Under the pieces are notes generated by a model. It had not been told where the DNA came from. It made no database searches and saw only the letters and a list, made by a program, of their open reading frames with translations. From positions 3,534,001 to 3,598,000 of the forward strand of contig NC_019673.1 in NCBI RefSeq assembly GCF_000328705.1: a stretch of 64,000 nucleotides of DNA, in the 5' to 3' direction. Both the position numbers and the translations under genes were made by a program. This DNA comes from Saccharothrix espanaensis DSM 44229 (lineage in GTDB: Bacteria; Actinomycetota; Actinomycetes; Mycobacteriales; Pseudonocardiaceae). Below, piece by piece: positions 1 to 64,000 of the stretch; within the stretch, counting starts at the first letter, position 1, and each line of letters opens with the position of its first letter.

Positions 1-66
1 TATTCGCGCCGTCCGGCAACGGAACCGGCGGGGCGGGCCCGCGTCGAGGTCCAGGGGGAGCGCGGC

Positions 67-372
67 GTGGCGAGACCGGTCATGGTGTTCCGGCGGATCG
101 CCGTGGGCGTCCTCCTGCTGGTGATCCCGGTCGGCGCGATCTTCTTCGTGGCCAAGGGGCGCATGAGCTACCTGGCGTCGGAGGGCACGACCGTGCGGGA
201 GTACCTCCGGGCGATCGGGTCGGGCAAGCCGGCGCAGGCGTGCGCGATGCCGGCGGAACAGGCGCGGATCAAGCTGATGGCCGAGCGCAAGCCGACACCT
301 GCGGCGCCGACCGTGGAGGGCGACCGGGAGCGGATCGTGGACTGGGGTCTGGACTCGGTGATGTTCGAGTGA
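67..372 (+). CDS. Small membrane-anchored protein of unknown function
   Basis: I do not recognise the family of this 101-residue protein. A hydrophobic segment at about residues 10-28 (IAVGVLLLVIPVGAIFFVA) follows a short basic N-terminus, so it is probably a single-pass membrane protein or one with an uncleaved signal. The rest, rich in Ala/Glu/Arg, would lie outside the membrane. The GTG start at 67 is preceded by a good ribosome-binding site (agggggag). The reading frame is also open back to the window edge, so a longer protein beginning upstream cannot be excluded. It converges on the minus-strand gene at 377-898 with only 4 bp between them. Confidence 0.6.
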   Translation: MARPVMVFRRIAVGVLLLVIPVGAIFFVAKGRMSYLASEGTTVREYLRAIGSGKPAQACAMPAEQARIKLMAERKPTPAAPTVEGDRERIVDWGLDSVMFE

Positions 373-376
373 GGCG

Positions 377-898
377 TCACAGGTAGACGGCGACCGGCAC
401 GACGGCCAACTCCCGTCGTTCCGCGTTCCACCCGTTGACCCTGCCGAGGCACCGCGCCTTGAAGACCCCGGACGGCAGGTCGATGCCGCGCAGCGACTCC
501 ACCGCGCACGACACCCGGACCTTCGCGGCGTCGTCGGGGTCGTCCGGGTCGCCGAACGGCGCGAGCAGCACCACCGTGTCCCGACCGCGCACGTCGACCC
601 GGAACCGGCCCCGGATCGAGACGTAGGAGTCCAGTTCGCTCAGCGCGACGGGCTCGTCAGCCTTCCGACCCCCGGTGACCTCCTGCCGGACCAGGTCGAC
701 CTCCGTCACCCGGCCGACCACATCCGCGTGGAGCTTGTCGTCCAGGTAGACGACCAGGCCGTCGGCCCGGTCGCGGCGTCGCCGCCACAGGCGTACCGCC
801 GGCAGCGCCAACGAGACGAGCAGGAGCGCGGCGGTCGCCGTCCACAGGACCATCCACGGCCACCAAACGCTCCACCACAGAGCCGGGTCAACCCCCAC
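377..898 (-). CDS. Membrane protein, last gene of the TIR/ATPase operon
   Basis: This 173-residue protein has an aromatic N-terminus and one transmembrane helix (about residues 12-36), followed by a basic stop-transfer stretch (RLWRRRRDR). The soluble domain after it looks beta-rich and would be cytoplasmic by the positive-inside rule. The GTG start at 898 lies 11 bp inside the end of the ATPase gene, so the two are probably translationally coupled and this is the third gene of the operon led by the TIR gene at 3494. I do not recognise the family. From its place in the operon, it may be a membrane partner of the ATPase; that is inference. Confidence 0.65.
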   Translation of the reverse strand: MGVDPALWWSVWWPWMVLWTATAALLLVSLALPAVRLWRRRRDRADGLVVYLDDKLHADVVGRVTEVDLVRQEVTGGRKADEPVALSELDSYVSIRGRFRVDVRGRDTVVLLAPFGDPDDPDDAAKVRVSCAVESLRGIDLPSGVFKARCLGRVNGWNAERRELAVVPVAVYL

Positions 899-2889
899 CG
901 GAACCCCCGCAGTCGCCCACGACCCTGACCATCTCCCGAAACACGTCCGGCTCCGGCAGCACGGCGAACCGGTCGTCGCGAACGGCGTCCGGTCGGGCGA
1001 CGCCCTGCTCGTCCCGCGCCTGGTCGAACAGGCCGTCCGCCGGCGGGTAGGCGCGGTAGCCGGACCTGGCGGCGGCGCGCAGCAGTTCCGGGTCGGAGAC
1101 CAGCAGGTCGCCCAGCCTCTCCGCCTCGGGGGTGAGGGCCGTGTAGGTCTGCCGCAGGCGCAGCGGGGTCCTCGGGTAGACGAGGGCGACGCTGCCGAAG
1201 GGGTTGGCGAAGTACCGGTGCTCCGAGGTCACCACCAGGGGCGACTCGTCGCTCAGCGGGACGGCCGGTGCGGGCGTGCCCTGCTGCTGGACCAGCGGTT
1301 TCAGCCGGGTCGCGATGGACCGGGCATCCTCGAGGGTGGCCGGCACCGAGCCGACCGCGAACGCGGCCAGGCCCAGGTAGCCGGCGGCTGTGCCCGACCG
1401 GCACACGTCAGCGGTTCCCACCGCCACGGAACGGGCGTCGTCGGGCGTCACGCCGAGGTCGTTCCACGTCGGCTTCCGGGCGAGGAGGTCGAGGAACCGC
1501 TGCACGTCGAGGCTGTAGAACTGGGGGTTCTCCTGGGGGTGTCGCGACACCCGCGCTCGCGAGCGCCGCCACGTGCTCATGGCGTCCGGCGACCACGAGG
1601 AGGCTGTAGAACGGTTCGTAGCTCTTGCTGCTGCGGCCCGCGGATTCGAGCTGACTGCGGAGGGCGTCGGTGGAGAGGGCGCCGGTGGTCATCACGAACG
1701 CCGCCGAGTCGAGGTCGACCGGGGACTCGGTGCGGTCGCCGGCCTGGGTGATGCGGACGCTGAACCCGCGCCGGAGCAGGATGCGCTGGACCTCCGGGTT
1801 GTCGAAGTAGCCGGTCTGGGCCGCTCCGGCGAGCACGATCGTCTGCCGGAACGGCAGTGCCACGTTCTGCGACACGAGCAGGGTGATCGTCCCGACCAAC
1901 GCGATCGCCGACGTGATCAGGTGGGCCACGGGCAGGAGTCGGCGTCGTCGGCGCAGGACGGTCAGGCGGGGTTCGTCGGTGCGGACCCGTTGCGCCGGGG
2001 GTTCGGTGGGCAGGCCGACCACCTCCGCGGCGTTGGACAGGCCGTTCTCGATCAACTTCGCGACGGTGTGCAGCGCGTAGCCCAGGGACTCGGGGTCGGC
2101 GGCGTCGTCGGAGCGCACGGGGAGGCGTTCGCCGAAGCTGAAGTACGCCACGTACGGCAGCTTGGTGCGTTCCAGGATCTGCCGGGGACGAATGCCCCTG
2201 GGCAGCCAGTCCTGGTAGAACGGCTCGAACCGGTCGGCGAAGATCTCCAGCCACTCCTGGGCCGAGCGGCGTTCGGTGCGGCCGTCGAAGCGGGCCGGGA
2301 GGGGCAGCACGACCAGCGGCGGGCGGTCGTAGTCGAGGGCTTGGCGGCCGGCCTGGGCGCGGTGCATCACGTCCACCACGCCGTCCACGCTCTGGTGGTT
2401 GGCGGTGAACACCGGGACGACGATGTCGGGCAGGGTGATCGTGCAGACGCCGCCGGTGTCGGTGATCCCGGTGCGGCTGTCGACCAGGACGAAGTCGTAC
2501 TCCGCCGACCAGTCCGCGCGCAGCCGCTCGAAGAACTCACCGCCGCCCGCCCGGAAGAACTCGCCCCAGTCGAAGCCGAGCACGCGCGCCGGGTAGTCGC
2601 GGTCCTGGTTGCCGCCGGCCAGCAGCGACAGGTTCCGCTCGATCGGCACGACGTGGTCGCGCCAGTCCGGGCCGCCCGGTTCGGCGGACTCGGCCAGCAG
2701 CAGGTCGATCAGGCCGGTGCGGGGCGGTTCGGGGGTGATCTCCTCGAAGTACCTGGCCAGACCCGGCGCTTCCAGGTCGAAGTCGACCGCGAGCACCCGG
2801 TGGCCGGCGCGGGCCAGCACGACGGCGATGTTGGCCAGCGCCATGGTGCGGCCGGTGCCGCCCTTGTACGAGTAGAACGTGACGATCAT
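888..2889 (-). CDS. KGGTGRT-variant ParA/MinD-like ATPase fused to a membrane-anchored solute-binding-like domain (frameshifted)
   Basis: Translation starts at the ATG at 2889, in an ATGA overlap with the TIR gene stop. Residues 9-15 read KGGTGRT, the deviant Walker A of the SIMIBI/ParA class with Arg in place of the second Lys, followed by a VDFDLEAPG segment typical of the fold. After about 300 residues there is a transmembrane helix (LITSAIALVGTITLLVSQNV) and then a domain resembling type II periplasmic binding proteins (from IVLAGAAQTGYFDNPEVQ). The reading frame changes near 1537-1566. The upstream frame runs on as low-complexity sequence to 1408, while the second frame (starting SRHPQENPQFYSLDVQRFL) continues the domain to a stop at 888. 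Corrected, the protein would be about 666 residues. Either a base is extra (genuine mutation or assembly error) or the shift is used; I cannot tell. Proposed role: a sensor that couples an extracellular ligand to the TIR protein. Confidence 0.7.
1537..1566. repeat. Two abutting perfect palindromes at the frame change
   Basis: A 16-bp perfect palindrome (gggtgtcgcgacaccc, 1537-1552) is followed without a gap by a 14-bp perfect palindrome (gcgctcgcgagcgc, 1553-1566). They lie exactly where the reading frame of the ATPase gene changes. Such sites are prone to slippage, misassembly or replication errors. Confidence 0.85.
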
Positions 2890-3494
2890 CCGGTCAGCCC
2901 CAGGCTGGGCGGGCCGGCCGGCGGGTTGCGCCGGTGGAACAGGCCGGTGAACTCGTCGATCGCCAGGTCGCGCCACGCCGGGTCGTGCTCCGGGGCGCGC
3001 TCGATCGCCTGCCGGACGTCGCCCGCCAGCTTCATCACCTTGTCCGAGAGCAGCTCCGCCTTCGGGCTGCCGGCGGCGATCCACGGGCTGGCGCAGTCCT
3101 GTAGCGGGAACTGCTGGATCTCGCCGAGCAGGACCGGGAAGTCCTTGCCGTCGTGGATCACCACGGCGAGCACCAGCGGCAGCGGGTCGTTAAGCCGGCT
3201 GACCGCGTTGCGGCGGGCCAGCATGTGGCCGAGCTCGGCCTTGCACCAGTCGCTGGCGAAGTACTCCCGCGACCACAGGCACACCATGACCTTGGACGAC
3301 GAGACGCCCGCCGCCAGCCGCTGCGGCCACGCCGCGCCGGTCTCCAGCACGTCGGCGTCGTAGAAGATCCTCGGCTCCTGGCCGAGTTCGGCGGCCAGCC
3401 AGTGGTCGAACTTCGGCAGGAAGTGCCGGCGCACGAACTCCGGCCACTCCTTCATCCGCCGGTAGCTCAGGAACACGTCGAACTCGTAGGCCAC
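2886..3494 (-). CDS. TIR domain protein
   Basis: This 202-residue protein starts at GTG 3494. It opens with the TIR signature (YEFDVFLSYRR), followed by the segment with PRIFYDADVLETGAAW and the motif SSKVMVCLWSREYFASDWC. In WCKAELGHML, Glu87 aligns with the catalytic glutamate of NAD-cleaving TIR domains. The family includes NADase effectors of bacterial immunity and regulatory TIRs. It is the first gene of a minus-strand operon, followed by the variant ParA-like membrane ATPase (ATGA overlap) and a small membrane protein. The C-terminal 70 residues lack a recognisable domain. Assignment as a TIR fold is firm; NAD hydrolysis is inferred from the retained Glu. Confidence 0.85.
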   Translation of the reverse strand: MAYEFDVFLSYRRMKEWPEFVRRHFLPKFDHWLAAELGQEPRIFYDADVLETGAAWPQRLAAGVSSSKVMVCLWSREYFASDWCKAELGHMLARRNAVSRLNDPLPLVLAVVIHDGKDFPVLLGEIQQFPLQDCASPWIAAGSPKAELLSDKVMKLAGDVRQAIERAPEHDPAWRDLAIDEFTGLFHRRNPPAGPPSLGLTG

Positions 3495-3594
3495 TCATCC
3501 ACCCGGTGGCTGTGTCCGGGCGATCACCGCCCGTTGATCGGGAGCGCCAGAATAGCCACGGGACGGGTGTCGCGGGCCGCAATTCGCGGAAGGT

Positions 3595-3651
3595 GAGCGC
3601 CCGTCGCACGGGGGAGCGCCCGTCGCACGGGGGAGCGCCCGTCGTTCGCGG
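3595..3651. repeat. 19-bp tandem repeat, three copies
   Basis: The unit gagcgcccgtcgcacgggg occurs at 3595-3613 and 3614-3632 (identical), with a diverged third copy at 3633-3651. It lies in the divergent promoter region between the TIR operon and the TPR gene. Confidence 0.85.
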
Positions 3652-3714
3652 GTCGCGTGCAACCCGCACGGGTGGGTTCACGTCACGAGATCGTGGTCCA
3701 GGGGAGGAGGGCGC

Positions 3715-4884
3715 GTGATCGTCGTGCCTCGGTACGAGCCGGACCCGGGACCGCGTGCGCTGGCCCGTCGGCTGGCGGCGCTGGCGTCGGCGGGCGTGCC
3801 GGTGCGCTGCCCGGTGTGGTTGGGGCTGCGCGAGCCCGGCCCCTGGTCGTCGCGGCTGGCCGAGGTCACCCACACCATCGCCCGGCACTACGCGGACGGC
3901 ACCGGAGACGCGCTGCCCCGCTTCAACACCAACCCGTACCCGGCGACCCGGGTGTTCGCGGCGGCCGGTCACGGCCGGGTGGACGCGCTGGGCCCCGACA
4001 TGGCGGCCTTCCCTCCCGACCTGGCCGCGCCGCTGTGGTGGCGGGTGCTGGACCGGGTGCGGGCCGGGCACGACCCGGTGGTCGCGGCCGACCTGCTGCT
4101 GCGGCTGGGCTACCAGCGGCACGCCGCAGACGTGCTCGATCCGGCGGGGTTCGCCGGGTTCACGCCGGGCCGCGCGGTCAAGCAGCTGGCCGTGCTGTTC
4201 TGGTCACGGCCGTCGTCGGCCGAGGTGGAGGCGGCGGCGCTGGCCGGCGCGCGCTCCGGGCTGCCCGCCGGCGAGCGGCACGCGCTGGCGCTGTTCGTGC
4301 TGGTCCGCCACGGCCGCCGAGGCGCGGACACGCCCGCGCTGCGCGAGGCCGCCGCGATCGTCGAGGCCACCGCGCCCGACGAGCCGCTGGCCCGGCAGGC
4401 GCACTACCGGGCGCTCGCGTTCGTGCCGTTCCTGCGCGGCGACGTGGCGGGCACGTGGGACCTGCTCGACCGGGCGCTGGCGTGTCAGCGGTCGGTCCGC
4501 CCGGACACCGCGCTCGACCGCCTGGCTCGGGACGACTACGCCTACCCGCTGCACGAGACGATCGCCCGGACCCACCTGCGGACCGGGCACGCCGACCGGG
4601 CGGTGGACGCGACGGGGGAACTGGTCGCGCTCAGCCCCCGGGACTCCCGCACGTGGGCGATCCGGGGTGACGCGCTGCTCGCCGCCGACCGCCCGGACGA
4701 GGCCGCGGACGCGTTCGGCGAGGGGATCGCGCTGGGCGGGCTCCCCGCGGCGCGGGCGGCGTTCTACCGGGGCTGGGCGCTGGCCCGGCTCGGCCGCGCC
4801 GACGAGGCCGCCGAGTCCTACCGGCTGTCGCAGCGGATCGACCCGACCGCGCCCGCCGTCGCCGAAGCCCTCGCACACCCGTGA
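3715..4884 (+). CDS. Tetratricopeptide-repeat protein
   Basis: A 389-residue, all-helical, Ala/Arg-rich protein. The C-terminal half contains recognisable TPR units, for example AIRGDALLAADRPDEAADAF and FYRGWALARLGRADEAAESY, the second ending near the C-terminus. The first 150 residues have a different composition (LPRFNTNPYPATRVF) and may be a separate domain that I do not recognise. The GTG start at 3715 follows an excellent ribosome-binding site (ggggaggagg). It is divergent from the TIR operon across 220 bp that contain 19-bp repeats, so it may be co-regulated with it, and TPR proteins often act as scaffolds. No enzyme motif is visible. Confidence 0.75.
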   Translation: MIVVPRYEPDPGPRALARRLAALASAGVPVRCPVWLGLREPGPWSSRLAEVTHTIARHYADGTGDALPRFNTNPYPATRVFAAAGHGRVDALGPDMAAFPPDLAAPLWWRVLDRVRAGHDPVVAADLLLRLGYQRHAADVLDPAGFAGFTPGRAVKQLAVLFWSRPSSAEVEAAALAGARSGLPAGERHALALFVLVRHGRRGADTPALREAAAIVEATAPDEPLARQAHYRALAFVPFLRGDVAGTWDLLDRALACQRSVRPDTALDRLARDDYAYPLHETIARTHLRTGHADRAVDATGELVALSPRDSRTWAIRGDALLAADRPDEAADAFGEGIALGGLPAARAAFYRGWALARLGRADEAAESYRLSQRIDPTAPAVAEALAHP

Positions 4885-4985
4885 CCCGCTGGTCCGCCTA
4901 TGTGCCCGTGATCCCCTGGTCCGCCCACTCACCCGTGGCGCCCAGGTCCGACCACGCGCCCGTGCCCCGCCGGCCCGTCCACCTG
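4878..4985. repeat. 27-bp imperfect tandem repeat, about four copies
   Basis: Units start at 4878, 4905, 4932 and 4959. Each begins cccgtg and most continue with a form of cctggtccgccc. The array starts on the stop codon of the TPR gene and fills the gap between two convergent genes. Confidence 0.75.
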
Positions 4986-5067
4986 GCCGGTCGTCGCCGC
5001 GCTGTCCGCCGACGGGCGCGGCCGGCACCGGGGGACGGGAGTCCGGGTGCTCGACCTGCCGGTGTGG

Positions 5068-7128
5068 TCAGGCGTTGGCGCGGGCCGCGTTGCGCAAAGC
5101 CACGGCGGCCCGTTCGAGGCTGCCCAGCACGCCCTGCGGCAACTCGTGGTGGCGGCCGACGACCTCCTGGACCATCACCTGCATCGGCGCGGACTCCTCG
5201 GCCTCGACCACCGCCAGCACCTTGAACGCCGTGCCCGGCGGGAACACCACCCGCTCCTGCACCAGGCTGCCGAACGAGTCCACCACGTTCACCTGCCGCC
5301 CGGTCACCGACCAGATCACGAACTCGACCCGGCCGTCCAGCGGCACCGTCGGCCCGGCGACCGTGCTCAGCAGCCCGTGCTCGACCAGCACGTCGCCGGT
5401 GCGCAACGAGCGCGCCTCGCCCCAGCACACCGTCACGCCCTGGTGCACCGGCAGCCGCCGCAACCCGGACACGACCCCCGCCGCATACGGCCACAGCCGG
5501 CCCAGCCGCCCCGAGCGCAGCGCCTCGACCACGACCTCCTCGTCCTGCTGGAGGCACGCCGACACCGCCGCCAGGTCGGTCACCACCGCCTCGAACGCCT
5601 CCGGGTCCTCCGGGCGCTCCTCGATGTGCCGGCACGCCACCGCCGCGTGCTCGCCGTACCGGTCGCCGAGCATCCGGCGCAGCGCGTCACGCTCCGGCTC
5701 GGTGCTGCGGTGCTCCGGCGGCACGACCTCCTCGCCGGACGCCTCGCCCCACACCGGGGCGGGCGGGGGCGGCAGCGGGCCGTCCAGGCTCAGCGGCACC
5801 GGGTCGCCGTCACCGGTCGCCGGCGTGGTCGCCTCGTCCTCGGCCACCGGCGGGCGGGGCAGCGGCGCCGGGTCGCAGAACACCACCTTGAGCAGTCGCC
5901 GCACCTCCGGCTCCAGCCGTTCGACCAGCGACGCGCCCGCCACCGCGACCGCGCCCGCGGTGGTCTTGCCGGGCGTGCCCACGGTCAGCCGGGCCCACTC
6001 CGGGTCGACCGGCAGCGCCCGGACCTCGGGGCCGTTGTCCTCCGCGTCGCGCACCCACAGACCGGACGGCACGACCTCCAGCACCACCCCGCCGCCCAGG
6101 TCGAACACCCCCGGCCCGCGTTCCACCAGGCCCGGCACCGGCACGCGGTAGCCCGACACCGCCGGCACGCCGTCCGCCCGGTACCCGACCTCGGTCACGT
6201 AAGGCCGCCACGTCTGCTGCCCGCGCGGGTTGACCGCCACGACCGCCGCGCCGTTGCGCAGCGAGCCCACCGGCAACCCGGTGTAGAGGGCGATCGGCTC
6301 GCCCATCTGGTCGGCGACCGCCTGGCCCTGGTGCTCGCCGCCGTACCAGACCAGCCGCACCCGCGACCGGGCCGCCGACGGCAGCCCACCGAGCAGCCGG
6401 CACACCTCGTCGACCGGGATCGGCGGCTGGCCCGGACCGCCGACCACGACGGTCAGCACGTTGTCCCGGCACGGCAGCCCCACGATCGGCCGGGCGTCCG
6501 GCGCGGCGGGGTCGAACGGCGCCCGCTGCGCGCGCAGCCACAGCCCGGCCGGGATCGGCTCGGACACGCCCACGTCGCCGGTCGGCCACGGCGAGTTCGG
6601 GTCCACGGCCTCCCAGTGCGGCACCGGGAACCGCCGGCCCATCGGCATCGGCGACCCGCCGGGCACGAACCGCAGCCAGCACCCGTACCCGCCGGTGCCC
6701 ACCACGAACGCCGCGCCGGGCACCGTGGTCACCGCGCCGTCCGCCGCGACCACCTCGGCGCCGAGCTGCTCGGTCAGCCACTGGGCGGGTGCGGTCGGCC
6801 GCATCGTGCCCGCGTGCGAGGTCATCAGCCGGACCGGCCCGCGCCCCTGCAGCGCCGCCGCCACGGCCGGCCAGAACGCCGCCTCGTCACCGGGCGGGAA
6901 GTCCACCACGACCACCGTCCGCCCCCGGTCCACCGGCAGACCGCGGGCCAGGTTGGTCGCGGCCGGGCCTGGTCCGGACGGCGGCCCCACGACCAGCGTG
7001 GCCCCGGCGAACGAGGCCGAGAACTGCGCCGGCGCGGGCACGGGTTCGCGCTCGACCGGGAGCGGCTCGGGCGGTGGGGCCGCCACCACAGGCTCCTTCG
7101 GCACGGCTGCGGCACGTCGGAACATCAC
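5068..7128 (-). CDS. Large protein with ADP-ribosyltransferase-like C-terminal domain
   Basis: A 686-residue protein without signal peptide or membrane segment. Residues 1-35 are Pro-rich and likely disordered. The following 400 residues form an unrecognised alpha/beta region (ATLVVGPPSGPGPAATNLA and later segments). A second Pro/Asp/Glu-rich linker precedes a helical stretch (about residues 490-570). The last 120 residues resemble the R-S-E ADP-ribosyltransferase fold: GVTVCWGEARSL at strand 1, then LVEHGLLSTVAG as the STS-like element, then VQERVVFPPGTAFKVL, where many ARTs have ExE before PPGTxFxV. The Arg of strand 1 and the ExE pair are not clearly present, so activity is doubtful. It is a single gene, convergent with the TPR gene. 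Function unknown; the ART assignment is a fold-level guess. Confidence 0.6.
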   Translation of the reverse strand: MMFRRAAAVPKEPVVAAPPPEPLPVEREPVPAPAQFSASFAGATLVVGPPSGPGPAATNLARGLPVDRGRTVVVVDFPPGDEAAFWPAVAAALQGRGPVRLMTSHAGTMRPTAPAQWLTEQLGAEVVAADGAVTTVPGAAFVVGTGGYGCWLRFVPGGSPMPMGRRFPVPHWEAVDPNSPWPTGDVGVSEPIPAGLWLRAQRAPFDPAAPDARPIVGLPCRDNVLTVVVGGPGQPPIPVDEVCRLLGGLPSAARSRVRLVWYGGEHQGQAVADQMGEPIALYTGLPVGSLRNGAAVVAVNPRGQQTWRPYVTEVGYRADGVPAVSGYRVPVPGLVERGPGVFDLGGGVVLEVVPSGLWVRDAEDNGPEVRALPVDPEWARLTVGTPGKTTAGAVAVAGASLVERLEPEVRRLLKVVFCDPAPLPRPPVAEDEATTPATGDGDPVPLSLDGPLPPPPAPVWGEASGEEVVPPEHRSTEPERDALRRMLGDRYGEHAAVACRHIEERPEDPEAFEAVVTDLAAVSACLQQDEEVVVEALRSGRLGRLWPYAAGVVSGLRRLPVHQGVTVCWGEARSLRTGDVLVEHGLLSTVAGPTVPLDGRVEFVIWSVTGRQVNVVDSFGSLVQERVVFPPGTAFKVLAVVEAEESAPMQVMVQEVVGRHHELPQGVLGSLERAAVALRNAARANA

Positions 7129-7551
7129 GGCGCCCGATCACCTCCATGCAGACTGCGCGGAACGCCCGCACTCTACGCGGAACGGGGGTGGGTGCGGCCA
7201 GGCACGAACAACCCGACCTCGGGATACGCCCGCCCCCGTGTGGCCCCCGCCACCTCGCACACCCCCGCCACCGCGCCGCACCCGCCCGCAGTTGTCCACC
7301 GCCGGCCCGACGGCGCTCGGCCTCGGCCGCACTTGCCCCCGACCCGGCGGTGGTCCGCCAGCGGGCCTGTCCGCAACGCCCGCCCCGCTGCGCCCGCCCC
7401 GCTGCGCCCGCACCGCCTGTCCCTGCCAACCCGGCCGACCCCGCGCGGCGCTCGCTGTCCCGCTCGCCCTCCGGGTCCGCCGTTGCTCCTATCGCGACCG
7501 TCGGCGGTCGACCGGACCACCGGCCCCGCCGGTCCGGTCCACAGTGGACTT
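7129..7551. other. Non-coding GC-rich gap
   Basis: About 420 bases between two minus-strand genes, rich in cgcccg and ccgctgcgcccg runs. Open frames here are compositional only. I see no gene, hairpin terminator or convincing promoter. Confidence 0.5.
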
Positions 7552-7938
7552 TCAGGCCAAGCGCGACGCCCGCAGCGAAGCCCCGACGAGCGCGCCGAAC
7601 ACCACGTGGTCCGCCCACTGCGGTCCGCGCGGCAAGGCCCGCACCGCCGGGAACAGGCGGCCGAGCACCACCAGGTCCAGCCAGGCGATCGCCGCGCCCG
7701 CCACCGCACCGCCCGCCGCGCCCAGCGGCCGACGCCGGTCGACGGCCGCCAGGGCGCAGGTCCAGACCGCCGACACGCCCACGTGGGCCAGAACACCCCG
7801 GACGACTCCGGGCGCGCCCAGGAGGGTTCCCGCGGCCCTGGTCGCCGCCAACGCGTCACGGCCGGTCAACAGCGCGTGTACGGTCGAAGGCGCGCCGCCG
7901 AGCACGGCTGCGCGAAACCAGGTCCGCACCAGTCCCAT
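7552..7938 (-). CDS. Small hydrophobic membrane protein
   Basis: I place the start at the ATG at 7938, which has a GGAGG ribosome-binding site 8 bp upstream; an earlier start at 8022 would run into the parE promoter region. The 128-residue product has three or four hydrophobic helices (TWFRAAVLGGAPSTVHALL, VVRGVLAHVGVSAVWTCAL, AVAGAAIAWLDLVVLGRLF), with the pattern of small integral membrane proteins of unknown function. It is divergent from parE, with about 100 bp between them. Nothing shows a link to the topoisomerase. Confidence 0.6.
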   Translation of the reverse strand: MGLVRTWFRAAVLGGAPSTVHALLTGRDALAATRAAGTLLGAPGVVRGVLAHVGVSAVWTCALAAVDRRRPLGAAGGAVAGAAIAWLDLVVLGRLFPAVRALPRGPQWADHVVFGALVGASLRASRLA

Positions 7939-8042
7939 GACGCGATCCTCCGCCGTCTGGTCGGCACATTGTCGGACCCGGAAGTTACCCTGCTCTACCG
8001 TGAACCGCTTCAAGCACGCCAAGACCTGGGGAGAACGACCCG

Positions 8043-11000
8043 GTGACCGCTGAGATCCTTTACGGGGCCGACGACCTGACCCACCTGGAAGGTCTGGAAG
8101 CGGTTCGCAAGCGCCCCGGCATGTACATCGGGTCCACCGACAGCCGGGGGATCAACCACCTGTTCACCGAGGTGGTGGACAACTCGACCGACGAGGGCGT
8201 GGCCGGGTACGCCACCAAGATCGTGGTCACCCTGCACGCCGACGGCAGCGTCCAGGTCGACGACGACGGCCGCGGCATCCCGACCGGCACGCACGCCAAG
8301 TCCGGGCTCTCCGGTGTCGAACTGGTGCTGACCCGGCTGCACGCGGGCGGCAAGTTCGGCGGTTCCGGCTACAAGACCTCCGGCGGGCTGCACGGCGTCG
8401 GCGCGTCCGCGGTCAACGCGCTGTCGCACCGCTACGACGTGACGGTGATGCGCGAGGGCAAGAAGCACGAGATGTCCTTCGCGCACGGCGTGCCCGGCGT
8501 CTTCGACGGCCCCGGCCCGATGGCGGCGTTCACCCGCGAGTCCGGCCTGCGCGTCACCGGCCGCACCAAGCGCACCGGCACGTCCACCCGCTACTGGTAC
8601 GACGCCCGCTACTTCGAGAACGGCGCGAAGCTCGACGTCGAGGCGGTCCGCGCCAAGCTGCGCAACACCGCGTTCCTGGTGCCCGGCGTGACCTACGTGC
8701 TGCGCGACGCCACCGGGAGCGCGATCGCCGAGGAGACCTTCCACTACCCCGGCGGCCTGGCCGACATGGTCGACTTCCTGGCTCCGGCCAACGACAAACC
8801 GGTGTCCGGCACGCTGCTGATCAACGGCACCGGCATCTACCACGAGAACGCGGCCGACGAGAACGGCGTGATGCGCTCCAAGGTTGAGCGCCAGGCCGAG
8901 GTCGAGATCGCGCTGCGCTGGGGCACCGGCTACGAGCGCACCGTGGAGTGCTTCACCAACACGATCCGCAACGTGCACGGCGGCACCCACCGCCGCGGCT
9001 TCGAACGGGCCGCGCTCAAGGCCGTGCAGGAGGCGATCGCGAAGACCCGCGGCCTGCTCAAGCCCAAGGAGGACCCGCCCACCCTGGAGGACGTGCTGGA
9101 GGGCATGACCGCGGTGGTGCACGTCCGCATCCCGGAGCCGCAGTTCACCTCCCAGACCAAGGACGAGCTCTCCACGGCCGGCATCACCAAGGTCGCGCTC
9201 GGCGTGGTCGAGAAGCACATCAAGGCCTGGACCGAGGACCGCCGCACCAAGTCCGAGGCGAAGGTCGTCCTGCAGAAGGTCGTGGACGCCTCCCGCGTCC
9301 GGCTGACCCAGAAGCAGCAGAAGGACGCCGCCCGTCGCAAGACCGCGCTCGAAGGCGCGGCCATGCCGCCCAAACTGGTCGACTGCCGCACCACGGGCGT
9401 GGCGCGCAGCGAGCTGTTCCTCGTGGAGGGCGACAGCGCCCTCGGCTGCTTCACGGGCGACACGCGGGTCGCGCTCGCGTCCGGCGGGTCGATGTCGTTC
9501 GCAGACCTGGCCGCCGACTGGCAGCGCGGGGTCCGGCACTTCGGGTACACCACCGACCGCGCCGGCCGCGTGGTGGTCGCGCCGCTGGTGGAGCCGCGCC
9601 TCACCAAGCGCGACGCCGCGCTGGTGCGGGTGACCCTGGACGACGGCCAGTCGGTCCGGTGCACGCCCGACCACCTGTTCCGGCTGCGTGACGGCTCCTA
9701 CCGCCGGGCCGACCTGCTCCAGCCCGGCGACTCCCTGATGCCGCTGCACCGGTCGCTGTCCTCGAAGGCCGCGGGCGACAAGCTCGAAGGCCACGAGCGG
9801 GTCTGGCTGAACGACCGTGCCGAGTGGGTCTACCCGCACCACCTGGCGGACGCGCACAACCTCCGGCACGGGCTCGACGACGCCGCGAACGGATCCGTCC
9901 GCCACCACGTCGACGTCGACAAGCACAACGACCCGCGCAACCTGCGCCGGATGACGTGGAACGACCACGCGGCGCTGCACGCGTCGATGATGGGCGAGCA
10001 CGTCCACGCGGGCTACCGGGCCTGGCGCGGTGCCGGTGGCCCGGAGTTCGAGTCCGCGATGATGTCCGCCCAGTGGCGGGACCAGGGGTTCCGGCAGGTC
10101 TGCCTGGCCGGACTGGCCGAGCGCAACGCTGACCCGGCCTTCCGGCGGCGTGTCGAGCAGGGCTTCCAGGACTGGTACGGCTCACTGGGCGACGACGAGC
10201 GGGCCGAATACGCCGACCGGGTGCGGCAGCGGCAGGCCGACTACCGGGCCGACGCCGGGCATCGGGCCGAGGCCGCCGAGCGCGTGCGGATCTTCTTCGC
10301 CGATCCGGCCCGCCGCGCCGAAGGGCGGGACCGGTCGCCGGCCCAGTGGCCGGAGCCCGATCTGCCCGTCTGGCGTTCGCGGGTGACGACCGGGCAGTGC
10401 GCCGACCCGGCGGAGTGGGACCGGCAGCGCGCCGCCGTCGTCGCCTGGCACCGGGAGAACCCGGAGTTCGGCCGGCGGCACGCCCCGCAGATGAAGATCC
10501 GGGTGCTCGACGCCGACCCGGGGCAGCCGGCCAAGGCGCAGGCGGGCCGGGCGCCCTACGTGGCGTCCGTGCCGCGTGCCGAGCGCGTCGCGCAGCAGAA
10601 CGAAGGCTCCCGCGTCGCCGCTCTCCAGCGGCTCGCACCGTTCCTGGCGCTGGACGACACCGTGCTCGCCGACGCCTGCGAAGCCGAGCGCCTGCGCAAC
10701 GCCCGCACCGGGCTGCGGTTCGACCGGCCGCTGACCGCGTTCGACGGCGACGTGGGCCGGCTGCGCGAGGCGGCGGCCGACGTCGACCGCACCGTGGCGT
10801 CCGTGGAGCCGCTGCCCGACACCGCCGACGTCTTCGACCTCACGGTGGACGGCTACCACAACTTCGCGCTGGAAGCCGGTGTGTTCGTCCACAACAGCGC
10901 GCGCATGGCCAGGGTCTCGGAGTACCAGGCGCTGCTGCCGCTGCGCGGCAAGATCCTCAACGTGCAGAAGGCCAGTCTCGCCGACACCCTGCGCAACGCC

Positions 11001-11534
11001 GAGATCGCCTCCATCGTGCAGGTGCTCGGCGCGGGTACCGGGCGGACCTTCGACCTGGCCACGATGCGCTACGGCCGGGTGATCCTGATGGCCGACGCGG
11101 ACGTGGACGGCTCGCACATCCGGACCCTGCTGATCACGCTGTTCGCCAAGTACATGCGGCCGGTGATCGAGGACGGCCGGCTCTACGCCGCGATGCCGCC
11201 GTTGCACAAGGTGGTCACCAAGGGGCGCAACCCGGAGACCCACTTCACCTTCACCCAGCGGGAGATGGAGAAGACGGTCGCCCGGCTGGAGAAGGCGGGC
11301 AAGACCATCGTCAAGCCGGTGCCCCGGTTCAAGGGGTTGGGCGAGATGGACGCCGAGGAGCTGTGGGACACCACGATGAACCCGGCGACCCGGTCCGTCC
11401 GGCGCATCACCATGCACGACGCGGAGGCCGCGGAGGCCGCGTTGGAGCTGCTGATGGGCGAGAAGGTGGAGCCGCGCCGGGCGTGGCTCGTCGAATCGGC
11501 CGCCCGGGTCGACCAGTCCGCGATCGACGTCTGA
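8043..11534 (+). CDS. parE: DNA topoisomerase IV subunit B (GyrB/ParE family) with intein
   Basis: This is the ATPase subunit of a type IIA topoisomerase. The 1163-residue precursor has the GHKL ATPase N-terminus (LEGLEAVRKRPGMYIGST, the Bergerat Asn in EVVDNSTDE, GGLHGVGASAVNALS), the transducer, and the TOPRIM domain. The TOPRIM motif EGDSALG is split by an intein (residues 469-951) and resumes with SARMARVSEYQALLPLRGKI and the acidic DADVDGSHI motif. The C-terminus has the usual PRFKGLGEM motif. Splicing would leave about 680 residues, normal for ParE. The GTG start at 8043 follows ggggagaacg. parC begins 17 bp after the stop, so the two form an operon. ParE rather than GyrB is chosen because the partner subunit lacks a GyrA box. 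Confidence 0.93.
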   Translation: MTAEILYGADDLTHLEGLEAVRKRPGMYIGSTDSRGINHLFTEVVDNSTDEGVAGYATKIVVTLHADGSVQVDDDGRGIPTGTHAKSGLSGVELVLTRLHAGGKFGGSGYKTSGGLHGVGASAVNALSHRYDVTVMREGKKHEMSFAHGVPGVFDGPGPMAAFTRESGLRVTGRTKRTGTSTRYWYDARYFENGAKLDVEAVRAKLRNTAFLVPGVTYVLRDATGSAIAEETFHYPGGLADMVDFLAPANDKPVSGTLLINGTGIYHENAADENGVMRSKVERQAEVEIALRWGTGYERTVECFTNTIRNVHGGTHRRGFERAALKAVQEAIAKTRGLLKPKEDPPTLEDVLEGMTAVVHVRIPEPQFTSQTKDELSTAGITKVALGVVEKHIKAWTEDRRTKSEAKVVLQKVVDASRVRLTQKQQKDAARRKTALEGAAMPPKLVDCRTTGVARSELFLVEGDSALGCFTGDTRVALASGGSMSFADLAADWQRGVRHFGYTTDRAGRVVVAPLVEPRLTKRDAALVRVTLDDGQSVRCTPDHLFRLRDGSYRRADLLQPGDSLMPLHRSLSSKAAGDKLEGHERVWLNDRAEWVYPHHLADAHNLRHGLDDAANGSVRHHVDVDKHNDPRNLRRMTWNDHAALHASMMGEHVHAGYRAWRGAGGPEFESAMMSAQWRDQGFRQVCLAGLAERNADPAFRRRVEQGFQDWYGSLGDDERAEYADRVRQRQADYRADAGHRAEAAERVRIFFADPARRAEGRDRSPAQWPEPDLPVWRSRVTTGQCADPAEWDRQRAAVVAWHRENPEFGRRHAPQMKIRVLDADPGQPAKAQAGRAPYVASVPRAERVAQQNEGSRVAALQRLAPFLALDDTVLADACEAERLRNARTGLRFDRPLTAFDGDVGRLREAAADVDRTVASVEPLPDTADVFDLTVDGYHNFALEAGVFVHNSARMARVSEYQALLPLRGKILNVQKASLADTLRNAEIASIVQVLGAGTGRTFDLATMRYGRVILMADADVDGSHIRTLLITLFAKYMRPVIEDGRLYAAMPPLHKVVTKGRNPETHFTFTQREMEKTVARLEKAGKTIVKPVPRFKGLGEMDAEELWDTTMNPATRSVRRITMHDAEAAEAALELLMGEKVEPRRAWLVESAARVDQSAIDV
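9447..10895 (+). other. Intein in ParE TOPRIM motif, HNH endonuclease type
   Basis: This 483-residue in-frame insert starts with Cys (CFTGDTRVAL, block A) directly after EGDSALG and ends VFVHN, with Ser as the +1 residue, so all splicing residues (Cys1, penultimate His, terminal Asn, Ser+1) are present. Block B is CTPDHLFRL. The middle contains an HNH-type homing endonuclease (RHHVDVDKHNDPRNL, with the flanking HHL and NDHAALH) instead of LAGLIDADG motifs, and an Arg/Ala-rich helical region follows it. The insertion point interrupts the Mg-binding TOPRIM motif, so ParE must be inactive until the intein is removed. Confidence 0.92.
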
Positions 11535-11551
11535 ACGCAGGAGAGACTCCA

Positions 11552-14500
11552 GTGGCACGCCGCAAGACCCCCACGACCAGGGTCGACCCGTCCGCCTTCG
11601 ACCGCGCGGGCGCGCAGGTGTTCGACAACTCGCTGACCACCGAGATCGAGGACTCCTACCTGGAGTACGCGTACTCGGTGATCCACTCGCGGGCGCTGCC
11701 GGACGCGCGCGACGGCCTCAAGCCGGTGCACCGCCGCATCCTGTTCTCGATGAACGAGCAGGGCCACCGCCCGAACAGCCCGTACGTCAAGTCCTCCCGG
11801 GTGGTCGGCGACTGCTTCGTGCGCGGCGCGCTGGTGTCCACGCCGGACGGCCTGCGCCCGATCGAGCGGATCGAGGTCGGCGACCGGGTGCTGGACGGCG
11901 CGGGCCGCCCGGTTCCGGTCGTCGAGACCTACCGCAACCCGGTGTCCGAGCTGGTCCGGGTGACCTGGGCGAACGGCGACGCGATCCGGGTGACGCCCGG
12001 CCAGCGCTTCCGCACCGGCCCGGACGAGTGGACCGACGCCCGGGACCTGGCGGGCCGGCACACCGTGGCCTACGGCGCGGACCGGCACGCGACCCTGGTC
12101 GCCGACGGCGGCGACGTCGAGGCGTACGTGCTGGGCCTGGTGGCCGCGGCGGGCGTGGTCGAGGACGGCCGGGTGCGGTTGACGCTGACCGACGCCGAGC
12201 CGCTGGACAGCGCGCACGGGTGGGCGATTGAGCGCGACCTCACGGTGTCGCGCGACAAGTACGAGGCCGACGGCGTGGACCACCACGTGCTCACCTTCGC
12301 CCCGGACGCCGCGCTGGCCGCCGCGACCACCCGCACCCCGGTGCCGGTGCTGTCCGCGCGCGCCCGCTGGACCCCGTTCCTGGCGGGCTTGTTCGACGCG
12401 GCCGGGCACGTCCACGACGGCCGCGAGATCGGCTTCGCCGACCTCGGCGACGAGGTGTACGCGGTGCTGGCGGACGCGGGCCTGCGCGCGGAGCGGTCGG
12501 TCGACGGCCTGTGGGTCGCGGGCCGGCACGCGTCGGCGCTGGCGGCGGCGCTGCTGCGGTGGACCAAGACCCGGCACGAGCAGCTGGTGGAGGTGATCCG
12601 CAGCGCCCGCGCGGAGGACCCGGCCGAGCCGACGTCGCGCTGCGCGGTGGTGTCGGTCGAGCCGGTGGAGCCGGCGGAGACCTTCGACATCCAGGTCGGC
12701 ACCGACGAGCACGCGTTCGTGGTGGCGGGCCAGGTCGTGCACAACTGCATGGGCAAGTACCACCCGCACGGCGACACCGCGATCTACGACGCGATGGTCC
12801 GGCTGGCCCAGGACTTCTCGCTCAACGCCCCGCTGGTCGACGGCCACGGCAACTTCGGCTCCCCGGACGACGGCCCGGCCGCGAGCCGCTACTGCGTCGT
12901 GGGCGACACCCGGATCCGCCTCGCGGACGGCGCGAGCCCGCGGATCGCGGACCTGGTGGCACTGCCCGCCGACGCGGAGGCCGACGCGGACTTCGAGGTC
13001 CTCGACAAGGACGGCAAGTCCGTCCAGGTCGACAAGGTGTTCAACTCGGGCGTCCACCCAACGATCCGGATGACCACGAAGTCGGGTTTCTCGCTCCGCG
13101 GCAGCGAGAACCACCTAATGCTGTGCCTGGAAGCGCCGATGGGCGTGCCGCTGTTCCAGTGGCGCCGGCTCGACGAGCTGCGACCCGGTGCGGTCGTCGC
13201 GGTCGCCCGCAACGCGTGGTCCCAGGTGGTCCCGACCGCGCGCGAGCACATGGTGGGCGTGCTCGCCGGGGCGTGGGTCTCACAGGGGTTCGCGAACGAG
13301 ACCCGAGCGGGGTTCAACACCACCGACGAGCAGTTCTTCACCGAGGTCCTGCACGCCTACGACCAGGTCGTGGGTGGCCACCGGTACGTCGCCGAACGGC
13401 ACACCCGGCAGGCCCGCGAGCTCATCCGCGAACTTGACGTCCAGGAGTGCGCGGGTGGCATGGACGCGTTCCGGGCGAGTCCGCTCGCCGAGTTCATCGG
13501 CCACCAGGCCCGGGACAAGTTCGTGCCCGAGTTCGTCTGGAACGGCGGGTGGGGCGTCAAGCGGGCGTTCCTGATGGCCGCGTTCGAGGGCGACGGCGGG
13601 TGCCGGGAGGCCGACAACTCCTGCACCGTCGAGTACTCGACCTACAGCGAGGTCCTCGCCGGTCAGGTGCAGGAGCTGCTCGCCGAGTTCGGCGTGATCG
13701 CGGTCCACCGCTCCTCCCGGCGACCGAACGGGTCGGTCGAGCACCGGCTGGTGGTGTCCGGCCTGCGCGACGTCCGGGCGTTCGCGGAGCGGGTCGGCTT
13801 CTTGAAGACGAAGCAGGCGGAGCTGTCCGCGCTGCTCGGGCACGCCCCGCTCAACGCCCATCGGCCCAGCTCCGACCACGTGCCGTTCGTGGCCGACTAC
13901 GTGCGTGGCGCGCTCGACTTCGACCGGCGCGGCAGCGGGCGGAAGTGGCTGACGACGCACGACTTCGACCGCGTGGAGCGGTGGGAGACCGACCGCCTGC
14001 GGATCATCGACCGGATCAGCGACACCGAGGTCCTCGCGACGATCCTGCCGATCATGGACTCGGGTTACCGGTTCGAGGCGGTGTCGGCGGTGGCGGCCGA
14101 CGAGCCGGCGGAGGTCTACTCGGTCCGGGTGCGGTCCCAGGACCACTCGTTCCTGGCCGGCGGCTTCGTCAACCACAACACCGAGGCGCGCATGTCGCCG
14201 GCGGCGATGTTGCTGGTCGGGGAGTTGGACGAGGACACGGTCGACTTCCGGCCGAACTACGACGGGTCGTTGCAGGAGCCCTCGGTGCTGCCCGCGTCGT
14301 TCCCGAACCTGCTGGTCAACGGGACGTCGGGGATCGCGGTCGGGATGGCGACGAACATGATCCCGCACAACCTGGGCGAGGTCGTCGCGGCGGCGCGGTG
14401 GTTGGTGACGCACCCGGAGGCGTCGCTGGACAAGCTGATGGAGTTCATCCCCGGCCCGGACCTGCCGACCGGGGGCGTGCTGCTCGGCCTGGACGAGGTG

Positions 14501-16252
14501 CGCAAGGCCTACGAGACCGGTCGCGGCGTGGTGCGGATGCGGGCCAAGGTGGAGACCGGGCTGCTGGAGGGCAGCCGGGGGCGGCAGGCGATCACGATCA
14601 CCGAGCTGCCCTACGGCGTCGGGCCGGAGAAGATCATCGAGAAGATCACCGACGAGGTGACCAAGTCCAAGCGGCTGACCGGGATCTCCGACGTCAAGGA
14701 CCTCACCGACCGGGAGAACGGCGTCCGGGTGGTCATCGAGTGCAAGGTGGGGGTCAACCCGCAGGCGCTGCTGGCCGACCTGTACCGGCTGACGCCGATG
14801 GAGCAGTCCTTCGGGATCAACAACCTGGTGCTGGTCGGCGGCCAGCCGCAGACGCTGGGCCTCAAGCGGCTGCTGGAGGTGTTCCTGGCGCACCGGTACG
14901 AGGTGGTCACCCGCCGCACCCGCTACCGGCGGCGCAAGCGCGAGGACCGGCTGCACCTGGTCGAGGGCCTGCTCAAGGCACTGCTCGACATCGACAAGGT
15001 GATCAAGCTGATCCGGGGCAGCGAGAACGCGCAGGCCGCCAAGGAGGGCCTGATGAAGTCGTTCGCGCTCTCCGAGGTGCAGGCCACCTACATCCTGGAC
15101 ACGCCGCTGCGCCGGCTGACCCGCTACGACGCGATCGAGCTGGAGGCCGAGCAGGAGCGGCTGCGCGGCGAGATCGCCGAGCTGTCGAAGATCCTCGACG
15201 ACGACCGCGAGCTGAAGAAGGTCGTGTCCGGGGAGCTGGCGAAGGTGGCCAAGGACCTCCAGCAGGAGCGCCGCACGGTGCTGCTGGACGGCGACCTCAA
15301 GGAGGTGCTGGCCGCCTCGAAGCCGGCCGGGCCGCTGGAGGTGGCCGACGACCCGTGCCAGGTGGTGCTCTCGGCGACCGGGCTGGTGGCGCGCACGGCG
15401 GCGGAGTCGGAGGAGGCCTCGGAGGCCCGCCGGCGCAACGGGCGGGTCAAGCACGACGCCGTGGCGGCGACGGTGCACACGACGGCGCGCGGCCAGGTCC
15501 TGCTGGTGACCAACCGGGGGCGGGCGTTCAAGACCGACGTGCTGCCGCTGCCGGTGTTGCCGGAGCAGAGCGGGACGGTGTCGCTCAGCGGCGGCATGGC
15601 GGCCAGTGAGCTGGTCGGCCTGGACAAGGGGGAGCGGGTGGTCGGCATCGCCCCGCTGTCGGACACCGGCTCGCCGGGGTTGGCGCTGGGCACGCGGCAG
15701 GGCGTGGTGAAGGTGTGCGCGCCGGAGTGGCCGGTGCGGTCGGACGAGTTCGAGGTGATCACCCTCAAGGAGGGTGACGAGGTGGTCGGCGCGTCCTGGC
15801 TGGGCAGCGCCGAGGAGACGTTGGTGTTCGTGTCGTCGGAGGCGTCGCTGCTGCGCTACAGCGCGTCGCTGGTCCGGCCGCAGGGGCTGCGCGGCGGCGG
15901 CATGGCGGGGATCACCCTGCCGGGCGAGGCGCACGCGGTGTTCTTCGGCGCGGTGCGGACCGACGACGACGAGCACGGCGAGCCGATGGTGGTGACCTCG
16001 ACGGGGCAGAGCGTGAAGGTGACGCCGTTCGCGGAGTACCCGGCGAAGGGCCGGGCGACCGGCGGGGTGCGCGCGCACCGGTTCCTCAAGGGCGAGACCG
16101 GGTTGGCGCTGGCGTGGGTCGGCCCGCGGCCGGCGGGCGCGGCGGACAACGGGTCGCCGGTGGAGCTGCCGGAGGTGGACGCGCGCCGGGACGGCTCGGG
16201 CCACGCCCACCCGGGCCCGGACGTGGTGGGTCACCTGGTCGAACGAGGCTGA
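11552..16252 (+). CDS. parC: DNA topoisomerase IV subunit A (GyrA/ParC family) with two inteins
   Basis: This is the DNA cleavage/religation subunit that pairs with ParE. The 1566-residue precursor starts at GTG 11552 after caggaga. Exteins show SYLEYAYSVIHSRALPDARD, the helix-turn-helix HRRILFSMNEQGHRPNSP, MGKYHPHGDTAIYDAMVRLA, VDGHGNFGS, the catalytic Tyr in AASRY, then TEARMSP and the conserved NLLVNGTSGIAVGMATNM. Inteins occupy residues 88-398 and 448-876, and the spliced product would be about 826 residues. The C-terminal beta-pinwheel lacks a QRRGGKG-type GyrA box, which favours ParC over GyrA. The last 70 residues are Gly/Ala/Asp-rich. The gene is in an operon with parE and is followed by a strong hairpin. 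Confidence 0.93.
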   Translation: MARRKTPTTRVDPSAFDRAGAQVFDNSLTTEIEDSYLEYAYSVIHSRALPDARDGLKPVHRRILFSMNEQGHRPNSPYVKSSRVVGDCFVRGALVSTPDGLRPIERIEVGDRVLDGAGRPVPVVETYRNPVSELVRVTWANGDAIRVTPGQRFRTGPDEWTDARDLAGRHTVAYGADRHATLVADGGDVEAYVLGLVAAAGVVEDGRVRLTLTDAEPLDSAHGWAIERDLTVSRDKYEADGVDHHVLTFAPDAALAAATTRTPVPVLSARARWTPFLAGLFDAAGHVHDGREIGFADLGDEVYAVLADAGLRAERSVDGLWVAGRHASALAAALLRWTKTRHEQLVEVIRSARAEDPAEPTSRCAVVSVEPVEPAETFDIQVGTDEHAFVVAGQVVHNCMGKYHPHGDTAIYDAMVRLAQDFSLNAPLVDGHGNFGSPDDGPAASRYCVVGDTRIRLADGASPRIADLVALPADAEADADFEVLDKDGKSVQVDKVFNSGVHPTIRMTTKSGFSLRGSENHLMLCLEAPMGVPLFQWRRLDELRPGAVVAVARNAWSQVVPTAREHMVGVLAGAWVSQGFANETRAGFNTTDEQFFTEVLHAYDQVVGGHRYVAERHTRQARELIRELDVQECAGGMDAFRASPLAEFIGHQARDKFVPEFVWNGGWGVKRAFLMAAFEGDGGCREADNSCTVEYSTYSEVLAGQVQELLAEFGVIAVHRSSRRPNGSVEHRLVVSGLRDVRAFAERVGFLKTKQAELSALLGHAPLNAHRPSSDHVPFVADYVRGALDFDRRGSGRKWLTTHDFDRVERWETDRLRIIDRISDTEVLATILPIMDSGYRFEAVSAVAADEPAEVYSVRVRSQDHSFLAGGFVNHNTEARMSPAAMLLVGELDEDTVDFRPNYDGSLQEPSVLPASFPNLLVNGTSGIAVGMATNMIPHNLGEVVAAARWLVTHPEASLDKLMEFIPGPDLPTGGVLLGLDEVRKAYETGRGVVRMRAKVETGLLEGSRGRQAITITELPYGVGPEKIIEKITDEVTKSKRLTGISDVKDLTDRENGVRVVIECKVGVNPQALLADLYRLTPMEQSFGINNLVLVGGQPQTLGLKRLLEVFLAHRYEVVTRRTRYRRRKREDRLHLVEGLLKALLDIDKVIKLIRGSENAQAAKEGLMKSFALSEVQATYILDTPLRRLTRYDAIELEAEQERLRGEIAELSKILDDDRELKKVVSGELAKVAKDLQQERRTVLLDGDLKEVLAASKPAGPLEVADDPCQVVLSATGLVARTAAESEEASEARRRNGRVKHDAVAATVHTTARGQVLLVTNRGRAFKTDVLPLPVLPEQSGTVSLSGGMAASELVGLDKGERVVGIAPLSDTGSPGLALGTRQGVVKVCAPEWPVRSDEFEVITLKEGDEVVGASWLGSAEETLVFVSSEASLLRYSASLVRPQGLRGGGMAGITLPGEAHAVFFGAVRTDDDEHGEPMVVTSTGQSVKVTPFAEYPAKGRATGGVRAHRFLKGETGLALAWVGPRPAGAADNGSPVELPEVDARRDGSGHAHPGPDVVGHLVERG
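11813..12745 (+). other. ParC intein 1, degenerate LAGLIDADG endonuclease
   Basis: This 311-residue insert after VVGD begins with Cys (CFVRGALVSTPDG), has block B around VTPGQRFRTG, and ends FVVAGQVVHN, with Cys as the +1 residue before MGKYHPHGD. Two degenerate LAGLIDADG motifs are visible: LGLVAAAGV near residue 193 and LAGLFDAAGH near residue 276 of the precursor. In both, the catalytic acidic residue before the final Gly is Ala. Splicing residues are complete, whereas the homing endonuclease looks dead. Confidence 0.9.
12893..14179 (+). other. ParC intein 2 at the active-site tyrosine, LAGLIDADG type
   Basis: A 429-residue insert directly after the catalytic Tyr (ASRY), starting CVVGDTRIRLADG and ending GGFVNHN with Thr as the +1 residue (TEARMSP). 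This is the same site as known mycobacterial GyrA inteins. The dodecapeptide motifs are LAGAWVSQGF near residue 569 and FLMAAFEGDGG near residue 673 of the precursor. The second keeps its acidic residue; the first has Gln where related inteins have Glu, so the endonuclease may be weakened. Confidence 0.92.
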
Positions 16253-16310
16253 CCGGCGTCGAACGAGGCTGACCGGCGAGCGAGGCCGACCGGCGTCGAG
16301 CGGGCCGGTC
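16238..16310. repeat. 20-bp tandem repeat overlapping the parC stop
   Basis: The unit gtcgaacgaggctgaccggc is perfect at 16238-16257 and 16258-16277, followed by two diverged copies (gagcgaggccgaccggc, then gtcgagcgggccggt). The parC stop codon lies inside the first copy. Confidence 0.85.
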
Positions 16311-16324
16311 CGCGAGGTGGTGCC

Positions 16325-16358
16325 GAACGCCCTTCTCCCGTGCGGGAGGAGGGCGTTC
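16325..16358 (+). terminator. Terminator hairpin after parE-parC
   Basis: A 16-bp stem (gaacgcccttctcccg paired with cgggaggagggcgttc) with one G-U pair and a 2-base loop, located 72 bp after the parC stop. No T-run follows, as is usual for actinobacterial terminators. Confidence 0.8.
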
Positions 16359-16363
16359 GTCGT

Positions 16364-16450
16364 GTCCACCGGATGGCGGTGGGTGCCCGAGGTGACGTCC
16401 ACCGGATGGCGGTGGGTGATCGGTGGGGCGTCCACCGGATGGCGGTGTGC
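16364..16450. repeat. Direct repeats with 33-bp period, three copies
   Basis: A 22-bp unit gtccaccggatggcggtggg plus tg starts at 16364, 16397 and 16430, separated by variable 11-bp spacers. The third copy ends gtgtgc. The array sits just upstream of the promoter of the RiPP/importer operon, so an iteron-like regulatory role is possible. Confidence 0.85.
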
Positions 16451-16467
16451 GATCCCCCGTTTCGGGC

Positions 16468-16497
16468 TTGATAACGACTCTCATATTCAGTAAGTAT
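16468..16497 (+). promoter_or_regulatory. Promoter overlapped by a Fur-like box
   Basis: TTGATA (16468-16473) lies about 18 bp before AAGTAT (16492-16497). The stretch 16470-16488 (gataacgactctcatattc) matches 13 of 19 positions of the classical Fur consensus, by eye. It precedes a siderophore-type importer, which makes metal-dependent repression (Fur or Zur family) plausible. Confidence 0.5.
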
Positions 16498-16529
16498 GGC
16501 ACCCTCACCCGCACGAGTGAAGGGCGCCC

Positions 16530-17288
16530 ATGATCACCGCAGGATTGGCCTCGGTCACCTTCCGGGGCAGGCCGGTCGACCACGTCGTCGGTCTCGCCGC
16601 CGACGCCGGGTTGGGGGTGGTCGAGTGGGCCGGTGACGCCCACGTCCCGCCCGGCGACCTCACCGGCGCGGCCCGCGCCGCCCGGCTGTGCCGGGACCGC
16701 GGGCTGGCCGTCGGCACCTACGGCTCCTACTACAAGCCCGGCCACAGCGACCCGGCCGACTTCGGGCCCGTGCTGGCCGCCGCCGAAGCCCTGGGCGCGC
16801 CCCGGATCCGGGTCTGGGCGGGCGTGAAGGCCTCCGCCGACGTCGCGCCGGCCGAGCGCGGGGCGATCACCGACGACCTGCGCCGCTGCGTCGAGCTGGC
16901 CGCCGCGCGCGGCCTGGCGGTCACCGCCGAGCACCACGTCTGTTCGCTGACCGACGAGCTCGGCTCGGCCGTGCGGCTGCTGGCCGAGGTCGACCTGGTC
17001 GCGCACTGGCAGCCGCGCGAGTCGCCGGACGTCGCGGTGTGCCTGAGCGAGGTCGCCGCGCTGCTGCCCCGGCTGGCCGCCGTGCACGCGTTCTCGTGGG
17101 GTGCGGACGGGTTCACCGAGCGGCTGCCGCTGGCCGCCCGCGCCGACCTCTGGCAGCCGGTGCTCGCGGTGCTGGCCCAGGACGGGCGCGACCGCGACGT
17201 GCTGCTGGAGTTCGTGCCCGACGACTCGCCCGAGGCGTTCCACCGCGACGCCGCCACCCTGCTGTCCTGGCTGGAGAACGCCCGATGA
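16530..17288 (+). CDS. Xylose isomerase-like TIM-barrel protein
   Basis: A 252-residue protein of the sugar phosphate isomerase/epimerase (AP endonuclease 2) fold, beginning MITAGLASVTFRGRPVDHVV and containing the barrel strands GVVEWAGDAHV, GTYGSYYKPG, RIRVWAG, TAEHHVCSLTDE, LVAHWQPRE and VHAFSWG. Metal-binding positions typical of the fold (Glu33 of VEW, Glu/His of AEHH, His of AHW, His of VHAFSW) can be seen. The ATG at 16530 is the first gene of an operon that continues by ATGA overlap into a siderophore-type binding protein. The reaction is unknown. In this setting it could act on the metallophore or its precursor, much as other TIM-barrel enzymes work in peptide-chelator pathways; that is inference. 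Confidence 0.75.
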   Translation: MITAGLASVTFRGRPVDHVVGLAADAGLGVVEWAGDAHVPPGDLTGAARAARLCRDRGLAVGTYGSYYKPGHSDPADFGPVLAAAEALGAPRIRVWAGVKASADVAPAERGAITDDLRRCVELAAARGLAVTAEHHVCSLTDELGSAVRLLAEVDLVAHWQPRESPDVAVCLSEVAALLPRLAAVHAFSWGADGFTERLPLAARADLWQPVLAVLAQDGRDRDVLLEFVPDDSPEAFHRDAATLLSWLENAR

Positions 17289-18259
17289 CCAAGCTCGTCC
17301 CCGTCGCCCTCGCCGCCGTCGCGCTGCTCGGCGCGTGCACGCCGGCACCCGCCGCCCAGGAACCCGCGAAGGCCACCGAGGTGGTGCGCACCGCCGCGCC
17401 GCTGGAGAACGCGCTGAGCGTCACCGACCCGCACGGGCAGCGGATCACGCTGACCAAGCCCGCCGAGCGGATCGTCTGCCTCAACGGCCTGTGCGACGAC
17501 ATCGCCGCCGACCTCGGCCTGACCCCGGTCGGCACCACCAACCCGGTGCTGATCAGCCACCCCGCCCTGCTCGGTGACGCGGGCAAGGCCGTCCCGGTGG
17601 TGCCCGGCACGTTCGGCGGCGAGGACGTCGAGGCGATCGCCGGGTTCAGGCCCGACCTGGTGATCGGCCTGCCCGGCGTGCACGACGCGCTGCGGCCCGC
17701 CATCGAGAAGTTCGCCCCGCTGTGGACGGCCGAGCCCGCCACCTGGGAGGAGTCCGTCGGCTACCTGCGGGCGCTGGGGTCGCTGACCGGGCGCGCCGAC
17801 CGGGCCGTCCGGGCGGAGGAGGAGTTCCGGGGCCGGCTCGCCGACGCGGTCGCCCGCAGCCACGCCGGTCCCCAGGCGGCCAGGAAGGTGCTGCTGATGT
17901 ACGGCAGCGTCGACGCGATCGGCGTCGACACCACCACCTCGCTCAAGGGGCACCTGCTCGGGCAGTTGTTCGACTACCCGTTCCCGGCCAAGGGGACCGA
18001 TGTCGACACCGCGAGCAACTACAGCGTCGAGGAGCTCCTCGCCCGGCAGCCCGACGTCGTTTTCGTGTACTCACTGCTGTTCTCCGCCGACGACAAGACC
18101 TTGAGCAGCCAGTTGGGCGACAACCCGGTGTGGCAGCAGATCCCGGCCGTGCGGCAGCAGCGGGTGTTCGAGATGCACGCCAAGCTGTGGGGTTCCGGGC
18201 GCGGGCTGCGCAGCCTCGCGGCGGTGGTGGACGAAGCTCTCGCCAAGGTCCCCGCTTGA
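17285..18259 (+). CDS. Siderophore-type ABC transporter substrate-binding lipoprotein
   Basis: This 324-residue protein begins with a lipoprotein signal (lipobox LLGAC, Cys18) and has the two-lobed FecB/BtuF-like fold: RITLTKPAERIVCLNGLCDDI, FRPDLVIGLPGVHDAL, and DVVFVYSLLFSADD near the C-terminus. It would capture a metal-chelate outside the membrane and pass it to the two permeases encoded directly downstream. The ATG at 17285 overlaps the TIM-barrel gene stop. The unusual VCLNGLCDD pair of cysteines near residues 63-68 is worth noting for a metal-chelate binder. The specific ligand cannot be read from sequence. Confidence 0.88.
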   Translation: MTKLVPVALAAVALLGACTPAPAAQEPAKATEVVRTAAPLENALSVTDPHGQRITLTKPAERIVCLNGLCDDIAADLGLTPVGTTNPVLISHPALLGDAGKAVPVVPGTFGGEDVEAIAGFRPDLVIGLPGVHDALRPAIEKFAPLWTAEPATWEESVGYLRALGSLTGRADRAVRAEEEFRGRLADAVARSHAGPQAARKVLLMYGSVDAIGVDTTTSLKGHLLGQLFDYPFPAKGTDVDTASNYSVEELLARQPDVVFVYSLLFSADDKTLSSQLGDNPVWQQIPAVRQQRVFEMHAKLWGSGRGLRSLAAVVDEALAKVPA

Positions 18260-19164
18260 GGCTGCTCGCGGCTGTCGCCGTGGTGGCCGTCCTCGGCTCG
18301 CTGATGCTGGGGCAGCCGGTCGTGCTGTTCACCGGCACCGAGTTGGAGCACGTCGTCGTCTGGCAGCTCCGCGCACCCCGGCTGTTGCTCGGCGCGGTCG
18401 CCGGCGCGTGCCTGGGGACCGCGGGCCTGCTGTTGCAGGAGTCGCTGCGCAACCCGTTGGCGGTGCCGGAGCTGCTGGGCGTGTCCAGCGGCGCGGCGGC
18501 GGCCGTGGGGACGAGCGTCGCGTTCGGGATCGCGCTGCCCTTCGCGCCGCTCACCCCGGCGTTGCTCGGCGCGGCGGTCGGCGGCGGTCTGACGTTGCTG
18601 GCGGTGCGCGGTGCGACGGGGCCGGCGGCCGTGCTGCTGATCGGGGCGGCGGTCGGGTCGGCGTGCCAGGCGGTGATGCTGGCCGCCACCGCGATGACCG
18701 ACTCGCGGGAGCAGGGCGTGCTGGTGCGCTACCTGCTCGGGTCGCTGACCGGTACGACGTGGCGCACCCTCGGTCCGGTCGCGGTGGGCCTGGCGCTGGC
18801 CGTGCCGGCGGTGCTGTTCGTGCTGCCCCGGGTGCGGGTGCTGCGACTGGGCGACGACGAGGCGATGTCGGCGGGCCTGCGTCCCGGCCGGGTCCGGATG
18901 GCCGTGCTCGGGGTGGCGTCGCTGCTGGTCGCCGTGGTGGTCGGGCCGGCCGGTCCGGTGGCCTGGGTGGGGTTCTTCGCACCCCGCCTGGCCGCCCGGC
19001 TCGGCCGGCCCTCGCTCGCGGTGACGGCGCTGGTCGGTGCTGTCGTGGTGGTGGTCGCCGACCTCGTCGCGCGGACCGCGCTGCACCCGGTCGAGCTGCC
19101 GGTGGGCGGGCTGACCGCGCTCGCGGCGGTCGCGGTCGGGCTGCTGGTGCGGAGGCGCGCGTGA
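18256..19164 (+). CDS. FecCD-family ABC transporter permease, first subunit
   Basis: A 302-residue integral membrane protein of the FecCD/BtuC family. It has the family segments WQLRAPRLLLGAVAGACLGT, GLLLQESLRNPLAVPELLGV, and RLGDDEAMSAGLRPGRVR before the late helices. About nine or ten membrane helices are apparent. I start it at the TTG at 18256, which overlaps the preceding TGA stop (TTGA); an alternative GTG lies a few codons downstream. It overlaps the next permease by GTGA. It would form a heterodimeric channel with that permease. Confidence 0.88.
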   Translation: MRLLAAVAVVAVLGSLMLGQPVVLFTGTELEHVVVWQLRAPRLLLGAVAGACLGTAGLLLQESLRNPLAVPELLGVSSGAAAAVGTSVAFGIALPFAPLTPALLGAAVGGGLTLLAVRGATGPAAVLLIGAAVGSACQAVMLAATAMTDSREQGVLVRYLLGSLTGTTWRTLGPVAVGLALAVPAVLFVLPRVRVLRLGDDEAMSAGLRPGRVRMAVLGVASLLVAVVVGPAGPVAWVGFFAPRLAARLGRPSLAVTALVGAVVVVVADLVARTALHPVELPVGGLTALAAVAVGLLVRRRA

Positions 19165-20102
19165 ACCGCGTCGGTCGCCGGCTCGGCGGCCTGGTCGCGG
19201 TCGTGGTGGTGTGCGCGTTGGCCCAGGTCAGCGTCGGCTCGACGGGGGCCACGCTCGGCGCGCTGTTCGGCGAGGACTGGCACGCCCGGATGGTCGTGCT
19301 GGAGCTGCGGGCGCCGCGCGTGCTCGTCGGGCTGTGCGCGGGCGCGTGCCTGGGCGTGGCCGGGACGATCCTCCAGTCCGCGATCCGCAACCAGCTCGCG
19401 TCGCCGGAGATCACCGGCGTCGGCTCGGGAGCGGTGCTCGGCGCGGTGCTGGCGACCGTGGCCGGCGCGTCCCAGCCGGTGCCGATGGCCGCCGCCGCGC
19501 TGGTCGGCGGGGTGCTCGGCGGTGGTGTGCTGTGGGTGGTGGCCGGTCGGTCCGGTGACGTCGCGGTGCGCGGCGTGGTCGTGTCGGCGGTGCTGGTCGG
19601 GACCACGCTCGTGCTGCTGACCGCGCGGCCCCAATTGGCGGGCGCGGTGTCGCGGTGGCTGCTCGGGTCGCTGGTCGGCCGCACGTGGGAGCACCTCGCG
19701 CCGCTGTGGCCGGTGCTGCTGGTGGTCCTGGTGGCCGCGACGCTGCTCGGCGGCGTGCTCGACGTGCTCGCCGTGGACGACGACCACGCGCACGCGGTCG
19801 GCCTGGCGGTCGTGCCGTGGCGCAGCGGGGTGCTGGTCCTGGCGGCGCTGGCGACGTCGGCGGCGGTGGCGGCGATGGGCGCGACCGCGTTCGTCGGCCT
19901 GCTCGCGCCGCACCTGGCGCGCCGGCTGGTCGGCGCGGTCCACCGCGACGCGGTGCCGGCCGCCGCGCTGACCGGAGCGGCGTCGGTCGCGGCGGCGGAC
20001 ACGGTGGGGCAGTTGGCGCACGTGCCGGCGGGAGCGATCACGGCGTTGCTCGGCGCGGGTGTGCTGATCGTGGTGGCGCGGAGAACAGGAGGGATCGGGT
20101 GA
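19161..20102 (+). CDS. FecCD-family ABC transporter permease, second subunit
   Basis: A 313-residue membrane protein paralogous to the preceding gene: RAPRVLVGLCAGACLGVAGT, ILQSAIRNQLASPEITGVGS, and the coupling segment near VDDDHAHAVGLAVVPWR. Starts at GTG 19161 in a GTGA overlap with the previous gene and ends in a GTGA overlap with the ATPase gene. The four genes 17285-20890 form a complete metal-chelate importer. Confidence 0.88.
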   Translation: MNRVGRRLGGLVAVVVVCALAQVSVGSTGATLGALFGEDWHARMVVLELRAPRVLVGLCAGACLGVAGTILQSAIRNQLASPEITGVGSGAVLGAVLATVAGASQPVPMAAAALVGGVLGGGVLWVVAGRSGDVAVRGVVVSAVLVGTTLVLLTARPQLAGAVSRWLLGSLVGRTWEHLAPLWPVLLVVLVAATLLGGVLDVLAVDDDHAHAVGLAVVPWRSGVLVLAALATSAAVAAMGATAFVGLLAPHLARRLVGAVHRDAVPAAALTGAASVAAADTVGQLAHVPAGAITALLGAGVLIVVARRTGGIG

Positions 20103-20890
20103 CACCACTGCTGTCCCCGCTGCGCGCCGAGGGCGTGCGCGTGCGGTTCGGCGACAACGAGGTGCTCAAGGGCGTGGACCTGGCCGTGGGGGCGGGGGAG
20201 TGGCTGAGCCTGCTGGGGCAGAACGGCAGCGGCAAGACGACGTTGCTGCGCGTGCTGGCGGGCCTGCTCGAACCGTCCCGCGGTGCCGTGCTGCTCGACG
20301 GCGGACCGCTCGAAGCGTTGTCGCGCCGGGACATCGCGCGCCGGATCGCGTTGCTGCCGCAGACGACCCCGTACGTCCACGGGCTCACCGTGCGCCAGTT
20401 CGTGCGCCAGGGTCGTTACGCGGCAAGGGGTCCGCTGGGGATGCTCGGCGAGTCCGACGACGAGCAGGTGCGGGCGGCGTTGCGGGACACCGGGGTCGCG
20501 GAGTGGGCGGACACGCCGCTGGAACGGCTGTCCGGCGGTCAGCGCCAGCGCGTCCGGCTGGCCCTCGCGCTGGCCCAGGACGCGCCGGTGCTGCTGCTCG
20601 ACGAGCCCACGACGTTCCTGGACATCCGGCACCAGATCGACGTGCTGAACCTCGTACGGGCGCTGCAGCGGGAGCGCGGGCTGACCGTCGTGGCGGTGCT
20701 GCACGACCTCGCGCAGGCCGCGCGGTACTCGGATCGTGTTGTGGCGCTTCGGGAAGGTGTCGTGCACGCGGACGGCGCGCCGTCCGAAGTGGTCGACGCG
20801 GCGTTGCTGCGCGAGGTCTACGGCGTCGCCGGCGAAGTGCTGTGGATCACCACCAACGGGGTATTGAAAATGGTTGTCGTTCCAGATTAG
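20099..20890 (+). CDS. Siderophore-type ABC transporter ATP-binding protein
   Basis: The 263-residue ATPase shows Walker A GQNGSGKTT, the Q-loop LLPQTTPYVHG, the signature LSGGQRQRV, Walker B VLLLDEPTTFLD and the switch His in AVLHDLAQAARYSDR, which is characteristic of FecE-type subunits. The start is GTG 20099, coupled to the permease. The gene ends 49 bp before the precursor peptide gene on the same strand. A TTAGGTT half-site (20887-20893) spans the stop codon, but no second half is convincing. Confidence 0.9.
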   Translation: MTPLLSPLRAEGVRVRFGDNEVLKGVDLAVGAGEWLSLLGQNGSGKTTLLRVLAGLLEPSRGAVLLDGGPLEALSRRDIARRIALLPQTTPYVHGLTVRQFVRQGRYAARGPLGMLGESDDEQVRAALRDTGVAEWADTPLERLSGGQRQRVRLALALAQDAPVLLLDEPTTFLDIRHQIDVLNLVRALQRERGLTVVAVLHDLAQAARYSDRVVALREGVVHADGAPSEVVDAALLREVYGVAGEVLWITTNGVLKMVVVPD

Positions 20891-20939
20891 GTTGGTGGAG
20901 GTCGATCCGACCGCAACCCACGAATGAGAGGAACGTCCC

Positions 20940-21050
20940 ATGGAGCAGGTCTTCGTGAGCGTCGAGGCCGAGCGCGAGCTGCCGCACAACTCCGCCAGCC
21001 ACAGCAACGCCCTGGTGGAGAACCCGTTCGACGGCGGCGACGACGAGTGA
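20940..21050 (+). CDS. Candidate RiPP precursor peptide
   Basis: A 36-codon gene with a strong ribosome-binding site (gagagg, 8 bp before ATG 20940). The peptide begins MEQVFVSVEAERELP, continues HNSASHSNALVEN and ends PFDGGDDE. Serines 18, 20 and 22 alternate around Ala19 and His21, with no Cys or Thr. YcaO, E1-like and SagB-type genes follow at once, so the serines are the likely substrates (oxazoline, then oxazole). The acidic C-terminal tail and the internal core suggest that residues after about 23 could be removed as a follower. A perfect hairpin begins 7 bp after the stop. No homolog is known to me; the assignment rests on position, size and neighbours. Confidence 0.75.
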   Translation: MEQVFVSVEAERELPHNSASHSNALVENPFDGGDDE

Positions 21051-21056
21051 CCCACT

Positions 21057-21085
21057 CCGGGGCCGCCGTCCGGCGGCGGCCCCGG
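21057..21085 (+). terminator. Perfect hairpin between precursor and modification genes
   Basis: A 12-bp perfect stem (ccggggccgccg / cggcggccccgg) with loop tccgg, directly after the precursor stop. No T-run follows. It likely works as a partial terminator or mRNA-end stabiliser that gives more precursor than enzyme transcript, as in many RiPP operons. Confidence 0.75.
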
Positions 21086-21111
21086 ACCCCTTCCCGGCCC
21101 TGGAGGACCGC

Positions 21112-21891
21112 GTGGAAACCCTGAAGCCCGGCACGGCGCTGTTCACCGGACCGTCCGGCGCGGTCCTGCGGGACGCGGCCGGCGAGCTGTTCGCCGTCGC
21201 GCTGTCCGACGAGGCGGTCGGCGGCGTCCGCGCGGCCCTGACCCGGGCCGACGCGCCGGTCCCGCCGGAGCTCTCGGCGTTCGACCGCGCCGGGCACCTG
21301 GGCCGGCGGGCGAGCTGGCCGGTCGACCGGCGCACGGTCGCCGTGCTCGCCGGGCCCGGCGCCGCCTTGGTCGACGCGCTGCGCCTGGCCGGCGCGAACC
21401 CGGTTGTGCTGCCGGGGGAAACCGGTCTGGACGAGCTGCTGGAGCGGCGCCCGGCGGCGGTCTGCGGGTGGCACGACGGCCCGGCCCCCGACCGGTGGCT
21501 CGACCTCGACCCGCTGGCCGGGCATGGCATCGGCTGGCAGCGGATCAGCCGCGAGGGCCGGCACGTGCTGCTGGAGCCGATCGGCGTGTCCCACCGGGAC
21601 GTCCGCGCCCGCCGGCTCGCCGCTGCCGGCTCCGGCCACCGCCACCTGCGGGCCTACTGGGCCGGGGAGAACGCCGTGCTCGGCGACGAGACCCCGGACC
21701 CGGCCGAGCTCCTGCTGGTCGCCGCGCTCGCCGTGAAGGACCTCGCCCGGTGGGCCGCCGACCTGCCGGTCACCCGCAACTCGCTGACCCCGGACGCGAT
21801 CCCGGCGCACCGCCGGCTGCGCGTCCTCGACCTGGACACCGGCGCGCTGGCCGACCACCCGGTGCTCCCGGTGCCCGCCAGTGCCCCGTGA
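21112..21891 (+). CDS. E1-like/RRE partner protein of a YcaO cyclodehydratase
   Basis: A 259-residue protein resembling azoline-peptide ThiF-like (ocin-ThiF, C/F-protein) partners. Residues 1-45 (LKPGTALFTGPSGAVLRDAA, then SDEAVGGVRAAL) have the winged-helix outline of a RiPP recognition element. The middle (VAVLAGPGAALVDALRLAG) is the Rossmann-like part, and GRHVLLEPIGVSHRDVRARR matches the late family segment, which normally precedes CxxC; no CxxC remains here. It would bind the precursor and hand it to YcaO. The GTG start at 21112 follows a ggagg site, and the gene overlaps the hydrolase gene by 11 bp. Divergence is considerable, so the family call is moderately sure. Confidence 0.6.
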   Translation: METLKPGTALFTGPSGAVLRDAAGELFAVALSDEAVGGVRAALTRADAPVPPELSAFDRAGHLGRRASWPVDRRTVAVLAGPGAALVDALRLAGANPVVLPGETGLDELLERRPAAVCGWHDGPAPDRWLDLDPLAGHGIGWQRISREGRHVLLEPIGVSHRDVRARRLAAAGSGHRHLRAYWAGENAVLGDETPDPAELLLVAALAVKDLARWAADLPVTRNSLTPDAIPAHRRLRVLDLDTGALADHPVLPVPASAP

Positions 21892-23230
21892 GTTCACCGT
21901 GGCGGGGTTGGCGCACACCCTCGTCGCGGCCGACCCGGACGCCCCGCTGGTGCTCATCCGCACCCCCTACGGGCGGCACCACCACCTCGCCGAGGCCGAG
22001 GCGTGGCGGCGGCGCGGGTTCTCCTGCGTCGTCGGCGACGTGCGCGGCCGGCACGGCTCGGCCGGCCGCTTCCGGCCCTACCGGGACGAGGCCGACGACG
22101 GCGCGACGGTCGTGGACGCGGTGCGGCGGCTGGGTTTCCGCCGGATCATCACGGCCGGCGCGTCCTACGCGGCGTACTGCGCGGTGACCGCCGCCATCGT
22201 CGCGCCGGACGCCGTGGTCGGCGTGCTGGCCGCCGTCCCCGCGCTCGGGCTGGGCGAGACCGCCCGCGAACCCGGCGGCGCGGCCCGGCTGGCCTGCCGG
22301 GTCGGCTGGTGGGGCGAGCACGCGGCCACCGCCGTGTCCGCCGACCTCGCCGCGACCCCGGTGGTCGACCTGGTGACCGGCTGGGACGACCTGTGGACCG
22401 CGCCCGAGCGCACCGGCGAACTCTGGGACGCGTTGCCCCGCTTGAGGATGCCGCTGCTCGCGGTCGGCGGTCTGCACGACCCGTTCGCCGCCGACACCGA
22501 ACGGCTGGCGCGCGGCTGGGGCGGACCCACCCGGCTCGTCCTGGGTCCGTGGGCGCACGCGCTCGACGCCGCCGAACCCGGCGCGGCCCTGGCCGGCCGG
22601 CGGATCGGCGCGCTCTACCTGGCGTGGGCCAGGGCGTTGGACAACCTGAAGGGGGACAAGGTCTTCTACGCCGTCGACGGCTGGCGGCGGCAGACCGCGT
22701 CGGCCGTCCCGGTCGACCTGGAGGTGGTCCGGGCCGAGTTCCGCGCCGACCCGGCCCGCCCGTTCCGGTCGGTGCCGCCGGGCGCGCCGATCACCGACGA
22801 CCCGAGCGGCGTGCTGCTCACCCCGCCGCTGCCCGGCGGCGAACTGCGCGGCGCGGCCACCGTGCTGCTCGACGCGGTGGCCGACGTGCCCGACGCGGAC
22901 TGGGTGGTCCGGCTGTCCCACGACGGGATCCACCTCGCGCACGCGGTCACCCGGGTCCGGCACCGGCCCGGCGTGCCCCGGCGGGTCGTGCTCGACCTCC
23001 CGCCGGTCGGCCGGTCGCTGCCCGAGGGCACCCGGCTGCGGCTGGAGGTCGCCGGGCACCACTTCCCCCGGCACGCCCGCAACCCGCACACCGGCGAGGA
23101 CCCCGTGCGGGCCGCCGCGCTGCACCCCAGCCACCGGGCCGTGCGGCACGCCCGCGCCCGGATCCCCTGGCACCCCACCGGTTCCGGCGAGGTCCGGGCC
23201 GCCGACCTACCCGAGGAGATTGCATCGTGA
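21881..23230 (+). CDS. CocE/NonD-type alpha/beta hydrolase (S15-like)
   Basis: A 449-residue enzyme. The N-terminal alpha/beta hydrolase domain has VLIRTPYGRHHH, CVVGDVRGRHGS and the nucleophile motif AGASYAAY (Ser in GxSxx), with later acid GGLHDPFA and His in LGPWAHAL. The C-terminal region from about residue 265 looks like the jelly-roll domain of the X-Pro dipeptidyl peptidase/cocaine esterase family (DWVVRLSHDGIHLAH, RVVLDLPPVG). Relatives cleave peptides or esters. Inside a RiPP operon it is the best candidate for removing the leader or acidic tail, or for ester/amide tailoring. GTG 21881 overlaps the previous gene, and the stop overlaps the YcaO start. Confidence 0.8.
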   Translation: MPREFTVAGLAHTLVAADPDAPLVLIRTPYGRHHHLAEAEAWRRRGFSCVVGDVRGRHGSAGRFRPYRDEADDGATVVDAVRRLGFRRIITAGASYAAYCAVTAAIVAPDAVVGVLAAVPALGLGETAREPGGAARLACRVGWWGEHAATAVSADLAATPVVDLVTGWDDLWTAPERTGELWDALPRLRMPLLAVGGLHDPFAADTERLARGWGGPTRLVLGPWAHALDAAEPGAALAGRRIGALYLAWARALDNLKGDKVFYAVDGWRRQTASAVPVDLEVVRAEFRADPARPFRSVPPGAPITDDPSGVLLTPPLPGGELRGAATVLLDAVADVPDADWVVRLSHDGIHLAHAVTRVRHRPGVPRRVVLDLPPVGRSLPEGTRLRLEVAGHHFPRHARNPHTGEDPVRAAALHPSHRAVRHARARIPWHPTGSGEVRAADLPEEIAS

Positions 23231-24516
23231 CCGCGCCGCTGCTGGTGGACCCGCTGACCGGGATCGTGCGCAGGCTGGTCGACGTCGAGGCGGTGCCCGG
23301 CGCGCCGCGCCGCTACCGGGCCGTCACCGCCGAGGTGGCCGACGCCCGGCGGCTGGGCGCGTGGCCCGCCGACCGGGTCAGCCTGGGCACGACCTTCGGC
23401 GACGTGGACGCGGCCCGCGCGGCGGCGGTCGGCGAGGCCGTCGAGCGCTACTGCGGCAACCGGGTCGCGCCTGGCCTGCGCAGGGCGAGCGCCGATGAAC
23501 TGAAAGCGGCCGGAATCCCGCATTTCGGCCCGGCCGACCTGCCGTTCTTCACCGCCCGGCAACACGCCACCCGGGGTTTCCCGTATCGACCGTTCACCGG
23601 TGATGTGCCGATCGCGTGGGTGGAAGGCGAGGAATCAGGTGAAATATGCCTCCTTCCCGCTTCGTGGGCGTATCTGAACTACCACTCCGGCGAACGCAGA
23701 ACCGAACCCCGGCTGCACCACCTGAACTACGCCGGTATCGCCACCGGCGTCAGCACCGAGGACGCGTTCACCCGCGCCCTGCTCGAACTCGTCGAGCGCG
23801 ACGCCCTGGAGCGGTGGTGGCACCTGGGCGCGCCGACGACCGGCATCGCCGTGGACGACGTCCCCGGCCTGGCCGCCGAACTCGCCGACTGCCCGCTGGA
23901 GGTGCACCTGGTGGAACTGCCCACCGAGCACCCGGTGTCGTGCGTCGGCGCGGTCGTGGTGGACCGGACCACCGGCATCGTCGCCGGCGGGGGAGCGGCC
24001 CGGTTCGACCCCGTCGAGGCGTGCACCAAGGCCGTGCTGGAGGCCGTGCACACCTGGATCTTCACCCAGGGCCTGCTGGAGGCCGACGGGTGGGTGTTCC
24101 GCTCGATCGAGGCCGGGATCCTCGCGCGCGGCCTGTACCTGCCGCACCGCGCCGACCGGCGCTACCGCGACGACGCAGGCGCCGAGTACGCCGAGGTGCG
24201 CGACCTGGGCGCGCAGGTGCAGGTCTGGCTGGACCCCCGGGTGCAGGCGGAGTTGTTGCCCCGCTTCACCCGGCCCGAGCGGATGACGAGACCGCAAACG
24301 CGCGGAGATCTCCCCGCGCTGCGCGAAAGCCTGGCGGGCAACCGGATCGCGACGGTCGACCTGACCACCGAGGACGTCGCCGAGGCCGGCCTGCGGGTGG
24401 TGCGGGTGTGCGCGACCGGTCTGGTGCCCAACGCGCCCGCCGCGTTCCGCTACCTGGGCCTGCCGCGCTGGGGCGACCCGGCGTCGGTGCTGCTCGACCC
24501 GCCGCCGTTCCTGTGA
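23227..24516 (+). CDS. YcaO-domain cyclodehydratase
   Basis: A 429-residue YcaO protein. The unusual ATP site of the family is visible: ARAAAVGEAVERYCGNR near residue 65, TEDAFTRALLELVERDALER near residue 180, and DPVEACTKAVLEAVHTW near residue 262, giving the conserved Glu/Arg set. The C-terminus is Pro-rich (LLDPPPFL), as in azoline-forming members that end PxPxP. It would phosphorylate the amide backbone of the precursor to close Ser-derived oxazolines, together with the E1-like protein. It starts at GTG 23227 (GTGA overlap) and overlaps the dehydrogenase gene at 24513. Confidence 0.9.
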   Translation: MTAPLLVDPLTGIVRRLVDVEAVPGAPRRYRAVTAEVADARRLGAWPADRVSLGTTFGDVDAARAAAVGEAVERYCGNRVAPGLRRASADELKAAGIPHFGPADLPFFTARQHATRGFPYRPFTGDVPIAWVEGEESGEICLLPASWAYLNYHSGERRTEPRLHHLNYAGIATGVSTEDAFTRALLELVERDALERWWHLGAPTTGIAVDDVPGLAAELADCPLEVHLVELPTEHPVSCVGAVVVDRTTGIVAGGGAARFDPVEACTKAVLEAVHTWIFTQGLLEADGWVFRSIEAGILARGLYLPHRADRRYRDDAGAEYAEVRDLGAQVQVWLDPRVQAELLPRFTRPERMTRPQTRGDLPALRESLAGNRIATVDLTTEDVAEAGLRVVRVCATGLVPNAPAAFRYLGLPRWGDPASVLLDPPPFL

Positions 24517-25124
24517 TCACCCTGCCCGAGCCGGAGGAACCGGCGATGACGCTGGCGGAGGCGTTGCTGTCCCGCCGGTCGCGCTACTCCTATGGGCCGT
24601 TGAGCCGACTGGAGCTGGGTTCGCTGCTGCACTACGCGGTCGGCGTGCAGCGCCGCGTCCACGCGGACGTCCCGGGCGTCCAGCACGTCCTGGGCACCAA
24701 CCCCACCGCCGGCGGCCTGCCGTCGCTGCGCGTCCACGTCGTGCTGGACGGCGACGTCTTCGAGTACCTGCGCGAGCCGCACGCGTTGTGCCCGACCGGA
24801 ACCACCGACCTGGCCGGGGTGTTCGCCCAGGAGGAGTTCGCCCGCCGGGCCCGCGCCGTGATCGTCCTAACCGGACGGATGGGGCCGGGGCTGGCGAAAT
24901 ACGGTCCTCGGCATTACCGCACCGCGCACCTGGACGCGGGCGTCGCGGTGCAGAACCTGTACCTGGTGGCGACCGCCCTGGGGCTGAGCTGCTGCGCCGT
25001 CGCCGGATTCGCCGACGACGCGGTGAAAGCCCTTGTCAGGGGTGGAGAACAGGACGTGGCGCTGGCCCTGTTCGTGGTCGGCGGATCGATCCCACCGGCA
25101 TCCGGGCATAAGAAGTGTCCATAA
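24513..25124 (+). CDS. SagB-type FMN-dependent azoline dehydrogenase
   Basis: A 203-residue nitroreductase-fold protein: LLSRRSRYSYGPLS at the FMN-binding start, NPTAGGLPSLRVHVVL, YRTAHLDAGVAVQNLYLVAT and LGLSCCAVAGFADDAV are the hallmarks of SagB/McbC-type enzymes that oxidise azolines to azoles. It is shorter than McbC-type proteins because it lacks their N-terminal extension. GTG 24513 overlaps the YcaO stop. Its presence implies that at least some rings become aromatic. It is the last gene of the modification operon. Confidence 0.88.
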   Translation: MITLPEPEEPAMTLAEALLSRRSRYSYGPLSRLELGSLLHYAVGVQRRVHADVPGVQHVLGTNPTAGGLPSLRVHVVLDGDVFEYLREPHALCPTGTTDLAGVFAQEEFARRARAVIVLTGRMGPGLAKYGPRHYRTAHLDAGVAVQNLYLVATALGLSCCAVAGFADDAVKALVRGGEQDVALALFVVGGSIPPASGHKKCP

Positions 25125-25184
25125 GGCCATTCCCCCCGAACGATCCGCGCAATACCGTTGTGCGGGCAGCAAGGGGGAGTTGCT

Positions 25185-26105
25185 ATGGACACAGCGAGAA
25201 CGGACACATTCGCCGGGGCCTTACGGGCCGCCATCGCGGAGCGCGGGCTGGGACTGGAACGCATCCGCGAGCACCTCGCGCAGCACGGGGTGAAGGTCAG
25301 CCTGGCGACGTTGAGCTACTGGCAGTCGGGCCGCAGCAGGCCCGAACGCCGCTCGTCACTGGCCGCCATCGGCCACCTGGAGGAGATCCTCGCCCTGCCC
25401 ACCGGCTACCTGGCCGGTCTGCTGGGCCCGCCCCGGCCGCGCGGCCGGTGGCTCAAGCGGGTACCCGACCAGCCGGTCCCGATCAGCACGCTCTGGTCGG
25501 ACCCGGACGAGGTGGACTGGGCCATCCGGCAGGTCGACACGAGCTGGGACGCCCGGCTGACCAGGCTGAGCCAGCACGACTTCGTCACCGTCGGCCCGGA
25601 TCGCGGTGAGCGCGGCATCCGGTCGCGGCACGTGCTGCGGGCGGAGGCGGACGGCGCGGACCGCTGGGTGGTCGTCGTGCACGTCGACGAGCGCGACCGG
25701 CCGCTGCCGCTGCTGCGCCCGTTGCGGCACTGCACGGTGGGCCGGTTGGTCGCCCAGCCCGCCGCCGGGCTGGTGGTCGCCGAGCTGCTGTTCGACCGGG
25801 CGCTGCGGTACGGCGACAGCATCGTCATCGAGCACGAACTGGTGAACCGGCCGCCGTACCCGGTCGCCACCGAGTGCGGGCGGAAATTCCGGCTGCCGGT
25901 GCGCGAATACGTGTTGGAGGTCGCGTTCGACCCGTTGGCCCGGCCGGTGGAATGCAAGTCGTACCGAAATACCGGCGGCCCGGACGAGGACGTTCGGCCG
26001 GTGGAAATGGACGCCGGCGGGTCGTTGCTCGGGGTCGCGCTCGATTTCGGTCCGGGCGGCTACGGATTCCGCTGGAAATGGCCTAGCCCGCATCACCGGA
26101 GCTAG
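25185..26105 (+). CDS. Helix-turn-helix regulator with large C-terminal domain
   Basis: A 306-residue protein with ATG 25185 behind aagggggag. Residues 8-80 form an XRE-like helix-turn-helix (LRAAIAERGLGLERIREHLA, then SLATLSYWQSGRSRPERRSS). The remaining 220 residues are beta-rich (VVVHVDERDRPLPLLRPL, GRLVAQPAAGLVVAELLF) and could be a ligand-sensing domain; I do not recognise it. It follows the dehydrogenase gene by 60 bp and overlaps the convergent MFS gene by 23 bp. It is the likely local regulator of the RiPP locus. Confidence 0.75.
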   Translation: MDTARTDTFAGALRAAIAERGLGLERIREHLAQHGVKVSLATLSYWQSGRSRPERRSSLAAIGHLEEILALPTGYLAGLLGPPRPRGRWLKRVPDQPVPISTLWSDPDEVDWAIRQVDTSWDARLTRLSQHDFVTVGPDRGERGIRSRHVLRAEADGADRWVVVVHVDERDRPLPLLRPLRHCTVGRLVAQPAAGLVVAELLFDRALRYGDSIVIEHELVNRPPYPVATECGRKFRLPVREYVLEVAFDPLARPVECKSYRNTGGPDEDVRPVEMDAGGSLLGVALDFGPGGYGFRWKWPSPHHRS

Positions 26106-27318
26106 CCGCGCGGCGCAGCGTCGGGGTCGCCCAGGCCAGGGCGACCCCGACCAGCAGCACGCCGGTGCCGGCCGCCAGCCCGGCGCGCGGCCCGGCGAGC
26201 ACCGCCGCCGCGCCCGCGAGCGCCGCGCCCGCGGGCTGCCCGAGACCCCACGAGAGCATCCGGGCCGTCGTGTTCACCCGGGACCGGAGTTCGGGCGGGC
26301 ACATCCGCTGGCGGTAGGTGATGGAGTTGAGCACGACGGTGGAGTGCGCCGCGCCCCAGGCGATCGCGCCCAGGCAGGCCGGCACCCAATGCGTGCTCAG
26401 CAGCACCGAACCCGCGCACAGCAACGACACCGGCAGCCCGCCCAGCGCGAGCCGTGCCCCGCCCCACCGCTCGGTGAGCGCGGGCAGCAGCCGGGAGGCG
26501 AGCCACGCGCCCGCGCCCCAGCAGCCGAACAGCACCGCCAAGCGCAGGTCCCCGGACGGGGCGACGCCGAGCACCCGGTCCGCCCACGGGACCATCATCG
26601 CCACCCAGGCGCCGGCGGCGGCCGAGTGCGTCGCGCCGACCAGGGTCAGCGTGCGGATGATGCTGTGCTGCCACAGGAAGCGCAACCCGGTGCCGATGTC
26701 GCCGGCGACGGTGGTGGAGTCGGTGCGCGGGGTGGACAGCGCGCCCCGGATCGCCCGGACCAGCATCGCCGACCCGGCGGCGGTCACCGCGTTGACGGCG
26801 AGCAGGGTGGCCGGGGCCACGACCGTGACCGCCGCGCCGGCCAGCGCGGGCAGGACGGTTTCCAGGATCGTGCTGCGGCCGAACAGCTTGGCGTAGGCGG
26901 AGGTGATGTTCTCCTTGCCCACCAACGAAGGCAGCGCGCCGAAGTTGGCGGCGTCGAAGAACGCGAACGCGCTCTGCACCAGGAACGCCACCACCACGAC
27001 GTGCAGGGCGGTCAGCGCGTCGAGCCACCACGCCACCGGGACGGTCACCATCGCGACCGCCACCACGACGTCCATCGCCACCATCAACCGCTGCCGGTCC
27101 ACCCGGTCGGCGACCGCGCCGGCGAGGAGCCCGAACACCAGGTACGGCAACGCTTCCGCCATCGCGACGGCCGCCGTCCACGCGGTGGAGCCGGTGAGCT
27201 GGTAGACCAGCACCGGCAGCGCGACGACCGCGACGATGCTGCCGGCCACGGACAGCAGCCGGGCGTTCAGGTAGCGCCGAAAATCGCGCGCGGGCGCGTC
27301 GAGGGTCACGGTCACCAC
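26083..27318 (-). CDS. MFS transporter, candidate RiPP exporter
   Basis: A 411-residue major facilitator protein with twelve predicted helices. It contains the loop 2-3 motif GAVADRVDRQRLM and the usual repeats of drug-exporter members (MFS_3/enterobactin exporter-like, by pattern). It starts at GTG 27318 (a second GTG follows immediately) and ends inside the convergent regulator gene. It lies next to the RiPP operon, and the importer genes would serve uptake only, so this is the best candidate for export of the product. The sequence upstream of the start is AT-rich (catgctaatgaatgccat) and may hold its promoter. Confidence 0.8.
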   Translation of the reverse strand: MVTVTLDAPARDFRRYLNARLLSVAGSIVAVVALPVLVYQLTGSTAWTAAVAMAEALPYLVFGLLAGAVADRVDRQRLMVAMDVVVAVAMVTVPVAWWLDALTALHVVVVAFLVQSAFAFFDAANFGALPSLVGKENITSAYAKLFGRSTILETVLPALAGAAVTVVAPATLLAVNAVTAAGSAMLVRAIRGALSTPRTDSTTVAGDIGTGLRFLWQHSIIRTLTLVGATHSAAAGAWVAMMVPWADRVLGVAPSGDLRLAVLFGCWGAGAWLASRLLPALTERWGGARLALGGLPVSLLCAGSVLLSTHWVPACLGAIAWGAAHSTVVLNSITYRQRMCPPELRSRVNTTARMLSWGLGQPAGAALAGAAAVLAGPRAGLAAGTGVLLVGVALAWATPTLRRAASSGDAG

Positions 27319-27574
27319 ATCATGCTAATGAATGCCATGTTCATCTAACAACCCGCCCCGTCCCGCACCGACCCTCGTCCAGCCCAGACCTGCGCCACGT
27401 GGCGTTGGCGGACCAGGTCGCTGCGGGCGATCACCCCGCACTGGCAGCGCAGCCGGCCGGTCCACCGGATTCGAGGGGATGGCCGGCACGCGCGTGCCGG
27501 TCGGGAACCCTTCCACGGCAAGGCGTCCGCCGGTCGCGAGGCCCACCCGGACGGTGCCGGGCGGGCCTCTGCGG

Positions 27575-28159
27575 TCACGGGCGGTGGAGGAGCTGCTCGA
27601 ACGGCACCACGTCGGCGAACTCGTCGGCGGGCCTGGCGGGCGCACGGCCCGCCAGCACGCCGGCGAGTTCGGCCGCCGCGCGGTCGACGCGGTCGGACAG
27701 GCCCTGCGGCGAGCCCCAGTCGGCGGACGCCGCGTAGACCGCGGTCGGCACCACGGCCGCCCGCAGGTAGGCGAACAGCGGGCGCAGCGCGAAGTCCAGC
27801 ACCAGGGAGTGCCGCTCGGTGCCGCCGGTCGCGCCGATCAGCACCGGCTTGCCGACCAGCGAGTCCGGCTCCAGCACGTCGAAGAACGACTTGAACAGGC
27901 CGCTGTAGGACGCGTTGAACGTCGGCGTGACGGCGACCAGCGCGTCCGCGCCGACCACGTCGTCCACGATCGCCTTCAACCGGGCGCTGGGGAACCCGGC
28001 GACGAGGTTGTCGGCGATGTCCCGCGCCACGTCGCGCAGGTGCACCGACCGCACGGTGACCGGCGCGAGCGCGCCGACCCCGGCGGCGAGCCGGTCGGCC
28101 AGCAGGTGGCTGGACGACGGCTCGCCGAGACCGGCGGACACCACGGCGAGCGTGGTCAT
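27575..28159 (-). CDS. NAD(P)H-dependent FMN reductase (CE1759-like)
   Basis: A 194-residue flavodoxin-like reductase: TTLAVVSAGLGEPSSSHLLA at the phosphate-binding loop, VAVTPTFNASYSGLFKSFFD around the flavin and PVLIGATGGTERHSLVLD follow the family of FMN reductases paired with luciferase-like monooxygenases. ATG 28159 overlaps the monooxygenase stop (ATGA). It would supply reduced FMN to the upstream enzyme. About 250 bp to the MFS gene hold no other gene. Confidence 0.88.
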   Translation of the reverse strand: MTTLAVVSAGLGEPSSSHLLADRLAAGVGALAPVTVRSVHLRDVARDIADNLVAGFPSARLKAIVDDVVGADALVAVTPTFNASYSGLFKSFFDVLEPDSLVGKPVLIGATGGTERHSLVLDFALRPLFAYLRAAVVPTAVYAASADWGSPQGLSDRVDRAAAELAGVLAGRAPARPADEFADVVPFEQLLHRP

Positions 28160-29229
28160 CGCACGGCCGCCGTGAGCAGCGAGCCGTGGGTCGGCGCGTC
28201 CGGCACGTCGGCCGGGCGGCCCTCGGCGAACTCGGCCCGCAGCACGGGCACGATCTCGCCCAGGTGGTCGAGCTGCTCCAGCACGGTCTTGAGCGGCAGG
28301 CCGGCGTGGTCCACCAGGAACAGCTGGCGCTGGTAGTCGCCGAAGTGCTCGCGGAAGGTCAGCGTCTTGTCGATGACCTCCTGCGGGCTGCCGACGGTCA
28401 GCGGGGTCTGGTCGGTGAACTGCTCCAGCGACGGGCCGTGGCCGTAGACGGGGGCGTTGTCGAAGTACGGGCGGAACTCGCGCACGGCGTCCTGCGAGTT
28501 GGGCCGGATGAACGCCTGACCGCCCAGGCCGACGATCGCCTGACTGGCCGTGCCGTGCCCGTAGTGCTCGAAGCGCTCGCGATAGAGGGTGATCAGCCGC
28601 ATGAAGTGCTCCTTGGGCCAGAAGATGTGGTTCGCGAAGAACCCGTCGCCGTAGTAGGCGGCCTGCTCGGCGATCTCCGGGCTGCGGATGGAGCCGTGCC
28701 AGACGAACGGCGGCACACCGTCGAGCGGGCGCGGCGTCGAGGTGAAGGACTGCAACGGCGTGCGGTGCTTGCCCTCCCAGTCGACGACGTCCTCCCGCCA
28801 CAACCGGTGCAGCAGGTGGTAGTTCTCGATCGCCAGGTCGATGCCGTCGCGGATGTCCTTGCCGAACCACGGGTACACGGGTCCGGTGTTCCCTCGGCCC
28901 ATGATCAGGTCGACCCGGCCGTCGGCCAGGTGCTGGAGCATCGCGAAGTCCTCGGCGATCTTGACCGGGTCGTTCGTGGTGATCAGCGTGGTCGCGGTGG
29001 ACAGGATCAGCCGCTCGGTGCGCGCGGCGACGTACCCGAGCATCGTGGTGGGCGAGGAGGGCACGAACGGCGGGTTGTGGTGCTCGCCGGTGGCGAACAC
29101 GTCCAGCCCGACCTCCTCGGCCTTGAGCGCGATCGCGACCATCGCCTTGATCCGCTCGGCCTCGGTCGGCGTCCGCCCCGTGGTGGGGTCGGGCGTGACG
29201 TCCCCGACGGTGAAGACCCCGAACTGCAT
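28156..29229 (-). CDS. Luciferase-like FMN-dependent monooxygenase (CE1758-like)
   Basis: This 357-residue LLM-class flavin oxidoreductase has the TIM-barrel signatures VFATGEHHNPPFVPSSPTTM, LILSTATTLITTNDPVKIAE, DLIMGRGNTGPVYPWFG and YYGDGFFANHIF. I choose ATG 29229, preceded by ggagcggct, over a start 18 bp upstream. It would oxygenate an unknown small substrate with FMNH2 from the coupled reductase. An inverted repeat lies just upstream of its ribosome-binding site, so the pair is probably repressed by a MarR/HxlR-type factor not present here. Confidence 0.88.
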   Translation of the reverse strand: MQFGVFTVGDVTPDPTTGRTPTEAERIKAMVAIALKAEEVGLDVFATGEHHNPPFVPSSPTTMLGYVAARTERLILSTATTLITTNDPVKIAEDFAMLQHLADGRVDLIMGRGNTGPVYPWFGKDIRDGIDLAIENYHLLHRLWREDVVDWEGKHRTPLQSFTSTPRPLDGVPPFVWHGSIRSPEIAEQAAYYGDGFFANHIFWPKEHFMRLITLYRERFEHYGHGTASQAIVGLGGQAFIRPNSQDAVREFRPYFDNAPVYGHGPSLEQFTDQTPLTVGSPQEVIDKTLTFREHFGDYQRQLFLVDHAGLPLKTVLEQLDHLGEIVPVLRAEFAEGRPADVPDAPTHGSLLTAAVR

Positions 29230-29247
29230 AGCCGCTCCTCGATCCAA

Positions 29248-29267
29248 GTAGTTGCGAGTTCAACTAC
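29248..29267 (-). promoter_or_regulatory. Inverted-repeat operator of the monooxygenase/reductase pair
   Basis: gtagttg and caactac form a perfect 7-bp dyad around cgagtt, 18 bp upstream of the monooxygenase start. Size and TAGTTG half-sites resemble MarR- or HxlR-type operators. Confidence 0.6.
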
Positions 29268-29289
29268 CTGTCCCAACAGTACCCCAGCC

Positions 29290-29810
29290 GGGTCTATTCC
29301 GCCGTTGCCGGGTGGCGCGGCCCACGCCACGGCGGGGTCGGGCACCAGGGGCGGGGCAGAGGGGCGATCCGGTCCGGCGCGCCGCCGCCATCGTCGCGCT
29401 GCTGCGCTGACCGGCGCGGGCGTGCCCCGGCTGCGGGCACCCGTCCGGCAGGCTCCGCACTGGTGCGTGCGCCGCCTGTTCCGCGGCGCGCTCGCCTGCG
29501 TGACCCTCGCTTCCGGCACCGGGCGCTCCATCCCATGGACCATCGCCCTGCTCGGTCGCGGGGTCTCCGTCGACGACGCACCCGCGACCCTGCGGTGCCT
29601 CGCCGACGGACCCGACTGGCCCGCCCGACGCACCGCGCTGCACCGCATCGCCCACCACTTCGACACCCACGGCAGCCCGATCGACCACGCCCGCCGCCGC
29701 ACCCTCGACTACACCACCCCGCTGCCCGCCCCACGCTGGAACACCCTCGCCGCCCGCACCGGGATCCGCCGCCCGCCGACTACGCCTCCGCCACCGCCGA
29801 CCACCGCAAT
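29290..29810 (+). pseudogene. Degenerate hypothetical gene
   Basis: The frame reading RGDPVRRAAAIVALLR ends in a stop at about 29409. Another frame continues at once with VPRLRAPVRQAPHWCVRRLF, TLASGTGRSIPWTIALLGRG, and DGPDWPARRTALHRIAHHFD up to TLAARTGIRRPP near 29770. The two parts look like one former protein with a frameshift; the sequence is Arg-rich but more ordered than shadow frames. I do not recognise the family, and no start codon with a ribosome-binding site is visible. Confidence 0.4.
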
Positions 29811-30430
29811 GCCGTCGTTTCTGACCCGGTCCCTGCAGTTGTCGCGGCAGAGCACCGATCCGCTGGGGGAGGCACACGGACGACTTCCCGGCAGGGCGGC
29901 CCTGTGTCACAGCCGATCGGCTGCTTGCAACGGCTCGCAGCGCACCATCCTCGTGACGCGGCCGCTGATGGGGCAGACGTTGGTGCGTTCGGAACCGATG
30001 ATCGCGCCTCGCGCTGCCCGACGCCGGATCGCACGCCTCGACCTGGTTCTTGATCCCACCGTGCGCTACATCGGCCTGGGGCGTGCCCGTACCGAGCCTT
30101 CTGGCCGTCCCGACGACGACTTCGGGAAGGGCACGCGCGAATACCGGCACTGGTGGATCGTGCGGGCGCTGGCGCAACCAGTACTGCCCCAGCCGAAACG
30201 ACCACCGCCCCATCCTGATCGACCCGTACTTCGCCGGTCCGGAGGACAAGCCGTTGCTGGGCGGCGGGCGCGTGAACGTCCTGCGCCGATCACACCACTC
30301 CCTCCGCTCGACCACCGACCTCGAAGTTCGCGCCGACGTGCGGTTGACCGCGTCGGAGAGCGGGTCGTCGTGCGGGGCACGGTGCTCCCGGTGTGACGGG
30401 TCAGCAGCGTTGTGACGTCGTCGGGGCCGC
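29811..30430. other. Mosaic of gene remnants
   Basis: No intact gene. Around 30180-30300 the plus frame NDHRPILIDPYFAGPEDKPL, followed by LGGGRVNVLRR, looks like the C-terminus of a lost protein, but neither start nor upstream part is present. Confidence 0.35.
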
Positions 30431-30433
30431 CGC

Positions 30434-30484
30434 TTGACATCGTTTGTAATACAAACCATACTGGGTTTAGTTGGTAATACAAAG
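30434..30484 (+). promoter_or_regulatory. Sigma-70-type promoter with two TetR-like operators
   Basis: TTGACA (30434-30439), a 17-bp spacer and CATACT (30457-30462). The spacer is almost filled by the perfect 15-bp palindrome gtttgtaatacaaac (30442-30456). A second copy, gttggtaatacaaag (30470-30484), matches 13 of 15 positions and starts 28 bp downstream. The layout is typical of repression by a TetR-family protein; none is encoded nearby. Confidence 0.85.
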
Positions 30485-30510
30485 TATCGCTACGTGCCCG
30501 GAAGGTCCCC

Positions 30511-31581
30511 ATGCGACGAAGTATCGGAACCAAACTGGCCGCTGCCGCGGCCCTGGCAGCCATGCTGGGTTCGACGGTCAGCTCACCTCTGGCAGGAGCC
30601 GACGACAGGAACCCCGCACCCGCGGGGACGGTTGTCGCCAGCGGGATCCCGGCACTGGTGGATCCGGCCGCGGATCTCGGCGCCAAGACGCCGGGTCCGG
30701 AGGACGACTGGGCCGACTCGATCTACTTCACCAGTCGAGTGAACTCCGGGGGTCACGACATCGGCCTGCTGGTGCACACCGTGCGCATCCCGAAGGGGCC
30801 GGGCAACCTGCTGCTGTTCTCCGTTCACGACGCGACCACCGGCTGGTACAAGAGCCACGCCACCAGGGTCGACGCCGGGGACTACGCCTGGAGCACGACG
30901 GGCCTCGACATCACGGCGCCCGGTCTCAGGTGGACAGGGGACGCGCAGCGGATGTCCGTCTCCCTCGACGTGCCGTGGGGCTCCCTCGACGTCGTGCTTC
31001 AAGCGCGTGGACCGGCCCTGAACTACGGCGGCACCGGAGCGTTCTCCCTCTTCGGCCAGACCAACTACGAGTTCGCCCTTCCCGACCTGCGGACGACCGG
31101 CACCCTCACCCTCGACGGGCGCTCCCGGCAGATCACCGGCCAGTCCTGGCTGGACCGTCAGTGGGGGCCGACCGACGGGGCACCGGGCAATCACTGGAGC
31201 TGGATGAACCTCAACATGCCCAACGGTGATGCGGTGGCCATCTGGGACGCCGTCCGCGCCGACGGTGACACGCACACCTGGGCAACGGTTCTGCGCAAGG
31301 ACGGCTCCTACGAGGTGGCATCCGTCGTGCCGCTCGCTGACGACGCGAGTGAGCACTGGACCAGCCCCACGACCGGACAGAGGTACCCGACCCGGTGGAT
31401 CGTCAGCATCCCGGCGTTGAAGACCCGTCTCACGGTGCGAGTCACCGGCAACCCGGGGCAGGAGATCCTCCTCGGCGGCAACGGGCGTCTGGAGGCCACC
31501 GCCGCGTTCGAAGGCACCTACCACGGCACCAAAGTCGCCGGTAGGAACTTCGTCGAGATGTTCGGCGACTGGCACTCCTGA
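30511..31581 (+). CDS. Secreted CrtC/AttH-like lipocalin-fold protein
   Basis: A 356-residue protein with a Sec signal peptide (residues 1-30, LAAAAALAAMLGSTVSSPLA). The mature part has the paired lipocalin-like domains of the hydroxyneurosporene synthase CrtC/AttH family: DWADSIYFTSRVNSGGHDIG, GTGAFSLFGQTNYEFALPDL, and QSWLDRQWGPTDGAPGNHWS, which contains the conserved W-x-D-x-Q-W-G block, then WMNLNMPNGDAVAIWD. Relatives hydrate terpenoid double bonds or bind lipids; the substrate here is unknown. ATG 30511 lies 27 bp after the second TetR-like operator, so expression is probably induced by a small molecule. Confidence 0.82.
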   Translation: MRRSIGTKLAAAAALAAMLGSTVSSPLAGADDRNPAPAGTVVASGIPALVDPAADLGAKTPGPEDDWADSIYFTSRVNSGGHDIGLLVHTVRIPKGPGNLLLFSVHDATTGWYKSHATRVDAGDYAWSTTGLDITAPGLRWTGDAQRMSVSLDVPWGSLDVVLQARGPALNYGGTGAFSLFGQTNYEFALPDLRTTGTLTLDGRSRQITGQSWLDRQWGPTDGAPGNHWSWMNLNMPNGDAVAIWDAVRADGDTHTWATVLRKDGSYEVASVVPLADDASEHWTSPTTGQRYPTRWIVSIPALKTRLTVRVTGNPGQEILLGGNGRLEATAAFEGTYHGTKVAGRNFVEMFGDWHS

Positions 31582-31721
31582 ATCTCCAGCGGCGCCGGGT
31601 GTTCTCTGCTGTAGCCGACAGGCGGCAGGGGCCGCCCGGCGTCGCCGGCTGTGTTGCGCACCGGCCAGCCTGAACAGGCCTGATAGGAGCTTGGTCCGGA
31701 GCCGTTCATCAAGACCATGTC

Positions 31722-32340
31722 CTACATGGTGGCTTTGAGGAAACGCTTCCAACAGGGCAGGGCCGCAGCCAAGCCCAGGAAGGCCAGGTAGTTGAAGGGA
31801 TGCCGTTCGTAGCAGGGCGAGAGGCGGCGGTAGCCGGTCAGCCAGGACATGGTGCGTTCGATGGCCCAACGGTGACGACCCAGGCGTTGGGAGGACTCGA
31901 CGCCCTTGCGGGCGATACGGACTCCGATCCGCTTGCCGCGTAGCCATCGCCGCAGCTCGGCGGTGCCGTATGCCTTGTCGACGTGCAGTTTGCGAGGCTT
32001 GCCGTGACGGCTGCGGACGGGATCGTGCCGCGAGAGCAGACCCGCCACCATCGGCTTCAGACCGTCGGCGTCAACGACGTTGCCACGTGAGATGCCGACC
32101 ACGAGCGGCATTCCCGAACGGTCCGACAGGACATGCAACTCGTACCCGCCTTGCCCCGGTCCACAGGACTCGGACCCGTGTGCCCGCCCCCTTTTCGCCC
32201 TCACGTGCGCGGTGTCCAGCAGCACGCGGGACAGATCGACCAGCCCCGCTCCGGTCATTCTCGCCGGCACCGCGCGATGCAGACGGGCCCACACCCCCGC
32301 CCCGGCCCAGATCGCGAACCGGCGATGCACCGTCGGTGTC
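31722..32340 (-). pseudogene. Truncated IS5-family transposase
   Basis: Only the C-terminal two thirds of an IS5 (IS427-group-like) DDE transposase remain: TVHRRFAIWAGAGVWARLHR, then DTAHVRAKRGR, the KLHVDKAYGTAELRRWLRGK block and the RHRWAIERTMSWLTGYRRLS block with its Glu. The N-terminal helix-turn-helix part is missing. At about 32340 the sequence switches to an unrelated minus-strand frame (PAEEWDLHSFWVNDTPMVHG, to about 32460) that is itself a remnant. No terminal repeats are seen. Confidence 0.8.
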
Positions 32341-32479
32341 GGCGGCCGTGTCGGCGACGAAGGGGTTGCCGTGGACCATCGGCGTGTCGTTGACCCAGAA
32401 GCTGTGCAGGTCCCACTCCTCGGCCGGCACGGAGAGGTCCTCGACACCGGGTTGTGCTCGGGTCGCGGGCAGCGGTGGT

Positions 32480-33685
32480 TCAGCGGCTGCCGAGTTCTCC
32501 CTTGGCGAACCCGTGTTCGCGTGCCGTGAGCACAGTGGCGAGTGCGGGGACGAGCAGTGCGAGCGCGACCCAACTCAGCCATGACGCGTCCGATCCGCTG
32601 AGGACGATGCCTCCGATGATGCCACCACCGGCGATTCCGACGTTCCACCCGGTGGTGAGGAGCGCTTGGGCGACGTCGCCGGCGTCGCCTGCCGCTTCGG
32701 CGACTGCGGTCTGCAACAGGGTGGAGGTGCCGCCGAACGCGAGCCCCCAGAGCGCTGCGCCGGCGTAGACGAGCGCAGGCGCGCCGGAGAAGGCGCCGAG
32801 CAGCAGCGTGCATGTCGCGAAGAGCGCACACGCGAGGATCATGAGGAGGCGCAGGTGCCGGTGGACGAGCGCTCCGGCGATCCAGATGCTCACCAGCGAC
32901 ACCAGGCCGAACGTGAGCAGCACGGCGTCGACCTGACCTGCCATGCCGAGCGGCGTGAGGAACGGGGCGATGTAGGTGTAGAGGATGCTGTGGGCGAGCA
33001 CGAACGTGAGGGTCACGAGGAGCACGGGCGCCACGCCGGGAATGCGGAAGGTGCGGGCGAGCGGGAGCCGTGAGCCCTTGGGCTGTCCGGGGAAGTTCGG
33101 CACCGCCGCGATGACCCACGCGATCAACGCGAGCGTGAGGACGGTCATGATCCCGAACGCGTACCGCCATTCGACGAGCTTGGCCGTGAGCGCCGCAGCG
33201 GGAACTCCGACGGACAGCGCGACGATCGCGCCCGCCATCGCGATCGCCATTGCCTTGCCGCGCTGATGTGAGGGAACCATCCGTACCGCGTAACCGGCCA
33301 GCAACGCCCAGAGCAACCCGCCGACGATGCCGCCGAGGAACCGGGCGGCCAGCGTGAGCGCGAAGCTCTCGGAGAGCGCGGTGACGGTGTTGACGATCGC
33401 GAAGCCCGCGATCGCCACCAGCAGCAGGTGTCGGCGCGGCCAGCCGATCGTCGCCTTGGTGAGCGGGATCGCGGCGAGGATCGCGCCGATCGCGAAGACG
33501 GTGACGCTCTGCCCGGCAGCGGTCTCGCTCACGCCCAGGTCTCGGCTCATCTCGGGAAGCACCCCGGCGGGCATCGTCTCGGTCAGGAGCGTGATGAACC
33601 CGGTGGTGGCCAAGGCCAGAAGACCCGCCAGCGGGAGCCGGGCGTTCGTCATCGAGCGAGGTGGCAGGGCATCTGATCGTGTCAT
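32480..33685 (-). CDS. MFS drug-efflux-type transporter (AraJ/DHA1-like)
   Basis: The 401-residue protein has twelve helices and the DHA1/AraJ motifs TETMPAGVLPEMSRDLGVSE in helix 1-2, LAARFLGGIVGGLLWALLAG in helix 4-5 and PSHQRGKAMAIAMAG. I choose ATG 33685 (MTRSDALPP); a second ATG lies 11 codons later. It is divergent from a MerR regulator, with a dyad in between, so MerR-controlled drug or metabolite export is likely. Confidence 0.85.
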   Translation of the reverse strand: MTRSDALPPRSMTNARLPLAGLLALATTGFITLLTETMPAGVLPEMSRDLGVSETAAGQSVTVFAIGAILAAIPLTKATIGWPRRHLLLVAIAGFAIVNTVTALSESFALTLAARFLGGIVGGLLWALLAGYAVRMVPSHQRGKAMAIAMAGAIVALSVGVPAAALTAKLVEWRYAFGIMTVLTLALIAWVIAAVPNFPGQPKGSRLPLARTFRIPGVAPVLLVTLTFVLAHSILYTYIAPFLTPLGMAGQVDAVLLTFGLVSLVSIWIAGALVHRHLRLLMILACALFATCTLLLGAFSGAPALVYAGAALWGLAFGGTSTLLQTAVAEAAGDAGDVAQALLTTGWNVGIAGGGIIGGIVLSGSDASWLSWVALALLVPALATVLTAREHGFAKGELGSR

Positions 33686-33703
33686 AGCCTTATCATCGAT
33701 GGG

Positions 33704-33723
33704 TGACATCAGTGTGAAGGTCA
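33704..33723. promoter_or_regulatory. MerR-type operator
   Basis: tgacatcagtgtgaaggtca is a 20-bp partial dyad with TGAC/GTCA ends, between the divergent MFS and MerR genes. Read on the minus strand it includes TTGACC and a long spacer, as in MerR-activated promoters. Confidence 0.6.
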
Positions 33724-33778
33724 ACTCGGCGTCTGCCGAGTCGCAGAACGCCGGCCACACCAGGGCGAGGAGAGGGAC

Positions 33779-34150
33779 ATGCGGATCGGTGAGCTGTCGA
33801 CGCGCACGGGGACTCCGATGAGGTTGCTGCGCTACTACGAGGAGCAGGAGCTCATCGAGTCGAATCGACTGCCCAACGGATACCGGGACTACGAGGAGTA
33901 CGTCGTCGACCGGGTTCTCCAGGTGCGGGGCCTGCTCGACGTAGGGCTGCCCACACGGATCATCAAGCAGATCCTGCCCTGCCTGAACACCCCACGCACG
34001 ATCCACATGCCCTACGTCACGCCGGACATGATCGCAACGCTCGAACGCGAACGCGATCGCATGGCCGAGAAAATCGAATGCCTCACCAAGAACCACCGAG
34101 CCATCACCAACTACCTCGACGCCGTACGCCGCAATATCCGAGCCTCATAA
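33779..34150 (+). CDS. MerR-family regulator
   Basis: A 123-residue protein: MRIGELSTRTGTPMRLLRYY and LPNGYRDYEEYVVDRVLQVR form the MerR winged helix, followed by the dimerising helix (MIATLERERDRMAEKIECLT). No effector domain or metal-binding Cys cluster beyond two isolated Cys is seen, so it belongs to the short MerR class. The ribosome-binding site is gaggagaggg before ATG 33779. It probably controls the divergent MFS gene through the dyad at 33704. Confidence 0.88.
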   Translation: MRIGELSTRTGTPMRLLRYYEEQELIESNRLPNGYRDYEEYVVDRVLQVRGLLDVGLPTRIIKQILPCLNTPRTIHMPYVTPDMIATLERERDRMAEKIECLTKNHRAITNYLDAVRRNIRAS

Positions 34151-34689
34151 TCGACGTCGGGTCCGCTGGGCCTGTTGCCGGTCGAATTTGAGACCCCACG
34201 TGTAGGGTCTCACCGCTGATGACATCTCGATCTTCTGCGAACTACGGTTTTCCGGCTGTCTCACGGCGATGTCATCACGATCAGTCTCAAGAACGTGGCA
34301 TCTCCTCGCGCAGTCTGGACGGCCGGGCGTTGCAGATGTTGGCGGACTTCCGCCGCACGTACTGGTACAGACGCGTGTTCCAGTGTCGCGTGTTCGTGCA
34401 GGTTGCCGGCGTGTCTGATCGGGCTGACCGGCTTGCTTCGGGGCGGCGTTTCTGCGCCGGCTGGGCCGGTCGGATCGCTTGAGGGTGCTGTGCGCGTTCG
34501 CTGGTCGGCTTGTCCGGAGGAGGTGGCACACCTACCGGTGGCAGGCGTCCAGAAGACGGTGCCCGGCCGGGGTCACTCGATGGGGTGGAGCGGTCCGGGT
34601 GCGGGGTGGGGATAGGGGAGCGACCGTCGGGGCTGGTGGCGTCCGGCCACCCGGAACCACGACGAAGGGGAATCTCCCTTCTGCGCCCG
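34151..34689 (+). terminator. Stem-loop after merR and otherwise empty gap
   Basis: tgagaccc (34189-34196) pairs perfectly with gggtctca (34205-34212) across cacgtgta, a likely terminator 39 bp after the MerR gene. The rest of the interval holds no gene I can support. Confidence 0.5.
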
Positions 34690-35232
34690 ATGCGCCGAGC
34701 GGCCGTGGCCGTGTCCGTGCTCGCCCTTGCTCCGATTTGGTGACGGCTCCTTCCGCGAGTGCCGCCGAGGACATACCGAAGACCGTGCGCGATCACGATG
34801 CTCCACAGCTACACGCAGGGCTTCTGCGTCGACAGCGACCGGCAGGGCAACGTGTACGCGAAACCCTGCGACTCCCACAACGACCACCACCAGTGGCAGT
34901 GGTGGAACGAGGGAGACAACACCTTCATGCTCATCAGCCAGGGCACCTGGAAATGTCTGGCCGCGAAGGAAGGCTCGTCGGGCAGCGACGGCGACGTCGA
35001 GACCGTCACGTGCTACAACCACGAAAACGTGCGCAGGCCCCGGACCCTCTGGCAGGTCGACACCGACCGGTACTCCCTCCGCCTCAGGAACACCGAGTCG
35101 GAACCGGGCACCTTCCTGGCCGCCAGGCCGGACCAGGCCGACGGGGTCGGCGTGGGCTGGTTCACCCGGGAAACCGGCTGGAATGCCACTCCGGTTCCGG
35201 ATCCGGACCGCGTGACCCGCACGACGGGATGA
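34690..35232 (+). pseudogene. Broken secreted ricin-B-like/beta-trefoil protein
   Basis: ATG 34690 opens a signal peptide (MRRAAVAVSVLALAPI) that meets a stop at 34741. A second frame continues LVTAPSASAAEDIPKTVRDH, which looks like the cleavage site and mature N-terminus. A third frame from about 34800 carries the domain HSYTQGFCVDSDRQGNVYAK, QWQWWNEGD, GTWKCLAAKEG and LWQVDT, with the QxW-like spacing of ricin-type lectins. Two frameshifts therefore separate parts of one former secreted protein of about 180 residues. Confidence 0.65.
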
Positions 35233-35518
35233 CAGGAGTGCGTGTCGGTCCTCTCGTGCGCCCGCTCATTCGGATCGTGGGCGCCGTGAGGTATCGGACC
35301 GACACCGAGTAGACCCGTCCTGCCAGCAGGCGGGACGGCGGCGGTGCGCGATGCGCGTAGGTTCGACCGGCATGAACCCCGTCGGACGTTGATCTGTGCG
35401 CATGCTGCCGGAAGGCCGCTCAGGTGCGTCGTGGTGGCGGGCGTAGCCGGCGAGCGCGTCCGGATCGAGTGCCCAGGTCTCCAGGAGTACCGGCACGACC
35501 TCGACCACGTCGCAAGAG

Positions 35519-35866
35519 CTACTCGGCCTGCCGTCCGCGCACGACGGCCTTCATCTCCTCCAGCGTCACCGCCGCAGGGTTGGTGCCTCGACGCTGGATC
35601 TGCTCGGCCTTGGCCGGCATCCGGTAATACGAACCCGGGCCACGAGGTTCGCGGTAGGCGATGTGCCGCCACTTGCCCAGCAGCTCCCGTACCGGGGCCA
35701 GGTCCTTGGCCCGCTTCGCCTCGTCCAGGGCGAGGTCCCACTCGCGGTCGAACTCGGCGGTCAGCATCGGCGTCAGGCACGCCCGGATCGCCAGCGGCTC
35801 CGCGGCAGGTGCCACGGGCGGTTGGTCGAGGACAGGCATCAGGTGCATGGCCACTGCCGAGATCAA
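35519..35866 (-). CDS. DUF6247-like small protein
   Basis: A 115-residue protein with LTAEFDREWDLALDEAKRAK and LAPVRELLGKWRHIAYREPR, which resembles DUF6247, a small actinobacterial family often found beside toxin-antitoxin-like genes. The first methionine is at 35866, but a start at MHLMPVLDQ a few codons later is also possible. Downstream on the same strand only a short frame (VEVVPVLLETWALDPDALAG, about 35510-35400) is seen, perhaps a lost partner. Confidence 0.5.
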   Translation of the reverse strand: MISAVAMHLMPVLDQPPVAPAAEPLAIRACLTPMLTAEFDREWDLALDEAKRAKDLAPVRELLGKWRHIAYREPRGPGSYYRMPAKAEQIQRRGTNPAAVTLEEMKAVVRGRQAE

Positions 35867-35939
35867 ATATCACTTGCCCTGCGGTGTGGCCTGCAACTGG
35901 AACGCTGGGGGTCTCTCGGAACTGAAACAGCCGGTTGAT

Positions 35940-36200
35940 CAGCTCCGCGCGCTCCCACCCGGCGTAGCGTGGGTTGCGCAGGATAGTGGTCACGGTCTCG
36001 GCGGTCCAACGGCGCCGCGTGCGGTGGGCGTTGCGTTCGGGGTCGTGTTGGGCAGGGCATGGGGTGCGTCGCTGGTTGTGGATCTCGACCAGGTCCTCGA
36101 TGCTGCGTCCGGCCAGGCGTTCGGCGAACAGCCACCGCACGGTCGGCGCGGTCCGACAGCGCGCATGACGCGGTCTTGCCCGGCAGCGGCAGCACCCCAG
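35940..36200 (-). pseudogene. Serine recombinase fragment
   Basis: The frame RWLFAERLAGRSIEDLVEIH, then RRRWTAETVTTILRNPRYAG, is the Recombinase-domain section of a large serine integrase. No resolvase catalytic domain precedes it and the C-terminal zinc/coiled-coil part is absent. It is a relic of an integrative element. Confidence 0.65.
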
Positions 36201-36709
36201 CTTGTGCAGCTCCTCCAGTCGCTTGTGCGCCCGTCTCGACGATTTCCCAGGGATGGGAGGGCCGTATTTCCGTGTGCTGACATCGCTCGCTATGGCGTTC
36301 CTGATCGGCCCGACGATGACGTCGATCAAGTGGATTACCTCCACCGGCGAAACGGAACGACTCACGGCGCGTTGAGCCGGCGCCACCGAGTCCTCGGACG
36401 ACAGGCTTCTCTCATGTCACCGCCTACTGGTCATCCGAGACTCCGGAGCTGGCATCATCGTGCACCTACTCGTCGCGGTTTACGAGGTGAGTGCGCACCT
36501 CCACAGGCGGATACCAAGCGTCGGCGTCGTCGCCAACGTCCGGACCTCGGCAAATGCGGACGTTCCAAAATGCGCACTGCATTGAGGCGGCGGGCGCGAG
36601 TCGATGCCAGGCGGCACGACGTCCTGTCGGAGGCGGCGGTCCGTGTCACGGTCGTGGACTGGCCCATGTGGGGTGGCGTTTTAGTGGAGGTGTGGTGTGA
36701 TCTTCGGTC

Positions 36710-38830
36710 ATGGTCGGAGGAAGTCGTTCGGGCCCGGTGATGATGAAGGCCGAGGTGTTGCCTGCTCGCGCGGCCTACCTCATCCGTGAGGGCAGCGTGG
36801 ACGGGTTGCGTCGGGTGGTCAGGGAAGCGTCGACCCGGTGGGGTGGTGTAGCCGAGCCGGTCGTGCCGGTGCGCCCGGATGGTGAGGTCGATGGGTGGTG
36901 GCGGCAGGTGGTGGCCACTTCTGCCGTCGAGGGGTTGGTGGATGTCGATGCGGGCACGGACCGGGCCCGTCGTGTGTCGGAGTCGTTCGGCCTGCCCGTG
37001 ACCACGCTGGCCGACATCGACCGTTCGGGGCCGACGCGGTTTACCGTCCACCCTTTGTCGTTGAACGATCGGGGCGGCCCCGATGGACAGGCACCTGTTG
37101 TGTGTTGTGTGGACGGACCGTTGTGGCAGGCGGTTCTCGCTGGAGACTTCACCGCTGAACATGAGCAGGAGCACGGCGACTTGATCGGCCATCGGCGGCC
37201 GCGGACCGGGGACGAGGTCGCCCGCGCTGCTTTGTGGGGCGGGACGTTCCTGGATCGCACGGGTGACAGCTTCGGCGAGAACCATGCCGCGGGCGCATGG
37301 CCTGTGCCTGCGCTCGTCTGGGTGGTGGGTGAGGACGAGTTCCGCGACTGCTTGTGGTTCTGGAACATGAGAGCGTTGAGTTCCAGGCGATTCGAGCCGT
37401 GTCCGATGGTGCTGGTGCCGGCCGCGGGGGTGGAGCATTGGGTGGGCTTCGGTCGCGACCTGGCCGGGCAACTGTCGCGGCTCGACGAGTTCGCGCCGGA
37501 CGTGGTTGTCAGCAGCGTCTCGGTACCGGAGGACGTGCTGCACGGGTTGGCCGAGCACGTGCTGGAGCTGCACCCGACCGGCGAGAAGTTGCGGACCGGG
37601 GTCAGCTCGTCCGCCAAGCCGCGAGTCCCGCCGTTCACCTATCGGGTGAACCTCGAAATCCGGGACCTGTTGATCTTTTCTCGGCGCTACGGACAGGTCG
37701 AGGAACGGGAAGTGTTCGCCACCGACGGGCGCGTCCAGTTGCGAACTCCCTCGCCGGTGGCCTTCAACGGAGCTGGTCGGGTCCTTCTCCGTCTGACCAG
37801 TCCGCTTTTCGATGGCCTGCCCGTCCGGGACGTCCTGGCCGGAAAGATCGTCGACAACGCCGTCTGGCGCGACCGCTCGGTACAGATTGCCACGAACACG
37901 ATGGGCGTCCACCCGTTGAACCTCGCCGTCCCCTCGCTGGGAGACGCCACGGACGTGCTCATCGGAGAGAAGACATCGACCTGGGGTCTGTCGGAGAAGG
38001 GCAGGCTCGCCGCAGCCTTGACCGACGGAACGGACCTGTCGGTGCTGCTGCGGCCGACCGTGTACGAGGCCGTCGTCCACTTGACCACCCCACGGGCCAC
38101 CGCCTACCGGCGTGAGATGGAGAAGATGCGTTCGAACGGCATGTCCGACGAGGAGATCGACGAGTTCGCCGCACGGTGGGGCGGACGCGGCGAACGTCGC
38201 TACGACAGCGCAGCCGGGCTGGTGGAACGGATCGGCCAACTAGCGGTGGACCCCGTCGACGCCCTGGAAACGCTGTGTTCCATCGGCTGGGCCGAACGTG
38301 GATTCGAGGCAGATTGCGCCCGCTGCGGGGTACGCAGCTTCGTCCCCCTCCCCGCTGCGGAGACAGCGGCCAAGTGCCCCGGCTGCCGGGCGACCGCGAC
38401 CTACACCAAGACCACATACAGCGTCGCTCTTCACTACCGACTCAACACTCTTGTCGACAGGGCCAGCGACCAGGGAGTGGTGCCGCACCTGTTGGTCATC
38501 GCCGCGCTGACCCGGCGCTCCGCGCAAACCCACCTACTCGGCGGAGCCCTGGCCACGTTCCACGATGGCACCAACCGGGAGATCGACGTTGTCGGAATTC
38601 ACGACCAGCGCTACATCGCAGGTGAAGTGAAGTCGAAGGCCCGCGACTTCACCTCTGAACAACTCGATCGGGACTTCGACACCAGCGCCCGCCTCGGCGT
38701 CGACACCCACCTGATCGCCGCCGTCGACACCATCCCAACCGACCTCGAACTGTCCGCGCACGCGCGGGCACAGGCGGCTGGACTGGACCTCATCAACCTC
38801 TCGAAGGAACAGCTTCGCCCCACCCAATGA
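36710..38830 (+). CDS. Candidate defence nuclease: zinc ribbon plus PD-(D/E)XK domain
   Basis: A 706-residue soluble protein. Most of it (residues 1-520) is not recognisable. A zinc ribbon follows (CARCG near 536, CPGCR near 556). The last 150 residues contain HDGTNREIDVVGIHDQRYIA then GEVKSKARDF (about 617-642): the spaced D and E-x-K of the PD-(D/E)XK nuclease fold. ATG 36710 is the first start; a GTG/ATG cluster at 36737-36743 behind cggagg is equally plausible. The stop overlaps the next gene (ATGA). The setting, flanked by recombinase and IS debris, fits a mobile anti-phage or anti-plasmid gene, but this is inference. It could also be a DNA repair nuclease. Confidence 0.65.
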   Translation: MVGGSRSGPVMMKAEVLPARAAYLIREGSVDGLRRVVREASTRWGGVAEPVVPVRPDGEVDGWWRQVVATSAVEGLVDVDAGTDRARRVSESFGLPVTTLADIDRSGPTRFTVHPLSLNDRGGPDGQAPVVCCVDGPLWQAVLAGDFTAEHEQEHGDLIGHRRPRTGDEVARAALWGGTFLDRTGDSFGENHAAGAWPVPALVWVVGEDEFRDCLWFWNMRALSSRRFEPCPMVLVPAAGVEHWVGFGRDLAGQLSRLDEFAPDVVVSSVSVPEDVLHGLAEHVLELHPTGEKLRTGVSSSAKPRVPPFTYRVNLEIRDLLIFSRRYGQVEEREVFATDGRVQLRTPSPVAFNGAGRVLLRLTSPLFDGLPVRDVLAGKIVDNAVWRDRSVQIATNTMGVHPLNLAVPSLGDATDVLIGEKTSTWGLSEKGRLAAALTDGTDLSVLLRPTVYEAVVHLTTPRATAYRREMEKMRSNGMSDEEIDEFAARWGGRGERRYDSAAGLVERIGQLAVDPVDALETLCSIGWAERGFEADCARCGVRSFVPLPAAETAAKCPGCRATATYTKTTYSVALHYRLNTLVDRASDQGVVPHLLVIAALTRRSAQTHLLGGALATFHDGTNREIDVVGIHDQRYIAGEVKSKARDFTSEQLDRDFDTSARLGVDTHLIAAVDTIPTDLELSAHARAQAAGLDLINLSKEQLRPTQ

Positions 38831-39258
38831 CCCGATCCCGGGATGCCCATACGGACCATCGGGCACAGCTGCATCGGATCCCTGCCGCAGTCACCGACAG
38901 CGGGCGGGACCGCTCATCGGCAGAAGCGGGCGTTCGTCTTCTTTGCCGGGTGGAGGATGTGGGCGTGGAACGTTTCCAGGACGACGACGCCGGATACGAG
39001 CGGTGGTTGGCCGGTCATTCCGACCTGTACGTGCTCAACACGACCCGCAACCCCACGCCGGGCTACCTGAAGCTGCACCGGGCCACCTGCCGGACGATCG
39101 CGGGAGCCCCGGCGCGCGGCGACCGGTGGACCGGGGAGTACATCAAGTTCTGCGGGCCGAAAGCCGAGCTGGAACGGTTCGCCCGGACCCACGTCGGCGG
39201 CGAGGCATCACCCTGCGGCCTCTGCCATCGACCGGCGAAGGGCAGTCCGCGTTCGTAG
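38827..39258 (+). CDS. Small protein coupled to the candidate nuclease
   Basis: ATG 38827 overlaps the nuclease stop (ATGA). The first 45 residues look poorly conserved. The rest is a compact domain: VERFQDDDAGYERWLAGHSD, LYVLNTTRNPTPGYLKLHRA, TCRTIAG, GEYIKFCGPKAELERFAR and EASPCGLCH, with His/Cys positions (HRATC, CGLCH) that could bind a metal. I have seen this pattern in actinobacterial hypothetical proteins but know no function. Coupling suggests it works with, or controls, the nuclease. Its 3' end overlaps the convergent gene by 51 bp. Confidence 0.65.
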   Translation: MTRSRDAHTDHRAQLHRIPAAVTDSGRDRSSAEAGVRLLCRVEDVGVERFQDDDAGYERWLAGHSDLYVLNTTRNPTPGYLKLHRATCRTIAGAPARGDRWTGEYIKFCGPKAELERFARTHVGGEASPCGLCHRPAKGSPRS

Positions 39259-39690
39259 ATCGCCGGCCCGTGGTGACAGACGGCACGGTCGCCGTGTTGC
39301 CGGCAGGGAAACGGACGTTCCGAACGCGCGGCTCGCGGCAGAAGTGTGTGTTTGGTGGTGTGGCTGTCCGTCTGTCAGGTGTAGGTGGTCGAGGCCTGGT
39401 GAGAAACCGGTGACGTGGTCGGGTGTGCCGTGGTGCGGTCGGGTCGGGGTGAATCGGCCTTCGGTGACGGCCACGTCGTACGAGCCGCCGATCGGGTACT
39501 CCGTGAGGATTCCGGTGACGTGGTGGCGGGCGGCCCAGGCGAGCCCCTCCGCGCGGGTGGTGAACACGCCTGCCGCGAAACGTGCGCGATCATCGTGGAA
39601 GATCCAGATCGTCGGTCGTGCCACGGTGTCGTGACGACGCGTTCCCTCGTCGCGGTCCCTCACCACGTCGTTGTACCCGAGCACCCGCAT
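39208..39690 (-). CDS. DUF7710-like small protein
   Basis: ATG 39690 gives 160 residues. The core WIFHDDRARFAAGVFTTRAE, LAWAARHHVTGILTEYPIGG, YDVAVTEGRFTPTRPHHGTP and HVTGFSPGLDHLHLTDG follows the DUF7710 pattern, small cytoplasmic proteins of unknown role. The C-terminal 45 residues after that domain appear to be read-through of unrelated sequence into the convergent gene, so the natural stop may be lost. Confidence 0.55.
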   Translation of the reverse strand: MRVLGYNDVVRDRDEGTRRHDTVARPTIWIFHDDRARFAAGVFTTRAEGLAWAARHHVTGILTEYPIGGSYDVAVTEGRFTPTRPHHGTPDHVTGFSPGLDHLHLTDGQPHHQTHTSAASRAFGTSVSLPATRRPCRLSPRAGDLRTRTALRRSMAEAAG

Positions 39691-39699
39691 CGCGACGGA

Positions 39700-39990
39700 A
39701 GCGGGTGTTCCTGGTGTCGGGCCTGCGGCGGGGGAGTCGGTGCGGCCGCGGGTTCTCCTGGTTCGTGTTCGTGTCGCGCACGAAAAGGACGAAGGGCCCG
39801 CGCGGCGACCAGTCGGTACCGCCGGGCTCGGACTGGAAGCCGTTCCTGCCGGCCGCGGTGATCCTGGTCGTGAGGTACCGGGTGCCCTGGGTGAACGCCT
39901 TGCCCTCCACCGAGTGGGTGCCGCCGGTACCGTTCTTGGGTGCTCACCCGCCTCACCCACGAAGCCGAGCCCGGGTCGTATCGCAACCAC
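39700..39990 (-). pseudogene. Remnant downstream of the eCIS-type gene
   Basis: One minus frame reads GKAFTQGTRYLTTRITAAGR, NGFQSEPGGTDWSPRGPFVL, FVRDTNTNQENPR and then loses order at about 39740. A preceding piece (WLRYDPGSASWVRRVSTQER) is in another frame. It looks like a fragment of a former gene between the toxin-like gene and the DUF7710 gene; the family is unknown. Confidence 0.35.
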
Positions 39991-40015
39991 CGCAGTCCGA
40001 GCACGGCGGCGCGCG

Positions 40016-41609
40016 TCAGCTCGGGAAGAGCCAGGCGCTGGTGATCACCGAGGAGTCCCGGATCTCGTCCCACACGGCGGCGTTCTGGTTGAGCCGCGTG
40101 GTCACGCTCGCCTCCTGGTCGTTGGCCGGGCGGATGGCGGACGTGGCGGTGCACCAGATGTTGATCTCGTCGCCCCGGAGGTCCTGCTCGTTGAACAGCG
40201 GGCCGCCGAACAGCCGGTTCTCGTCCGGATGGGCCCGGAACGGCTGCGTCCGCTGTTTGTCCGTCATGTGGTGTTGTGCGATGTCCCGCAGGTGACGGAC
40301 GAGGTCGGCTGTCTGGATGGTCGTGGTGCCCGCGTGCGACGCGCCCGCGAGCGAGTCCGCGAGGGAATAGCTCCCGATGTAGCTCTGGAGGATCCGGCAC
40401 TCCGGCCCGCGCCGCTCGACGAAGAACGTGTGACCGTTGGTGTGGATCTCCAGGTTGGCGTCCCCCGCTTCGGACACCCGGCCGAGCACCTGGTCCAGGC
40501 CGTAGATCCGTTGCGGGGCGCCACTGTCCGGGTAGCTCGTTTCGCGGAGGATGTTCACCGTCTCACCGCAGACGCTCGTGAAGTTCTGCGTGAGCCACGT
40601 GTAGGCCTGGTTCAGCGGCAGGCCCATCATCTCTTCGTCGTCGATGAAGCTCAGCAGGACCCCGTGCGGGTCGAACATGCGGAACTCCAACTCGCGCAAG
40701 GGGATGCCGAACCGTCGGAGGATGTCGCCGAGCTGCGCGGCGGGCAGCGGCACGGGCACGGGCGCCGCGAGCGCACTGGACCCCGACTGCCCGCCGGACC
40801 GCCGACCGGACCGACCGGACCGACCGCCGGACGACTGCCCGCCCGGTCGACCTCCGGACCGCCCATCGGGCCGCCGGGTGGGTAGTGGGACGTCCTGGTC
40901 GGGTTCGTTGGAGAAGCAGTTGCCCATCCGCTGTACGGTCAGGTCCCCGTCGCCGGTCGCGGCCGGTGCGCGCTGGACGTCGGCAGCCACTCCTCCGGAC
41001 GCGGACTCGGACGCGGACGTGCCCGGCTGCGGTGTCGGGCTGTCCATGACCCGCGTCGCATTGGCCTCCGCCGCCCGCTCGAACCGGTCCGACGGGTCGC
41101 TGATGCTCGTCCCGTCGCCCCGGTCGGTCCCCGCGACGGGGCCTTGGCCTTGCTGGATCACGTGAGTGAGTTCGTGGGCCAGTGTGTGCCTATCGGCCCC
41201 ACCCGACCCGATGACCACGTGGTTGCCCGAGGTGTAGGCGCGGGGCGTCGATCCCGGCGGCCGACTCGCGGGCCTCGGCGCCGGTGTGCAGCCGGACGTC
41301 GGAGAAGTCTGCCCCGAGCCGGGACTCCATTTCCTGCCGGACCGCCGCGCCCAGCGGGGTGCCGGGCCGGTCGAGCACGTCGTGGATCGCTGACCGCTGC
41401 ACGGCTGTGTCCCGGTCCCGGTCGTCGGCGCACTCGGCAGGGGGCTCGTGCCGGGCCTGGAGCATTCGGGTCACCGCGGTGTTGCCCACCGCGCGTTGGA
41501 GCGCCAGCACCCCCTCGACGGCCGGGGTGGCCGGCTGCGAACGCGCAGGCCCGGCCACGTCCCGACGTGGATCGACTTCCCGGCCCTCACCTCGGCCGCG
41601 AATGCGCAT
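40016..41609 (-). pseudogene. eCIS core (DUF4157) protein with Cys-His toxin-like C-terminus, single-base frameshift
   Basis: ATG 41609 sits behind ggaggag. The N-terminal frame shows LALQRAVGNTAVTRMLQARH and FSDVRLHTGAEARESAAGID, then the frame shifts at a run of four G/C (41242-41245; three would keep frame) into YTSGNHVVIGSGGADRHTLA and HELTHVIQQG. Together these make the DUF4157 domain with HExxH typical of proteins loaded on extracellular contractile injection systems. After a Gly/Ser/Arg linker, the C-terminal 200 residues contain VCGETVNIL and TNGHTFFVERRG followed by LQSYIGSYSLADSL, suggestive of a papain-like Cys-His effector domain. Reconstructed length is about 530 residues. The gene is either recently inactivated or carries a sequencing error. 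Confidence 0.7.
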
Positions 41610-42350
41610 GGCTCCTCCAACAAGAGATCCGGGCGGACCTCTCATGCCTACCGGGCACCCGCCCGGCGTTGCAGAGGAGCCAGGGCAAGGTTCGTGTCCC
41701 TGTCCTGCCCTTTCGACCCGGGCCGACCACGACACCGGCAAAGCCGGCGCGAAGACCTCGACGGAGGCGACGTGCGCATTCGAACGACGCCTGCCCAGCG
41801 TCGTCTACGACCGAATGACCGCCGACCACGGGACGCACGACAAGTCAGCCGAGGCTCCCTCCTCGCCTAAGCCTGAGTTTTACCCTTTGGTGGTTGTTGT
41901 CGGGGTCTTGCCGGGGTCGTGGTGTCGGGCTGGATGCAGGTTTCGTGCGCGGACCACCTCGTCGCCATGCTCAGGACGACCACATGATCTTGGCCGCCTT
42001 CGGGGCACCCTTCGGCGTGCGGGATCGAGGTCGGAACGGCCAGGCTGCAAGGCGGTGGTGCCGGGATGCGCCGAGTCCACTCTGCGGACTGCGCCGGTCG
42101 TCGATGTCTGACAGCACTGCGAAGGTGTCTGGGCGAGTCGCCGCCGGCGACCGGTCCGCCTCGCGTGCGTGAAGGTGGTGCAGGTGCCTCGCCGCACTCT
42201 CCACGCGGGCGACGGTCGGGTTCGGGCGGTGGATGAGGGGATAAGCGTCATCGATGTCCGATGTGACCTGACCTGGGGGTGCTCGGCCGCGTCGTGGCTA
42301 CTCTGCGCCATCAACGCGCAGAGTAGCTCTCAGTGTCACCTCATCGAGGT
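41610..42350. other. Gap without gene, ending in a perfect hairpin
   Basis: No coding region can be supported. At 42297-42327, gctactctgcgc and gcgcagagtagc form a perfect 12-bp stem with a 7-base loop, 23 bp before the left end of the IS3 element. It could be a terminator or a leftover target hairpin. Confidence 0.55.
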
Positions 42351-42426
42351 TGGGCCCTGACCCCGGACGTTGGACACCAGACACACTTGGATCCTGACGA
42401 TCCGGGTGGACAGGAGTCCCGTTCAG

Positions 42427-42732
42427 ATGGTGATGAAGCACTACCCGCCGGAGTTCCGGGCCGATGCGGTCGCGCTCTGCCGGTCCCGCCTGGGCGCGAC
42501 GATCAAATCGGTGGCCCAGGACCTGGGCGTCAACCACGAGACGCTGCGCAACTGGATCCGGCTCGACGACGCACAACGCACCGAGGCGTCCGCCTCCACC
42601 GCGAGCGCCTCGGCTCCGGCCTCGCCGGAGGAGGAGAACGCCGCACTGCGCAGGCGGATCCGCGAGCTGGAGGAGGAACGCGACATCCTGCGCAAGGCGG
42701 CCCGGTATTTCGCAGGGGAGACGCGCTGGTGA
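42427..42732 (+). CDS. IS3-family transposase OrfA
   Basis: Helix-turn-helix protein of about 101 residues: KHYPPEFRADAVALCRSR, VAQDLGVNHETLRNWIRLDD, then the leucine-zipper-like ENAALRRRIRELEEERDILR, KAARYFAGETRW. ATG 42427 (a second ATG is at 42433). In the parent element its TGA stop overlaps the GTG start of orfB. The ISAzo13 insertion used this TGA as target, so OrfA remains complete. Confidence 0.88.
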   Translation: MVMKHYPPEFRADAVALCRSRLGATIKSVAQDLGVNHETLRNWIRLDDAQRTEASASTASASAPASPEEENAALRRRIRELEEERDILRKAARYFAGETRW

Positions 42733-44499
42733 GGAGCCGTAAATCAACTACTGCCTGCTTTGATCATGTTTTCGTGGTGTTCGATCGCGGCTTTGAGGGC
42801 TTCGAGCGTGCGGGGTGGGTGGGTTCGGCGAGGCAGGCCGAGGACCGCGGCGGTGTTGGGTCCGGCGAAGGCCAGCAGCGGCCTGGTCCGGTGTGCGTGG
42901 TAGCTCAGGGTGTAGCGGTCCCGTTGGAGTAATCGGGCCGCCAGGGTCAGGGTGATTGTGTTGCGGCGACTCAGGATTGCCGCCAGTACGCGGTGACGTG
43001 GTCGAGGAACCCGAATCCGGGGTTGTATCCGCGACGGTCGATGCCCTGCCTCTTCTGACGCTCTGCTTCGGCCAGAAGCTTGCGGCAGGGTTCGAGTTCG
43101 TCCACGAGCCGGTCGAAGCGTTCGCGGGTCATGCCGGTCAGGGCGGGATGGGTGAGCAGGAAGGTGGCTTCGGCCGGGATCGCGGGCAGTCGACGTGTCG
43201 GCTCGGTCGGTGCTTCCGCATCGGGATCGCGCGGAGCGATGGCATAGTTCCATTCACCGTGGAACTCCTCGCGTTCGACGCGGTGCGCGACGGCCTGGCG
43301 TTCGGCCTTGGTCAGCGTGCGGCCGGTGGGGTAGTCGTTGTGGTCCAGCGTGGCCTTGACGGTCAGCCCGGTGCGGGTGGTCGAGATGCTTCGAAGCAGC
43401 ACCTCGTAGCTGGTCGAGGGTTGCCCGCGCAGGCTGTGGGTGATGCGGGAGAACAGTCGGTGCTCGACTTTGTTCCACTTCGAGGTTCCCGGCGGGAAGT
43501 GCTTGACGGTGATGGTGAGCCCCGACTCGTCGCAGAACGTGGCGATGTCCGTCTTGAACAGGGTGGAATCGGCGGAGTTCGCCCCGTCGGCGTCGGCGGT
43601 GACCAGCAACCCGGTGGCGGCGGGGTAGTCGAGGCGGCCCTGGTCGTTCCACCAACGGCGCAGGGACTCCACCGCGAACGCGGCGGTGTTGCGGTCGGTG
43701 CCGACGTTCACCCAGCCGCTGTCGCGCCCGATGTCGTAGACGCCGTAGGGAATGGCGATCGGGGTGTCGGAGTAGGTGAAGTCGTGGTCCGGGGCGGTGA
43801 TCGGTCGTCCGTGGGGGCGCCAGGTGCGGCCGGCGCGGGCGAAGTCGCCGATCGGCTCCTTCTTCTTGGCATCCACGCTCACCACCGGCAAACCGGCCGC
43901 GAGGAAGGACTCGACGGCCGCGTCGATGTGCCGGAACTGGGCGTCGCGGTCCGGCACCTGGCTGCCGGCGCGGATCTTGGCCATGCCCTGCAGGCTGAAC
44001 CCCATCCTGTGCAACAGCCTGCCGGCCACCGGGGCGCTGACCGGGTGCCCGGCGGCGGTCAACTCCCGGGCCAGGTCGCGCAGCGAGGCGGTGGTCCAGC
44101 GCAACGGGGACACCGGGTCGCCGAGCTCCCGCGGCTCGATCAACGCCTCCAGCGCCGGCACCAGACCGGGATCGTTCTCGGCAGCGGACTTGCGCCCACC
44201 ACCGGGCCTGCGCACCCGCCTCAGCGGTCCGGCACCGCCGGCGAGTTCGGCACGGCCACGCGTGATGGTCGACTGCGACACCTCCGCCAGCCTGGCCACC
44301 ACGCCGACCCCGCCGTGTCCCAACGCCTCTGCCTCGGTCGCCAGATACAAACGCCGCCGCCGCTCGTCCAGATGCGGCAACAACGCCACGAACTTCACCC
44401 CCAGCACCGCCAGGACCCGGCCCGATATCCCCACGACAGCCATGTACCACAGAGATGATCATGATGAAGTCGAACTATCAGTAATTTCGTTACGGCTCC
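42733..44499 (-). mobile_element. ISAzo13-family insertion sequence
   Basis: A 1767-bp element with ends ggagccgtaa and ttacggctcc (inverted), flanked by the direct repeat TGA (42730-42732 and 44500-44502). Removing it and one TGA restores the IS3 orfB frame exactly. It encodes one transposase on the minus strand. Confidence 0.88.
42971..44443 (-). CDS. ISAzo13-family transposase
   Basis: A 490-residue transposase, full length for the family. RRRLYLATEAEALGHGGVGV and RLAEVSQSTITRGRAELAG form the DNA-binding part. The catalytic core includes VVSVDAKKKEPIGDFAR, GLLVTADADGANSADSTLFK and VKHFPPGTSKWNKVEHRLFS, giving the D-D-E set. No frameshift or stop is visible, so the element may be active. 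ATG 44443 is the start. Between its stop and the element end (42733-42970) a minus frame ending HHENMIKAGSS is open, but I regard it as non-coding. Confidence 0.9.
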   Translation of the reverse strand: MAVVGISGRVLAVLGVKFVALLPHLDERRRRLYLATEAEALGHGGVGVVARLAEVSQSTITRGRAELAGGAGPLRRVRRPGGGRKSAAENDPGLVPALEALIEPRELGDPVSPLRWTTASLRDLARELTAAGHPVSAPVAGRLLHRMGFSLQGMAKIRAGSQVPDRDAQFRHIDAAVESFLAAGLPVVSVDAKKKEPIGDFARAGRTWRPHGRPITAPDHDFTYSDTPIAIPYGVYDIGRDSGWVNVGTDRNTAAFAVESLRRWWNDQGRLDYPAATGLLVTADADGANSADSTLFKTDIATFCDESGLTITVKHFPPGTSKWNKVEHRLFSRITHSLRGQPSTSYEVLLRSISTTRTGLTVKATLDHNDYPTGRTLTKAERQAVAHRVEREEFHGEWNYAIAPRDPDAEAPTEPTRRLPAIPAEATFLLTHPALTGMTRERFDRLVDELEPCRKLLAEAERQKRQGIDRRGYNPGFGFLDHVTAYWRQS

Positions 44500-44501
44500 T
44501 G

Positions 44502-45398
44502 AACCGCTTCCAGTTCGTCGACGATCACCGGCGCCGTCACGGCGTGAAGCGGTTGTGCCAGGTCATCAGCCTCGCCCGGTCCAGCTACCACCACTGGAAG
44601 GCCACCGCACCCGACCGGACCGCCCGCGCTGCCGACGACGCCCGCCTGGCCGCCCGCATCCGGGTAATCCACCGCGAGTCGGCCGGCACCTACGGCGTCC
44701 CCCGGATCACCGCCGAACTGCACGACATTGGACAGGTGGTCAACCACAAGCGCGTCGCCCGGGTGATGCGCGGCATCGGCTTGGCCGGGCTGCGGCTGCG
44801 CCGCCGGCACCGCACCACCCTCGCCGACCCGACGGCGGTGAAGGTCCCCGACCTGCTCGAACGCGACTTCACCGCCCAGACACCGAACACCCGCTACGTC
44901 GGAGACATCACCTATCTGCCGATCGCCGACGGCAGGTTTCTCTACCTGGCCACCGTGATGGACCTGTGCTCGCGCCGCCTGATCGGCTGGGCGGTGGCCG
45001 ACCACATGCGCGTCGACCTGGTCCTCGACGCCCTGCACGCGGCGGAGCGGACACGGGGCAGCCTGGCCGGGGCGATCTTCCACAGCGACCACGGAGCCCA
45101 ATACGGTGCCGAATCCTTCGCCGACGCCTGTCGCACCGCCGGGGTCACCAGGTCCATGGGCGCGGTCGGCAGCTCCGCCGACAACGCCGCCGCCGAAAGC
45201 CTCAACGCCTCCTTCACACGCGAAACACTGCAAGGCGCCCGGAGTTGGGGCAGCGCAAGGGAAACACGCCTGGCGGTGTTCGGCTCGGCACACCGCTACA
45301 ACACCCGACGCCGCCACTCCCACCTCGGCCAGACCTCCCCGATCGACTACGAGAACAGCCTGCTACCAACACCGGCTACGCTGACCCACGCCGCATAA
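44502..45398 (+). pseudogene. IS3-family transposase OrfB, separated from its start codon
   Basis: The frame resumes at the right target duplication with NRFQFVDDHRRRHGVKRLCQ and continues through the rve domain: YVGDITYLP (D), HSDHGAQYG (D) and NAAAESLNASF (E), to ATLTHAA at 45398. The original start, GTG at 42729, is 1.77 kb away across the ISAzo13 element. The catalytic triad is intact, so excision would restore the gene. Confidence 0.88.
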
Positions 45399-45429
45399 CC
45401 CCGTGTCCAACATCCGGGGTCAGGGCCCA

Positions 45430-45587
45430 TGCTGGTTGTACGCGGACGGTGTGACCGCGTCGTTCACCATGGCCGCGTTCACCGCCCGCAACGCGGTGAC
45501 GACCGCCTGCCAGGTATCGGCTTTCTCTGCCCGCAGATCGACGTGTAGGCGCAAACCCAGCAGTGCCAACGAGTTCTGTAGATCCAT
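45430..45587 (-). pseudogene. N-terminal fragment of a gene cut by the IS3 element
   Basis: Starting at ATG 45587 the minus strand reads MDLQNSLALLGLRLHVDLRA, EKADTWQAVVTALRAVNAAM and VNDAVTPSAYNQ, then enters the right end of the IS3 element. About 52 residues survive. The rest of the gene is not on the other side of the element. Divergent from the regulator remnant at 45693. Family not recognised. Confidence 0.6.
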
Positions 45588-45692
45588 GTATCCCCAGGAG
45601 TGTCAGCGGCAGAGCCTATCGCGGATGTAGAGACGTTGTAGGCGCCATGTAGAGCCCCCTCGACAAACTCACCTGATGCAGGGGGAGGCGGC

Positions 45693-46067
45693 ATGGCAGA
45701 GATGACCAGCGTGGTCGTCGACGACCACCCCGCGATCGTGGCGGGCGTCGAGATGTGGTGTGCGGCAGCGAATCCACCGGTGCGCGTGCTCGACGCGGGC
45801 GCCAGGGCGGCGGTCGCGTGGACGGCTCCCGGCAGCGACGCCGACGTCGTCGTCTTCGACCTCCAGCAGAGCGGGCAGGTTTCGATGTACCGCGACCTGC
45901 GGCAGCTGGTTGAGGTCGGCAGGCTCGAAATCACCGTGCGGACGGTGAACAGCTACATCGACCGCGCCAGGATCAAGTACGCGGACGCAGGCCGCTCGGC
46001 ACCGACGAAGGCCGCCTTGGTCGCCAGGGCGATCCAGGACGGCTTCGTGCGGCTCGAAGACCTGTGA
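45693..46067 (+). pseudogene. Response regulator with internal deletion
   Basis: Residues 1-75 resemble a receiver domain (VVVDDHPAIVAGVEMWCAAA, VVVFDLQQSG, YRDLRQLVEVGR). The sequence then jumps directly to the recognition helix and C-terminus of a LuxR/NarL output domain (ITVRTVNSYIDRARIKYADA, PTKAALVARAIQDGF). The end of the receiver, the linker and the first HTH helices (about 90 residues) are missing in frame, leaving 124 residues. It cannot fold as a normal regulator. Confidence 0.7.
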
Positions 46068-46072
46068 ACGGC

Positions 46073-47794
46073 TCAGCCCGTCATGTGCGCGAGGTAGACC
46101 CTGGTGCTGGGACTTCCCGCCAGAACCTTCTGAAGGTGCCGGTACTTCAGCTTGGGCTGGTGCTGTGCGTACCAGACGTGGTAGCCCTGCACGTTGGTAA
46201 CCACGGCAGCGTGGTCGATCTTCCCGTCGTTCTGGAAGTCGAAGTAGAGGATGTCTCCGGGCACGGCCTGGTTGGTGTGGCTGCGGAAGACCGCGCGGTT
46301 CTTCTTCCACATGTGGTTGAAGCTGTTGTGGGCCGCGTACCACGTCCATGACCCGTAGATCGGCCAGGCGCCGTTGTACCACCAGACGCTCTCGGACCGG
46401 TACGGCCCGAGCCTCCTCGGGAAGTAGCCGTGACGCAGCGCCTGGGAGATGAAGTTCGTGCAGTCGTTGCCCTTGATCTTGTAGTGCGGGTTGTCCTTCA
46501 GAGCCCACACCCGTGCGTAGGAGGAGATCCTGGCGTGGTTGACCGCAGCGGCGGCCGACACGATCTCCGGGCCTTCGGTGAAGCCGTTCTCGTCCATCTC
46601 GACCGGCTTGACCGTCGGGGTCTCCACCACGGCGTCGGGCTGCCCTTCACCCTCCTTCGGCGTGGTCACGGACGTCAGCTTCGACGCACCGCTCTTGACG
46701 ACGAACGTGAAGGTGAAGCGGCGCAGGCGCTCCTCCGGCAACTTGACCTTCTCGGTGGAGCTGACCACGGCCTCCTGGTCGAGCTTCTCGAAGACGTTTG
46801 CGTGCACGGTGACGGTCTCGCCCTGGCCGGGGACGACCGCGACGTCCGACACCTCCGCGGCGTGCGAGGTGACGAGCACGTTCTCCTTCACCAAGTGCTC
46901 GCGCTCTTTCACGTCGGCGGGACCGTCGGCCAGCACCGCCTCGCGGATGACGTCGGCGTGCGGACTCTCGTCAACCGCCCGCGAAGGGCTGTTCGTGGCA
47001 CCGCTGGACAGCTTGCCGCGCGCCGTGATGTAACTGGTCGCCATCGCCGTGAACGTCGCGGCCGGCAAGGGCGCCGCGGCCGGACGCAGTGCACCGGATC
47101 CCGCACCAGGACCGGAGTTCCACTCGTTGTGCGCAGTGACCCCGAACCTGTACTCGAACTGGTCAAAGAGCCCGCTCACCACAGCGTGGTCCTCGGTCGC
47201 CGCCACGACCACCTCGGCCGCCGGTGACCCGCCGCCGTCAGCACGCCACGCCTGCACCACGTAGTGCGTCACGATCGCTCCAGGACCACCGTCAGCGCCC
47301 TGCCAGGTCAGGTATGCACCGCCAGCGGCAGGCGTCACCACGAGCCCGTCGACCGCACCAGGGCTCGGAGGGCTCGAAGGCAGGGCCACTCCGTCCACCG
47401 AGTCCGTCACAATGGGATGGAGCTCGGACCAGTTGCCCACCTGGCCACCGCCGACAGCCCTGCTGCGCCACGCGTACTCGACCGCGTCGGCGAGCACCCC
47501 GCTCGGCACCGTCCAGCTCGCCCTGCCGTCAGGACCGACTGTGCCGGGCCCGTCCGCGAGCCGCGTCGTCTGCTCGGCGTTGTAGAGCTCGAACTCGACC
47601 GACCCGAGCTGGCCCGGGTACACCGACACGGTGGGCGTCAGCGACCTGCTCGCCGTGTCGTCGACCGGGTACGGACTGGTGGTGTTCAACTGCAGCGGCG
47701 TCTGCGCCATGGCAGGTGCCACGACCAACGGAAGGGCCAGCGCGAAAGCGACCGCGCTGACCACGGATCTGCTCAATAATCGTTGTATGGACAC
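46073..47794 (-). CDS. Secreted protein with fibronectin III and amidase (Amidase_6-like) domains
   Basis: A 573-residue protein starting at GTG 47794 with a signal peptide cleaved near AMA-QT (residue 30). Residues 30-150 look like a beta-sandwich (SVEFELYNAEQTTRLADGPG). A fibronectin III-like domain follows (DGLVVTPAAGGAYLTWQGAD), then a mixed region. The last 150 residues form an Amidase_6-like domain: NHARISSYARVWALKDNPHY, GNDCTNFISQALRHGYFP (Cys about 443) and GDILYFDFQNDGKIDHAAVV (His about 528), a Cys-His pair. Possibly a peptidoglycan or peptide amidase outside the cell. It is divergent from the RHS gene, and the two may share a promoter region of about 210 bp. Confidence 0.82.
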   Translation of the reverse strand: MSIQRLLSRSVVSAVAFALALPLVVAPAMAQTPLQLNTTSPYPVDDTASRSLTPTVSVYPGQLGSVEFELYNAEQTTRLADGPGTVGPDGRASWTVPSGVLADAVEYAWRSRAVGGGQVGNWSELHPIVTDSVDGVALPSSPPSPGAVDGLVVTPAAGGAYLTWQGADGGPGAIVTHYVVQAWRADGGGSPAAEVVVAATEDHAVVSGLFDQFEYRFGVTAHNEWNSGPGAGSGALRPAAAPLPAATFTAMATSYITARGKLSSGATNSPSRAVDESPHADVIREAVLADGPADVKEREHLVKENVLVTSHAAEVSDVAVVPGQGETVTVHANVFEKLDQEAVVSSTEKVKLPEERLRRFTFTFVVKSGASKLTSVTTPKEGEGQPDAVVETPTVKPVEMDENGFTEGPEIVSAAAAVNHARISSYARVWALKDNPHYKIKGNDCTNFISQALRHGYFPRRLGPYRSESVWWYNGAWPIYGSWTWYAAHNSFNHMWKKNRAVFRSHTNQAVPGDILYFDFQNDGKIDHAAVVTNVQGYHVWYAQHQPKLKYRHLQKVLAGSPSTRVYLAHMTG

Positions 47795-48003
47795 GCTTCG
47801 ACGCTAGGAGCGGCGCCGGAAACTGCTGCCGGTCGTTCGACCCACAAATGTGCTACATCCGGCCGCACCGGTCTCCTTCCCGTCCCCGCGTGACCAGCGG
47901 CGTCCGCCCCCGCAGACCTTTTGGCGGATTGCCTCGGGGTGGTGCGGCGATGATGCTTGTCTGGCTGAGCCGATCTGATCGGCCTGACCTGGGGGGTCTC
48001 TGC

Positions 48004-51000
48004 ATGTCACCACCTCGCGGTGGCGCGCGCCCGCGCGCCCTCATTATCCTTTCGCTGTTGCTGATCGCGCCGCTGCTGCCGGTCATCACCGCCGCACCAG
48101 CCGCGGCCACACCAGCCGCGGCACCGGTTGCACAGCCCAAGCGCGTCACCGAGGCTCCGGACATCCCGTCAGCCCGGCTCGCCGCCCGCCTGTCCGGCCG
48201 TCGGGTCGAGGCGTTGTCCGAGCGGTCCGAGTCGACGACCACGTGGGCCAACCCGTCGGGCACGTTGACCTCGGAGCTGTCGTCGGGACCCCAGCGTTTC
48301 CAGCGCGACGGGAAGTGGGTCGACGTCGACCTCACCCTGCGCGCGCAGACTGACGGTTCTGTGGCCGCGCCGGCGCACCCGCGCGGTGCTCGGCTGGCGG
48401 GTGCCGGTGGCACCCGCGCCAAGGCGCTCGGCGCCGCGGAACCCGCCAGGGATCTGGTCACCCTCGGGTCCGGAACCGAAGCGATCACCCTGCAATGGCC
48501 TGGTGGGCTGCCCGCGCCGCGACTGGACGGGCCGACCGCCACCTACCCCGACGCCGTGCCGGGCGCCGACGTCGTGGTCTCGATGACCAGGGACGGGTTC
48601 GAGCAGTTCGTCGACATCAAGCAGCGGCCTGCTGGGCCGGTGAGCTACACGTTGCCGCTCAAGGCCGAGGGGCTGGTCGCGACCGCCCAGGCCGAAGGCG
48701 GCGTCGCGTTCACCGACCGCAAGTCCGGCAGGCAGGTCGCGACCATGCCCGCGCCGGTCATGTGGGACTCCACTGTGGACGAGCGCTCCGGCGAGCACAC
48801 TCGCCGCGCGCCGGTGCGGATGACTGTCGAGCAGCGCGGCGGGACCATCGAGCTGGGGTTGAGCCCGGACCCGGCGTTCCTGGCCGACCCGGCGACCACC
48901 TTCCCCGTGCGCGTCGACCCGTCCATGACCCGACTGGGCAACGTCTTCGACACCTTCGTCGAGTCCGACGTCACCACAGACGAGTCCGGCTCGGTCGACC
49001 TGAAGATCGGCTGGCCGGGCACCTACGACGACGCGGCGCACACGAAGAAGACAGTGGCCCGCTCGTTCGTCACCTGGAACACCGCGCCGATCTCCCGCGC
49101 GCTGGTGACCGACGCCAAGCTGCGGCTGTTCAACTACCACTCCTGGTCGTGCGACCAGAGGGAGTGGCAGGTTTGGGCGGCTGACGAGGCGACCAGCACC
49201 ACCCGGTGGACCAACCAGCCCGCGATGCTGACCAAACACGCGAGCCCCACCGAGACCCGCCGCTCGGGCGGGACCTGCAACAACCCCGGCTACTCGACCG
49301 TGGACGTGACCAGCCTGGTCGCGTACTGGGCGGGCACCCAACGACCGCAGTCGAGCATGGGCCTGCGCGCGGGCAACGAGGCCGACACCTCCGGCTGGAA
49401 GCGCTTCTACTCCGGCAACGCGGCGGCCAACCAGATCCCGACGCTGGAGGTGACCTACAACTACAGGCCCAAGGACGGCACCGACGCCCAGGCGGGTCCG
49501 CCGTTCTTCTCATACGGTGGCGAGTTCCGCGTCAACACCACCACTCCGACCCTGCGCGTCCGCACCGGTGACGCCGACAACGACAAGCTTCGCGCAACGT
49601 TCGAGGTGCAGAACAGCGCGGGCACGGTTGTCGACACGCAGGTCGTGAACGACGTGCCCGCCGGTCAGGTCGCCACCGCGACCGTCGCCACGGGCAAGCT
49701 CACCAACGGACAGACCTACAAGTTCCGCACGACCGCCTTCGACGGCACCCACTGGAGCACCACGTGGTCGCCGTTCACCTCGTTCGTCGTCGACACGACC
49801 AATCCGTCCGCGCCCACCGGCCTGAACTCCACCGACTACCCGTCGACCCAGTGGGTCAAGGGCGGCGGGCAGCCCGGCACGTTCACCGCCACTCCACCCG
49901 CGGCCGACCACCACTGGCTGGAGTGGAGCTTCGACGGCGACACCTGGACCAAGGTGCCCACCGGCGGCGCCGTCGGCACGGTGTCCTTCACCGCTACCCC
50001 GCCCAAGGACGGCACCCACACGCTCAAAGTCCGGTCCGTCGACCGCGCGGACAACAGGTCCGAGGCAGTCAACTACACCTTCCACGCGGGACCCGGCGGC
50101 TTCGACACCCCGTCGGACGGCACCCACACCGCCCGACGTGTCGCGGTCGCCGTGGAGGCGGACAGCAAGTACGACCAGGCGACCCTGCTCTGGCGGCGCT
50201 CCGACGCCGACCCGTGGACGACCGTCACGCCCGGCCACGTCACCAAGGACGGCCAAGCGCTCACGTCGTGGCCGGTCGCGATGACCGCGGGCCGGACACC
50301 GACGCTGGTGTGGACCGCCACCGACACGGTCACCCCGGACGGCGCGATCCAGGTCAAGGCGGACTTCACCGGCCCCAACAGCGCCCAAGGCGCCACCGAA
50401 CCGCTCAAGCTCGTGGTCGACCGCGACGCCGACGGCGCCACCAGCGAGGAGATCGGACCAGGGGCGGTCAACCTGCTGACCGGCAACCACTCCCTCGAAA
50501 GCAACGACGCCTCCTTCTTCGGCCTCTCCTTCACCCGGTCCGCCGACTCCCGGGCACCGCACGCGGGGTCCGCGCAGGAGGGGCAGGCGGCCATCCTCGG
50601 TGATGAGTGGATGTCCGGGATCAGTGCGGAGTCGGGCAAGTCGCAGTACACCCACATCCGCCGCACCACCGACACCGCGCTCGACGTCGTCCTGGAGGAC
50701 GGCTCGGCGGTGTCGTTCACCGCGAACGCGACCAGCACCGGCTGGGTGCCGCAGATCGGTGAGGAGTCGTTGACGCTCACCGGCGGCTTCGGTGCCGGGT
50801 TCACCCTGACCGACACCATCGGCACGGTCACCACGTTCGGCAAGGTGGACGCGGCGGCCGTGACCTGGCAGGTGACCAGTTCGCTGGTCAACGGGCTCAC
50901 CGACAGCACCACCGTGGTCGTGTCGGAGAAGGTCGTGGTGAACGGGACCACGCTCGCCAGGCCCAAGCGGCTCATCGCACCGGGTGCGGCGACCGCAGCG

Positions 51001-54000
51001 TCCTGCCAGACCACCCCGGCCGCCCAGGGCTGTCGGGTCCTGGAGTTCGGCTACGCAACCGCGACGACCGCCACCGGCTCTGCGTTGGGCGACTACGCGG
51101 GGCAACTGCGCGAGTTGACGCTGTGGGCCACCCCACCCGGCGGGACCGCTTCGACCGCCACGGTCGTCTCCGCGTACGCCTACGACGACCAAGGACGGCT
51201 GCGGGAGGTGTGGGACCCGCGGATCTCCCCCGCGCTCAAGACCGGTTACGACTACGACGCCGCCGGTCGGGTCACCACGCTGACCCCGCCAGGGCTGCTG
51301 CCGTGGACCTTCGTCTACGGCTCGGCGGGCGGCTCGGCGACCTCGGGCGACGGCATGTTGCTCAAGGTGACACGCCCCGCGCTCCAGCAGGGCAGCCGGG
51401 ACGTCGTCTCGGGCACCTCGGTCACCACCCTCGTCTACGGCGTGCCGACCACCGGCTCGGCGGCGCCGCGCCAACTGGGCACGACCGAGGTACGGACGTG
51501 GGGCCAGCACCAGGCACCAACCGACGCGACCGCGATCTTCCCCGCCGACTCGGTCCCCACCTCCTCCACCGGGTCGGACCTGCCCGCGAACGGCTACGGC
51601 CGGGCGACGGTGTACTACCTCGACCCGTCGGGTGAGCGCGTCAACACTGCCGACCCCGCGGGCAACATCACGACCAGCGAGTACGACAAGTTCGGCAACC
51701 TGGTGCGCGACCTGACCGCTGCGAACCGAGCGCTGGCGACGTCCACCGACGCACGGCTCACCGCGCTCGGCATCGCGGGCCTGTCGAGCGCGGAGCGGGC
51801 GGAACTGCTGTCCTCCCGCTTCACCTATTCCCCCGACGGGACCCGCAAGGTCGAGGAACTCGGGCCCCTGCACCACATCGGGCTGGTGAACGCGCTCGTC
51901 GACGGCACGACCACGGTGGCCGCGGCAGGCAGCCGCGTCGCCGCGCGGACCAGGACCGTCACCGAGTACGACACAGGCAGACCGACCGACGGCTCGGCCA
52001 CCGTCCGCGACCAGGTGACCGCGGTGACCGTCGGCGCCCAGCTGCGGGAACAGCCCGTGCTGCACGCCGACACACGGGTCACCGCGACCGGGTTCGACTG
52101 GACGAAGGGGGTGGCCACCTCCACCACCCAGGACCCCGGCGGTCTGGCGATCACCACGTCCACGCAGTACGACGCGCAGGGCAGGGTGGTCAAGACCCTG
52201 GCACCCGACTCGACCGGCACCGACGCGGGCACGACGGTGACCTCCTACTACACCGGCACCGGCACCGGCCCGTGCGCCGGACGCCCGGAGTGGTCGGGGC
52301 TGACGTGCTCCACCGGACCGGGCGGAGCCATCACCGGCGGCGGCACCAACCCGTCGGCACTGCCGGAGAAGACCACCGAGTACGGGCTCTTCGGTCAGGT
52401 GACCAAGCTCGTCGAGACCGCGAACGGCAGCACCCGCACGGCGACCACGACCCACGACCCGGCGGGCCGGGTCACCCTGGTGTCGATCACCGGGTCGGCG
52501 GGTACGGCAATCCCGGACGTGGCCACCGGATACGACCCTGCGACGGGGGCGGTCACCAGCACGACGTCGACAACCGGCGGGACCATCACACGGGTCAAGG
52601 ACAAACTGGGCCGCCAGGTGTCCTACACCGATGCCGACAACGGGGTGTCCACCGCCGAGTACGACCTGCTCAACCGCCCGGTTCGGGAGACCGAGTCCAC
52701 GCCGGCGAACGCGCTGTCCAGCTACGACACATCCATCGACCCCCGCGGGGTCGTCACGGGGCGGACGGACTCGGTCGCGGGCCAGTTCGGCACCCGGTAC
52801 GACGCCAACGGATCCGTCTCCGAGCAGCGGCTGCCTGGTGGTCACACCATGCGGCAGTCGGCCGACCCCACCGGGCAGGCGGTATCGCGGGTCTACACCC
52901 GCGACTCCGACGGGGCGGTGCTGCTGAGCGACTCGGTAACCCTGTCCGTGCACGGCGAACGGCTCAGTCATGTCGGTTCGCCGGGCCGCGTGTCGTCGCA
53001 GACCTACCAGTACGACGCCGTCGGCAGACTCGCCGGTGTCGACGACACCACTGACGCGGTGTGCACGCGGCGTACCTACACCTTCGACAAGCACTCGAAC
53101 CGCAAGTCGTTGACCACGGCGGCGGCGGTGCCGGACGCACCTTGCCCCACCTCGGGCGGCACGCAGAAGACGCACACCCACGACTCGGCCGACCGCCTGG
53201 TCGACACAGGGGTCGTCTACGACGCGTTCGGTCGCACCACCGCACTCCCCGGTGGCTCCACGTTCGCCTACTACGCCAACGACCTCGCGCAGCGGGCGAC
53301 GGCGGGCGACCGCAGGCAGACCTGGACGCTGGACACCGGGTCGCGGGTGCGGACCTCGGCGACCGAGTCGAACGTGGGCGGCACGTGGCAGCCGACCGGC
53401 ACCAAGGTCAACCACTACGACGGCGACAGCGACAGCCCCCGGTGGATCGTGGAGAACTCCAACGGCGACATCACGCGCAACGTGCTGGCGCCGTCTGAGG
53501 GTCTCGCCGCGACCACGGGCACTGCGGGCACCGTGCTGCAGTTGACCAACCTGCACGACGACGTCGTGGTGGCCCTCCCGCTGACCGCGGGGCAAGCACC
53601 GACGGTGCAGAACTCCGATGAGTTCGGCAACCAGAACTCCGGCGCTCGGTACGGCTATCTCGGCACGCACCTGCGCTCGGCCGAGGCCCTCGGCGGCGTG
53701 GTACTCATGGGGGTTCGGCTGTACTCGCCGTCGCTGGGCCGGTTCTTGCAGACCGATCCGGTGGCGGGCGGATCCGCCAACGCCTACGACTACGCCAACC
53801 AGGATCCGGTCAACAACCAGGACCTCGACGGCAGGTTGTGGTCACGGCAGTTCAGCAGGTGCAACGCGACGGCGTGCGCGGGTATGCAGCGGGTGTGTGA
53901 CGGGAATCGGTGCTCGATGCAGTGGTGGTTCCGGTTCCGGGGCATGTGGGCGTGGGCATACATCCGCGCCGGGTTCGGGTACTCCTTCACCGCGAACGGG

Positions 54001-54222
54001 TGGCGCATCGGCGGTGGCCGCTACTCCCATGGCGAGCTGGGGATGTACACCTTCCACGGGAGCTGGTACTCCAACCTGGCCTCCAGGGCCCGCGGTGGGT
54101 ATCACTGCTGGGGCTTCTGGACCTGTTATCTGGGACCATGGGACCGGATGACGTTCTCCGCGTCCGGCACCCTCACCCTCTACGGCAGGTTCGGTTATTG
54201 GTACGTCGGAATGATCTGGTGA
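48004..54222 (+). CDS. Large secreted RHS/YD-repeat protein with orphan C-terminal domain
   Basis: A protein of about 2072 residues; I choose ATG 48004, which follows ggggggtc and opens a signal peptide (LIILSLLLIAPLLPVITAAP). Residues 300-490 form a DNRLRE-like domain (RSFVTWNTAPISRALVTDAK, VDVTSLVAYWAG). A beta-sandwich region follows (500-720), then YD repeats from about 1050 (YDDQGRLREVWDPR, YDYDAAGRVTTLTPPG). The RHS core ends MGVRLYSPSLGRFLQTDPVA, then NAYDYANQDPVNNQDLDGR. The final 129 residues are Trp/Tyr/Cys/Gly-rich (MWAWAYIRAGFGYSFTANGW, GGYHCWGFWTCYLGPWDRMT) and match no toxin I know. By RHS logic this is the variable toxin tip. The stop overlaps the start of a small gene. Confidence 0.9.
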   Translation: MSPPRGGARPRALIILSLLLIAPLLPVITAAPAAATPAAAPVAQPKRVTEAPDIPSARLAARLSGRRVEALSERSESTTTWANPSGTLTSELSSGPQRFQRDGKWVDVDLTLRAQTDGSVAAPAHPRGARLAGAGGTRAKALGAAEPARDLVTLGSGTEAITLQWPGGLPAPRLDGPTATYPDAVPGADVVVSMTRDGFEQFVDIKQRPAGPVSYTLPLKAEGLVATAQAEGGVAFTDRKSGRQVATMPAPVMWDSTVDERSGEHTRRAPVRMTVEQRGGTIELGLSPDPAFLADPATTFPVRVDPSMTRLGNVFDTFVESDVTTDESGSVDLKIGWPGTYDDAAHTKKTVARSFVTWNTAPISRALVTDAKLRLFNYHSWSCDQREWQVWAADEATSTTRWTNQPAMLTKHASPTETRRSGGTCNNPGYSTVDVTSLVAYWAGTQRPQSSMGLRAGNEADTSGWKRFYSGNAAANQIPTLEVTYNYRPKDGTDAQAGPPFFSYGGEFRVNTTTPTLRVRTGDADNDKLRATFEVQNSAGTVVDTQVVNDVPAGQVATATVATGKLTNGQTYKFRTTAFDGTHWSTTWSPFTSFVVDTTNPSAPTGLNSTDYPSTQWVKGGGQPGTFTATPPAADHHWLEWSFDGDTWTKVPTGGAVGTVSFTATPPKDGTHTLKVRSVDRADNRSEAVNYTFHAGPGGFDTPSDGTHTARRVAVAVEADSKYDQATLLWRRSDADPWTTVTPGHVTKDGQALTSWPVAMTAGRTPTLVWTATDTVTPDGAIQVKADFTGPNSAQGATEPLKLVVDRDADGATSEEIGPGAVNLLTGNHSLESNDASFFGLSFTRSADSRAPHAGSAQEGQAAILGDEWMSGISAESGKSQYTHIRRTTDTALDVVLEDGSAVSFTANATSTGWVPQIGEESLTLTGGFGAGFTLTDTIGTVTTFGKVDAAAVTWQVTSSLVNGLTDSTTVVVSEKVVVNGTTLARPKRLIAPGAATAASCQTTPAAQGCRVLEFGYATATTATGSALGDYAGQLRELTLWATPPGGTASTATVVSAYAYDDQGRLREVWDPRISPALKTGYDYDAAGRVTTLTPPGLLPWTFVYGSAGGSATSGDGMLLKVTRPALQQGSRDVVSGTSVTTLVYGVPTTGSAAPRQLGTTEVRTWGQHQAPTDATAIFPADSVPTSSTGSDLPANGYGRATVYYLDPSGERVNTADPAGNITTSEYDKFGNLVRDLTAANRALATSTDARLTALGIAGLSSAERAELLSSRFTYSPDGTRKVEELGPLHHIGLVNALVDGTTTVAAAGSRVAARTRTVTEYDTGRPTDGSATVRDQVTAVTVGAQLREQPVLHADTRVTATGFDWTKGVATSTTQDPGGLAITTSTQYDAQGRVVKTLAPDSTGTDAGTTVTSYYTGTGTGPCAGRPEWSGLTCSTGPGGAITGGGTNPSALPEKTTEYGLFGQVTKLVETANGSTRTATTTHDPAGRVTLVSITGSAGTAIPDVATGYDPATGAVTSTTSTTGGTITRVKDKLGRQVSYTDADNGVSTAEYDLLNRPVRETESTPANALSSYDTSIDPRGVVTGRTDSVAGQFGTRYDANGSVSEQRLPGGHTMRQSADPTGQAVSRVYTRDSDGAVLLSDSVTLSVHGERLSHVGSPGRVSSQTYQYDAVGRLAGVDDTTDAVCTRRTYTFDKHSNRKSLTTAAAVPDAPCPTSGGTQKTHTHDSADRLVDTGVVYDAFGRTTALPGGSTFAYYANDLAQRATAGDRRQTWTLDTGSRVRTSATESNVGGTWQPTGTKVNHYDGDSDSPRWIVENSNGDITRNVLAPSEGLAATTGTAGTVLQLTNLHDDVVVALPLTAGQAPTVQNSDEFGNQNSGARYGYLGTHLRSAEALGGVVLMGVRLYSPSLGRFLQTDPVAGGSANAYDYANQDPVNNQDLDGRLWSRQFSRCNATACAGMQRVCDGNRCSMQWWFRFRGMWAWAYIRAGFGYSFTANGWRIGGGRYSHGELGMYTFHGSWYSNLASRARGGYHCWGFWTCYLGPWDRMTFSASGTLTLYGRFGYWYVGMIW

Positions 54223-54662
54223 GTTCCTGGGTCGTGGACCTCGAACCCGTGCTCGGGTCCGAGGTCCACGACCCACTGGTGCGCCCGTGGCTGGAAGAGG
54301 TGTTCGACCGTCACGGGAGCGCACCTGCCTGGTACGTCGAGGAACTGGCCGCGCAACGGCGGCAGGAACTGGTGGCCGAACTGGTGCCGTTGGTACTCGA
54401 CCAGGCCGAGGCGGCGCTCGGCCACCGGCCGGAGATGCCCGCGGAGGACAACACCGTCGGCCACGACCAGGTGTGGGCGGTGGCCCGTGAGCCGGCCCTG
54501 GTCTCGATCGCCGACGCCGTTCAGTCGCTCATCGCGTCGCGCGATAGTGTCGTGTGGCCGGTATGTCCGCAGCACCGGGTCGGTCAACACCCCGAACTGC
54601 GGGACGGGATCGCAGTGTGGGTGTGCCAGGCCGGGGGTCACCTGGTCGACCGGATCGGCTGA
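54219..54662 (+). CDS. Small protein coupled to the RHS gene, candidate immunity protein
   Basis: GTG 54219 overlaps the RHS stop (GTGA). The 147-residue product is acidic, mostly helical in its first 100 residues (WLEEVFDRHGSAPAWYVEEL, RRQELVAELVPLVLDQAEAA), with a C-terminal CxxH...C stretch (WPVCPQHRVGQHPEL and VWVCQAGGHL) that could bind a metal. The position is where an RHS immunity gene is expected. The C-terminal pattern also occurs in unrelated actinobacterial hypothetical proteins, so immunity is a hypothesis only. Confidence 0.6.
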   Translation: MSSWVVDLEPVLGSEVHDPLVRPWLEEVFDRHGSAPAWYVEELAAQRRQELVAELVPLVLDQAEAALGHRPEMPAEDNTVGHDQVWAVAREPALVSIADAVQSLIASRDSVVWPVCPQHRVGQHPELRDGIAVWVCQAGGHLVDRIG

Positions 54663-55014
54663 CACCGCCACCGGTCCATCGAGTCCTCCAAGGACACCGA
54701 AGCGCCCGTGGTAGGCAGCCGGGGTCAGGCCTGTGTGCTTGCGCAGCCGAGCGCGGGAACCTGCGCTCGCGGGCACATGCGAGCGTCGAGGCGGCGCGAC
54801 CAGCGGCATGAGAGTGCATTCGTTGTGTTGTGGAATGTTGGCGTGTCGGGTAGCGGTTGGCCGTCGGGGGGCGATGGATCGGTGCAGGCTTGGCCGGTTC
54901 CGGCCGGGCACGGTGTGGCCTGGGTTTCCGGTGGGTTTGGGGTGGAGTGGCGGGTTGTCCGAGGTCGTCAGGGTTGGTGGTGCGGGGTCGGCTGTGTTGG
55001 ATGTGGTGTTCCTG
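54663..55014. other. Gap before the second IS3 element
   Basis: I see no supported gene, hairpin or promoter in this stretch. Confidence 0.4.
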
Positions 55015-55180
55015 TGAGGTTCCCCCGATAACCCGAGGTGGTTGTTACCTGGATCGGGTCGGTGATGCCGGGATGGTAGTCGGTTCGGTCTGGGCGGCGT
55101 GCCAGGCGGTTTCGTACTCGTCGGGGCTGAGCCAGGCGAGGTCCTTTTGGATGCGTTCGGTGTTGTAGAACCCGTCGATG

Positions 55181-56974
55181 ACCCTGTTGCCCAATTCCCA
55201 TGGCCCTCATCCCGGTGTGATCGTCGTGGTGCATGATCAACATGTTGGTCTTGTCCCGCATGCGAGTGGAGCTGTTAGTGTCGCTGCAACCACGGGCGTG
55301 GTCGGAAGTCCCTGAGTTGACTGCCCAAGTGGCTCGGGCGGCGTTTCCCAAGGGATGCTTGGCGATGAACGTCCGTGACCGGTTGGGGCCGTTGTTCGAC
55401 GACGAGGTCTTCAGGTCGGCGTTCGGTGTACGGGGCAGGCCGGGAATCTCGCCTGGACAGTTGGCGTTGGTCAGCGTGTTGCAGTTCGCGGAGAACCTGA
55501 CCGATCGCCAGGCCGCGCACGCGGTCAGGTCGCGGATCGACTGGAAGTACTTGCTGGGCTTGGAGTTGTCGCATACGGGCTTCGACTTCACAGTGCTCAC
55601 CGGTTTTCGTGACCGCCTGCTCGCCCACGACCTGGAGGAGACGGTCCTCGACATGCTGTTGGGTCGCCTGACGGAACTGGGCTTGGTGGTGGGCAGGGGC
55701 AGACAGCGGACCGATTCGACCCATGTGCTGGCCGCGGTCCGGTCGCTCAACCGCTTGGAGTTCGTCGGGGAGACGCTGCGGGCGGCGCTGGAGGCGTTGG
55801 CCGCGGCGTCACCGGAGTGGCTCGGTGGGTGGATGGAGCCGGTGTGGCGGCAGCGGTACGGAGTACGGACCGACGCCTACCGGCTGCCTCGGGCCGAGGA
55901 CGAACGGGCCGCCCAGGCTCGACAGATCGGCGACGACGGTTACCGGCTGTTGGAAGCGGTCTTCTCGCCCGCCGCACCGACATGGCTGCGCGAGATTCCC
56001 GCGGTGGAGATCCTGCGGGCCGTATGGCTTCAGCAGTACCACCGAGTCGGCGACGGCGACGAGCAGACGGCATCCTTGCGGGGAAAGGACGATCTCCCAC
56101 CCAGTCGGGACCGGATCACCTCCCCGTACGACACCGATTCCAGATACGGGATGAAGCGAGGGATGGGGTGGGACGGTTACAAGGTCCACCTCAGTGAAAC
56201 CTGCGACGACACTGCCGAGACCGGACGGCCCCACCTGATCACCGACGTCCTGACCACCGACGCCACCGTGAACGACGCCGTGGTCCTCGATCAGATCCAC
56301 AACCGCCTCCGCGACAAGGACCTACTGCCCGCCGAACACCTCGTCGACGCCGGCTACACCTCCGCCGAGCTGCTGCTGGAATCCCAGGCCGAGCACGGCG
56401 TGGCCGTTGTCGGTCCGGTGCGATCGAACACCACGCGACAGGCCAACGGACACAAGGACTTCAGCACGGAAGCCTTCGAGATCGACTGGTCGGGCAAACA
56501 GGCCACGTGCCCGACCGGAGCAACCAGTAAGTACTGGACCGAAGGCTTCGACAGCGGCAAGCGTCCGGCGATCCGGATCCGGTTCGCCACCGGCACCTGC
56601 GCGCCCTGCCCTGTGCGCGACCAGTGCACCAGCTCACACCGCTACGGCAGGCAACTGACCATCCGTCCTCAGGAGCAGAACGTTCTGCTCGAACGTGTCC
56701 GGGCAAAGCAGGCCACCGAGGAATGGAAGCAACGCTACGCCACCCGTGCCGGTGTCGAGGGCACCATCCACCAAGCCGTCGCCGTCACCGGAGTACGCCG
56801 CTCACGCTACACAAGCCTGGCCAAAACGCATCTTGCGCACATCTTCACCGCTGCCGCCGTCAACCTGATCCGGCTGGACGCCTGGTGGAACGGAACACCA
56901 CTCGCGCCGACTCGAATCTCCTACGTGGCGGGGCTCGACCTCCCTCATGCCGCATGAAAATTGGGCAACAGGGT
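55181..56974 (+). mobile_element. IS1182-family insertion sequence
   Basis: A 1794-bp element with perfect 16-bp inverted repeats (accctgttgcccaatt / aattgggcaacagggt) and a 9-bp target duplication ccgtcgatg (55172-55180, 56975-56983). It lies in the orfB gene of the surrounding IS3 element. Confidence 0.92.
55233..56957 (+). CDS. IS1182-family transposase
   Basis: A 574-residue transposase with the N-terminal DUF772-type domain (FRSAFGVRGRPGISPGQLAL, LQFAENLTDRQAAHAVRSRI, DWKYLLGLELSHTGFDFTVL). The DDE core begins RGRQRTDSTHVLAAVRSLNR and includes GWDGYKVHLSETCDD and HLVDAGYTSAELLLE. A Cys-rich segment (CAPCPVRDQC) and the C-terminal RAGVEGTIHQAVAVTGVRRS with catalytic Glu follow. ATG 55233 is the first start; ATG 55260 is also possible. 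Apparently intact. Confidence 0.9.
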   Translation: MINMLVLSRMRVELLVSLQPRAWSEVPELTAQVARAAFPKGCLAMNVRDRLGPLFDDEVFRSAFGVRGRPGISPGQLALVSVLQFAENLTDRQAAHAVRSRIDWKYLLGLELSHTGFDFTVLTGFRDRLLAHDLEETVLDMLLGRLTELGLVVGRGRQRTDSTHVLAAVRSLNRLEFVGETLRAALEALAAASPEWLGGWMEPVWRQRYGVRTDAYRLPRAEDERAAQARQIGDDGYRLLEAVFSPAAPTWLREIPAVEILRAVWLQQYHRVGDGDEQTASLRGKDDLPPSRDRITSPYDTDSRYGMKRGMGWDGYKVHLSETCDDTAETGRPHLITDVLTTDATVNDAVVLDQIHNRLRDKDLLPAEHLVDAGYTSAELLLESQAEHGVAVVGPVRSNTTRQANGHKDFSTEAFEIDWSGKQATCPTGATSKYWTEGFDSGKRPAIRIRFATGTCAPCPVRDQCTSSHRYGRQLTIRPQEQNVLLERVRAKQATEEWKQRYATRAGVEGTIHQAVAVTGVRRSRYTSLAKTHLAHIFTAAAVNLIRLDAWWNGTPLAPTRISYVAGLDLPHAA

Positions 56975-58141
56975 CCGTCGATGTAGGCGAACAGGTCGTT
57001 CTCGGCTTCGTCGCGGGTGCGCCAGGACCGTCGGTAGACCAGTTCGATCTTCAGCGTGGAGAAGAAGTTCTCCATCAAGGCATTGTCGTACGAGTCGCCG
57101 ACCGACCCCATCGACGGCAGGATTCCGTTGTCCGCCAACCGTTCCGCGAACCGGAAGGCCGTATAGGTCGACCCGCGGTCGCTGTGGTGGATCAGCTGCC
57201 CGTCGCGCACGTCGCGCGACCAGATCGCGTACTCCAGGGCGCCCAGGACCAGGCCGGTGTCACAGCGGTCGCTGGTCTTCCAGCCCACGATCCGGTTGGA
57301 GAACGTGTCGCGCACGGCAGCGAGCCAGAACACGCCCTCGCCGGTGCGGATCCGGGTGGCGTCGGCCACCCACAACCGGTCCGGCGCGGGCGCGGTGAAG
57401 TCCCGGTTCACCCGATCGGGCGCCGGTGCGGCCCGCGGATCCCGCCTGGTCGGCGGCATCCGCCCCCCTGTTTGCGCAGGAAAGCGCCCTGCAGGCCGGC
57501 CTGGCGCATCAGCCGCTCGACACGCTTGCGCGACACGCGGACACCCCGACGCCGCAGCACCTGGTGCACCCGCGGGCTGCCGTAGGTGCCGCCGGAGGCG
57601 GTGTGGATGTCGGTGATCTCGGCGGTGATCGCCCGGTCCTCGCGTTCGCGGTCCGACGGGTCGGCCTGTCTGGCCACCCAGCCGCGGTAGGTGGAGGAGG
57701 CGACGCCGAGGACCCGGAGGACGAACTCGACCCCGAAGCGGTCGCGAAGCTGCTCGACGAGCTTCGCGACCGTCGCCGGGTCGGGTCGGGTTCCGCCGCG
57801 AAAAACGCGGACGCGGTCTTCAGGATCTCGTTGGCCCGCTTCAGTTCCGCGTTTTCCTTGCGGAGGCGGCGCAGCTCCTTGGACTCGGTCGCGGTGGGCC
57901 GGTCGTCCCGCTCGCCGCGGTCGGCCTCGTCCTGCCGGATCCAGTTCCGCAACGCCTCCGGGTGCACGCCCAGCTGCCCGGCCAGGCGCCGGATCACCGG
58001 CTTCGGGTCGGACTCCCGGTACAACCGGACCGCACGGGCCCTCAACTCGTCGGGGTACTTCTTCGGTGGTGCCACGGACGACTCCCTTCAGGCCCCATCG
58101 GACCATGCCTGAAAAAACTCCGAGCTACCGGGGGAACCTCA

Positions 58142-58935
58142 GTGCGACGGGCCGGGGATTCCTTGTTCGTTGAGGTGTCGTGCGATGGCCGCCTTGCTGT
58201 GTCCGGCGAGGCGTAGGTGGAAGATCAGTTTTACGACGTGTGCTATGGCGGGGTCGGGTGCGAGTTGTTGTCGCCGTACTCCGCGTCGGGCCAGTGCGCG
58301 GTTGGGGTGGGGTCCGGCGTCGACGAGCCGGTAGCCGTAGGGTGGTCTGCCGCCGAGGTAGCGGCCCTGTTCGACGGTCTGTCTGCGCATGGCGATCATG
58401 ACTCGGTGCCGGGCGCGCACCACCTCCGCTTGTGACCGCGCGGCCAGGACGGTGAGCAGGGCTTCGTGCGCAGGGGGTTGTCGAACTCGACGGGACCGTC
58501 GGCCTCGGGCAGCCACAGCCGTACCCGGAAGTGCTCCAGGAACGCGCGCAGTGCCCGCACCTGGTCGGTATCGAGGAACGCGCGTTCGTACTCGCCGACC
58601 ACCACCGCGTCGACCAGGTGGGCGTTGGCCGCGATGTGGCGCAGCAGCGCCGGGGCTTGGGGTCGCTTGTGCCAGGGCACTTGTCGGGAACAGCCGTTCT
58701 CGAAGAACTACTCGCCGACGATGGTGCCGTGCCTGTCGACGAGTCGGTGTGCGACGTCCAGCTGCCACGCCCGCGAGGTCTGTGGGTCCTGGTGCTCGGA
58801 GGTGGAGGCCCTGGCGTAGAACAGGAACCGCAACGTCCCGGCCGGCGCTGGGTTCAAGGCGGGGATGCCCGGCTCGACGGTGGCGGCGATCCACGCTGCC
58901 AGCGTCGCGGGATGCGGCGGTGCGGACACGGTCAT
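58142..58935 (-). pseudogene. Serine recombinase, stop codon, frameshift and IS truncation
   Basis: From ATG 58935 the resolvase domain begins LRFLFYARASTSEHQDP and reaches RHGTIVGE, where an in-frame TAG interrupts it. The same frame resumes RQVPWHKRPQAPALLRHIAA and DAVVVGEYERAFLDTDQVRA, then shifts at about 58465 into AARSQAEVVRARHRVMIAMR, GRYLGGRPPYGYRLVDAGPH and HSKAAIARHLNEQGIPGPSH, where the IS3 element cuts it. The zinc and C-terminal regions are lost. Confidence 0.82.
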
Positions 58936-59444
58936 GGTGTGGTCGGCTCTCGGCGTCATGATCGGGTCGTGTGCCGGGGTGACGCCGCCCGACTTCCGCG
59001 ATGACGATCGGCTGTGCGAGTACGCCTGGTCGGACCAGTCCTGCAGGGCATTCTTGGTGGACGCTCGCAACATCCGCTCGTCCCCGCCTCGACCACTCCG
59101 CGCCGGCCGTCCACACCGTGCCATCGGTGACAAAGGGCGGTTAAGGCCGCGTCACATCCGGATGGTTCGCCGCGCACACGCCTGGCCGCGGGGCGCACGT
59201 GGCTGCTCGGCCGATGCCGTGGTCTGACGGTCTGGCCCATCCGAGACGTGGGTGTCGTGTTCCGGGTCGGGTGTCTCGCATCGGGGTGGCGTTCACCATG
59301 CGGCGCGCCACTGTGCGCGGGTGCGGCCGTCGTCTTCTTGACCGTCCAGGTGTTGATCACCGTCATCGGGGTGAAGCACCGGGCAGCGGGTGGTCCCCCG
59401 CCGGCGGCCGGGACGCGGGGGTTCCCGATCCGAGGAGTGGCTGC
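58936..59444. other. Gap upstream of the trefoil-like gene
   Basis: I support no gene here. A ribosome-binding site (cgaggag) for the next gene lies at its end. Confidence 0.4.
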
Positions 59445-60014
59445 ATGGCGAACGAGCTCAAGTACGGTGACAAGATCCACCTGCAGAACGGGTACGCCGC
59501 CTGGACGGGTGGTTACCTGGACACCAACGGGCACAGTGCGGACGTCGGCGGCAAGTACGCGGTGTCGACCGCCGATACCGCCACCCGCGGGGTGGGCACC
59601 GGTACCTGGGAGATCCTGTCCGCCTCGGGCAAGGCGAACGGGACCCCGGTGGAGAGCGGGGACCTGGTGTACCTGCGCAACCTCTACGGCGGTGACGGCG
59701 GCTACCTCGACACCAACGGCCACGCCACCGCCGCGCAGAAGAGCGCCGGAGGCAAGTACAACGTCTCTACCTCCACGAGCAAGGACCGCGCCGCCGGCAC
59801 CGGCCGCTGGCGGATCTTCGCTGAGACCTCCGCGCCGACCGACGGGTACGTCCGCAAGGGCGACGTGGTCCACCTGTGGAACACCTACGGCGACAACGGC
59901 GGCTTCCTGGAGACCAACCAGCACGCCACCGACGGCGGCAAACTCGACGTGGACACCAACGCCTACTACAACCGCAGCGACAACGTCGCCGACTGGAAGA
60001 TCCACCAGGCCTGA
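59445..60014 (+). CDS. Three-repeat beta-trefoil-like protein
   Basis: A 189-residue protein without signal peptide, built of three similar units of about 62 residues: YGDKIHLQNGYAAWTGGYLD with GTGTWEILSA; SGDLVYLRNLYGGDGGYLDT with GTGRWRIFAE; KGDVVHLWNTYGDNGGFLET with NVADWKIHQA. Each unit has the GD-x-(V/I)-x-L-x-N and closing W-x-I pattern of beta-trefoil proteins. It is probably a carbohydrate-binding or similar adapter module. ATG 59445 follows gaggag; a strong hairpin closes the gene. A single gene among remnants, apparently intact. Confidence 0.75.
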   Translation: MANELKYGDKIHLQNGYAAWTGGYLDTNGHSADVGGKYAVSTADTATRGVGTGTWEILSASGKANGTPVESGDLVYLRNLYGGDGGYLDTNGHATAAQKSAGGKYNVSTSTSKDRAAGTGRWRIFAETSAPTDGYVRKGDVVHLWNTYGDNGGFLETNQHATDGGKLDVDTNAYYNRSDNVADWKIHQA

Positions 60015-60030
60015 CCGCCCGTGACCGGCA

Positions 60031-60068
60031 CCGGCGGCACCGAACCGGCACCGGTCCGGTGCCGCCGG
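60031..60068 (+). terminator. Terminator hairpin after the trefoil-like gene
   Basis: ccggcggcaccg (60031-60042) pairs perfectly with cggtgccgccgg (60057-60068), 17 bp after the stop; the loop can pair further. Confidence 0.75.
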
Positions 60069-60449
60069 ACAACGTCCTGTCAGGGCGGACCGGATCGCGC
60101 CGGTGCCCGGCCACCTCCGGGCGATCCCGGGGTGTCGACGCTGCGCGCGTCCACCAGGAGCTGCGCCACGGGCACGAATTGGTCGGTTAGAAAGGCCACC
60201 GCCCAAGAAGCGGACCGCCGCATTGGACCAACACATCCCGGCGGTTACCCGCGGGCTTCGGTCGTGACCCACTGTCGGGCAGGTCCATTCGCCACGGTCG
60301 TGTGATAGCGATACGCAATGCTGGCACCGGGGACGCCGGCGGCGGCTCCGCGCAGGTGATGGACGAGCTCGTTGTCACCTGATGGTGACGGACGACACCG
60401 ACCCGCGACACTGGTGGCACCGAACACGCCGACGGGACGGGTTGATGCA

Positions 60450-60749
60450 GTGGAGCTAGTGGTGGTGCCGGGTCGCGGGGGCTCGGAGACCGTCGAGGAG
60501 TTCGACACCGACAAGACCGTCCGGCAGGCACTGGCCAGGTACCCGGTCGACCTGGTCGACCGCTGCCGGGCGCGGATCGCGGCGTTCGAGGCCGCGCAGG
60601 TCGTCTGCTTCGGGCTGTACCGGTTCAACTACCTCAGGCGCGAGCACTCCATGGAGGACGTCGAGAGCGTGCTCGAACTGCTGGTCGACCTCGGCGAGCT
60701 GGCCCCTGGTAGACGCCGGTCCGTGTACCTGGTCGGCCGGTGGCGGTAG
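60450..60749 (+). CDS. Small hypothetical protein
   Basis: A candidate gene of about 99 residues (GTG 60450; the frame is open to 60372). It reads FDTDKTVRQALARYPVDLVD, RCRARIAAFEAAQVVCFGLY, RFNYLRREHSMEDVESVLEL, LVDLGELAPGRR, with the character of a real, mostly helical protein. No family recognised and no strong ribosome-binding site. Confidence 0.45.
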   Translation: MELVVVPGRGGSETVEEFDTDKTVRQALARYPVDLVDRCRARIAAFEAAQVVCFGLYRFNYLRREHSMEDVESVLELLVDLGELAPGRRRSVYLVGRWR

Positions 60750-61867
60750 GCCGGGCCGGCGCACGGCTGGCCTCCTGGTATCTGGAATTCCGTTCAGCTG
60801 TCCGTCGAGGCGTTCGAGGATCTGGTCTCGGCCCGGGTCCACACGTAGGGCTTCGGATTGCTGTTCCGGGTGGCTATCCGGTCATGGATGTCGGCCTCCA
60901 GTGCCGCGGCCGAGGAGTGGACGCCTCGTCGGAGTCTTTTCGTGCTCAGTTCGGCGAACCAGCGTTCGACGCGGTAGAGCCAGGACGAGTCACCGGGATC
61001 GGAGCACTTCGACACAGCCCGCCTCACCGCAGCGACCGGACGTCGCAGTCATCACCGCGTGGGAGCGGCAGGGACCACGACGACCAGCCGCGGCTGGTCG
61101 TCGTGGTCCGGTGGGCTCCGAGGTGGCGGCACCGCCTGCGTCGCAGAGGCGATCGTCCGAGCGGTGCTGCCCGCGATCGCGCGGCCCGTGTGCGAGGAAG
61201 CGAGCGTCGCCGACGAGGTCCGCCGGGTCGAGAACGACCCGCGTCTGGACGGCACCACCAACCTGGTCGACGAGGGGCGCAGGACTGGTTCGCGTCGTTC
61301 GGCGGGACCGCCCTCGTAGGTCGAACCGACCACCGGCAGCGGTGGGTGCCCGACCTGCGCTCCAGGTTGCGGACCATCACCGGTCCGCCCCGCCGTCTGG
61401 ACCGGGAGTTGGACGCGCCCGAGTCGGTGGTCGCCGTCGGCGCCGGTAGCGCCGCAGTCGCGGCAGCGCGCGTCGAGGCCGACTGCGGTGACCCGGCGCT
61501 GTGGGTGCCCGACAACACCGGATGCCGACGTCTCGTTCCGGGCACTGTTGGACGCGGTGTCCCTCGCGCGGAGCGGCAGACCCGGCTGCCGTCCGACGAC
61601 GACACGATCCGCACCGACGTGCTCGTGAACCCCGTACCTGCACATCCCCGTCGGCAGGACGAGGCGTGGATCGACGCCGCCGTCCCCAGGGCCGCCCTGC
61701 TCGCGACCCCGCTGCGTTGCGTCTCTCCTACCGCCCCGTCTCCGACCCGCGCTCCCACGTGGAACCGGAGACACCTTCCTCTCTGGTTCCGTTGTCTCCG
61801 CAAGGTCCTGTGAGCGGTTTCTGACCGTGCCGACGACCAGCGCGGCTGGAACCGCTTTACACCTCGT
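60750..61867. other. Region of gene remnants
   Basis: One plus frame reads VAEAIVRAVLPAIARPVCEE and VADEVRRVENDPRLDGTTNL near 61140-61275. A shifted frame continues AQDWFASFGGTALVGRTDHR, LRTITGPPRRLDRELDAPES and VAVGAGSAAVAAARVEADC to about 61490. They look like one broken protein of unknown type. The remainder holds nothing I can support. Confidence 0.35.
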
Positions 61868-62170
61868 TCAGAGACGGGTGGTGGCGTGAGTTCGGCCGGC
61901 CCGCGCCTCGGCGAGCAGGCGCTGGGCGAGTTGGAGTGCGCGTGCGGCGTCCTCCCAGCCGGATGAGCCGGGACCGGCGTGTGTCGGGGTTTCGTCGGCG
62001 TGGATCAGCTCGATGACCCGGACCGCCGCGGCGACAGCCTGCTCGGCGGCGGCGAGCCTGGTCAACCACTGTTCCTCGGCGTTGCCGAAGGCGATGTCCG
62101 ACAGCCGGTCTTCGGCCCAGCGCAGCTCCCACCGTGCAGCCGTACGGACGTCCTCGCCGGAAGTTCGATC
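61868..62170 (-). pseudogene. C-terminal fragment of a helical protein
   Basis: The frame VRTAARWELRWAEDRLSDIA, EEQWLTRLAAAEQAVAAAVR, WEDAARALQLAQRLLAEARA looks like a genuine helical protein, but upstream the frame degenerates. A separate frame reads IPDLVARHIGDKGWRDDVRD and RLEIAGLLGLLYRETG (62350-62245), possibly its former N-terminus. Family unknown. Confidence 0.4.
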
Positions 62171-62774
62171 ATGCCGGGCATCGCGATGTACCCGCAGCCG
62201 GGAGCCTCCGGGATATTTGTGGCCAGGGCCGGCACCGGCCGGTTTCCCGGTAGAGCAAGCCGAGCAGACCCGCGATTTCGAGACGATCGCGGACGTCGTC
62301 CCGCCACCCCTTGTCCCCGATGTGTCGGGCAACCAGGTCGGGAATCATGCCCGATGCTGCGCTCGGCTGCTCGCATCCGGTCAAGCGTGGACAACGCCAC
62401 GGCCGCCTTTCGCCGATGGTCGGGCTCGCGACGCCCGATCGTGCCGGCGTTGGCAGCGCGGCCGACGGTGTTCCGGTTCAGCCGGTTGGGTGATCCGCTG
62501 ACGACAGCGAGGGAACATCCACGACGTATTCACCGAATCGGACACTCCCCGGCCGCGCCTCCTCACGTCGTCGGATGGATCTTGACAGCGCGCTCGTCGT
62601 GCACCTTTCTGCTCGGATGTGCCCTGCGCACCGCCAGATCAGCCGATCTCGACGGGCAACGATGCGATCGGGTTTCGGCTCGAATGGTGACGAGCGGGGT
62701 AAGCGCGGCACCGCTTTGGTCGAGCGAATGGCGGCCGGTTGGGGCGCTGCGCAGGTGGGGGTGGAGAACGTGGG

Positions 62775-63140
62775 TCATGTGCCGCGCATCAGGGCGATCA
62801 CCGTCTGGGTCCGGTCGGCCACGCCGAGCTTCTGGAAAATTGAGTTCAGATGGTTCTTGACGGTGCGCTCCGAGATGTCCAGGCGGCGCGCGATGATACG
62901 GTTCGACATGCCCTGGGTGAGCAATTCCGCTACCTCGGTCTCACGTTCGGTGAACCGGTCCCACACATCTCCACCAGGACAGGGCGGCGGGTTCCGGGCC
63001 GCAGCGTGCCCCTGTCGGCACAGTTCTTCCGCACGGGCTATCAACTGTTGGGCTGCCCGCTGGTGGGCGTGCGCCTGCCGGAGCAATTCCACTAGGTCAC
63101 AAGCACTCTCGTCGTCCTGCTCGGAGGCGTTTGGAGACAT
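62775..63140 (-). CDS. LuxR-type DNA-binding regulator
   Basis: I choose ATG 63140, with a gggag site 9 bp upstream and a lower-GC promoter-like stretch beyond it; the frame is open to 63596. The 121-residue product has a helical N-terminus (CDLVELLRQAHAHQRAAQQL) and a complete LuxR/NarL helix-turn-helix (FTERETEVAELLTQGMSNRI, IARRLDISERTVKNHLNSIF, QKLGVADRTQTVIALM). No receiver domain. It belongs to the stand-alone small LuxR class common in actinobacteria; target unknown. Confidence 0.75.
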   Translation of the reverse strand: MSPNASEQDDESACDLVELLRQAHAHQRAAQQLIARAEELCRQGHAAARNPPPCPGGDVWDRFTERETEVAELLTQGMSNRIIARRLDISERTVKNHLNSIFQKLGVADRTQTVIALMRGT

Positions 63141-63629
63141 GTGTGAAATCTCCCTGACCGCAAATGACCCGTTCTTGTCCTGGTCGAAGAAGTGTCCCAC
63201 ACCAGCAGGAACCGAGTAAACCTCCATTTGGTTGTCCGCATAAAACACTATGACCCGCCACGGCGAATGACCGGGCCGGTCGGCAGACGTCCAGGATCCC
63301 TCGAAAACGGTGCCGCAAAGGGCGGTCAAGCATTTCTTCCGGGCGCGTCCGGAAGTTGCGGCACGGTCGCGAGGTCGGCCGGTGTCACGGTCGCACACGT
63401 CGTTGTCGCGCCCGATGGGCCGGTCCAGTTGCCAGGCGGTGAGCAAACCCTCGCGGAAGGGCGATCCGGCTTGCGTGGTTACCGGGTGCACCGCGTCCGC
63501 CAAGCGGGCCGCCGGTCCGGCCTGCACACCCGTGCGCGCCTCGTCCACGGCTTCGAGAGCGAGTCTGAGAATGCCACTGGCACCAGGGGCGTTCACCGGC
63601 CCTCCGGCAAGGGGTCACTTGGCGGCCGG

Positions 63630-64000
63630 CGTCCGGGTCAACGAAGGCGGCGTTGGTGACGGCGTCGCGGGAGAGCATCTGCGCGCCGCAACCGCAGCAC
63701 CCGCGGCCAGCCGTCGAACTCCGGGTCCGGCAACGAGCCCGTGTGCCCGATGCTTCGGCGTTCTTGACCAGCAGGTCCAAGCCGTCGGACTCGGCCGGCA
63801 CCGTTTGGGCGGCGGCCCTGATCTGCTCGCCGGTGTTCATGTCGCAGGCGAGCAGGAGCACCCGGCGGCCAGCTGCTCGACCTCGCCGGCCGCGGCCCCC
63901 AGGCTCGGCCGGGCCGGTGGCGATTGCCCTGCCGATGCCCTGGTGACGAGCGCTGTCCTACCTCGCAGGTCGAGCAGGTACAACGGGGATGAGATCGGTC
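63630..64000 (-). pseudogene. Short-chain dehydrogenase remnant
   Basis: From the window edge the minus strand reads YLLDLRGRTALVTRASA, a typical SDR opening, then shifts frame to VLLLACDMNTGEQIRAAAQT and SDGLDLLVKNAEAS, which correspond to the NAD-binding region and the NNAG motif (here KNAE). Downstream the frame degenerates. The gene is broken and may begin beyond the window. Confidence 0.5.

Follow-up and report, generated by a model that had tools for sequence, protein, structure and literature searches.

Known Streptamidine-Type and Zur-Controlled Systems

Streptamidine-type RiPP clusters were reported from more than 230 species, and their published gene order is the importer genes followed by amiA-B-C-D-E (Russell 2021, PMC8442711). 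According to the main text of that paper, streptamidine contains a six-membered amidine ring, not azoles, and was made by Streptomyces albidoflavus J1074 and by a heterologous host, where zinc depletion is not mentioned. Metal import was suspected, but neither metal binding nor a metal-starvation phenotype was reported there: LC-MS detected no binding of Zn(II) and six other metals, the CAS assay gave no signal, and the amiD mutant had no phenotype under metal starvation. amiE was essential, yet streptamidine is not oxidised; thus, the true product may differ.

The zincophore coelibactin of S. coelicolor provides another comparison. As described in PMC5472717, Zn-Zur represses coelibactin together with znuABC and ribosomal paralogs, and the S. 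coelicolor Zur box is tGaNNatSatNNtCa. The locus reported here likewise has biosynthesis genes that are very likely Zur-controlled in an actinomycete, alongside ribosomal paralogs and znu genes with boxes of this type. Coelibactin is described as non-ribosomal (PMC3430247), whereas the peptide studied here is gene-encoded and would be modified by a YcaO protein.

Identity and Layout of the Cluster

The window, which is the 64-kb stretch of DNA analyzed here, includes a gene cluster (Table 1) whose 36-residue peptide scores 65.4 bits (cut-off 40) against NF040714, the NCBIfam streptamidine precursor family. Judged by sequence, it is virtually certain that the cluster is a member of the known streptamidine-type (ami) RiPP family. 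The earlier note considered the cluster undescribed, which was wrong, as the main text of Russell 2021 (PMC8442711) and NF040714 cover it. The genes, their coordinates, the stop/start overlaps, and the peptide gene given in that note were confirmed with gene calls and Pfam/NCBIfam. The overlaps are 4 nt at X/F1, F1/F2, F2/F3, F3/F4, C/D, and D/E, and 11 nt at B/C. The genes amiA, amiB, amiC, amiD, and amiE follow in that order, with FecBCDE-like genes upstream, as in the major subset of the family.

Table 1. Features of the ami cluster. Coordinates are positions in the 64-kb window, with strands as given.
Feature	Position	Strand	Basis
Zur-type 7-1-7 operator TGATAACGACTCTCA, upstream of importer operon	16469..16483	.	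14.2 bits
AsbF-like xylose-isomerase-type TIM barrel, amiX position	16530..17288	+	PF01261
AmiF1, FecB-type substrate-binding lipoprotein	17285..18259	+	PF01497 (Peripla_BP_2); PDB matches FecB and siderophore-binding proteins
AmiF2, FecCD permease	18256..19164	+	PF01032
AmiF3, FecCD permease	19161..20102	+	PF01032
AmiF4, FecE-type ATPase	20099..20890	+	PF00005; best NCBIfam FecE, 248 bits, under model cut-off 375
Zur-type operator TGAAAATGGTTGTCG, inside amiF4 3' end, upstream of amiA (start-to-start distance 75 nt)	20865..20879	.	17.3 bits
AmiA, streptamidine-family precursor, 36 aa MEQVFVSVEAERELPHNSASHSNALVENPFDGGDDE	20940..21050	+	NF040714
AmiB, presumed YcaO partner protein	21112..21891	+	homologue in 66/69 loci; without family match
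AmiC, CocE/S15 serine peptidase, presumably removing the leader	21881..23230	+	PF02129, PF08530
AmiD, YcaO cyclodehydratase	23227..24516	+	PF02624; SagD-type model 206.2 bits, cut-off 219.25
AmiE, SagB-like flavin dehydrogenase (nitroreductase)	24513..25124	+	PF00881; TIGR03605 77.0 bits, cut-off 78.4
Possible helix-turn-helix regulator	25158..26105	+	N-terminus judged by eye; without Pfam hit
MFS protein, presumed exporter	26083..27318	-	PF05977, PF07690
Weak Zur-like site before MFS gene	27323..27337	.	8.6 bits, under threshold of 10

The cluster shares with the ami cluster of J1074, as presented in the main text of its description, a FecBCDE-type importer, an H-x-S-A-[ST]-H core, AmiB, a hydrolase, a standalone YcaO protein, and a dehydrogenase, all in identical order. 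The core is HNSASH in the window and HLSATH in J1074. Unlike J1074, the window has a single MFS gene with no adjoining ABC exporter pair seen, and the extra gene of the possible regulator. At the amiX position, the window has the AsbF-like TIM barrel, whereas Streptomyces loci have a beta-propeller gene; our guess is that the latter is the amiX of Russell 2021.

The gene order recurs in relatives, and importer and YcaO genes co-occur across genera, in support of the earlier note. An AmiF1 homologue was found in 57 of the 69 loci containing AmiD; the other 12 yielded none, some due to cut contigs. Because the order recurs and AmiF1 is so frequent at AmiD loci, the cluster is more than a chance arrangement.

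Zur-Type Boxes Upstream of the Importer Operon and amiA

The strict consensus TGANAAYGRTTNTCA had no match in the window genome. A looser pattern revealed 16 sites, compared with 8 when the reversed control was used; of the 16, two belong to the ami promoters, one falls within amiE, and one is at the L28 promoter. Such pattern matches alone prove little, and therefore a trained motif was used instead. This Zur motif is a PWM trained on 31 promoters of (cysteine-poor) L28 genes, one of which (L164) gave no site (-2.8 bits), and the threshold was 10 bits. In the whole 64 kb, only the two operators upstream of the importer operon and of amiA reach 12 bits or more.

Across the loci, sites of at least 10 bits were found upstream of the importer operon in 52/57 and upstream of amiA in 62/66. 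The control positions gave 2/63 (F2), 2/64 (F3), 0/67 (F4), 0/68 (amiC), and 0/68 (amiD). When the loci were thinned to <85% AmiD identity, the counts were 21/25 for the importer and 29/30 for amiA, against 1/29 (F2), 1/29 (F3), 0/29 (F4), 0/31 (amiC), and 0/31 (amiD). Promoters under the threshold were 5/57 for the importer, 4/66 for amiA, and 4/20 for the MFS gene, including that of the window. Column-permuted motifs reached the threshold in a mean of 0.5/57 and 0.8/66 regions; the best permutation reached it in 33 and 51, presumably through swaps of like columns. Before these final counts, L065, L066, and L069 (where amiA was not found and no site reached 14 bits), L120 (equal in length to the contig of L035 and taken to be that contig), and the importer row of L028 (contig edge) were dropped, while L068 and L070, copies within one genome, were both counted. 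Outside the sample, the Rhodococcus plasmid pNit contains one site of 22.0 bits, 94 bases before its annotated amiA, a score reached by none of 50 mononucleotide shuffles of its 25 kb; no site of at least 10 bits precedes the pNit importer genes.

By sequence, the operator is of the zinc (Zur) type, not the iron type, and it is very likely that the ami cluster is under Zur control. This is new relative to the published ami work: the word "Zur" is absent from the main text of the streptamidine paper (PMC8442711), no report of Zur control of streptamidine clusters was found by title or abstract start, and the papers found to name both "Zur" and "YcaO" deal, judging from their titles, with E. coli or modelling. 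The Fur-like box of the earlier note is real, although of the Zur type and accompanied by a stronger box before the peptide gene. Support was also found for the note's notion that a metal-type operator governs a RiPP cluster equipped with a chelate-type importer.

Zinc Regulon and Linkage to Zinc-Starvation Genes

In the window genome, the same motif precedes znuA (16.8 bits), which lies outside the training set. Two more sites, of 16.5 and 16.8 bits, are located between the L28-L33-S14-S18 and COG0523-L31-L32 genes, a training-set promoter. The box before amiA is identical at 14 of 15 bases to the L28/MRF promoter box of its own genome. Three Fur-family genes were found in this genome. One (121 bits), the candidate Zur-type gene, adjoins an ArsR-like gene identified by eye, a neighbourhood it shares with mycobacterial zur, and another adjoins a catalase gene.

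Some ami clusters are physically linked to zinc-starvation genes. An L28 gene is present <16 kb from amiD in 16/38 Streptomyces genomes with the cluster, under a limit chosen after the distances (5.5 to 15 kb) were known; two of the 38 have no L28 hit. On the AmiD tree, the linkage state requires at least 9 changes, 5 by starred branches alone. The linkage is absent from the window genome and from all 17 same-family genomes. In Actinokineospora (L025), amiX and an MRF-type COG0523 GTPase gene are transcribed divergently, and the region separating them contains two boxes.

Proposed Function and Alternatives

The best reading overall, and a probable one, is a Zur-regulon RiPP of the streptamidine type, plausibly a zincophore with the core HNSASH, which the MFS protein would export and AmiF1-4 would retrieve. 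The zincophore role by itself has at best an even chance. With ample zinc, Zn-Zur would repress the importer operon and amiA by occupying the box in front of each. When zinc is short, the precursor would be produced and cyclised by AmiB/AmiD with AmiE, and AmiC would cut off the leader after ELP, leaving the hexapeptide HNSASH with an amidine ring, or a longer product; this structure is proposed by analogy with streptamidine. The MFS protein would carry the peptide out of the cell, where it would capture zinc, most likely via His1/His6 and the amidine, and AmiF1-F4 would bring the zinc-peptide complex back. Methanobactin offers a parallel, being a RiPP metallophore that is exported and then imported again, and differs from ami in its metal, copper, its MbnB/C enzymes, and its TonB-type uptake. 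If the zincophore role is true, this would be, to our knowledge, the first RiPP zincophore. Slightly less likely still is the wider proposal that streptamidine-type peptides are widespread actinobacterial zincophores of ribosomal origin: Zur-derepressed amidine hexapeptides built by YcaO, with two histidines, that are exported, capture zinc, and are retrieved by a dedicated FecBCDE-type importer.

Placement of ami in the zinc-starvation regulon points to the condition under which the genes should be expressed and to zinc as the metal for tests; the presence of the importer would thereby be explained. Earlier metal tests of streptamidine gave nothing (PMC8442711, main text); for a true zincophore, these negatives could be due to acidic LC-MS, redundant ZnuABC, or degraded product.

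The strongest alternative, itself rather unlikely, retains the Zur control and makes the peptide a signal or weapon in zinc shortage, with AmiF1-4 importing a cue or giving immunity. FecBCDE-type importers usually carry metal chelates, which argues against it, while the invariant follower SNALVENPF is not needed for zinc chelation by the hexapeptide alone. The main text of PMC8442711 bears on both sides: streptamidine showed no metal binding or starvation phenotype and the authors propose signalling or development, but it had no antibacterial or antifungal activity.

It is improbable that the importer is a metal importer on its own, with the RiPP as a bystander, an intracellular cofactor, or a chaperone. 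The separate boxes of the importer and RiPP genes and the loci without an AmiF1 homologue, some explained by cut contigs, agree with this; however, an MFS gene accompanies the cluster in 20 loci, and in the main text of PMC8442711 deletion of amiF1-F4 abolished streptamidine and deletion of the exporter genes lowered its yield. A siderophore system under Fur/iron control, hinted at by the Fur-like box, the Fec-type names and FecB/FecE-type matches of the importer proteins, and the AsbF-like TIM barrel, is highly improbable, as zinc-regulon promoters elsewhere in the genome carry matching boxes, no IdeR-type box was found (an IdeR/DmdR scan of 135 upstream regions matched at best 12/19 positions), two of the three Fur-family genes adjoin the ArsR-like and catalase genes, and the main text of PMC8442711 reports a negative CAS assay for streptamidine.

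Individual Proteins

AmiB has no Pfam/NCBIfam hit, and a 43-row profile found no PDB entry with an E value of 1 or lower. The gene which the earlier note called E1-like is present, but neither an E1-like nor an RRE domain was detected in its product by these sequence searches. The AmiB relative of the streptamidine cluster showed a Phyre2 match to TruD (PMC8442711, main text). The proposed exporter gene is also present; it is, however, convergent to the ami genes, with the possible regulator gene standing between it and amiE. MFS homologues (at least 50% identity) are found in 20 loci, the window among them, while the possible regulator gene was seen, outside the window, only in L023 and L024 among the 73 loci mapped.

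AsbF has a role in petrobactin synthesis. The TIM barrel matches AsbF (PDB 3dx5) by profile over residues 5-159 (E 3.6e-14), and as the match is limited to these residues, an AsbF-like catechol route is only a lead. Its homologue was recovered in 11/69 loci. The beta-propeller gene beside the Streptomyces and Allokutzneria clusters was considered as an AztD-like zinc chaperone, which no sequence match supported; a search of the window genome, lacking a positive control, found no beta-propeller.

The AmiE profile matches 11/73 loci: the 6 from which it was built score at least 300 bits, the remaining 5 only 28-31 bits. The AmiE type of the window is thus confined to few relatives. In AmiC, S95, D200, and H226 are kept in at least 97% of 61 aligned sequences. 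The predicted AmiA core, HNSASH, lies between ...ELP and SNALVENPF and conforms to the motif A type, H-x-S-A-[ST]-H with SNALVENPF. The latter is found in 66/66 precursors, all recruited by similarity to the window peptide.

Cluster Identity and Precursor Peptides

The 36-residue peptide encoded by amiA is a hit to NCBIfam's "streptamidine family RiPP" model at 65.4 bits (cut-off 40). Russell et al. 2021 (PMC8442711) reported more than 90 clusters with the genes arranged as amiF1-F4, A, B, C, D, E, and the amidine-ringed hexapeptide HLSATH as the product of the J1074 cluster. Therefore, the earlier note was wrong in taking this order as undescribed, and amidines, instead of the azoles it proposed, are the modification to expect. 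The cluster thus adds a member to a RiPP family already in the literature, with HNSASH as the predicted core. The TIM-barrel gene (at the amiX position) is followed by a four-gene FecBCDE-type importer (amiF1-F4), the 36-codon gene (amiA), and genes for an unassigned protein (amiB), a CocE/S15 hydrolase (amiC), YcaO (amiD), and a SagB-like dehydrogenase (amiE), and then by a gene without Pfam match and a convergent MFS transporter gene. Most adjacent ami genes overlap by 4 nt, and amiB and amiC by 11 nt.

Features of the ami region, its surroundings, and two related loci
Feature	Position	Strand
ami region, importer box to MFS gene	16469-27318	
Importer box	16469-16483	
AmiF1	17285-18259	
amiA box	20865-20879	
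Topoisomerase IV/gyrase A-like frame	10346-16252	
Luciferase-like monooxygenase and NADPH-dependent FMN reductase genes	27575-29247	minus
CrtC/lipocalin-like and DDE transposase genes	30511-33170	
YncE-like beta-propeller gene, related locus L026	12891-14201	minus
YncE-like beta-propeller gene, related locus L037	1756-3003	minus

All 66 precursors found carry L-[PA]-H-x-S-A-[ST]-H-SNALVENPF, a motif favored by the search, which collected them by similarity to the peptide of the window. The core is HLSATH in 21, HNSASH in 19, HDSASH in 16, and another sequence in 10; His1 is preceded by Ala in 46 precursors and by Pro in 20. AmiC belongs to the S15-type enzymes. Its Ser95, Asp200, and His226 are each conserved in 97% or more of 61 sequences, which would fit leader cleavage after Pro/Ala.

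Distribution

Related loci were obtained from 15 named contigs and from genome sets of the family, the phylum, and Streptomyces; their neighborhoods were fetched and genes were mapped by tblastn. With the window's own genome (one contig, 9.36 Mb) included in both counts, AmiD was found in 21 of 150 genomes of the family (E up to 1e-60) and in 4 of 396 of the phylum, and at 1e-80 in 38 of 295 genomes of the genus taken as Streptomyces. The importer and YcaO genes co-occur, as the earlier note had expected: 57 of 69 AmiD-bearing loci, some on cut contigs, have an AmiF1 homolog. The nearest AmiD relatives among the fetched loci, by identity (86% and 85%) and on the AmiD tree, are from Saccharothrix. 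Six further genomes from the genus of the window (G021, G059, G088, G110, G127, G143) gave no AmiD match at 1e-60, so that the distribution is uneven even between near relatives. One 3.5-Mb genome (G288) has three near-identical ami-type YcaO genes (L039, L041, L042), two of them near opposite ends of one 69.6-kb contig. The streptamidine-family cluster of Rhodococcus rhodochrous pNit (L186) is on a linear plasmid.

Zur-Type Operators

The Zur site of S. coelicolor is described as a 7-1-7 palindrome, tGaNNatSatNNtCa, and Zur represses cysteine-less ribosomal paralogs, znuABC, and coelibactin (PMC5472717). A dyad search with random starts was performed on the upstream regions of the best L28 homolog (one or two Cys within the stretch read) from 31 genomes including that of the window, with no ami promoters. 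The motif obtained, TGRnAAYGRTTnYCA, is present in 30 of the 31 regions.

Within 200 nt upstream of every ami gene, sites of at least 10 bits were found at 52 of 57 importer operons and 62 of 66 amiA genes, while control positions gave 2/63 (F2), 2/64 (F3), 0/67 (F4), 0/68 (amiC), and 0/68 (amiD). With one locus per 85% AmiD identity group, the counts are 21/25 and 29/30, and 1/29, 1/29, 0/29, 0/31, and 0/31 for the controls. MFS genes have such a site in 16 of 20 cases; that of the window scores 8.6 bits, below the threshold. The two best sites of the window lie before the importer operon (14.2 bits) and before amiA (17.3 bits), and no other site of at least 12 bits is present in its 64 kb. 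The Fur-like box of the earlier note is retained as an operator but not as an iron-type one: going by the L28-trained motif at both promoters, it is a zinc (Zur) box.

In the same genome, the amiA box shares 14 of 15 bases with the box at the promoter between the L28-L33-S14-S18 genes and the genes for a COG0523 GTPase, L31, and L32 (Pfam). This GTPase matches "MRF" (NF047431) above the cut-off. A 16.8-bit box is located 49 nt upstream of znuA, a gene outside the training set. Also outside it, pNit has a single outstanding site (22.0 bits), just before an amiA annotated as streptamidine family RiPP; its second-best site (13.0 bits) is inside the YcaO gene, and no site of at least 10 bits lies upstream of its importer genes.

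Many ami clusters are accompanied by a beta-propeller gene of YncE type that has a Zur-type box. This gene was found in 53 loci, one locus being counted twice, and in 51 of them its own or shared box reaches 10 bits. In Allokutzneria, the N-terminus of the encoded protein resembles a leader, and one loop is rich in His.

Linkage to Zinc-Starvation Genes

In 16 of 38 Streptomyces genomes, the L28 gene and amiD are no more than 16 kb apart, a limit chosen after the distances were known; drafts having the two genes on separate contigs were scored as unlinked. Random placement (32 kb in ~8 Mb) gives an estimate of ~0.15 of 38. Several of the linked loci also contain S14, L31, L32, or COG0523 homologs. 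The AmiD tree has 66 rows, of which 34 are labeled, 16 of these as linked; four unlinked genomes were omitted (cut or duplicate loci). As the linkage state changes at least 9 times on this tree, 5 times on starred branches alone (11.5-11.7 on average with shuffled labels), the linkage as reconstructed is not one inherited event. It is absent from 17 genomes of the same family and from the window's genome. Two boxes separate amiX from a divergently oriented MRF-type gene in Actinokineospora pegani (L025); this gene scores 305 bits, short of the cut-off (375). The new result is the placement of a streptamidine-type cluster in the zinc-starvation regulon, which offers a direct test of the function of the family.

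Proposed Mechanism

The importer and precursor operons are probably repressed by Zn-Zur, to judge from their boxes, and would be derepressed on zinc shortage. The peptide would be cyclized by AmiB/AmiD/AmiE and trimmed by AmiC, roles that are probable from published J1074 gene deletions. It would then be exported by the MFS protein and capture zinc, and the complex would be retrieved by AmiF1-4. Cys65, Cys70, and His133 of AmiF1, conserved in at least 97% of 57 sequences, are possible contacts for the metal or the complex.

Solvents for LC-MS are commonly acidic, ZnuABC may cover the loss of the ami system, and the active product may be different from or longer than streptamidine. For these reasons, the negative zinc-binding and starvation results reported for streptamidine (PMC8442711), which speak against a zincophore, do not exclude the proposed mechanism. 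A different or longer product is suggested because the dehydrogenase is essential, yet left no trace in the streptamidine structure as reported there. The invariant follower SNALVENPF points to such a product or to enzyme recognition.

Neighboring Genes

The monooxygenase and reductase genes just past the MFS gene (Pfam) overlap each other, and the CrtC/lipocalin-like and transposase genes are located downstream of the cluster. The topoisomerase IV/gyrase A-like frame, translated and inspected by eye, is broken by two apparent inteins, which start with CFVRG and CVVGD and end with HN before C/T.
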